DNA from: Candidatus Aminicenantota bacterium
GTDB taxonomy: Bacteria > Acidobacteriota > Aminicenantia > UBA2199
Direction of reading: 5' to 3'
Assembly (NCBI GenBank): GCA_030610885.1
Contig: JAUWQW010000021.1
Location: forward strand, 1 to 32,143
DNA length: 32,143 nucleotides
The position numbers were made by a program, and so were the translations under genes. This document shows positions 1 to 32,143 of the stretch, in pieces (positions within the stretch are counted from its first letter, which is position 1; each line of letters opens with the position of its first letter). Under the pieces are notes generated by a model. It saw only the letters and a program-made list of their open reading frames with translations. It ran no database searches and was not told the origin of the DNA.

Positions 1-1788
1 CTTGTCATCCAGAGTAGTGGCCCAGGCTTTTTCAAATTTTGCCTTTACTTCCGGATCTGTGACTTTTTGATATCCTGGATAAACATTTGGCAAAGCACCG
101 AGATCACATGCACCCTGAACATTATTCTGACCCCTTAAAGGATTAACGCCTGTTGACTCTTTTCCAACATTCCCGGTAAGCATGGCCAAATTAGAAGTAG
201 AACGGACATTATCCGTCCCAGTTATATGTTGAGTAATACCCATTGAATAAACAATACTTGCAGCATCTGCTTTTGCATATATCCTGGCTGCTTCTATTAT
301 TTTTTCTTTTGGAATCCCTGTAATTCCCTCAACCTTTTCCGGAGTAAATTTTGCAACCATCTTTTTAAACTCTTCATAGTCTTCAGTTCTGGATTTAATA
401 AATTCTTTATCTTCAAGTCCTTCATTAATAATTACATTCATCATACCATTCATCCATGCTACGTCAGTACCATTTTTTTGCCTCATCCATACTGTAGCAT
501 GTTTAACTAGATCAATTTTTCTGGGATCAACAACAATCAATTTTGCTCCATGAAACAGGACAGCTCTCTTTATTTTTGTTGCAATTACAGGATGAGTCTC
601 TGTTGTATTTGAACCTGTTACTAATATTACATCAGCATATTCCAATTCTTCAATAGAGTTAGTCATTGCACCTGAACCAAAAGTACTTGCTAAACCTGCT
701 ACTGTTGATGCATGACATAACCTTGCACAATGATCCACATTGTTTGTACCAATTACAGCACGCATAAATTTCTGGAAAACAAAATTCTCCTCATTTGTAC
801 AACGAGCAGAAGAAAGCCCTGCTAAACTATCTGGCCCATTTTCATTCTTAATTTGCATAAATTTCTTGGCTATATAATCAAGAGCTTCATCCCAGCTTGT
901 TTCTTCAAATTTACCATTTTTCTTTATTAAGGGTGTCTTTAATCTATCATCTCTACTTACAAAATCAAGACCAAACCTACCTTTTACACAAGCAGCCCCA
1001 TAATTTGGGATCTGGTCTTCACCCATAACTTTAACGATTTTATTATCTTTAACCCATAAATTAAGCTGGCACCCTACTCCACAATAGGCACATGTTGTAA
1101 CAACCTTTTTTTCAGGATCCTTTTCTCTTACTCTAATACCATAAACAGGTTTTTCAACAATAGCACCAACAGGGCATGCCTGAACACACTCTCCGCATCC
1201 ATCACATTCTGAGCCATTCCAATCAGCTAAACCAGCAACAATATGAGTTTCAATACCTCTATTTGAAAAACTTAAAACTCCTTTACCCTGAATCTCATAA
1301 CAGGCTTTTATACATCGCCCACATTTAATACATTTTGTTGAATCATAAACAAGAACTGGTGCTCCTTCATCCTTAAACTGATCAATTTCCCTCCAGAAAG
1401 AAGGATATTTTCTTTGCCCAGTCTCAATACCATATCTAAAAGCAAGATCCTGCAACTCACAATTCCCATCTCTTATACAGTTTATACAATCATCATTATG
1501 TTCTGAAAGTATTAATTCAACAAGCACTTTTCTTTTAGCTTCAAGCTCTTCATCAAAAGCAGTAACTTTCATTCCCTCTTCAACAGTACATAAGCATGAA
1601 GGAACTAAACCGGGTCTTCCTTCTATCTTCACAACACATAATCTGCAATCTCCTATTGGAGACACTTTTTCATAATAACAAAGACCTGGTATATCAATCC
1701 CATTTTCTCTTGCTGTTTTTAAAAGATTTGCTCCATTTTTTGCACAAATCTCTTTTTCATCAATATATAATTTTACCATATCCGACAT
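1..1788 (-). CDS. fdhA: Formate dehydrogenase catalytic (alpha) subunit, Mo/W-bis-pterin, cysteine form; 3' end outside window
   Basis: This is the catalytic subunit of a cytoplasmic NAD-linked formate dehydrogenase (formate to CO2). The 596 visible residues begin at an ATG 14 bases after the upstream stop, with an AAGGAGGA ribosome site, and the frame is open at the left edge. Ligands visible in order are: a [2Fe-2S] set C37/C48/C51/C65; a His-Cys [4Fe-4S] set H97/C101/C104/C110; two ferredoxin-type [4Fe-4S] sets (C153/156/159/163 and C195/198/201/205); and the pterin-domain cluster C233/236/240/267. The active-site motif VDHCARLCHASTVAGL has Cys358 (codon at 715-717) where the E. coli FdhF type has selenocysteine. 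The N-terminal chain is NuoG-like, as in FdsA. It is the last gene seen of an FdsG-FdsB-FdsA-like set. The family assignment is strong. The metal (Mo or W) cannot be told. Confidence 0.93.
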   Translation of the reverse strand, partial: MSDMVKLYIDEKEICAKNGANLLKTARENGIDIPGLCYYEKVSPIGDCRLCVVKIEGRPGLVPSCLCTVEEGMKVTAFDEELEAKRKVLVELILSEHNDDCINCIRDGNCELQDLAFRYGIETGQRKYPSFWREIDQFKDEGAPVLVYDSTKCIKCGRCIKACYEIQGKGVLSFSNRGIETHIVAGLADWNGSECDGCGECVQACPVGAIVEKPVYGIRVREKDPEKKVVTTCAYCGVGCQLNLWVKDNKIVKVMGEDQIPNYGAACVKGRFGLDFVSRDDRLKTPLIKKNGKFEETSWDEALDYIAKKFMQIKNENGPDSLAGLSSARCTNEENFVFQKFMRAVIGTNNVDHCARLCHASTVAGLASTFGSGAMTNSIEELEYADVILVTGSNTTETHPVIATKIKRAVLFHGAKLIVVDPRKIDLVKHATVWMRQKNGTDVAWMNGMMNVIINEGLEDKEFIKSRTEDYEEFKKMVAKFTPEKVEGITGIPKEKIIEAARIYAKADAASIVYSMGITQHITGTDNVRSTSNLAMLTGNVGKESTGVNPLRGQNNVQGACDLGALPNVYPGYQKVTDPEVKAKFEKAWATTLDDK

Positions 1789-1802
1789 TTTTTCCTCCTT
1801 TA

Positions 1803-3401
1803 TTAATTGCTTTTATTTTGAATTTTATTTAAAAAATCTTGTCTAAAATTTTCCACAGCGCTTTTTACAGGCATAATTAATGACTGTCCAAGCGGACATA
1901 AAGACATATCAAACATTGTTTCTGCTATTTTTACCATTTGATCAATATGTTTTTCTTGTCCTTCCCCTCTTCTAATACCATAAACAAGATTGAGCAATTG
2001 ATGAGTTCCTATTCTGCATGGAGAACATTGACCGCATGATTCATGAGCAAAGAATTTTAGGATAGAGAATAACATATCAACCATATCTGTATCTTCATTC
2101 ATTACTAAAATTGCGCCTGAACCAAGTACAGCTTTACTCTCCATTAAACTTTCAAAATCCATATTAACATCCAACAGCCCTTCAGGGAGAAATACACCTG
2201 CTGAGCCCCCAACAAGTGCTGCTTTGAATCTTTTACCTCCCTTTATACCACCTCCATATGAGAAGATGATCTCTCTGAGCGGAGTTCCCATTTCTACCTC
2301 AATTAAACCCGGATATTCAACATGACCTAGGATTGTAAATACCTTTGTACCCGTTGATTTTTCAGTTCCGAATTTCTTAAACCAATTACTTCCCTTATAA
2401 ATGATTTCTGGTATATTTGCAAGTGTTTCTACATTATTCACACATGTTGGTTTTTGCCAGAGTCCCTTATTTGCAGGGTAAGGAGGCTTAATCCTTGGAT
2501 AACCTCTTTTACCCTCAATGGAATCAATTAAAGCAGTTTCCTCTCCACATACATACGCACCTGCACCTTTCTTTATTTCAAGATCAAAAGAAAAATCAGT
2601 TTCTAAAATATTCTTACCCAAAAGATTGTATTCTAAAGCCTGATCAATAGCTTTCTGAATCCTCTTTATCGAAAGTTCATACTCACCTCTTATATATACA
2701 TATCCCTTTATTGCACCAACAGCATAGCCCCCTATAATCATTGCTTCTACAAGTTTATGTGGATCACCTTCCATTATTAACCTATCTTTAAAGGTTCCTG
2801 GTTCACCTTCATCAGCATTGCAAATTATAAATTTTCCCTCTCCCTTAGCAGCTCTTGTAAAAGACCACTTTAAACCTGTTGGGAAGCCAGCTCCGCCACG
2901 ACCTCTTAACCCGGAATTCTTAATTTCCTTAATTACAGATTCAGGGCTAATGGATTCGCTGAAAATCTTTTCAACTCCTCTATACCCTCCAGCTGCCAGA
3001 GCTTCATCTATACTTTCAGGATCGATCTTCCAGCATTTGTCAAGAACAATGCGTTGTTGCTCTCTGGTTAATCCTACATTTTGATACCCCTTCTTTCCAG
3101 ATATATATTTCTCGGTTGAATGTTCTACTCTTTTTGCAATACGACCCTTTATGATATGTTCTTGAATTATATTATCCAAATTGGTTTTATTTACATTATA
3201 ATATGTCACATTATCCGGATAAATAACAATTATCACTCCCTTTCCAATAACACCAATAGTCCCTGTTTCAAGGATTTTAATTTCCTTATTCAAGTTTTGT
3301 TCTTCTATCTTTTCCTCAAGCTCTCTTTTTATTTCAAAAACCCCCGATTGAATCGTTCCTTCGTCAATAGGAAGCAGTATATGAGCTCTATAAATACTCA
3401 T
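1803..3401 (-). CDS. NuoF/FdsB-like flavoprotein (beta) subunit of formate dehydrogenase
   Basis: This is the 532-residue NAD(H)-binding FMN/[4Fe-4S] subunit that should pass electrons between the formate dehydrogenase and NAD. The FMN loop GLRGRGGAGFPTGLKW lies at about 164-179, the NADH-site motif CNADEGEPGTFKDR at about 194-207, and the [4Fe-4S] ligands at C456, C459, C462 and C502. Residues 1-90 form a thioredoxin-like ferredoxin domain that aligns with the start of the neighbouring 1022-residue fusion. All four cluster cysteines are absent here, so that domain should be cluster-free. The C-terminal 2x[4Fe-4S] extension seen in HydB/HndC is also absent. This architecture favours FdsB over HydB. 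The start overlaps the preceding stop as ATGA, implying translational coupling. Assignment to the formate dehydrogenase rests on gene order. Confidence 0.92.
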   Translation of the reverse strand: MSIYRAHILLPIDEGTIQSGVFEIKRELEEKIEEQNLNKEIKILETGTIGVIGKGVIIVIYPDNVTYYNVNKTNLDNIIQEHIIKGRIAKRVEHSTEKYISGKKGYQNVGLTREQQRIVLDKCWKIDPESIDEALAAGGYRGVEKIFSESISPESVIKEIKNSGLRGRGGAGFPTGLKWSFTRAAKGEGKFIICNADEGEPGTFKDRLIMEGDPHKLVEAMIIGGYAVGAIKGYVYIRGEYELSIKRIQKAIDQALEYNLLGKNILETDFSFDLEIKKGAGAYVCGEETALIDSIEGKRGYPRIKPPYPANKGLWQKPTCVNNVETLANIPEIIYKGSNWFKKFGTEKSTGTKVFTILGHVEYPGLIEVEMGTPLREIIFSYGGGIKGGKRFKAALVGGSAGVFLPEGLLDVNMDFESLMESKAVLGSGAILVMNEDTDMVDMLFSILKFFAHESCGQCSPCRIGTHQLLNLVYGIRRGEGQEKHIDQMVKIAETMFDMSLCPLGQSLIMPVKSAVENFRQDFLNKIQNKSN

Positions 3402-3856
3402 TTTACCCTCCTCTTTTCTTCTATTACTTCATATAAGCGATCTGTATTCAAATTCCCAAAAACCTGATCATTGATCATTATAGCTGGTGCTACACCACAT
3501 ACTCCTAAACAGGATGTTATCTCCAATGTAAATAAACCATCTTCAGTTGTTTCTCCAAATTTTATTCCTAAAATTTTTATTAACTCCTTAGAGATTGTAG
3601 TTGAACCCATTAAATGACAGGGGGGAGATTGACATACTCTTATAATATTTTTGCCTCTTGGTTTAAGGCTAAACATAGAATAAAATGTCACAACACCATG
3701 AACAAAACTATATGTTAGACCAAGGTAATCTGAAACTTTCTTCAAGTCTTCTTTAGTCAAGTAATGTTCATCTTTACTATCCTGAATATCATGAAGAATT
3801 GCCAACAAATTATCTGATGTTTGATCATACTTTTTTAAAATTTCTTCTCTTGACAT
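3398..3856 (-). CDS. NuoE/FdsG-like [2Fe-2S] (gamma) subunit
   Basis: This is a small thioredoxin-fold [2Fe-2S] subunit that partners the NuoF-like subunit encoded directly downstream. I chose the ATG at 3856 (152 residues) because GAGGTG lies a few bases upstream. The frame also opens with a TTG at 3868 that touches the previous stop, but it lacks a ribosome site. Cluster ligands are C75, C80, C116 and C120 in the CxxxxC...CxxxC pattern (motifs CQSPPC and CLGVC). The helical N-terminal region (about 1-60) is typical of NuoE. Its stop overlaps the next start (ATGA). With the next two genes it forms a gamma-beta-alpha order matching fdsGBA operons. It is the second NuoE homologue in the window, distinct in sequence from the one at 7356-7859. 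Confidence 0.92.
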   Translation of the reverse strand: MSREEILKKYDQTSDNLLAILHDIQDSKDEHYLTKEDLKKVSDYLGLTYSFVHGVVTFYSMFSLKPRGKNIIRVCQSPPCHLMGSTTISKELIKILGIKFGETTEDGLFTLEITSCLGVCGVAPAIMINDQVFGNLNTDRLYEVIEEKRRVK

Positions 3857-3864
3857 ATCACACC

Positions 3865-6800
3865 TCAAAGCATCTCTTCTATCTTTATTGATTTTGTTTC
3901 TTCTTTTGCTGTAATTACAGGCTCTCCCCTATCACAATGCAAACAGCGTCGAGATTCCTCAATTGCATCCTCTTTGGTTAAACCCAAATTTACTTCCAAA
4001 CACAGGCTCTTTATTCTCTCTTCGATATTTGAAAAATGAGATTTCTTTTTTTGAATTGTTTTCAAATACTTTTCTTCATCATAAGAAACTTCCACAACCT
4101 TTCTCTCTTTATCAAAGAGTTTCCCATCATATCCAAAATACTTATCAATACTAATAGCAGCCTGTCTTCCATGAGCTACACACTCAATTACAGTAGAAGG
4201 ATTTATATTATCCCCACCTGCAAAAATTCCATGTTCAGTAACTTGCATTGTTTCTGATTTTACATCGAGGAAGCCCCATTTATTTAATACTATTTCACCA
4301 AAATCCAATCCTTTTGACATCTTTTGTCCCAAACATGGAATAATCAGATCAGTTTTAAGTATAAATTCAGTTCCTTCTATAGGCACAGGACTTCTCCTTC
4401 CAGAAGAATCAAATTTACCAAGCTCAGTTTTGATGCATTTTAAACCTTCAACTTTTCCATTTCCAATTACTTCTATAGGTGAGATCAGGTAATCTATTAT
4501 TATTCCTTCCTCTTCAGCTTCCATTAACTCCTCAATCTGTGCAGGCATTTCAGCTTTTGTCCTGCGATAAACAACCCTAACCTCTTTAGCTCCCAATCTC
4601 TTTGCAGTCCTTGCACAATCCATTGCTGTTGAACCTCCACCCAGGACAATCACATTCTCTCCAACACTCACCTGTTCTCCGCCATTAACTTTACGTAATA
4701 ATTCAATACCATACTGAACACCATTAAGATCACTCCCTTCAATCTTCATTTCAGCTACATTATGTGCACCTGTTGCAATAAATATTGCATCAAAGTCATT
4801 TTTTAAAGTATCAATGGATTTTACAGGCGAATTCAAAAGAATTTCTACACCTGCTCTTTCTATAACATTAATTTCCGCTTTTAGTTTATCTTTCGGAAGC
4901 CTGTAATCCGGAATTCCCCACTTCATCATTCCTCCAGCTTCTGACAGAGCTTCAAAAACAACAGGTTTATAACCAAGTCTTGTCAAATAGAAACCACAGG
5001 ATAAACCAGAGGGTCCAGCTCCAATAATAGCTACATTCTCTTTCTTTGGTTTTAATGGAGGAGCAAATCCCATCTCATTTTCAATAGCCCAATCTGCAAA
5101 GAGCCGTTTAACCTCACGAATAGCAATGGCTTCATCATATTTCTCTCTTGAACACTTTTTCTCACAAAAAGCAGGACATATACGAGAGCAAACAATAGGA
5201 AATGGATTGTTTTCCATATGACATAAATAAGCCTTATTAAATCTTCCATCTGACATATATGAAATATAAGATGATGGGTCAACATGAGCAGGACATGCAT
5301 TTTTACATGGAGCATCAAAAAGTGCTGCACATACTCCTGCTTTACATTTCTTCTCTTTAATATGCTCAATATATTCATGACGAAAATATCTCAATGTTGA
5401 GAGTACAGGATTTGGAGCTGCTTGACCCAAACCGCATAATGATGTTGTTTTAACTGTTAGAGCCAATTTTTCAAGTCTATCCAGGTCTTCCATTGTGCCT
5501 CTACCAAGTGTTATATCTTCTAAAATATCATACATTTGCTTTAGACCAATTCTACAGGGAGCACACTGACCACAGGATTCCTCTAAAGAGAACTCAAGAA
5601 AAAATTTCGAAATATTCACCATACATGTATCTTCATCTAAAACAATCAAACCACCTGATCCCATAATAGAACCGAGCTCTTTAAGAGATTCATAATCAAT
5701 TGAAGCATTCAAATGCTTTGCTGGTATGCAACCTCCTGAGGGACCACCAGTTTGTACAGCTTTAAATTTTTTATCATTAGGAATTCCTCCTCCGATCTCA
5801 TATACCAAATCTCCAAGAGTAATTCCCATTGGTACTTCTACAAGACCTGTATTCCTGACATTGCCAGAAAGAGCAAAAACTTTTGTGCCTTTACTCTTTT
5901 CAGTACCAATGGAATTGAACCAATCAGGACCATTAAGGTAAATATGACGGATATTAGAAAGAGTTTCAACATTATTTATACACGTTGGTTTTTGCCAAAG
6001 TCCTTTGTTTGCTGGAAATGGTGGTTTTGGTCTTGGTTGCCCTCTTTTACCTTCAATAGAAGCAATTAATGCAGTTTCTTCACCACATACAAAAGCTCCT
6101 GCACCCATCCTTATCTCCACATCAAATGAAAAATCTGTTTCAAAAATATTTTCACCAAACACACCCATATCCCTTGCCTGTTTAATTGCAACCTTGATCC
6201 TATCAATTGCCAATGGGTATTCTGCTCTAACATAAACATACCCTTTATTTGCACCTATTGCATATCCAGCAATAGCCATTCCCTCAAGTACAGAATGTGG
6301 ATCTCCTTCGAGAATAGCTCTATCCATAAAAGCTCCAGGATCTCCCTCATCAGCATTACAGATAACATACTTCTCGTTTCCTTTGGCAGCTCTTGTAAAC
6401 TTCCACTTTAATCCTGTTGGGAATCCTGCGCCTCCTCTTCCTCTGAGTCCTGATTTTACCATTATATCAATAACCTGTTCTGAAGTTTTTGTGGTTAACA
6501 TCTCACCTAAAGCTTCATACCCTCTTTTTGCAATATATTCTTCAATATTTTCCGGATCAATCAAGCCGCAGTTAGATAAAACTATCTTTTTCTGTTTCTC
6601 AAAGAAAGGGACTTGCTTTTTTTCTTCAACTATTTTGCGTGCTTCCGGGGTTTTCCAAAGCAATCTTTTGACAGGCCTTCCTTTCAAAAAATGGCTTTCA
6701 ATAATTTCATCTATATCCTCTTCTTTTATCTTGACATAAAATGAACCTTCAGGATAAACAACCATAACAGGCCCAAGTTCACAGGGCCCCATACATCCTG

Positions 6801-6933
6801 TTTCAACAATGTTAATCTCATCTTCTATATCTTTTTCATTTATTTTCTCAATAAGTTTTGATTTTATCTCATGGCTATGGGAAGCAATACATGCTGCACC
6901 TCCGCAAATCAAAACATCCAGTCTTTTTTTCAT
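3865..6933 (-). CDS. NuoF-GltD fusion: FMN/NAD(H) module joined to FAD/NADPH (NfnB/GltD-like) module
   Basis: This is a 1022-residue two-module redox protein. Residues 1-90 are a thioredoxin-like ferredoxin domain with C10, C15, C47 and C51 intact. Residues 90-510 are NuoF-like: FMN loop at about 162-177, NADH motif CNADEGDPGAFMDR at about 192-205, and [4Fe-4S] ligands C454/457/460/500. Residues 530-600 carry a GltD-type cysteine cluster (C530, C535, C547, C582, C586, C590, C594). FAD binding is shown by GAGPSG at 639-644 (roughly) and AGGDN at 905-909. NAD(P) binding is shown by GGGSTAMDCARTA at about 765-777 followed by VYRR, whose arginines suit NADPH. One chain therefore could connect NAD(H) and NADP(H), as separate subunits do in Nfn and Sporomusa Stn enzymes. 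A GGAGG site precedes the ATG. The domains are clear; the net reaction is inferred. Confidence 0.92.
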   Translation of the reverse strand: MKKRLDVLICGGAACIASHSHEIKSKLIEKINEKDIEDEINIVETGCMGPCELGPVMVVYPEGSFYVKIKEEDIDEIIESHFLKGRPVKRLLWKTPEARKIVEEKKQVPFFEKQKKIVLSNCGLIDPENIEEYIAKRGYEALGEMLTTKTSEQVIDIMVKSGLRGRGGAGFPTGLKWKFTRAAKGNEKYVICNADEGDPGAFMDRAILEGDPHSVLEGMAIAGYAIGANKGYVYVRAEYPLAIDRIKVAIKQARDMGVFGENIFETDFSFDVEIRMGAGAFVCGEETALIASIEGKRGQPRPKPPFPANKGLWQKPTCINNVETLSNIRHIYLNGPDWFNSIGTEKSKGTKVFALSGNVRNTGLVEVPMGITLGDLVYEIGGGIPNDKKFKAVQTGGPSGGCIPAKHLNASIDYESLKELGSIMGSGGLIVLDEDTCMVNISKFFLEFSLEESCGQCAPCRIGLKQMYDILEDITLGRGTMEDLDRLEKLALTVKTTSLCGLGQAAPNPVLSTLRYFRHEYIEHIKEKKCKAGVCAALFDAPCKNACPAHVDPSSYISYMSDGRFNKAYLCHMENNPFPIVCSRICPAFCEKKCSREKYDEAIAIREVKRLFADWAIENEMGFAPPLKPKKENVAIIGAGPSGLSCGFYLTRLGYKPVVFEALSEAGGMMKWGIPDYRLPKDKLKAEINVIERAGVEILLNSPVKSIDTLKNDFDAIFIATGAHNVAEMKIEGSDLNGVQYGIELLRKVNGGEQVSVGENVIVLGGGSTAMDCARTAKRLGAKEVRVVYRRTKAEMPAQIEELMEAEEEGIIIDYLISPIEVIGNGKVEGLKCIKTELGKFDSSGRRSPVPIEGTEFILKTDLIIPCLGQKMSKGLDFGEIVLNKWGFLDVKSETMQVTEHGIFAGGDNINPSTVIECVAHGRQAAISIDKYFGYDGKLFDKERKVVEVSYDEEKYLKTIQKKKSHFSNIEERIKSLCLEVNLGLTKEDAIEESRRCLHCDRGEPVITAKEETKSIKIEEML

Positions 6934-6962
6934 TAAAAGCCTCCTTAACTCTTAAATAAGGT

Positions 6963-7325
6963 TTATTCTTTTACTTCCAACACAAATTCAGAGACTGGAT
7001 TTCCATTGACAATGTGTTCAGATATAATTTTTCTTGCATTTTCAGCCGTTACATTACCATAAACTATATCTGGTTTCCCCTCTTCCTGAATGGTAACAAT
7101 CGGTTCATGTGAACTTAATCCTCTTTCACCCGATTGAGAAACAATAATATCACTTAAATCACGTTTTTCAATTTCATTAAGAAAAACTTTTAAGGTTTCT
7201 CGTGCACCTGCTGCGATTCCACTCGTACCCATTCCTACAATTACCTTAATCCTTGCTTTTCCATCGCGAAGATGCATATCTTTCTCTGCTTTTTCTCTTA
7301 TTTTCTTTAAATCCTCAAGTTTCAT
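6963..7325 (-). CDS. HndB-like thioredoxin-fold subunit lacking all cluster cysteines
   Basis: This 120-residue protein is related to the small [2Fe-2S] ferredoxin-like subunit (HndB type) found between NuoE- and NuoF-like genes in NADP-reducing hydrogenase and bifurcating enzyme operons. Recognisable family segments are VGMGTSGIAAGARE, SSHEPIVTIQ and EHIVNGNPV. In the family the loops carry cysteines (of the type TCGIAAGA and TGCxGLC). Here they read TSGIAAGA and SGERGLSS, and the whole protein contains no cysteine, so it cannot hold a Cys-ligated cluster. It probably acts as a structural subunit. A GGAGG site lies just before the ATG. It sits between the NuoE gene (30 bases upstream) and the NuoF-GltD fusion, exactly where HndB is expected. 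I am confident of the family and less so of the role. Confidence 0.85.
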   Translation of the reverse strand: MKLEDLKKIREKAEKDMHLRDGKARIKVIVGMGTSGIAAGARETLKVFLNEIEKRDLSDIIVSQSGERGLSSHEPIVTIQEEGKPDIVYGNVTAENARKIISEHIVNGNPVSEFVLEVKE

Positions 7326-7355
7326 TGTATTTTCCTCCTTTTATACTAATAAAAA

Positions 7356-7859
7356 TCAATTTTCTTGATTTTCCTGTTTAAATTGTTGTATTATTTGTAC
7401 TGCTTTTTGAGGGTTGAGTCTTCCATATACCTCATCATCAATTAACATAACAGGTGCCAACCCACATGCTCCAAAACACCTGGCAGTAGAAAGAGTAAAA
7501 AACCTGTCCTTAGTTGTTCCACCAACCTTCAATTCAAGTTCTTTTTGAAGAGCTTTAATAATTTCCTGAGCTCCCTTAACATGACAGGCAGTTCCAAGAC
7601 AAACATTGATTATATGATCACCAATTGGTTCAGTCCTGAAAAAATTATAAAAAGTAACAACACCATAAACCTCTGAATATGAAACATCCATTTCCCGTGC
7701 TATAAAATACTGAACTTCAACTGGTAAGTACCCAAAAATTTCTTGAGCTTTGTGAAGTACCTGTATAAGTGGTCCTGGAGTTTCCCGATTTTGCTCAATA
7801 AATTTCTTTAAACTTCTATAATACTCATTATCAGGATTATGAATATCAACTAATTCCAT
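7356..7859 (-). CDS. NuoE/HndA-like [2Fe-2S] subunit
   Basis: This is a 167-residue NuoE-family protein whose [2Fe-2S] ligands are C87, C92, C128 and C132 (motifs CLGTAC and CFGAC followed by GLAPVM). The N-terminal helices carry QVLHKAQEIFGYLPVEVQ and YGVVTFYNFF, which are typical of the family. It heads the first electron-transfer block: NuoE, cysteine-free HndB-like protein, NuoF-GltD fusion. It should therefore partner the NuoF half of the fusion. AGGAGG precedes the ATG at good distance. Having two NuoE genes, each upstream of its own NuoF, indicates two diaphorase heads rather than a recent duplication, since the copies differ widely. Confidence 0.93.
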   Translation of the reverse strand: MELVDIHNPDNEYYRSLKKFIEQNRETPGPLIQVLHKAQEIFGYLPVEVQYFIAREMDVSYSEVYGVVTFYNFFRTEPIGDHIINVCLGTACHVKGAQEIIKALQKELELKVGGTTKDRFFTLSTARCFGACGLAPVMLIDDEVYGRLNPQKAVQIIQQFKQENQEN

Positions 7860-7926
7860 AAATTCCTCCTACATTGTTTTATTTTTATTTATTTAGAAAG
7901 AATAATCTATAAAACATTAATTGGTA

Positions 7927-8256
7927 TTATTTTTTTAATAGTGAATAAATTTTACCTGACACTTCAAATGCATTATCCTGAGTCCCCAAAATATAAATTC
8001 CCTCATCCTTTGCTCTTATTTTTACCTGATCATCAGGAGAAATTCCATTGGGAAGGATTATTCCTGCAATCTTTTTTAATTGAGCAACTGCAATTACATT
8101 CATATGTCTCTGAATTGTTATCCACACACTGCCTTCTTTACAATTAGCCATAACATCAGAAAGAAGATCTGAAGTATAACCCTCATAAACAGAACTGTTT
8201 TGGCCCTCAGCAAATACTTTGAGCCCCAATTCAAAAATGATCTTTTTAATTTCCAT
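7927..8256 (-). CDS. DRTGG-domain protein
   Basis: This 109-residue protein resembles the DRTGG domain family found as stand-alone proteins in hydrogenase/NuoEF operons of anaerobes and fused to phosphotransacetylases and CBS proteins. The ordered hydrophobic strands (VWITIQRHMNVIAVAQ, AGIILPNG, GIYILGTQDNAFEV) fit an alpha/beta domain. No catalytic residues are evident. A regulatory or ligand-sensing role is inferred only from its company. It is the first gene after a strong promoter (8289-8317), so it leads the redox operon. Its ribosome site is weak (AGGGT about 11 bases upstream). A related DRTGG protein is encoded at 15717-16067 on the other side of the mobile island. Confidence 0.72.
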   Translation of the reverse strand: MEIKKIIFELGLKVFAEGQNSSVYEGYTSDLLSDVMANCKEGSVWITIQRHMNVIAVAQLKKIAGIILPNGISPDDQVKIRAKDEGIYILGTQDNAFEVSGKIYSLLKK

Positions 8257-8288
8257 TGATTATAGACCCTATTTTAATATTAATTGAC

Positions 8289-8317
8289 TTTATAACAATA
8301 TAATCCATAAAAGTCAA
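8289..8317 (-). promoter_or_regulatory. Promoter of the DRTGG/redox operon, with overlapping dyad
   Basis: Read on the minus strand, -35 TTGACT (8317-8312) and -10 TATAAA (8294-8289) are 17 bp apart, with an extended -10 TG one base before the -10. The predicted start is near 8282, leaving a leader of about 26 bases before the ATG at 8256. The same stretch forms an imperfect inverted repeat: TTGACTTTAT at 8284-8293 faces ATAAAAGTCAA at 8307-8317. It brackets the core promoter and could be an operator. Confidence 0.7.
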
Positions 8318-8360
8318 GATAAAATTATAAATCATTTTTGATTTTTTCAGAATTAAATTA

Positions 8361-8912
8361 TTAAGTATAATTTTGTAAATCTGAAATCCCTTTGTCTATA
8401 AATTCTTTTAAAAATCTCATTACATCCGGATGAGTTATATGTAAGTCCCCTATCTGCTCTTTTATTTCTTTTGTAGATATATTAAAACATCCATTATCAT
8501 TCTCATAAGTAATATCTATATCACAAGGATCATTACCAACTATTGAGGTCAGAATCGTATCCTTAACTTCTCCTATAGGAGGAACATCTATGTTACTTTT
8601 TTTGAAAATAGCCGTTACTAATGTACCCTTCCCAACACGACTTTCCATTTTAAAACTTCCCTCACAATGAATAGCTGTTTCTTTTAAAAGAGGAATCCCA
8701 AGCCCTACTTTTTTACCGCTCTTTGTAGTATAAAAAGGATCCTGAACATTTTTTATAGTTTCAGCATCCATTCCTTTACCATCATCATTAATCTCAATTG
8801 AAATCAAATCCTCTTTATCTGATTCTTTTAATTTTATTTTAATATTTTTTGAATTCGCTGAAATTGAATTCTGGACAATATCAATTATATGATAACAGAG
8901 TTCTTCCATCAT
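8361..8912 (-). CDS. GHKL (histidine-kinase-like) ATPase, stand-alone
   Basis: This 183-residue protein has a HATPase_c domain at about 1-115. The N box is DIVQNSISAN (residues 11-20), the G1 box NDDGKGMD (42-49) and the G2 box VGLGIPLLKE (69-78). There is no dimerisation/phosphoacceptor helix and no sensor domain, so it is not a conventional sensor kinase. Related stand-alone ATPases accompany DRTGG and PHP proteins beside hydrogenase-type operons. Residues 120-183 form an extra C-terminal piece I do not recognise. The start lies 4 bases after the PHP stop, with GAGGT inside the PHP gene. An anti-sigma or protein-kinase role is possible but nothing here proves it. Confidence 0.82.
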   Translation of the reverse strand: MMEELCYHIIDIVQNSISANSKNIKIKLKESDKEDLISIEINDDGKGMDAETIKNVQDPFYTTKSGKKVGLGIPLLKETAIHCEGSFKMESRVGKGTLVTAIFKKSNIDVPPIGEVKDTILTSIVGNDPCDIDITYENDNGCFNISTKEIKEQIGDLHITHPDVMRFLKEFIDKGISDLQNYT

Positions 8913-8916
8913 ATTG

Positions 8917-9645
8917 CTATTTTACCTCAAACCTACCTTCAAGACCTGCTTTATATATTTCCTCAATAACAGGTGTTTTAACATCATAAATAGTATAAAC
9001 TCTACCTATATCTCTAATATAGTGAGCATCTGAATTTGAAATTAGACTGAAATTATCAAGCTCAGGATATTTAGCCAATACTTTTTCTCTATCTGCATTA
9101 TAAGATATCTCAAATATACAATTTTTTAATTCTTCAACAATAAAACCCAGATTTCGCATCAGACCAAATTGCTCACTTTCGATATGAGCAGGCACAACAT
9201 AGCCATTATATGACCTTACCCTATCAACAAGTTCAGAGATCGACAAATCAATAGAATTGAATAACAACTTTTCCTCAACTCTGACAATATTATCATCTTC
9301 ATCAACAACAACCTGATCGCCAAAATAATCAGGTCTATTTTTTATACTTGGCAGATAATTATAAATATCCGAATAAAATATCTCAGCCTCTTTCATTTTT
9401 TCAAAATAACACAGAATATGTACATCTTCTAGAGTTTGGGCTTCCATCCCATATATAACCTTAACACCAAATTTTTCACCAATTGAAGAAGCATAAAAAC
9501 AATTTTCCATACTATTGTGATCAGTAACAGAAATAACATCCAGATTCAACTCTTTAGCCCTATTTACAATTGCAGAGGGAGACATTTCAAGTGCCCCGCA
9601 TGGAGAAAGCGTAGAATGAATATGAAGATCAGCAGAAATTTTCAT
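8917..9645 (-). CDS. PHP-domain metal-dependent phosphoesterase
   Basis: This 242-residue PHP-family protein shows the metal-binding set in order: H8xH10 in ADLHIHSTLSPCG, D42/H43 in VTDHNSMEN, E68 in YGMEAQ, H76 in DVHILCYF, a histidine in PAHIE, and a C-terminal SDAH. All ligands appear present, so catalysis on a phosphoester or nucleotide is likely, though the substrate is unknown. It is the first gene of the PHP-ATPase pair that precedes the redox operon. Stand-alone PHP proteins of this type recur next to NuoEF/hydrogenase clusters. The predicted -10 box lies so close that the mRNA should start at the ATG. Confidence 0.88.
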   Translation of the reverse strand: MKISADLHIHSTLSPCGALEMSPSAIVNRAKELNLDVISVTDHNSMENCFYASSIGEKFGVKVIYGMEAQTLEDVHILCYFEKMKEAEIFYSDIYNYLPSIKNRPDYFGDQVVVDEDDNIVRVEEKLLFNSIDLSISELVDRVRSYNGYVVPAHIESEQFGLMRNLGFIVEELKNCIFEISYNADREKVLAKYPELDNFSLISNSDAHYIRDIGRVYTIYDVKTPVIEEIYKAGLEGRFEVK

Positions 9646-9651
9646 TATTAT

Positions 9652-9680
9652 AATATAATTAACTTACATAAAAATTTCAA
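9652..9680 (-). promoter_or_regulatory. Promoter of the PHP gene, predicted leaderless
   Basis: On the minus strand, -35 TTGAAA (9680-9675) and -10 TATATT (9657-9652) are 17 bp apart. Counting seven bases from the end of the -10 puts +1 at 9645, the A of the PHP start codon. No ribosome site could then be present. Confidence 0.55.
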
Positions 9681-9704
9681 GTAGGGATTTGATTTATCAA
9701 ACCC
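9681..9704. repeat. REP-like palindrome
   Basis: The sequence begins GTAGGG and folds as GGG-TTTGAT-loop-ATCAAA-CCC. Palindromes starting GTAGGGG are the style of REP sequences mobilised by RAYT (TnpA-REP) enzymes, and a RAYT remnant lies at 11528-11767. Only this copy of this arm sequence is seen in the window. Confidence 0.5.
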
Positions 9705-9730
9705 AGACAGGTTTACCGATTATAAAAAAT

Positions 9731-9743
9731 AGGGCGAATCGCC
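9731..9743. repeat. Left arm of a REP-like palindrome split by the IS
   Basis: AGGGCGAAT at 9731-9739 is the reverse complement (one G fewer) of ATTCGCCCCT on the far side of the IS (from 11532). Closed up without the IS, the two arms would form one GC-rich hairpin with a short loop, so the IS probably entered the loop. Confidence 0.6.
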
Positions 9744-9860
9744 GAGGCTGTCTCAAAAGTCACAAATAGTTATAATATTTTATTTTGAGAAAAATTTTGG
9801 AATAAATACTCTGAGAACATTGATATTGCTATCGATATAGATGATTTTTAAGTAAAAAAA

Positions 9861-9869
9861 TGGTATAAT
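9861..9869 (+). promoter_or_regulatory. Extended -10 promoter of the transposase, predicted leaderless
   Basis: TGGTATAAT is a consensus extended -10 (TATAAT at 9864-9869). No convincing -35 is seen. The predicted +1 is 9876, the first base of the transposase ATG, so the transcript would lack a leader. No ribosome site is visible upstream. Confidence 0.55.
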
Positions 9870-9875
9870 AGTATT

Positions 9876-11468
9876 ATGGAAAATGAAATAAAAGCAGATT
9901 ATAGTAAGCGTTTTTTACTTCCTCCGGCAATTGAAGATTGGGTGCCAGAAGATCATCCTGTCCGTTTTATCAGAGAATTTGTAGAGAGTCTTGATTTTTC
10001 AAAGTTAAACTTTAAAAGAAGAATTAAGAAGAAAGGTCGTCCCAATTATTCAAATGAGTTATTATTAAAGATCTGGTTATATGGCTACTATGAACTGATA
10101 TACAGTAGTAGAAAGCTAGAGAAAGCTTGTTTAAATCAAATGCCAATGATATGGCTAACTGGAATGAATTGTCCTGATCATAATACCATATGGAGATTTT
10201 TTAGAAGAAACAGGAAAGCTTTAAAAGATATATTTAAGCAAACAGTAAAAATTGCAGTAAAATCTGATATGGTAGGTTTTGCAGTTCAAGCAGTTGACGG
10301 CACTAAAATCAAAGCAGATAGCTCTAAATATCGTTCTATTCATAAGGATGATCTAAAGGAGTTATTGTCTAAGCTTGATGAATCAATAGAAGAAGTATTG
10401 TTAAGTATTGATGGAATAGAAAATAATGAGCGATATCAACCAGGTTATCATTTACCTAAACGCCTTCAGGATAAAGACAATTTAAAAAGAATGATAAAAA
10501 AAGGAATTGAAGAATTATCCAATGAGGAAAAGATATCTTTAAGAGACACAGTAAAAAAGAGTATTAATTATATGGAAGAAAAAAATGTTAATCACCTTAG
10601 TATAACAGATAAGGAAGCGCGATTAATGAAAAATCAATCCACTAAAGAATATAGTTATAATGCTCAGGCTGTTGTAGATGAGAAGAATCAGATTATAGTT
10701 GGCTCAATCTTAAATAATAGAGAAACAGATTACCATAATTTAACAGAGCCAATAGATGATGCAGTTAAAAATACAAAGAGGCCATCAGATGAAACCTTGG
10801 CTGATAGTGGATATTTTTCAGGTGAAGAGCTTTCTCAAGCAAAAAATAAGGGTCATTCAGTTATTGTTAATATACCTTCTGGAGTAGGTAAGTCAAACTC
10901 AAATAAGGATGCAATAGTAAATAAAAGAGATTTTAAATATGATAAAGATTTAGATTGTTATCAATGCCCTAAAGGGAAAAATTTAACTTTTGATAGAATA
11001 AAAAGTAATAAGAATAGGAGATATTCTGTTCGAGTATATCGATGCAAGGATTTTAGAGATTGTCAGTATCACAAAAAGTGTAGTAAGGATAAGAGAGGTA
11101 GGACTTTAGAGCGAAGTCCTTATGATGGGCATATTGAGAATCAGATAAAAAAGCAAGAGAATGAAGTTAAGCGGTTACTATTATCTAAGAGAAAAAAAAT
11201 CGTTGAGCCAGTTTTTGGTTGGATAAAGTTTAATAATAAGTTTTCAATGTGGACATATAGAGGATTGGAATCGGTAGAAGCCCAATGGAATCTATTATGT
11301 ACAACAATAAATCTTAAAAAGTTGTATAAAAGTCGGTTTCTTAAAAAAGTCTATGCAATTTCACAAGAGTTTTCGTTAAGAAGTGGACAAAAAAAGCAAA
11401 ATTTGTTTTATTTTTATTGTTTTTTGCTTGGATTGAAAAAAATTACAGAAAAACCTCGATATTGTTAG
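9876..11468 (+). CDS. IS1182-family DDE transposase
   Basis: This intact 530-residue transposase has an N-terminal DUF772-type helical domain (about 10-125, with DWVPEDHPVRFIREFV) and an RNase H-like catalytic domain. Candidate DDE residues are D141 in AVDGTKIKADSSK, D310 in LADSGYFSGEEL and E444 in KKIVEPVFGWIK. Between D310 and E444 lies a cysteine-rich, probably zinc-binding insert (C361, C364, C390, C396, C402), which is usual in this family. There is no frameshift or internal stop. It is the only gene of the element. The gene has no recognisable ribosome site, in line with the predicted leaderless transcript. Confidence 0.93.
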   Translation: MENEIKADYSKRFLLPPAIEDWVPEDHPVRFIREFVESLDFSKLNFKRRIKKKGRPNYSNELLLKIWLYGYYELIYSSRKLEKACLNQMPMIWLTGMNCPDHNTIWRFFRRNRKALKDIFKQTVKIAVKSDMVGFAVQAVDGTKIKADSSKYRSIHKDDLKELLSKLDESIEEVLLSIDGIENNERYQPGYHLPKRLQDKDNLKRMIKKGIEELSNEEKISLRDTVKKSINYMEEKNVNHLSITDKEARLMKNQSTKEYSYNAQAVVDEKNQIIVGSILNNRETDYHNLTEPIDDAVKNTKRPSDETLADSGYFSGEELSQAKNKGHSVIVNIPSGVGKSNSNKDAIVNKRDFKYDKDLDCYQCPKGKNLTFDRIKSNKNRRYSVRVYRCKDFRDCQYHKKCSKDKRGRTLERSPYDGHIENQIKKQENEVKRLLLSKRKKIVEPVFGWIKFNNKFSMWTYRGLESVEAQWNLLCTTINLKKLYKSRFLKKVYAISQEFSLRSGQKKQNLFYFYCFLLGLKKITEKPRYC

Positions 11469-11527
11469 TGTTTAACAAAATAATGTGCGTAAATTTAGGA
11501 TAAGTAAATGATTAAAGAGACAGCCTC

Positions 11528-11542
11528 CACCATTCGCCCCTA
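11528..11542. repeat. Right arm of the split REP-like palindrome
   Basis: ATTCGCCCCTAC at 11532-11543 (approximately) is the partner of AGGGCGAAT at 9731-9739. It abuts the right end of the IS after the bases CACC. Confidence 0.6.
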
Positions 11543-11767
11543 CAAATAAAACCTAAGTCTTTGTCTTCATTTGTGGTAGGTTTTAAATCAAATGTATCTA
11601 GAAAAATTGGATTCTCAATATGGCAGCGGAACTATTATGAACACATTATCAGAGATGAAAAAGAATTAAATAAATACAGACAATATATTAAAAATAATCC
11701 ATCAAAATGGGATGAAGATGAAGAAAACCCAAATAAAATTGAGATATACAATGAAAATAAACAATAA
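11528..11767 (+). pseudogene. RAYT (REP-associated tyrosine transposase) C-terminal remnant
   Basis: The frame encodes SSFVVGFKSN followed by IWQRNYYEHIIRDEKELNKY and the NNPSKW/EENPNK tail, which is the characteristic end of the IS200-like TnpA-REP (Transposase_17) family. The N-terminal part with the catalytic His-x-His motif is missing. Read upstream without a stop, the same frame passes through the right REP arm as HHSPLQIKPKS. In related RAYT genes such a palindrome can also lie in frame at this spot. This suggests that the IS entered a REP embedded in the RAYT gene and that the left half has since been lost. No start codon of its own is convincing. A non-functional relic is the simplest reading. 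Confidence 0.75.
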
Positions 11768-11864
11768 AATTAATATTTTGGACAACCAAATTGACCGATT
11801 AGTATATGAATTGTATGGGTTAACAGAGGAGAAGATTAAGATTGTTGAGGGGGAAAATGAATGA
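11751..11864 (+). pseudogene. 37-codon remnant resembling the C-terminal tail of restriction/methylase proteins
   Basis: This short frame encodes LDNQIDRLVYELYGLTEEKI followed by KIVEGENE and a stop. The pattern IDxLVYELYGLTEEEIxIVE is a common last segment of adenine-specific DNA methylases and type IIG restriction enzymes, which I recall from those families. The frame starts inside the RAYT remnant and ends overlapping the ATG of the TIR gene. No upstream methylase domain is present. It is most likely debris from a restriction-modification gene, though a translated leader peptide cannot be excluded. Confidence 0.5.
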
Positions 11865-13914
11865 AATTGAATTAAGTGACAAAATTCTGAAAGATTTATA
11901 TGATAAGGATAAATTAAATGGAGCTGAAATTTATAACATTGATGAGATTGCAGCAAAATATGGAATAATAGATTTACATAGAGTCCAAAGAATTGTAAAA
12001 AATTGGGATTCAGATGGATTTGTTAAAGAATATTGTGATAAGGATGGAAATGATGCAGAAATAACTTCAAAGGGTATCCAATATGTTGAGCAAAAAGCCC
12101 TCGAAAAGAACAATTCTGATATAATTCAAGAAGAGATGAATCTTGAAAATAAGAATTATAAATACGATGTAGTTTTATCTCTTGCGGGAGAGCAAAGAGA
12201 ATATGTTGAACAAGTTGCAAAATATTTAAAAGAAAATGGAATTAAATATTTTTACGACAAAGAGAATAAAGCTGAACAATGGGGAAAGAATTTAACAGAG
12301 TATTTTGGTGATCTTTATAGTAATAAAGCTGAATTTTGTATCATGTTCATTTCCAAGGAATACAAAGAAAGAATGTGGCCAACTCATGAAAGAAGAAGTG
12401 CACTTGATCGAGCAATAAGAAGTAAAAAAGAGTACATTTTACCAGTAAAATTTGATGATACTAAAATTGATGGGCTTTATACTTCGACTGGATATTTAGA
12501 TGCAAAAAAAACAACACCGAAAGAAGTAGTAGAGATATTTCTTGAAAAAATTGGTCGCCCGTTAAAACGAACTCATAAACATAAAGAGTTTTCTAATATA
12601 CCAGTCATTAAAAAATTTGAAATCATTCCAAGTAAAGTTAAAAAAGGAGAAAGAGCTATATATTACTGGGAAGTTGAAAATGTGGATCAAAATATTATAA
12701 TTGAAAATCATCATAGTAAAGGCAGTGGGGAGCATTTTTTTGGGAAAAATTATAAAGGTTACTATACAATTGATAATGTTCAGGATTCAATTACATATAT
12801 ACTAAGCATTGAGAATAATCTTGGTAAAGACTCAAGGACAATTGAATTAGAACTAGTAGACGATTCTGAAGTATTACTTGACAATAAAAAACTCAATAGT
12901 TTAATAAGTGTAATATCAAATACTATTAAAGATTTTGAAAATTTCACATTCAATACAAAATATGATTTTAATTCAAACTCCACAAAAGAAATAATTCGTA
13001 AAATTTCTGGTAAAGATGCTGTTAAAATTTTTATAAAATTTGTTCAAAAAATTTTAGAAAATAGTATAAGTAAGCAAAGTCCATTAAAAAAGGATAGTCT
13101 CAATAATATATTTACCGATGGAATTTTAGAGAAGGTTAATGATCTCAATTTTTTACTTGAAACAATAATAGAAACAATTGAATTAATTAAAAGTTCGGAT
13201 TTATACAAAGAACAAAATACTTGTCTTATATATGAATTTAAAAAAATTATTAGATATATCAATGAAAATCTTATAAAACATAAAGAAAAATTTATAAAGA
13301 TTGAGAAAGAATTACTTCCGAATGCTATTGAATTATGCAAGAAGCAAAGTGTAGATACTACTGAGTTATCAGAATTAAGAGGCGAATTTAATGAAATCAA
13401 TAGTTATTTTGAAAAGATAAATCAATATTATAGATTTGCAAGTAATGAAAATGGGGTCTTTATCTCTGTTCAACCCCAAAAGGATAAAACTGAGTTGGTT
13501 GAAAATACTGTTATTGATCGCGCAACAAAAATCCTTGCGAAGGACAATATGGAAAAACTAAGAATATTTGCCGAACACATGACTGAAAAGATGTCACTAG
13601 AAACTGCAACTAAAGGCCTCTTACAAACTGATAACATAGAGGATTATATAAAAAAAGTGACTGGAAAAGAAGTTGAGATAATTGAGCACAAGGAATTGGA
13701 TAAAATCAAAAACGTTATTAATCAAAGAGGTTATGTCATTATCAGCTATGCTACTTGGGAACCAGCTAAACGATATGATGGTTTAGGAGAAGGAATAATA
13801 CATTGGGTTATGACAAAAGAAAAAAAAGTTCTTTTAAATAGAGAAGGACTTGATATTTTGAATACATATCATGCTGGATTTAAGGAAGAAATATCGAATC
13901 ATAAACTATCATAA
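11857..13914 (+). CDS. TIR-domain protein with N-terminal winged helix and Ig-like domain; candidate anti-phage effector
   Basis: The ATG at 11857 gives 685 residues; GAGGGGG lies just before it. The frame can open at a TTG at 11842, but that codon has no ribosome site of its own. Residues 1-80 look like a winged helix (KILKDLYDKD, IDEIAAKYGI, VQRIVKNWDSDGF). A TIR domain (about 101-245) opens with YDVVLSLAGEQREYVEQV. It has W174 and E178 in MWPTHERRSA, the expected position of the catalytic glutamate of NAD-cleaving TIRs. Residues 250-335 show an Ig-like beta-sandwich pattern (PSKVKKGE, YYWEVENV, ITYILSIENNLG). Residues 350-560 are helical and unrecognised, and the last 120 residues (with GYVIISYATWEPAKRYDG) match nothing I know. 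It sits among mobile remnants. The defence role is inferred; the TIR call is firm. Confidence 0.82.
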   Translation: MNEIELSDKILKDLYDKDKLNGAEIYNIDEIAAKYGIIDLHRVQRIVKNWDSDGFVKEYCDKDGNDAEITSKGIQYVEQKALEKNNSDIIQEEMNLENKNYKYDVVLSLAGEQREYVEQVAKYLKENGIKYFYDKENKAEQWGKNLTEYFGDLYSNKAEFCIMFISKEYKERMWPTHERRSALDRAIRSKKEYILPVKFDDTKIDGLYTSTGYLDAKKTTPKEVVEIFLEKIGRPLKRTHKHKEFSNIPVIKKFEIIPSKVKKGERAIYYWEVENVDQNIIIENHHSKGSGEHFFGKNYKGYYTIDNVQDSITYILSIENNLGKDSRTIELELVDDSEVLLDNKKLNSLISVISNTIKDFENFTFNTKYDFNSNSTKEIIRKISGKDAVKIFIKFVQKILENSISKQSPLKKDSLNNIFTDGILEKVNDLNFLLETIIETIELIKSSDLYKEQNTCLIYEFKKIIRYINENLIKHKEKFIKIEKELLPNAIELCKKQSVDTTELSELRGEFNEINSYFEKINQYYRFASNENGVFISVQPQKDKTELVENTVIDRATKILAKDNMEKLRIFAEHMTEKMSLETATKGLLQTDNIEDYIKKVTGKEVEIIEHKELDKIKNVINQRGYVIISYATWEPAKRYDGLGEGIIHWVMTKEKKVLLNREGLDILNTYHAGFKEEISNHKLS

Positions 13915-13945
13915 ATATTATTAGTCAAGAAGATAGGGCAACTGG

Positions 13946-14279
13946 GGTTGTAATGTTTACAAGGAAAAAGGCAAAAGTGAAAGCCTGGGGTCAGGTCTTG
14001 AAATGCCACTTTTTATATGATAAATAAAAATAAAAGGGGACGATGGCTGTAATCTTTACAAGGAAAAAGTAAATGAATGGGTGGATGAGTGGATGAGTTA
14101 CAAGGGAAAAGGAAAAAGTAGCGACTGTCTTAAAAGTCAATAGTTTTTTTGAACATTTTTATAATAAAATTTCAGATTTTTGTTTGCCTCAATGATCATT
14201 TTTCTCATAACAGCAACAATGGCCACCTTTGGTGGTTTTCCTCTTCCAGTCAAGATGGGGGGACGGTGGCTGTAATCTT
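13946..14279. repeat. Short direct repeats (three related copies)
   Basis: Positions 13946-13970 and 14045-14069 share a 25-bp unit with two mismatches. It has a TGTAA-3-TTACA inverted repeat at its core and ends ACAAGGAAAAAG. Positions 14036-14056 and 14259-14279 share a 21-bp unit (GGGGACGRTGGCTGTAATCTT) with one mismatch. The two units overlap in the middle copy. Confidence 0.7.
14137..14256 (-). pseudogene. IS110-like transposase C-terminal remnant
   Basis: On the minus strand the frame reads TGRGKPPKVAIVAVMRKMII followed by EANKNLKF and a stop at 14137-14139. The pattern GKPxKVAxVAVMRK followed by a short helical tail is typical of the C-terminus of IS110-family (Transposase_20) enzymes. 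The catalytic parts are absent, and the frame upstream, though open, is not transposase-like. Near its stop, 14121-14143 resembles the end of the IS1182 element (CTGTCTtAAAAGTCA), possibly a second relic. Confidence 0.55.
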
Positions 14280-14395
14280 GGAAACTTGACACAATTCTAA
14301 CGTTTTGAGTTTTAAGTTTTAAGTTGAAAAAAATAAAAAAGGTAAATAAATCACCTGTTCCCTTTTTTACCCTGTTTTGCAAATGTTATCTGTTT

Positions 14396-14423
14396 TTGAT
14401 AAACTTAATATTATTAATATAAA
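14396..14423 (+). promoter_or_regulatory. Promoter of the beta-propeller gene
   Basis: -35 TTGATA (14396-14401) and -10 TATAAA (14418-14423) are 16 bp apart. The predicted start near 14430 gives a leader of about 56 bases that ends in a strong GGAGGTGA ribosome site. Confidence 0.5.
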
Positions 14424-14485
14424 ATTATTTATCTGAACGATGTGTTTAAAAAATTGACTAATAAAAAAAAGGAGGTGAATTAAAA

Positions 14486-15484
14486 ATGAGAAAAAAAACA
14501 AGTATATTTTTAATAATTGTTTTGTTCTGTATCTTCGCCTTTGCAAAAAAAGTTGTGATATTACCAGAGTTACCAGAAGTTAATTATATCGCAGTAGACC
14601 ATTCGCAAATTTATATATCCCACCTTACTGATATCTATATTTATTCTAAAAAGAATTTTAAACTTGTAAAAAAAATCGGTAGGTCCGGAGAAGGGCCGGG
14701 AGAATTTATAATGATGGTAATGAGGATAATTCCTCAGAATGATCGCTTGTTCATAAATAGCTTTGGAAAAATTTCCTATTGGAAGAAAGATGGAACCTTC
14801 ATCAAGGAAATCAAACCCCAAGGGGGGATCTTGGGGAGTTTATCACCCATCAAAGATCATTTTGCTGGAATTAGCATGGTAGGAACCCAGCAAAAGGCAA
14901 AATTTACCATCAATATTTTTGATTCAAAAGGAAAAAAAATCAAAGAAATCTCCAATATTGGAGAATTTTCCCAGAATTCTAAGATTAGTCCTTTTCTAAA
15001 TAGCCAGATGTGGTATCAGACTTCCGATCAGTTTATTTTTGTTTGTAGAGAAGATGGAATAATCAACCTCTTTGATGTATCAGGCAAAAAGCATCTCTCC
15101 ATCAGTTACCCATTTAAAACCATGAAATTAAAAAAGAAACACCGGGAAAATTATTTAAACTACATGAAAACCAATCCCATGACCCGGGGGTATTATGATG
15201 TTATCCAAAAAATGATTTCTTTTCCAGATCAATTCCCCAAAATAAGATTTTTTATTGTTCGAAATGACCATCTATATATATTCCCCCACTATCGGAAAGG
15301 ACATGATAGTGAAGTCTATAAATTTGATTTGACAGGGCGCCTGATCAAAAAGGCTTCGGTACCACTTGCGGACCGCCATATCGCAAAATACTTCCCCTTT
15401 GACATCTTCGAGGATAAAATCTATCAACTTGTGGAAAATGAAGATAAAGAAGTCTGGGAACTACACATTATTGATATCAGATAG
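14486..15484 (+). CDS. Secreted six-bladed beta-propeller protein
   Basis: This 332-residue protein has an N-terminal signal peptide (basic MRKKT, a hydrophobic run to about residue 19, then AFAKK); no lipobox is seen. The body consists of repeated beta-rich blades with Ile/Tyr/Asp motifs, including KKIGRSGEGPGEF early on. That GxSGEGPGEF phrase marks the BF3164-like / NHL-like six-bladed propellers. Family members are usually periplasmic or surface proteins of unknown ligand, and many paralogues occur in Aminicenantes and Bacteroidota genomes. A GGAGGTGA site precedes the ATG. It is a lone gene between the mobile debris and the DRTGG gene, with no partner to suggest a substrate. Confidence 0.75.
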   Translation: MRKKTSIFLIIVLFCIFAFAKKVVILPELPEVNYIAVDHSQIYISHLTDIYIYSKKNFKLVKKIGRSGEGPGEFIMMVMRIIPQNDRLFINSFGKISYWKKDGTFIKEIKPQGGILGSLSPIKDHFAGISMVGTQQKAKFTINIFDSKGKKIKEISNIGEFSQNSKISPFLNSQMWYQTSDQFIFVCREDGIINLFDVSGKKHLSISYPFKTMKLKKKHRENYLNYMKTNPMTRGYYDVIQKMISFPDQFPKIRFFIVRNDHLYIFPHYRKGHDSEVYKFDLTGRLIKKASVPLADRHIAKYFPFDIFEDKIYQLVENEDKEVWELHIIDIR

Positions 15485-15665
15485 CCACGAACCATTCAAC
15501 TAAGTCTCAGCTTTCAGCAAAAAGAGTGTTAAATTTTTGGTTTAAAACATTTTATAGATGTGAGATGTAATCTTCAATTAAAATATTATTTTATACCACT
15601 TTTGAATAAAACACAAGGTTATTATATACCAGACATGAATAATTTACAGGGTAGAAAAAAATTAA

Positions 15666-15694
15666 TTGACATTAAAAAAAATCTATAATAGAAT
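15666..15694 (+). promoter_or_regulatory. Promoter of the DRTGG-CBS/ATPase pair
   Basis: -35 TTGACA (15666-15671) and -10 TAGAAT (15689-15694) are 17 bp apart. The predicted start near 15701 leaves about 16 bases, with GAGG five bases before the ATG at 15717. A nearby TATAAT at 15684 is only 12 bp from the -35 and fits less well. Confidence 0.6.
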
Positions 15695-15716
15695 TCGAAA
15701 AACAAGTGAGGTAAGT

Positions 15717-16067
15717 ATGAAAGTTAGAGAATTGGTAAAGATACTTGATGGTGAAGTAATCTCAGGAGAGGATAAATTAGATGAAGATGTGAAATCTATA
15801 GGTGCGGGTGATATGATGAGCGAGATCCTCGCTTTTGCAAAACCAGGAATGATGATTCTATCAGCACAGGCATCACCACAATCTGTAAGAACAGGCATTG
15901 TAACAGAGATCCTTGGATTGGTAATTATATCGGGAAAGAATATCCCACAACAAACAATTGAAATGGCTAAAAAGAACAACTTTTTGCTTATAAGAACTAA
16001 ATATTATATGTTCTCTTCATGCGGAAGACTTTTTAAAGCTGGTTTTAAAGGAATTGATGAAAAATAA
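15717..16067 (+). CDS. DRTGG-domain protein
   Basis: This 116-residue protein begins MKVRELVKILDGEVISGED, an N-terminus typical of stand-alone DRTGG proteins near hydrogenase-type clusters. It contains the RTGIVTEILGLVIISG segment that corresponds to the domain's signature. I chose the ATG at 15717 over a TTG at 15666, because the latter falls on the -35 box of the promoter and has no ribosome site. Its stop overlaps the next gene by 11 bases, so the two are translationally coupled. The role is unknown; ligand sensing is inferred. It is a distant relative of the protein at 7927-8256. Confidence 0.75.
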   Translation: MKVRELVKILDGEVISGEDKLDEDVKSIGAGDMMSEILAFAKPGMMILSAQASPQSVRTGIVTEILGLVIISGKNIPQQTIEMAKKNNFLLIRTKYYMFSSCGRLFKAGFKGIDEK

Positions 16068-16986
16068 AAAAGGCCTAAAAAAATACGCTGACATATTTGC
16101 CCATATAAAAGCATCTGATATAATGACCAAAAATGTTACAACTTTAGCACCTGAAAATAAAATGTCTCAGGCAAAAGAGATGATGAGAATAAAAAAGATC
16201 TCAGGAATTCCAATTGTTGATAAAGAAAATAAACTTATAGGAATAATAAGTTTAGAAGATATTATTAAAGCGCTTGAGTTCAACAAAATAAATGAACCTA
16301 TTCAAAACATGATGACAACCAATGTAAGAACAGTAAATATGAATGATAATATAGCTAATATTGTTGAGAAATTCGATATTTTAAAACTCAGACGTTTTCC
16401 TGTAATTGATAAAAATAACAAAGTTCAGGGCATCATTTCAAGAGTAGATATATTACATGGAATACTGGAAAAATTTAATTTAATATATTCTCATGACAAA
16501 AAAAGGAACTCAACCTTAAGCCAGGAAATTTCACTTGTTACAGGTGAAAAATTACTGATTAAAGAAGCAGAGTTCCACTTTGCTATTGACAATGCAGATG
16601 TTATTGCTGCTGGAACAGGAGCTGCCCTTTTACAACAATTTTTAAAGAAAAAAGAGATAGATAATGAAATAATCAGACGAATAGGGGTTGCAACTTATGA
16701 AGCAGAAACAAATGTTGTTATTCATAGTAAAAGCACAGGGGATGTTTTTTGTTATATTAAAGAAGATAGAATCATTATACGTATAACTGACTCAGGCATT
16801 GGAATTGAAGATCTTGAACAAGCTATGGAAGAAGGATTCACAACTGCTTCTGATTATGTAAAAGAGTTTGGTTTCGGAGCTGGGATGGGTCTGCAAAATA
16901 TGAAAAGATTTACTGATAAACTTGTAATTATATCTGAAAAGAAAAAGGGAACTCAAGTAGAAATGGTTTTTTTTACAGATAAATAG
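16057..16986 (+). CDS. CBS-pair protein with C-terminal GHKL/RsbW-like ATPase domain
   Basis: This 309-residue protein starts at the ATG at 16057 with AAAGGAA before it. Two CBS motifs (about 20-75 and 85-137; ASDIMTKNVTTL, GIPIVDKENKLIGIISLEDI and a second copy) form a Bateman module that usually binds adenine nucleotides. Residues 170-309 are an ATPase of the anti-sigma/GHKL type: N box VATYEAETNVVIH (201-213), G1 TDSGIGI (244-250) and G2 FGFGAGMGLQNMKR (271-284). An energy-sensing regulator is a reasonable inference. Such proteins are commonly encoded with DRTGG, PHP and stand-alone ATPases beside NuoEF/hydrogenase operons, which here lie 6 kb away across the island. It converges on gatD, with 17 bases between the stops. 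Confidence 0.87.
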   Translation: MKNKKGLKKYADIFAHIKASDIMTKNVTTLAPENKMSQAKEMMRIKKISGIPIVDKENKLIGIISLEDIIKALEFNKINEPIQNMMTTNVRTVNMNDNIANIVEKFDILKLRRFPVIDKNNKVQGIISRVDILHGILEKFNLIYSHDKKRNSTLSQEISLVTGEKLLIKEAEFHFAIDNADVIAAGTGAALLQQFLKKKEIDNEIIRRIGVATYEAETNVVIHSKSTGDVFCYIKEDRIIIRITDSGIGIEDLEQAMEEGFTTASDYVKEFGFGAGMGLQNMKRFTDKLVIISEKKKGTQVEMVFFTDK

Positions 16987-17003
16987 ATTTAATCAATTTC
17001 GAA

Positions 17004-18386
17004 TTATTTATGAAATTTCTTTAAAAAATCATCAATTCCAGGTACTCCACCCTGAAATATCAGGTATCCATTGTAAGCTTCTCTCTCTGTAATTTCTTTA
17101 TTTATCGGATTAAGCATGATTTGCCTTACTTTATCCAAATCATCAGTTTGACCAAGTGCCCAACCTAGTTTTACATAAGCTACTTCAGGAAGCATATTCT
17201 CAGCAGGAATTATACCTTTATTCATTAAATCTCTTCCAGTATCGTAAACAAACATATGAACATAACCCCACAGAGTTTGAACAGTCATATATATAGCAAC
17301 TCCTCTCTTTATTGCCCTCTCAATTGCAGGGTAAAGAGGTTTGTTTACATGTCCTAAACCAGTTCCTGCAATAACAATCCCCTTATAACCACTTTCTACA
17401 AGAGAATCTATTATATCAGGCTGCATATTAGGATAGTAATATATTAATGTCACCTTCTCCTCAAAATATGGATAAATTTCAACATTACGATCATTCCTTC
17501 TATGGTTATAATCTGTCCATATATGTGTTATTTTCTCTTTATCAACCATTGCTATTGGTGTATCACCAATTGTTCGGAAAGTAGAGCGATATGATGAATG
17601 CATTTTCCTTACCCTTGTGCCTGTATGCAAAAGAGCATACTCATCAGATGTAGGACCAAACATACATACCATTACCTCTGCAATATCAGATTGACTGGCT
17701 GCTTTTGTGGCATGTATAAGATTGAGAGCTGCATCAGATGAAGGCCTATCAGAAGAACGCTGAGACCCAACCAGAATTATTGGTACAGGTGGATTTTGCA
17801 CCATAAAAGAGAGTGCAGATGCAGTATGATGAAGAGTATCTGTTCCATGACCAATAACAATACCATCAATCCCTTTTTTGATCTCTTCTCCAATTGCAAT
17901 TGCAAGTGTCTTATACTCTTCTGGCCCCATATTCTCACTAAACACGGCAAATAGTTTCTCAGTGGTTAAATTGCATATATCTGCAAGCTCAGGTACAGCT
18001 CCATAAAGTTCCCCAGGAGAAAAAGCTGGAATAACAGCACCTGTTCTGTAATCAAGCCTTGAAGCAATGGTCCCACCTGTTCCAAAGAGTTTTACATTTG
18101 GTTTGTCCTCTGAAAAAGGGAATTCCTTTTCAGGTATTTTATAATGCGCCTCTTTATAACCAAGTTCTTTCATATTTGTAACTGTATTAACATCAATCCC
18201 AATATTGTAACCAGTTATCAGCTTTAAAACAATGTGAAGATCATCATCATTTTCAGACCTTGGAAGAATTATGCCTTTAAACTCTCCCCTTGTAGTTTCA
18301 ATCAATGTTTCACTCCAGACCCTTATGTTAAATTTTTTTAAAACCAATAAAGCTTTACCTTTATATCCCTTAAAAAGATCACTCAT
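17004..18386 (-). CDS. gatD: Glu-tRNA(Gln) amidotransferase subunit D (archaeal-type, asparaginase-like)
   Basis: This 460-residue ammonia-releasing subunit hydrolyses glutamine/asparagine and feeds ammonia to GatE for conversion of Glu-tRNA(Gln) to Gln-tRNA(Gln). Residues 1-90 are the small N-terminal domain (MSDLFKGYKGKALLVLKKF). The asparaginase domain follows with TGGTIAS (T106), GHGTDTLHHTAS (T182, D183) and RVRKMHSS (K261), so the Thr/Thr/Asp/Lys catalytic set is complete. I placed the start at 18386, where ATGAGTGA overlaps the gatE stop. A longer opening to 18503 lies inside gatE. The N-terminal domain and the pairing with gatE rule out a plain L-asparaginase. This enzyme is classically archaeal, so its presence here is unusual. 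Confidence 0.93.
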   Translation of the reverse strand: MSDLFKGYKGKALLVLKKFNIRVWSETLIETTRGEFKGIILPRSENDDDLHIVLKLITGYNIGIDVNTVTNMKELGYKEAHYKIPEKEFPFSEDKPNVKLFGTGGTIASRLDYRTGAVIPAFSPGELYGAVPELADICNLTTEKLFAVFSENMGPEEYKTLAIAIGEEIKKGIDGIVIGHGTDTLHHTASALSFMVQNPPVPIILVGSQRSSDRPSSDAALNLIHATKAASQSDIAEVMVCMFGPTSDEYALLHTGTRVRKMHSSYRSTFRTIGDTPIAMVDKEKITHIWTDYNHRRNDRNVEIYPYFEEKVTLIYYYPNMQPDIIDSLVESGYKGIVIAGTGLGHVNKPLYPAIERAIKRGVAIYMTVQTLWGYVHMFVYDTGRDLMNKGIIPAENMLPEVAYVKLGWALGQTDDLDKVRQIMLNPINKEITEREAYNGYLIFQGGVPGIDDFLKKFHK

Positions 18387-20361
18387 TTTCTTCACCTGCA
18401 ACCATTTTCCCAAGTTTTTCAAGCTCCATATTACCTTTTGCCATTGGATACAATTCCCCCATAATCCACAGACACTCAGCTCGTGGATTATACCTTGAAC
18501 CACTTATTTCTTTAAATCTCTTTTTTAGATCTGACAAAAAAAACAGAATTTTCTTTTCACTCTTTTTTTCAAACTTTATGATCTTTAAAACAGAGTCAAA
18601 ATCCATGTTTGAATTTTTATATATAACTGGTAGCATCTCTTTTATAATCCCCTTTTTTAATTTATTTTTAATCACATAGGCGAAAAGATCATAAATTTTA
18701 GAATAATTAAATAATGATGAAGAATTTGTTTTACCCTCTATACTTTTAAGTTTATGCCCAATAAGAGTTCCAACAAAAACAGGATCCACTTCAAAACTCT
18801 CTATAATATTTTTTATTAATTTAAATAAATTTAGTTTTAAAATATAGGTATATGTATCAGAAGGAATTTTCCACTTCTCAAGCTGATTGATTTTTGAAGC
18901 AATACTTGATGAAAGCAATTTTCTGGCTTCCTGAATCTGGCTCTCTTCTATAGGAATTGGGGCAGAATCAGTGTCAGGATACATACGATTAGGCCCTGGC
19001 AGAACTCTTTCGAAAATATTGGTGCCATCTCTAAATGACTTTCTGGTCTCATTTGGAACACCCTTGAAGGCAAGTAGGCACCTCTCCTCAATAGTTTCAA
19101 GAGCAGTTTTAATATCTGGATCTGAGCCACAAATAATCACCTGAGCATCATTTTCTTTTATGTTTAGAATCTTTTTTACATAGAATAGTTCATCTTCACT
19201 TATAATTGGCTCTAATTCCTCAGAGTGTATCATATTTGGTTTTTCAAGACATGCTATAACCTTAAGACGATCTATCAATTCATTTGCAAACATCTTGTCA
19301 GGTTGTGTAAAAAATGAAAGAATCCCTCTAAAATCAGGTAGATTCACACACACAATTCTATTCTTATTTACACCTAAATTTTTAAAGGGAAAATTGTTTG
19401 ATTTAAAAAGATTTGCTGAAATATCTCTGCTACTTATTCTCCATTTTGAAGGATCAGTAATACGCTTATTTAACATTTTTTTTATTTCAAGAAGAGCTTT
19501 CTGACGGAAGGCTTCATTATGAGTTAATTCTGGTATCCACTTGATATGTGAAACACCCTTGATTTCAACTCTGGTTCCACCATTTATACTTACATTAACA
19601 TCCTCTCTTGCAGCACCTATTCCTGTTCTAACTCTTCCTGTACTTCGAGTTAAAAAACGAAGGTAATGCCCGGCTTCTTCTGCTTCTGCAGGGGTTTTCA
19701 TATCAGGGTATGTTACCATTTCTACTAAAGGCATGCCAAGCCGATCAGTTATATATACTCTCTCATGACCAATATCTGAAACCTCTCTACAGGAGTCTTC
19801 CTCAACACTTACCTGAATTATACGTATCTTTTTCTTTTTTAATTGGATCTCACCCTCGATTCCAACAAGAGCAGTCCTCTGAAAACCTGTAGGAATACTG
19901 CCATCAAGGTACTGCTTACGAGTAATATGTAATTCACCTACAATATTTGTATTTAAAAGTAATGAAATTTCCAGGACAATGTCAAGAGCCTCCCTGTTTA
20001 AAATAAATGGGGGGGTGTCATCAATTTCATAAGTACAGGCTGTTTCATTCTTTATGTGATAAATAATATTCTTTTTTGTTTTAAACTCCATCAATGCAGT
20101 TCCATCATACTCACCCATTTCACTCAGAGTGGGTCTCATATGTCTGATAATTTCAGCATCATATTCATCCTTCTCTTGATATAAACCCGCAGGACAACGA
20201 CAGAATAGTTTTTTTTCAGTTTTTAACTGTTGATGAATTTCAAGGCCGCATTTAAATCCCATTTCATAATAATCCTGAGGTTTTGTCTTTTTCCTTGGCA
20301 AATACCCTACAATCTTCTTTGTCTTTTCATAATTTTTTAAAGCGTCAAACTTCATGTTCAT
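18379..20361 (-). CDS. gatE: Glu-tRNA(Gln) amidotransferase subunit E (archaeal-type, GatB-related)
   Basis: This 660-residue tRNA-binding/kinase-transamidase subunit opens its core with FKCGLEIHQQLKTEKKLFCRCP, the GatE form of the GatB/E signature. Other family segments are LMEFKTKKNIIYHIKNETAC, the VSVEEDSCRE phrase, GRVRTGIGAAREDVNVSI, EIKGVSHIKWIP and the RMYPDTDSAPIPI block. The middle (about 290-410) would hold the GAD-like insertion that distinguishes GatE from GatB. The C-terminus is the helical YqeY-like tail. The length fits GatE and exceeds GatB. It has its own strong promoter (20389-20417) and an AAAGGAA site. It is upstream of gatD and coupled to it by an 8-base overlap. Confidence 0.93.
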   Translation of the reverse strand: MNMKFDALKNYEKTKKIVGYLPRKKTKPQDYYEMGFKCGLEIHQQLKTEKKLFCRCPAGLYQEKDEYDAEIIRHMRPTLSEMGEYDGTALMEFKTKKNIIYHIKNETACTYEIDDTPPFILNREALDIVLEISLLLNTNIVGELHITRKQYLDGSIPTGFQRTALVGIEGEIQLKKKKIRIIQVSVEEDSCREVSDIGHERVYITDRLGMPLVEMVTYPDMKTPAEAEEAGHYLRFLTRSTGRVRTGIGAAREDVNVSINGGTRVEIKGVSHIKWIPELTHNEAFRQKALLEIKKMLNKRITDPSKWRISSRDISANLFKSNNFPFKNLGVNKNRIVCVNLPDFRGILSFFTQPDKMFANELIDRLKVIACLEKPNMIHSEELEPIISEDELFYVKKILNIKENDAQVIICGSDPDIKTALETIEERCLLAFKGVPNETRKSFRDGTNIFERVLPGPNRMYPDTDSAPIPIEESQIQEARKLLSSSIASKINQLEKWKIPSDTYTYILKLNLFKLIKNIIESFEVDPVFVGTLIGHKLKSIEGKTNSSSLFNYSKIYDLFAYVIKNKLKKGIIKEMLPVIYKNSNMDFDSVLKIIKFEKKSEKKILFFLSDLKKRFKEISGSRYNPRAECLWIMGELYPMAKGNMELEKLGKMVAGEENE

Positions 20362-20388
20362 ATTATAATTCCTTTGATTTTAAACACA

Positions 20389-20417
20389 AGTATATTTTTT
20401 CATACTATTGTTGTCAA
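20389..20417 (-). promoter_or_regulatory. Promoter of gatE-gatD
   Basis: On the minus strand, -35 TTGACA (20417-20412) and -10 TATACT (20394-20389) are 17 bp apart. The predicted start is near 20382, leaving a 21-base leader with AAAGGAA. It is divergent from the promoter of the peptide gene. Confidence 0.75.
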
Positions 20418-20450
20418 GAAAATATAAAAAAATATTTTGAATACTACCTA

Positions 20451-20479
20451 TTGATTTTATTTTTTTCATATGAAATAAT
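20451..20479 (+). promoter_or_regulatory. Promoter of the peptide-radical SAM pair
   Basis: -35 TTGATT (20451-20456) and -10 AATAAT (20474-20479) are 17 bp apart, with TG at the extended -10 position. The predicted start near 20486 gives a 20-base leader with AAGGAGA before the ATG at 20506. Confidence 0.5.
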
Positions 20480-20505
20480 GAAATCAAAAAACTAAGGAGA
20501 AAAAA

Positions 20506-20724
20506 ATGTCCGAACAAAGTTTACCTAACATCTATGTACTTTTAAAAAAAATCGAGGAATTGGTTGATTCTGTGCCTTGCGAGCAAAATGACAGAATTGA
20601 TTGGAATAAACTCAAACAACAAAAAGAGGCAGCTCATTTGGCTCTTGACAACTTGTTTATTATGCTTGCACAACCCGGAATAGACTCAATAGATCCATGT
20701 CCATTTGGAAATCCAAAAAAATAA
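20506..20724 (+). CDS. 72-residue peptide beside a radical SAM/SPASM enzyme; candidate modified-peptide precursor
   Basis: I do not recognise this small protein. It has a strong ribosome site (AAGGAGA), its own promoter, and lies 65 bases upstream of a radical SAM/SPASM gene on the same strand. Residues 6-55 are mostly amphipathic helix with charged Lys/Glu/Gln. The last 17 residues (QPGIDSIDPCPFGNPKK) are Pro/Gly/Cys-rich and unlike the rest. There are two cysteines, C25 and C65, no signal peptide and no membrane segment. A helical leader followed by a distinct, Pro/Gly/Cys-rich tail next to a SPASM enzyme is the layout of ribosomally made, post-translationally modified peptides. An unrelated small protein, or a carrier for the enzyme, remains possible. 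Confidence 0.65.
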   Translation: MSEQSLPNIYVLLKKIEELVDSVPCEQNDRIDWNKLKQQKEAAHLALDNLFIMLAQPGIDSIDPCPFGNPKK

Positions 20725-20789
20725 TTTGTTCCATTTCTAACACCTAAACAACTTATAATAGTTTTATATATTATTTCATGTTATTTTAA

Positions 20790-21857
20790 ATGGATTTTTG
20801 CAGCTTTACCTTTATTGTAACTGAAGATTGCAATTTCAACTGTACATACTGCTATAAAAAAAAAAGTAAAACATATGTCACTGACTCCATAATTGAGAAA
20901 TCTATAGAATTTTTCTTTCCATATTTAAGTAAAGAGTGCTACATAAATTTTTATGGTGGTGAACCTTTACTTGCTTTTGATAAAATTAAAAAAATCATTT
21001 ATATTCTAGAATCTAAAAATAAAAAACTTAAAAAAAACTTCCATTACTCAATAACCAGTAATGGAAGTTTAATTGATAACAAGATACTAAAATTTCTAAA
21101 CCAATATAAATTTTCATTGATGATAAGCTTTGATGGATATGCTCAAGAGATATCAAGAAAAAAAGGTAGCTTCACACAAACAATTTCGATTATTAAAAAA
21201 ATTCTGAAATACCCTGACATAAAGCTTGAGATAAATAGTGTATTCACACAAAAAACAATTGGAACTATTTCAAAATCCATTTCCTTTATCCTTGGTCTTG
21301 GAATTCCTAAAATCAATCTTTCTATCAACACAACAGAAGCCTGGAATAAAACATCAATTCACAAATTAAAAGAAGAATTAACAAATCTAAGCGATTATTT
21401 ATACTTACATTATAAAAAAACGGGCTCTATTCCTCTTAATAATTTCAAAGATGATTTTGAAAAAGGTATTTTCCAATGTACAGCAGGTAAAGATCGTATG
21501 GCATTAACTCCACATGGAAATATCTGGGGATGTTATCTTTTCTCAGATTATTTTCAAGAAAAAGAAAAAACCTTAGAATACCTCAAATATTCTTTTGGTA
21601 ATCTGGATTTTTTCATAAAAAATCATAAAATAATTTATACGAAAATCCTCTCAAATTATTCAAAACTCAGGATGGACTATTATTGGACTTCAGATAAATT
21701 CTGCATGTTATGTAATAATATCGAAGATTGCAGGATATGCCCTATGGACAGTGCTTTTTCCGGATCTATTATTGGAAAAGTAGAAAAATGGGTATGTCAA
21801 ATCAATAAGATCTTTTTAGAGGGGAAAAAACTGTTCTGGCAAAGAATAAAAGATTAA
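20790..21857 (+). CDS. Radical SAM/SPASM-domain protein, peptide- or protein-modifying type
   Basis: This 355-residue enzyme has the [4Fe-4S]/SAM motif CNFNCTYC (C14, C18, C21) and NFYGGEPLLAF (GGE at 56-58). The C-terminal SPASM region has C230-x12-G243-x4-C248, then C305-x2-C308-x5-C314-x2-C317, and C336. That is seven cysteines, enough for two auxiliary clusters. The SPASM subset includes sulfatase-maturing enzymes and RiPP maturases acting on peptides. No sulfatase is nearby; the small gene at 20506 is the obvious candidate substrate. The ATG at 20790 is the only start before the SAM motif, since TAA directly precedes it. No good ribosome site is seen, so translation may depend on read-through from the peptide gene. 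The fold is certain; the substrate is inferred. Confidence 0.9.
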   Translation: MDFCSFTFIVTEDCNFNCTYCYKKKSKTYVTDSIIEKSIEFFFPYLSKECYINFYGGEPLLAFDKIKKIIYILESKNKKLKKNFHYSITSNGSLIDNKILKFLNQYKFSLMISFDGYAQEISRKKGSFTQTISIIKKILKYPDIKLEINSVFTQKTIGTISKSISFILGLGIPKINLSINTTEAWNKTSIHKLKEELTNLSDYLYLHYKKTGSIPLNNFKDDFEKGIFQCTAGKDRMALTPHGNIWGCYLFSDYFQEKEKTLEYLKYSFGNLDFFIKNHKIIYTKILSNYSKLRMDYYWTSDKFCMLCNNIEDCRICPMDSAFSGSIIGKVEKWVCQINKIFLEGKKLFWQRIKD

Positions 21858-21875
21858 ATATAGGATAAAACTTTA

Positions 21876-24800
21876 TCACATAGAAGTAGTTCTTTTAAGA
21901 GTTATCAGTTGTTTTTTAGCATCCTTAAGTTCATTGTGCCAAAAATCTGCTTCTTTCCACAACAAGATAAATTTCTCAAAGTTCTCTATTGCTTTACCTT
22001 TCCAGCCCTTTTTCTGATATATCTTTGCTATCCAATAAAAACTTTTAGAATAAATATCACCAAATCTTAATCTTCCATAAGTTAAATTTACAATCTTTTT
22101 ACATTCCTGGAGAGCCTCTTTAATATTTCCAGTTTTATATAATATTGATGCCAGAGTAGATATATAAAAAGCATGCTCATCTTCCATATCACTTTGATAA
22201 GGCAATAAATCTATGGCTCTTTTAATATAAAGAATTGATTTGAGAACATTATCTTCTTTGAATGCAATTAATCCCATCAAATGGTGATAACATCTAAAAC
22301 CCCTCTTGTCTCCTGTTTTTGCAACCATTTTTTTTAATTCTTCTGTACATTTCTTTGCTTCATCAATTGTATCTACCTCAATCAGGTTAAGGCCCAGAAG
22401 ATGATAAGCCTCTACCTGATTTTCTTTAATATTATATTCGAGGGCTTTTTCAAGAACTTGTTTTGATAAAGTAATTGATTCTAAAAAAAGTCTGTATTGA
22501 AATTTCAAATAAGCCAAAAATAATTTAAAATCTAACTCATAATATTTCAAACCGGATTTTTCAGAAAGTGCAATCCCCTTGATAATATTCTTTTTACTCT
22601 TTTCATATTGTCCATAAATTAAACATAAATGTGCTATCCAGAAACGCCCTGACAACTCAGAATCCGAATCTCTTTTCTCAATTTCAATAAGTTGCTCATA
22701 AATTTTCTGAGCTTTTGTTAAATCCCCTTTTAAATGGTAAACATTACCAATCAATTCAAAATTTTTATAATTATTAGCTTCTAAAGAAATTACATTTTGC
22801 AGTTCCATTAAAGACAGATCATACCTGTGTTGACACGTATAAATATCACTTAAATATCTATGATATCTTACTCTATTATAAAATAAATGCTTATTTTTCT
22901 TAAGAAAATCTATATCTTTATCATACCAACCTTTTTTCATAAATAGATAAGCAAGGTTCCATAAAGCAATCCTTGATTTGTCATTTATCTTTAAAACTCT
23001 TTCAAATTTCCTGATTGCAAGATCCCATTCTTCAACATTTCTATACGTTGAGCCTAACAAAACATTCCCCTTTTCATCCTCTGGATAGAGTTTTAATAAA
23101 TCCAGATAAGGTTTTATCTTTTCTCTATAAGATTTTCCAATCTGATTATAATAAGAACCTTTTATCAGATAACGTTCTCTATCGGATACATGGTCAGACA
23201 AATCCATTGCTCTTTTTATATATTGTAAAGCAAAATCTGATTGTCTTAAATATAAATAATTTACTGATATTTTGTTATAAGCAATAGCAAATTCAGGATC
23301 AATAGCAACTGCCTTTTTTAGGCTATTAATGCTCTCGTTGAACTTTTGCTCTATATAGCAGCTTTCACCCTCAACATAGTATTTTAACGCTTCAGGCGAG
23401 TTAGTTGTAATCTTACCAATCTCTCTATCAATATCATTAAGAATCTCTTTTGGAGTAAGACTTAAGCTGGATTTTATTTTTAGAGTCAATCGGTCAATAA
23501 CAGAAAAAAGGCTTGCTTCTCCCTTTCCATCAACATATACTGTGTCTAATAATTCTCCCTTTTTCGGTTCAAGAATCTTGATGCTTACACGAAAAATATC
23601 ACCTGCTTTAGCATAACTTCCCAGAATAACATACCGGACATTTGCCTTAGAAACCACCTTTTCAATAATGTCAGGCCCATATCTTGTATGTTTTAAATGA
23701 TTTGCTTCTTTTAAAATTTGATAGAGTTGATCTTCTGGCAATACTCGTATATATTTGGATTGAGCAAGATCTGTAACCAGCAGATCAGAGAAAGCCTGAC
23801 TCCATTGATCCAGTGTATTTTCACCTGTGTTATTTTCAAAATGCATTACTGCTACTGAAGGCTTTAACTCAATGTTAGAAATCTTTTTATTAAGTAATCC
23901 CCCTTTTTTTATAAAATAAAAAGAAATCGTGAGTAAAATAATCAAACCAACAAAAAGGATTAATTTGAACCCTTTATTATTTATTTTAAAAATATCTATT
24001 GGTTTTGTGGTAAATTTACCTTCTGTTAAATCATCAAGAATTTCTTCTGCATTCATGTAACGTCTTTCTAGCTTCTTCTCTAAACATTTAAGAATAATCT
24101 TTCTAATAAATAGAGGAATTTCCATTTCCATATCTTTTGGAAATTTAGGTATTTCACTGATATGCTTCTTAAGGTATCCAAAGTCTGTTTCCGATTCAAA
24201 GGGGAGACTGCCTGCTACCATCTCATACATCATTATTCCAAAAGAGTAAATATCTGAGCGTCCATCAATCTTATCACCTCTCCATTGCTCGGGTGAAATA
24301 TATTGAGGAGTTCCAACAAGAGTTCCAGTAAAACTTGGATCACCTTCTCTTAAGGATTTAGCCAGACCAAAATCTGTAATATAAACTCTTCCATTTTCAT
24401 CTATCATTATATTTGACGGCTTTAAATCCCGATGAGCAACGCCATTCCTGTGAGCTGCACCAAGCCCCTCTAGAATTTGTGTGGATATGCTAAGTATTGA
24501 ATCAATACTTAAAGGAGAGGGAGATTCCTGAATTATATCTTTCAGACTTTCCCCTTCAATATATTGCATTGAAATGAATTTAATATCATCTTTCTCACCA
24601 AAATCATGAATTCTAAGCACATTCTCATGTGATATCTCTCTTGCAAGTAGAATCTCATTTTTAAACCTTTCAATCATTTTGGGATCTGCAAGAAATTCAG
24701 GACGTATCATTTTTAAGGCAACAACTATGTCCAATTCTCTATCCACTGCTTTATATACTCTTCCCATTCCACCCTGTCCAATCTCTTCTATAATTTTGTA

Positions 24801-24968
24801 TCTATCTGCAAATAGATCATCTGGATTAAAATTAAACTCAGATTTAATATTTGGAATTTTTGAACTCCCCAAAGAAGATGAATCAGACCTTTTCAATAAA
24901 TCTGAACCACACTTACTGCAAAAACAGCTTTCATCGATATTCTCAAATCCACACTTCCTACAAATCAT
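21876..24968 (-). CDS. Membrane Ser/Thr protein kinase with zinc ribbon, TolB-like N-terminal domain and TPR repeats
   Basis: This 1030-residue protein has a zinc ribbon at 1-21 (C3xxC6 and C17xxC20). The Hanks-type kinase (about 58-315) has the GQGGMGRVY loop, K87 in VALK, HRDLKPSN with D181, the DFG motif at D199 and an APE-like SPEQW. One transmembrane segment lies at about 335-352 (LILFVGLIILLTISFYF). Next comes a domain like the TolB N-terminal or adenylate-cyclase-associated FlgO/TolB region (PSVAVMHFENNTGENTLDQW). At least eight TPR-like repeats run to the C-terminus. The kinase is cytoplasmic and the rest extracytoplasmic. The catalytic residues are intact. Kinase-TolB-TPR proteins of this design are frequent in Acidobacteriota and Aminicenantes. 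Its target is unknown. It converges with the radical SAM gene, with an 18-base gap. Confidence 0.9.
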   Translation of the reverse strand: MICRKCGFENIDESCFCSKCGSDLLKRSDSSSLGSSKIPNIKSEFNFNPDDLFADRYKIIEEIGQGGMGRVYKAVDRELDIVVALKMIRPEFLADPKMIERFKNEILLAREISHENVLRIHDFGEKDDIKFISMQYIEGESLKDIIQESPSPLSIDSILSISTQILEGLGAAHRNGVAHRDLKPSNIMIDENGRVYITDFGLAKSLREGDPSFTGTLVGTPQYISPEQWRGDKIDGRSDIYSFGIMMYEMVAGSLPFESETDFGYLKKHISEIPKFPKDMEMEIPLFIRKIILKCLEKKLERRYMNAEEILDDLTEGKFTTKPIDIFKINNKGFKLILFVGLIILLTISFYFIKKGGLLNKKISNIELKPSVAVMHFENNTGENTLDQWSQAFSDLLVTDLAQSKYIRVLPEDQLYQILKEANHLKHTRYGPDIIEKVVSKANVRYVILGSYAKAGDIFRVSIKILEPKKGELLDTVYVDGKGEASLFSVIDRLTLKIKSSLSLTPKEILNDIDREIGKITTNSPEALKYYVEGESCYIEQKFNESINSLKKAVAIDPEFAIAYNKISVNYLYLRQSDFALQYIKRAMDLSDHVSDRERYLIKGSYYNQIGKSYREKIKPYLDLLKLYPEDEKGNVLLGSTYRNVEEWDLAIRKFERVLKINDKSRIALWNLAYLFMKKGWYDKDIDFLKKNKHLFYNRVRYHRYLSDIYTCQHRYDLSLMELQNVISLEANNYKNFELIGNVYHLKGDLTKAQKIYEQLIEIEKRDSDSELSGRFWIAHLCLIYGQYEKSKKNIIKGIALSEKSGLKYYELDFKLFLAYLKFQYRLFLESITLSKQVLEKALEYNIKENQVEAYHLLGLNLIEVDTIDEAKKCTEELKKMVAKTGDKRGFRCYHHLMGLIAFKEDNVLKSILYIKRAIDLLPYQSDMEDEHAFYISTLASILYKTGNIKEALQECKKIVNLTYGRLRFGDIYSKSFYWIAKIYQKKGWKGKAIENFEKFILLWKEADFWHNELKDAKKQLITLKRTTSM

Positions 24969-25007
24969 TTATATACACCGCTTAGCAATATGTTTTATCA
25001 CATGAAA

Positions 25008-25036
25008 AAAATAACAGTAAAAAAGAAAAATGTCAA
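25008..25036 (-). promoter_or_regulatory. Promoter of the Ser/Thr kinase gene
   Basis: On the minus strand, -35 TTGACA (25036-25031) and extended -10 TGTTATTTT (-10 hexamer 25013-25008) are 17 bp apart. The predicted start is near 25001. Confidence 0.55.
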
Positions 25037-25118
25037 TAAAATAAATATGAATATATTTTAAATTGTTAATTCTAAGACAATATCTTAAAAATCATCTATT
25101 AAAATTTGCAGAATATAA

Positions 25119-25147
25119 TTGTTTATTTAATATATAAATGATAAAAT
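25119..25147 (+). promoter_or_regulatory. Possible promoter of the CAP lipoprotein gene
   Basis: -35 TTGTTT (25119-25124) and -10 TAAAAT (25142-25147) are 17 bp apart, with TG at the extended -10 position. The predicted start near 25154 leaves only about five bases before the ATG. The boxes are weak and the area is AT-rich, so chance is possible. Confidence 0.35.
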
Positions 25148-25158
25148 AATTTCTAAGA

Positions 25159-25635
25159 ATGAATATTAAAAAAAGACAAATCTGGGCTATATTTTTTATA
25201 TTTACACTCCTTTTAACTGCATGTAAAAATAGTACGGACTTATCAGAAAATGAGCTTGAACAAAAAGTATTTCGCTTGATAAATGATCATCGCATTTCTA
25301 AAGGGTTAGATAAACTTGAATGGAATGATGCAATTGCTGAACAATGTCGAATACACAGCAGTAATATGGCATCTGGGATAGTTCCCTTTAGTCATGATGG
25401 ATTTCAAAATCGTTTAGCAATAATTAAAGAAACTATTCCTTATTCAAGAGCAGCAGAAAATGTTGCATATACTTCAGGTTATTCTGAACCTGCAGAAATT
25501 GCATATAAAACCTGGCTACACAATGAGGAACATAAATTAAATATTGAGGGTAATTATAATCTCACAGGTGTGGGTGTAGAAAAAAATGATATAGGTGACT
25601 TTTACTTTACACAGATATTCATCCTATCAAAATAA
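25159..25635 (+). CDS. CAP/SCP-domain lipoprotein
   Basis: This 158-residue secreted protein has a lipoprotein signal peptide: basic MNIKKR, a hydrophobic run, and lipobox LLTAC with the lipidated Cys at 22. The rest is a compact bacterial CAP (SCP/PR1-like) domain: LINDHRISKGLDKLEWN, the His in RIHSSNMA, FSHDGF, AENVA and the EEHKLNIEGNYNLTGVGV block, ending in a beta strand with YFTQIF. The usual CAP cavity residues (two His and two Glu) seem to be present. The biochemical role of bacterial CAP proteins is not settled; many are cell-surface. It is transcribed alone, divergently from the kinase gene. No clear ribosome site precedes the ATG, fitting the near-leaderless promoter guess. Confidence 0.88.
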   Translation: MNIKKRQIWAIFFIFTLLLTACKNSTDLSENELEQKVFRLINDHRISKGLDKLEWNDAIAEQCRIHSSNMASGIVPFSHDGFQNRLAIIKETIPYSRAAENVAYTSGYSEPAEIAYKTWLHNEEHKLNIEGNYNLTGVGVEKNDIGDFYFTQIFILSK

Positions 25636-25673
25636 GCTCTGGATCCAAGGCTGAGAATTCATGACCTTGAACA

Positions 25674-25949
25674 CTAAAAAGGATCACCTTCTCCCTTGTT
25701 TTTATCCTTTATATCATTTGTTATCTCTTTTCTTTCTGAATCTTGAAGAAGCTGGGAAAATTCTGTTTGCAATTTTTCAAATTCCCCTCTTTGCTGTTTT
25801 AAAATCTCCATGCATGTTCTTGCAGCAATAAGAGCCTCTTTTGTTTTTTCAACAAGATCATCTATTCCAATTTCATCCTTATTTAAAGACTCAGTAATAC
25901 TTTCTAAAATAGCAAAACTCTCTTCATATTTTTTTGACTTATCACTCAT
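25674..25949 (-). CDS. xseB: Exodeoxyribonuclease VII small subunit
   Basis: This 91-residue protein is of the XseB family: the N-terminal helices (KYEESFAILESITESLNKDE, then IGIDDLVEKTKEALIAARTC) match the small subunit pattern, followed by a coiled, charged tail. It forms the ExoVII complex with XseA, which degrades single-stranded DNA in both directions. The start overlaps the xseA stop by eight bases as ATGAGTGA, with AGGAGGGG inside the xseA end, so it is coupled to xseA. The tail beyond about residue 65 is longer than in E. coli and rich in Lys/Asp. Confidence 0.88.
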   Translation of the reverse strand: MSDKSKKYEESFAILESITESLNKDEIGIDDLVEKTKEALIAARTCMEILKQQRGEFEKLQTEFSQLLQDSERKEITNDIKDKNKGEGDPF

Positions 25950-27642
25950 TTCCCCTCCTTTCTTTTATTTTTATAATTCCATCATTAAATTTTAACTTTG
26001 GAAAATCAATTTTTTTAAACTCTTTTATTGACTTAATAATCCTATTTTTTTCATCTAACGTTAGAGTAAACCCCTTTTCTAATATTCTCTCAGGATCATT
26101 TGCACATACAATATCTCTTCTTGATTTTATTGCTTTTTCTTCATCAGAAATTGCTGTTAATGACAAGTTCAAACCTATTTTTGAGAGATCTTTAATTTTC
26201 TCAACAAATTTTATATTCTCTCTATCACGTTTGTGAAAATCCACTCTTAAAATAATTTTTTTAATCTGTTTTTCCTCTCTATTATTTAAACTCTCAGCCT
26301 TATAAACTAATTGTCTCACAAAGCTATTTATTCTTCTTTTATGATCTCTCACTGTAAAATAGACTGACTGCCCCATTAGGCGAGCTATAGAGAAAAAACG
26401 CTCCTCTATTAATCTTAAGATACTTAAAACAAGAGAAGGGATATTTCTTAAAAATGAATTCATTTTCTCAACCTCTCTATTATGGACATTTGAAAAACAA
26501 TTGATCAATTTATATATTGATTCTGTAAGCTGATCCTGTAAAGAAACATATCTATCTTTTAAATATTTTCCTATTCCTGAAGGAGTTGATGGAGCAGGAG
26601 TAAAAAAAGAACATATCTCAATTGCAGACACATCCTTTTCATGTCCTATTGCAGTGATAATTGGTATTTTACAATGACAAACCCTCTGACAAATTTTATA
26701 ATCATTGAAAATTGCTAAAGACTGTTCACTCCCACCACCCCTTGCAATAATAATAGCATCAAGGGGAATTTTCGGGTTATTCTCAAGAAAATCAATGGCA
26801 TTTAAAATACTTTCAACAGCATTTGAACCTTGCATTCTGCTATCAACAAAAAAAAGGTTGTATTTCCCTTCATAAGGATGCAGCCCCGCCATAATGTCCT
26901 CAATAGATGTGCCCTGTTCTGACGTAATAACACCAATACGATAAATTAATAATGGAAGCAACATTTTTTTTTGTTTTTCCAAAATACCTTCATCTTTTAA
27001 TTTTTCAAGGGTAATCTCCCTTTGATTCCTAATTTTTGATTGAGTATATTCGGGAAGTATATCCAGTAATTTCAAACGAATATCTACCATGTTTTTTAAA
27101 GGAAGATATACTTCAACAAGACAAAAAACAGGCAAATCTTTTTCGATTGTCTCAGAAGCTCCCGACTCATTTAACTTATGATTTATTATTTCCAGGTCCC
27201 TTTTTTTTACTTCAACCTTAAAGAAAATATCTGTATTTTCATTTTCATCCTTTAAATCAAAGTATGAAGCCCATTTATAATTCTTTATATCTGAAGCCAC
27301 TAATCCACGAATCCAGATTTGTCCCCCTACTCCCCTCTTTATCAATTGGTCAATTCGATTCCTGAGCTCTACAACAGACATAGATTTAGGAAACTTTGAG
27401 AGTTCCGACTCATGATAAACCCTTTCAATAGCAGGTTTTGATTCAAGGTTATTCTTTAAAACTTCTATCTCACAATCTACATCCTCTGGATTTATACACC
27501 AACTTTTATCTTCAGGATTCCAGCGATAACCCAACAATTTCAGATCATCTTTTATAGGGAAAGCATTATATATATGGATACTATTCTCATCAAAAGCAAC
27601 GCTTACCTCTTTACCATTAATTATTACATTAATCCATTCCAT
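25942..27642 (-). CDS. xseA: Exodeoxyribonuclease VII large subunit with N-terminal extension
   Basis: This 566-residue large subunit is longer than the usual 400-460. The family part starts near residue 88 (MSVVELRNRIDQLI, then the OB-fold IWIRGLVASDIKN and YFDLKDE). It continues through the catalytic region with IARGGGSEQSLAIFND and ITAIGHEKDVSAIEICSFFTPAPSTPSG, then the long coiled-coil part and a C-terminal GFTLTLDEKNRII segment. Residues 1-70 are additional: AFPIKDDLKLLGYRWNPEDK followed by SWCI resembles small domains such as DUF5710 that are fused to DNA-processing enzymes. xseB follows with an ATGAGTGA overlap. The identity is secure. The extension is unusual, and its function is not visible from the sequence. 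Confidence 0.9.
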   Translation of the reverse strand: MEWINVIINGKEVSVAFDENSIHIYNAFPIKDDLKLLGYRWNPEDKSWCINPEDVDCEIEVLKNNLESKPAIERVYHESELSKFPKSMSVVELRNRIDQLIKRGVGGQIWIRGLVASDIKNYKWASYFDLKDENENTDIFFKVEVKKRDLEIINHKLNESGASETIEKDLPVFCLVEVYLPLKNMVDIRLKLLDILPEYTQSKIRNQREITLEKLKDEGILEKQKKMLLPLLIYRIGVITSEQGTSIEDIMAGLHPYEGKYNLFFVDSRMQGSNAVESILNAIDFLENNPKIPLDAIIIARGGGSEQSLAIFNDYKICQRVCHCKIPIITAIGHEKDVSAIEICSFFTPAPSTPSGIGKYLKDRYVSLQDQLTESIYKLINCFSNVHNREVEKMNSFLRNIPSLVLSILRLIEERFFSIARLMGQSVYFTVRDHKRRINSFVRQLVYKAESLNNREEKQIKKIILRVDFHKRDRENIKFVEKIKDLSKIGLNLSLTAISDEEKAIKSRRDIVCANDPERILEKGFTLTLDEKNRIIKSIKEFKKIDFPKLKFNDGIIKIKERRGNE

Positions 27643-27679
27643 TTTATTATCTTTCTATGTAATTCAATTTCTTAGATGA

Positions 27680-27708
27680 AATATAAATCAATTTTATTAT
27701 AAAATCAA
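27680..27708 (-). promoter_or_regulatory. Promoter of xseA-xseB
   Basis: On the minus strand, -35 TTGATT (27708-27703) and -10 TATATT (27685-27680) are 17 bp apart. The predicted start near 27673 gives a leader of about 30 bases. The region is AT-rich, so support is moderate. Confidence 0.45.
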
Positions 27709-27884
27709 TTAAATATAGATTTTTTACTCCTAATTAGAATGCAAATAAACTAAATGAACATATTTAGAAATATACGAGGATTAATTTTCAGTATTTTTAA
27801 GGTTTTCATTGACTTTTTTTTAATAAAAGAAACCAATAAATGATTTTAATCATCTATTAATTATTATCTATTAATTTATGTTAG

Positions 27885-27913
27885 TTGAATTTATAATAAA
27901 ATTATGTTATAAA
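27885..27913 (+). promoter_or_regulatory. Promoter of the bamA-skp-fabZ-lpxA operon
   Basis: -35 TTGAAT (27885-27890) and extended -10 TGTTATAAA (hexamer 27908-27913) are 17 bp apart. The predicted start near 27920 leaves 17 bases that include AGAGG before the bamA ATG. Confidence 0.65.
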
Positions 27914-27936
27914 AATTTTCTATAAAAGAGGCCTAA

Positions 27937-30273
27937 ATGAAAAAAGTTATAAGTTATTTTTTTATTTTCTTGTTGTTCCAATTTTTTCTATCAGGTGAAA
28001 ACATTGAAAAAATTGTAATAAAAGGGAATAGCAAAGTTTCAAAAGACACAATCCTTTTCTATATGAAATCAAAAGAAAATGGTATCTATTCAAATGAATT
28101 TATAAAAAAAGATTTCAGATCATTATGGGATACTGGATTTTTTGAAAACATAAAAATAGAATCGGAAAATGGCAAATCAGGTAAAATTATTACAATAACT
28201 ATTAAAGAGAACTTAATGATTTCATCAATAACTTATAAAACAGGAAAAAAAATAAAAGAAAAAGATATCACCGAAAAATTACAGGAAAATAATATTGTTC
28301 TAACAACTTTTTCTCACTATAACCCTTCAAAAATAAAAAAAATTGAGAAAATAATAAAAGATATACTTCTTGAAAAAGGATACAATGAAGGAAGAGTTAA
28401 TATAATTACAAAAAAAGAAAAAGAAAACATCTTATTAACAATTAATGTTATTCAAGGACCTAAAACAAGAATAGGTTCAGTTATTTTTCCAGGATTAGAT
28501 CCTAAACTGGTTTCCCCGGGCTTTGTAAGAAGAGGTATGAAAAACAACAAACAACATGGTATTTTATCTACAATCGGGAGCAAAGATGTTTACAATAAAG
28601 AAAAAATGCCTGAAGATTTGGAAAAGATAAAACTAAGACTTCAACAAAAGGGTTTCTTAGAAGCTAAAGTAGGTAAACCAACTTTTTCTATATTTAACAG
28701 ATATAGTGTGTGGAATTACTTATGGCCCTTTACTAAAAAGCGAAAAATGTTAAAAGTTTCAATTCCAGTTGAACTGGGTCCCAAATACAAAATTGGTGAA
28801 ATTAAAATAGAAGGTAATAAAATAATAAGAACAGATTTTTTAAAAGGAATGGCTTCTTCAAAGATGAAAAAGGGCGAAACATACAATATAAAGGTAAGAG
28901 ATAAGATAATAGAAAATATAAGAAAATTTTATGGTTCTTTAGGTTATTTCTACTGCCAGATTGCACCTGTTGAAAATCTCGATCCCATAAAAAACATAGC
29001 TGATTTAACCTTAAGAATTATTGAAAATGAGGTTGTATACCTGGGTAAACTGGAATTTGAGGGCAACACATATACAAAAGATCATGTAATTAGAAGAGAA
29101 TGGTTTTTAAGAGAAGGTAATGTATTGAACTCAAATTTACTTGAAGACTGTATAAGAAGAACGAAACAATTAGGACTTGTTACAATAGAAGAAATGCCTG
29201 AAATAAAGCCTGATTCTCAGGATCCACAAAAGATAAATATTACAGCTAAAGTAAAAGAAATAAACCGCCAATCAATCAATTTTAATGTAGGATATAGTGG
29301 TTATGATGGATGGTTTATTTCTGCAGGTTATTCAACTCAAAATTTTCTTGGACAGGGAGAAACTCTCTCTCTGAATTTTTTAAAAGGATCCAGAGCAGAG
29401 AATTATAATTTTGGATTTACAGAGCCATACATCCTTAACCTACCTGCAAGTCTCGGTATTAATGTATTTAAAACTTCATATAATTACCCATATTTATATA
29501 CCAGAAACAGTGCGGGTTTTCACATAATGTCATCCTACAGATTCTGGCGTTTCTGGGGGTCTTCATTACGATATACATTAGAAAAAGTGGAAATAGATAA
29601 TATTGATGAAGATTTAAACTGGGAAAATCCCTTCTCATTCTATTACTATACAGAGGGCAAAAGAACAATATCCTCTCTATCACCAACATTATATTACTCA
29701 ACAGTTGATTCTCCGATATTTCCATCATCAGGTGTAAAATATCTCTTTAACTACAGATATTCTGGAGGATTTCTTGGAGGAGATATTTACTTAAACAAAT
29801 TCAAGCTGGAATTTATTAAATTTATTCCAGCTATTAAAAATCACACTTTTGGTATACATGCAGTGTGGCAACAGGTTAAACCTTTTGGAGGTAAAGAACT
29901 GCCTTTCTATGAAAGATACTTTCTTGGAGGAGAACAATCAATAAGAGGTTTCGATATTTATAGGATAGGTCCTAAAAACGAAGATGGCTATATCATAGGT
30001 GGTGATAAAGCTGCGGTTTTGAACTTAGAATACAGAATACCTTTGAACCAGCAATTTTCATTTGTTTTGTTTTATGACATAGGTAATTCATATGATATAG
30101 GAGTACCCATAAACATAGATGACACTTATTCTTCATTAGGGATTGAGTTTAGAGTATTCGTCCCAATGTTAAATGTTCCGTTTAGATTAATATTTGCTTA
30201 CAATCCGAGATCTCTACATGAAGAAGACTCACATTATCAATTTAGATTTGCTGTTGGACCATCTTTTTATTAA
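27937..30273 (+). CDS. bamA: Outer-membrane protein assembly factor BamA
   Basis: This 778-residue Omp85-family protein inserts beta-barrel proteins into the outer membrane. It has a signal peptide (MKKVISYFFIFLLFQFFLSG) and then POTRA repeats over about 20-420 (IEKIVIKGNSKVSKDTI, IGEIKIEGNKII and LGKLEFEGNTYTKDHVI mark domain starts). The C-terminal 16-stranded barrel opens with INFNVGYSGYDGWFISAGYS. The barrel holds the conserved YFLGGEQSIRGF segment (the RGF of loop 6) and ends in an aromatic residue (VGPSFY), the usual assembly signal. The length is normal for the family. It heads the operon bamA-skp-fabZ-lpxA, a well-known order in diderms, although lpxD is not between skp and fabZ here. 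Confidence 0.95.
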   Translation: MKKVISYFFIFLLFQFFLSGENIEKIVIKGNSKVSKDTILFYMKSKENGIYSNEFIKKDFRSLWDTGFFENIKIESENGKSGKIITITIKENLMISSITYKTGKKIKEKDITEKLQENNIVLTTFSHYNPSKIKKIEKIIKDILLEKGYNEGRVNIITKKEKENILLTINVIQGPKTRIGSVIFPGLDPKLVSPGFVRRGMKNNKQHGILSTIGSKDVYNKEKMPEDLEKIKLRLQQKGFLEAKVGKPTFSIFNRYSVWNYLWPFTKKRKMLKVSIPVELGPKYKIGEIKIEGNKIIRTDFLKGMASSKMKKGETYNIKVRDKIIENIRKFYGSLGYFYCQIAPVENLDPIKNIADLTLRIIENEVVYLGKLEFEGNTYTKDHVIRREWFLREGNVLNSNLLEDCIRRTKQLGLVTIEEMPEIKPDSQDPQKINITAKVKEINRQSINFNVGYSGYDGWFISAGYSTQNFLGQGETLSLNFLKGSRAENYNFGFTEPYILNLPASLGINVFKTSYNYPYLYTRNSAGFHIMSSYRFWRFWGSSLRYTLEKVEIDNIDEDLNWENPFSFYYYTEGKRTISSLSPTLYYSTVDSPIFPSSGVKYLFNYRYSGGFLGGDIYLNKFKLEFIKFIPAIKNHTFGIHAVWQQVKPFGGKELPFYERYFLGGEQSIRGFDIYRIGPKNEDGYIIGGDKAAVLNLEYRIPLNQQFSFVLFYDIGNSYDIGVPINIDDTYSSLGIEFRVFVPMLNVPFRLIFAYNPRSLHEEDSHYQFRFAVGPSFY

Positions 30274-30345
30274 AATACATTGGATTTATAAAATGCAATA
30301 CATTTTAGCTAAAAAAAATAATTTTAAAATCAAAAGGAGTTAAAA

Positions 30346-30861
30346 ATGAAAAAAACATTAGTTTTAATTTTTACAATTTTCACACTAGGAGCATTCATCT
30401 ATGCAGAAACAAAAATTGGAGTAATCAGTGCCGAACAAGTAATTCTAAACACAATTAGAGGGAAACAGGTAAAACTAAAATTAGAAAAATTAGGAAAAAT
30501 CATACAGGAGAAAGTAGCAAAAAAAGACAATGAAATCAAAAAGCTTGAAAAAGATTTAGTATCACCTGCATTAAATGCAGAAACAAGAGAGAGAAAAGCA
30601 ACTGAGCTTCAGTTTAAAAAGACCAATTTAAAAAGATACGCTGAAGATTCTAGAAAAGAGTGGCAATTACAGTATAAAAAAGAGATGATGAAATTAACTA
30701 ATGAGGTAATGCCAATAATTAAAAAAATTGGAGAATCAAAAAACTATACTCTTATCTTTGACATACAAAGTTCAGGAATATCTTACTTTGATAAGACAAT
30801 TGACATAACAAATGAGGTTATAAGAGATTACGACGCTAAATATCCAGAAAAAACGAAATAG
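30346..30861 (+). CDS. skp: OmpH/Skp-family periplasmic chaperone
   Basis: This 171-residue protein has a cleavable signal peptide (MKKTLVLIFTIFTLGAFIYA) followed by the Skp start KIGVISAEQVILNT. It then has a long charged coiled coil (about 40-120, many Lys/Glu with heptad-like Leu), and returns to beta strands (YTLIFDIQSSGISYFD) that complete the trimerisation body. Skp holds unfolded outer-membrane proteins on the way to BamA. It lies 72 bases after bamA with AAAAGGAG before the ATG, and is directly followed by fabZ. Confidence 0.9.
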   Translation: MKKTLVLIFTIFTLGAFIYAETKIGVISAEQVILNTIRGKQVKLKLEKLGKIIQEKVAKKDNEIKKLEKDLVSPALNAETRERKATELQFKKTNLKRYAEDSRKEWQLQYKKEMMKLTNEVMPIIKKIGESKNYTLIFDIQSSGISYFDKTIDITNEVIRDYDAKYPEKTK

Positions 30862-30862
30862 A

Positions 30863-31297
30863 ATGGAACATGTGTTAAATATAGAAGAAATTATAAAAAT
30901 AATACCCCATAGATTTCCATTTCTTTTAATTGACAGGGTAACTGAAATCAATGGAGCAGAGTCAATTAAAGGTTATAAAAACATAAGCGCAAATGAGATG
31001 TTTTTTCAGGGTCATTTTCCAAATCATCCTGTATTCCCCGGAGTACTGATCCTGGAAGCAATGGCACAATTGGGAGCTGTTCTGATTTTAAAAAGATTCC
31101 CAGAAGATAAAAGAATGGCTTATTATGCTGGTATAGACAATGCAAAATTCAAGCGCCTTGTAGTCCCGGGAGATAAACTTGAGCTTAGCGCAAAAATATT
31201 AAGAGACAGAGGTGGTTTTGTAATCATGGAAGGCAAAGCCTATGTTGACGGAAACTTAGTAGCTGAAGCCACCCTTAAGTCAATCTTAGCTAAATGA
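30863..31297 (+). CDS. fabZ: 3-hydroxyacyl-[ACP] dehydratase FabZ
   Basis: This 144-residue hot-dog-fold enzyme dehydrates 3-hydroxyacyl-ACP in type II fatty acid synthesis, competing with LpxA/LpxD for hydroxyacyl-ACP. Active-site residues are H51 in QGHFPNHPVFPG and E65 in VLILEAMAQ. The N-terminal IIKIIPHRFPFLLIDRV is diagnostic. It begins one base after the skp stop, and its stop overlaps the lpxA start as ATGA, so the three genes are co-translated. The length is normal. Confidence 0.96.
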   Translation: MEHVLNIEEIIKIIPHRFPFLLIDRVTEINGAESIKGYKNISANEMFFQGHFPNHPVFPGVLILEAMAQLGAVLILKRFPEDKRMAYYAGIDNAKFKRLVVPGDKLELSAKILRDRGGFVIMEGKAYVDGNLVAEATLKSILAK

Positions 31298-32100
31298 GTT
31301 TACAAAAAATAGATCCCAGTGCAATTATAAGTAAAACAGCTACACTGGGTAATAATGTTGAAATAGGTGCATTTTCAATTATTGGAGACAATGTTTATAT
31401 CAAAGATAATTGCAAAATAATGCATCATACTGTAATTAACAAAAACACTGAAATTGGATGTAACTGTAAAATATTTCCTTTTGCTTCGATTGGTACTGAT
31501 CCGCAAGATATTACTTTTAAGGATGAAGATACATTTATTGAAATAGGAGAAAATAATATTATAAGAGAATTCACAACAATAAATAGAGGCACATTAAAAG
31601 GGGGCTCCCATACAAAAATTGGAAATAACAACTATATAATGGTTTACTCTCATATTGCTCATGATTGTAAAGTGGGAAACAACACTATTTTAATAAATGG
31701 AGCTACTCTAGCTGGACACGTTGAAGTTGAGGATTTTGCTGTTATTGGCGCCTTCTCTTCAGTACATCAATTTGTTAGAATTGGAAGAAATTCATACATA
31801 GGAGGATACACCATTGTTTTACAAGATGTCTTACCATTTGCAAAAATCTCTCAATCAAAAGAAGGCTACGATTTTTTTGGACCAAATTCAATTGGAATGA
31901 TGAGAAATGGAATCAATAGAGAATTTATAAACAATGTTAAAGATATCTTCCATATTATCTATAGATCAAATTTAAATACCACACAAGCAATAGAAAAATT
32001 AAAAGAAGAGTTCATTAATTCTGAAGAATCGGATATAATCATTGACTTTATTTCACAGACAAAAAGAGGAATATTAAAAAACTTTACATTCAATGGTTAA
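31294..32100 (+). CDS. lpxA: Acyl-[ACP]-UDP-N-acetylglucosamine O-acyltransferase LpxA
   Basis: This 268-residue left-handed beta-helix enzyme catalyses the first step of lipid A synthesis. Hexapeptide repeats (IGxxxxI type) cover about 1-190 and a helical C-terminal domain follows (from YDFFGPNSIGMMRNG). The catalytic histidine is H123 in SHIAHDCKVGNN. VHQFVRIG aligns with the E. coli HQF segment. The position matching E. coli Gly173 remains glycine (G171 in IGGYTIV), which favours O-acylation of UDP-GlcNAc. It overlaps fabZ by four bases. Confidence 0.95.
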   Translation: MSLQKIDPSAIISKTATLGNNVEIGAFSIIGDNVYIKDNCKIMHHTVINKNTEIGCNCKIFPFASIGTDPQDITFKDEDTFIEIGENNIIREFTTINRGTLKGGSHTKIGNNNYIMVYSHIAHDCKVGNNTILINGATLAGHVEVEDFAVIGAFSSVHQFVRIGRNSYIGGYTIVLQDVLPFAKISQSKEGYDFFGPNSIGMMRNGINREFINNVKDIFHIIYRSNLNTTQAIEKLKEEFINSEESDIIIDFISQTKRGILKNFTFNG

Positions 32101-32116
32101 TTAAAGGGTTTAATAA

Positions 32117-32143
32117 ATGAGAATTGGAATAATTGGAACTGGT
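32117..32143 (+). CDS. Start of a Rossmann-fold protein (truncated by window end)
   Basis: Only nine codons are present (MRIGIIGTG), 16 bases after the lpxA stop, preceded by AAAGGG. The GxGTG-type start fits a nucleotide-binding Rossmann fold such as a Gfo/Idh/MocA oxidoreductase. Genes of that family follow lpxA in several bacteria, in some cases encoding the GnnA sugar-nucleotide oxidase. Nothing more can be said from nine residues. Confidence 0.5.

Follow-up and report, generated by a model that had tools for sequence, protein, structure and literature searches.

The window, that is, the whole stretch of 32,143 nucleotides analysed here from an Aminicenantes (Acidobacteriota) contig, carries the genes gatE and gatD, which judging from their sequences probably encode an archaeal-type Glu-tRNA(Gln) amidotransferase that has spread horizontally and acts alongside GlnRS to provide a second or salvage route. 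In reviews of 2021 and 2022, GatDE has been described as occurring only in archaea (PMC8007984, PMC9499178). GlnRS is found in no archaeon according to the 2022 review, and its absence has been explained by GatDE and archaeal tRNA(Gln) having evolved together (PMC9499178, PMC8007984). The archaea-only statement is contradicted, and the co-evolution account weakened, by a large clade of bacterial GatDE accompanied by GlnRS and bacterial tRNA(Gln). No report of bacterial GatDE was found in the open-access papers on GatDE that were consulted; isolated database annotations of bacterial GatD or GatE probably exist, since the NCBI models would give them these names. The first-pass annotation had counted many bacterial relatives with GatDE as evidence against its observation. 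Such relatives do exist and the genome is not unique, but the contradiction of the published picture stands.

The gene order is gatE first and gatD second (Table 1). The start of gatD is the ATG at 18386 (MSDLFKG, in a register that agrees with the relatives) and not the upstream GTG at 18503, and the resulting overlap would couple the translation of the two genes. In a promoter scan the total of promoter-like sites was close to the chance expectation, so weight is given only to the well-placed site before gatE.

Table 1. Features of the gatE–gatD locus in the window.
Feature	Position	Strand	Description
gatE	18379..20361	-	660 aa, Glu-tRNA(Gln) amidotransferase subunit E; GatB/GatE catalytic domain, insertion region, helical tail
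gatD	17004..18386	-	460 aa, asparaginase-like glutaminase subunit; Pfam GatD_N, Asparaginase, Asparaginase_C
gatE/gatD overlap ATGAGTGA	18379..18386	-	8 nt, from sequence
Sigma-70-type promoter TTGACA-17-TATACT	20389..20417	-	11/12 consensus, ~28 nt upstream of the gatE ATG
AAAGGAA	20369..20375	-	Putative ribosome-binding site of gatE, from sequence

Both proteins exceed the cut-offs of the NCBIfam equivalog models for their families: GatE scores 412.8 bits with TIGR00134 (cut-off 319.55) and 495.3 with NF003107 (cut-off 456), and GatD scores 509.3 bits with TIGR02153 (cut-off 324) and 513.8 with NF003217 (cut-off 310). With the GatB and asparaginase II models the scores fall far under the cut-offs. 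The asparaginase-type active site of GatD (T, T-D, K; motifs GGT/HGTD/K) is intact and its N-terminal domain is present, as are the core motifs GLEIHQQL, RPTLSE, and VEED of GatE. The description of gatDE as full-length, catalytically intact, promoter-driven, and coupled is thus borne out by the cut-offs, the motifs, the promoter, and the overlap. Sequence matches in the PDB were 2d6f_C (1.7e-85) and 1zq1_C (2.1e-82) for GatE and 1zq1_A (7.7e-115) for GatD, and the top Foldseek matches of the AlphaFold model of GatE were 1zq1_C and 2d6f_D, with E about 1e-29. The model was built from 32 sequences and has a mean pLDDT of 77.7, with several weak core loops; residues 53–117 fall below 50, probably as a result of the shallow alignment. 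It shows a helical tail at residues 487–655 and has weak Foldseek matches to AspRS. In the window GatE, Pfam detected neither a GAD nor a Yqey domain; among 32 GatE proteins, Yqey was found in 14 and GAD in eight (E up to 1). The catalytic cores of both subunits are strongly conserved, and the low dN/dS values among congeners (0.16 for gatE, 0.06–0.11 for gatD) indicate purifying selection on both genes.

The archaeal enzymes of Pyrococcus abyssi (1zq1) and Methanothermobacter thermautotrophicus (2d6f) have the same two subunits, core domains, and active-site motifs, with identities of 45–49% for GatD (measured with the GatD of a congener, G002) and 31–33% for GatE (Foldseek alignment). Unlike them, the pair described here resides in a bacterial host with GlnRS and a U1-A72 rather than an A1-U72 tRNA(Gln), belongs to a separate clade, and has a diverged GatE tail. 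With bacterial GatCAB it shares the GatB/GatE catalytic domain and the presumed chemistry, GatB being a paralogue of GatE, but its glutaminase is the asparaginase-like GatD and not GatA.

The Gln system of the host is not archaeal. GatB is absent from the genome (threshold E 1e-60), in which the GatE profile also hits only GatE itself, while AsnRS and GlnRS are present and tRNA(Gln) has the bacterial U1-A72 pair. The GlnRS is a true GlnRS split between two contig ends, which share a 119-nt overlap (95% identity), and from these sequences it is most likely broken in the assembly only. GatDE as the sole Gln route was therefore rejected, the apparent break being a contig end. Of 60 relatives, the host included, 51 had AsnRS above the cut-off, and a replacement of missing AsnRS by GatDE was rejected because both the genome and the class sample contain this enzyme. 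Both tRNA(Gln) isoacceptors, UUG and CUG, have U1-A72 and G73; the UUG isoacceptor has the same identity in 16 GatDE genomes and in eight GatCAB genomes, and the host tRNA(Asn) also has U1-A72. The first-pass annotation had expected the host tRNA(Gln) to be co-adapted to GatDE, which is not seen at the 1-72 pair, where the host resembles its GatCAB relatives. Neither A1-U72 nor the lack of GlnRS, the two archaeal-host traits, applies to this host; both are features of the archaeal substrate and hosts and not of the GatDE protein family. The check for gatCAB and glnS that the first-pass annotation had suggested gave a host with GlnRS and without GatB. Its premise that bacteria use GatCAB or GlnRS overlooks the chief point, that GlnRS and GatDE occur together here.

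The host has GluRS1 and a second GluRS that falls in a GluRS2-like clade and carries an HVGN motif, a type of motif given for GluRS2 (PMC3927822). This second enzyme (contig C24, 28915-29535) is kept despite GlnRS, whereas GluRS1 is the sole GluRS in most of the other GatDE genomes examined. In the same paper, a discriminating GluRS is inferred where GlnRS is present and GatCAB absent, with GatDE unmentioned (PMC3927822), and surveys of this kind are affected by bacterial GatDE.

The co-occurrence of GatDE with GlnRS extends well beyond the host. In a sample of 247 Acidobacteriota genomes, GatE was above the cut-off in 30, and GlnRS was present in 29 of these 30 versus 123 of the 217 others (Fisher p 4e-6, a statistic that ignores kinship). 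Stronger evidence comes from the families f4, f7, and f20, in each of which one genus has GatDE and GlnRS without GatB and sister genera have GatB without GlnRS. GatDE genomes from other scans had GlnRS above the cut-off in 34 of 36 and 36 of 40 cases (70/76 together), the six without it all being MAGs, and GatE and GlnRS were both present in 10 of 10 genomes of the host family (f1) that are at least 90% complete. GatB was found in only six of 38 GatDE-positive genomes checked.

In the host, GlnRS forms Gln-tRNA(Gln) directly. Judging from the co-occurrence, GatDE most likely works next to it on the Glu-tRNA(Gln) that GluRS produces, which it would convert to the right product, and so provides a second or salvage route. 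The conserved motifs and fold suggest that GatE would activate glutamate on Glu-tRNA(Gln) with ATP and that GatD would release ammonia from Gln or Asn, both as in archaea; in the host, the GluRS2-like enzyme could supply the Glu-tRNA(Gln). GatDE would then occupy the place of the GatCAB of relatives, which is absent from most GatDE genomes. Several observations stand against this salvage role. GlnRS alone is enough in many bacteria, including some Acidobacteriota that have GlnRS without either GatB or GatE, so salvage may not be needed. The archaeal enzyme recognises the A1-U72 pair of tRNA(Gln) (PMC9499178), which is missing in the host, and the GatE of the window has no GAD or Yqey domain that Pfam detects. 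In the Acidobacteriota sample, 13 GatDE genomes also have a GatB-type match, and salvage there would be superfluous.

The main rival to a salvage role is that bacterial GatDE has kept its amidotransferase chemistry and been repurposed to another substrate or to a role outside translation, most concretely to the conversion of Asp-tRNA(Asn) for asparagine formation where asparagine synthetase is missing. Such a role has been proposed for GatCAB in bacteria that have AsnRS and GlnRS and lack Asn synthetase (PMC4206432). Deinococcus and Bdellovibrio, with GlnRS, AsnRS, and GatCAB (PMC4206432), likewise keep an amidotransferase beside the direct synthetases, but the amidotransferase here is GatDE and its role in asparagine synthesis is only hypothetical. 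The redundancy of GatDE on paper alongside GlnRS, the additional GatB of some genomes, the missing archaeal A1-U72 pair, the diverged GatE tail, and the U1-A72 pair of the host tRNA(Asn) all fit repurposing. We nevertheless consider it unlikely, as the catalytic cores show strong conservation, the confinement to hosts with GlnRS suggests tRNA(Gln) as the substrate, and tRNA(Asn) is stated never to be a substrate of GatDE (PMC7541841). In the neighbourhoods of gatDE in relatives, no conserved partner gene was found except gatE and gatD themselves, so none points to another pathway, and no special tRNA was found beside gatDE.

Less likely still is an archaeal-like arrangement in which GluRS and GatDE are the main source of Gln-tRNA(Gln) and GlnRS is auxiliary. 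The host does have the full pathway (GluRS1, the GluRS2-like enzyme, and GatDE), but almost every GatDE host retains GlnRS, most of the genomes checked lack the second GluRS, and tRNA(Gln) still has U1-A72 and G73. Alongside the salvage role that we favour, we tentatively put forward a wider proposal, somewhat more doubtful than that role: bacterial GatDE may form a distinct, horizontally mobile clade, kept only with GlnRS, whose tRNA recognition or substrate has changed (to tRNA(Gln) with U1-A72, or to tRNA(Asn)). The outcome would be a built-in repair of Glu-tRNA(Gln) or else a novel amide pathway that depends on tRNA.

GatE occurs in nearly every genome of the host family and also in families f4, f7, and f9 of the same class; other members of the class have GatB in its place. 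A scan of GTDB contigs gave at least 578 GatDE loci, of which the best 80 are all bacterial and belong to Bacteroidales, Zixibacteria, Aminicenantes, Cloacimonadota, Calditrichota, Fibrobacterota, and the clostridial isolate Oceanirhabdus, where GatDE lies on the complete chromosome. A distribution wider than usually stated, one of the two alternatives offered at first, is thereby supported. With isolates such as Oceanirhabdus and Perlabentimonas bearing GatDE, its role in bacteria is testable. A search of plasmids for bacterial gatE returned none, the matches being GatB-like apart from one haloarchaeal copy. An unannotated archaeal gatE with an apparent frameshift near 4960 lies at 3989-5857 of the Natrinema plasmid CP031304.

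The phylogeny that had been suggested as a check placed 53 bacterial GatE sequences opposite three archaeal ones and 45 bacterial GatD sequences opposite two, each with full support, which argues for a single bacterial clade of both subunits relative to the few archaeal sequences included. These are all from Euryarchaeota, and neither the donor nor the direction of transfer can be named from them. Within the clade, the branching does not follow phyla (Clostridia, for example, lie beside Fibrobacterota), and Aminicenantia appear in at least three places, namely f1, f7 with Bacteroidales, and f4 and f9 with the acidobacterial family f23. This mixing indicates repeated transfer within bacteria and supports the other alternative, acquisition by transfer. 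Monophyly of f1 is weakly rejected for GatE (AU p 0.03) and not rejected for GatD (p 0.25). On the available sequences, a single ancient transfer may have brought archaeal-type GatDE into bacteria, and later transfers would have spread it among those that use GlnRS. The long stem between the bacterial and archaeal clades would also suit an ancestral GatDE, present in LUCA and retained in bacteria with no transfer, but we regard this as improbable given the patchy distribution (two of 293 genomes in a sample of Clostridia, where GatDE is rare) and a branching order that cuts across phyla.

GatDE in this host is neither contamination nor unique: although the genome is a MAG (2.5 Mb in 128 contigs, 93% complete, 1.5% contaminated), an archaeal contaminant or chimeric contig as the source of gatDE, which the first-pass annotation had named as its possible undoing, is rejected with near certainty, since relatives throughout the family carry the same gatDE on many contigs, GatDE sits on the complete bacterial chromosomes NZ_CP115913 and CP070756, the best scan matches are all bacterial, the bacterial sequences in the trees form a clade separate from the archaeal one, and the contig itself encodes BamA and OmpH-, FabA-, and LpxA-type genes.

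Other features of the window and the genome were also observed. A Radical SAM protein (20790-21857) is encoded divergently from gatE, its nearest model being the PapB ranthipeptide maturase, below the cut-off, and a 1030-aa fusion of a Ser/Thr kinase with a TPR-like region is found at 21876-24968. NuoE/NuoF-like, glutamate-synthase-like, HATPase, DRTGG, PHP, and CBS-HATPase genes at 1803-9645 and 15666-16986 form a set that resembles the clusters of regulated electron-bifurcating hydrogenases. Immediately after an IS1182 transposase (9876-11468) lies a TIR-domain protein of 690 aa (11842-13914), possibly a defence gene. In the host tmRNA (L034, 1141-1486, minus strand), which Rfam confirms, the tag given by ARAGORN is oddly cysteine-rich; an alternative frame gives ADDFALAA and then a stop codon, an ending of the common kind, so the cysteine-rich tag is a frame miscall by ARAGORN.
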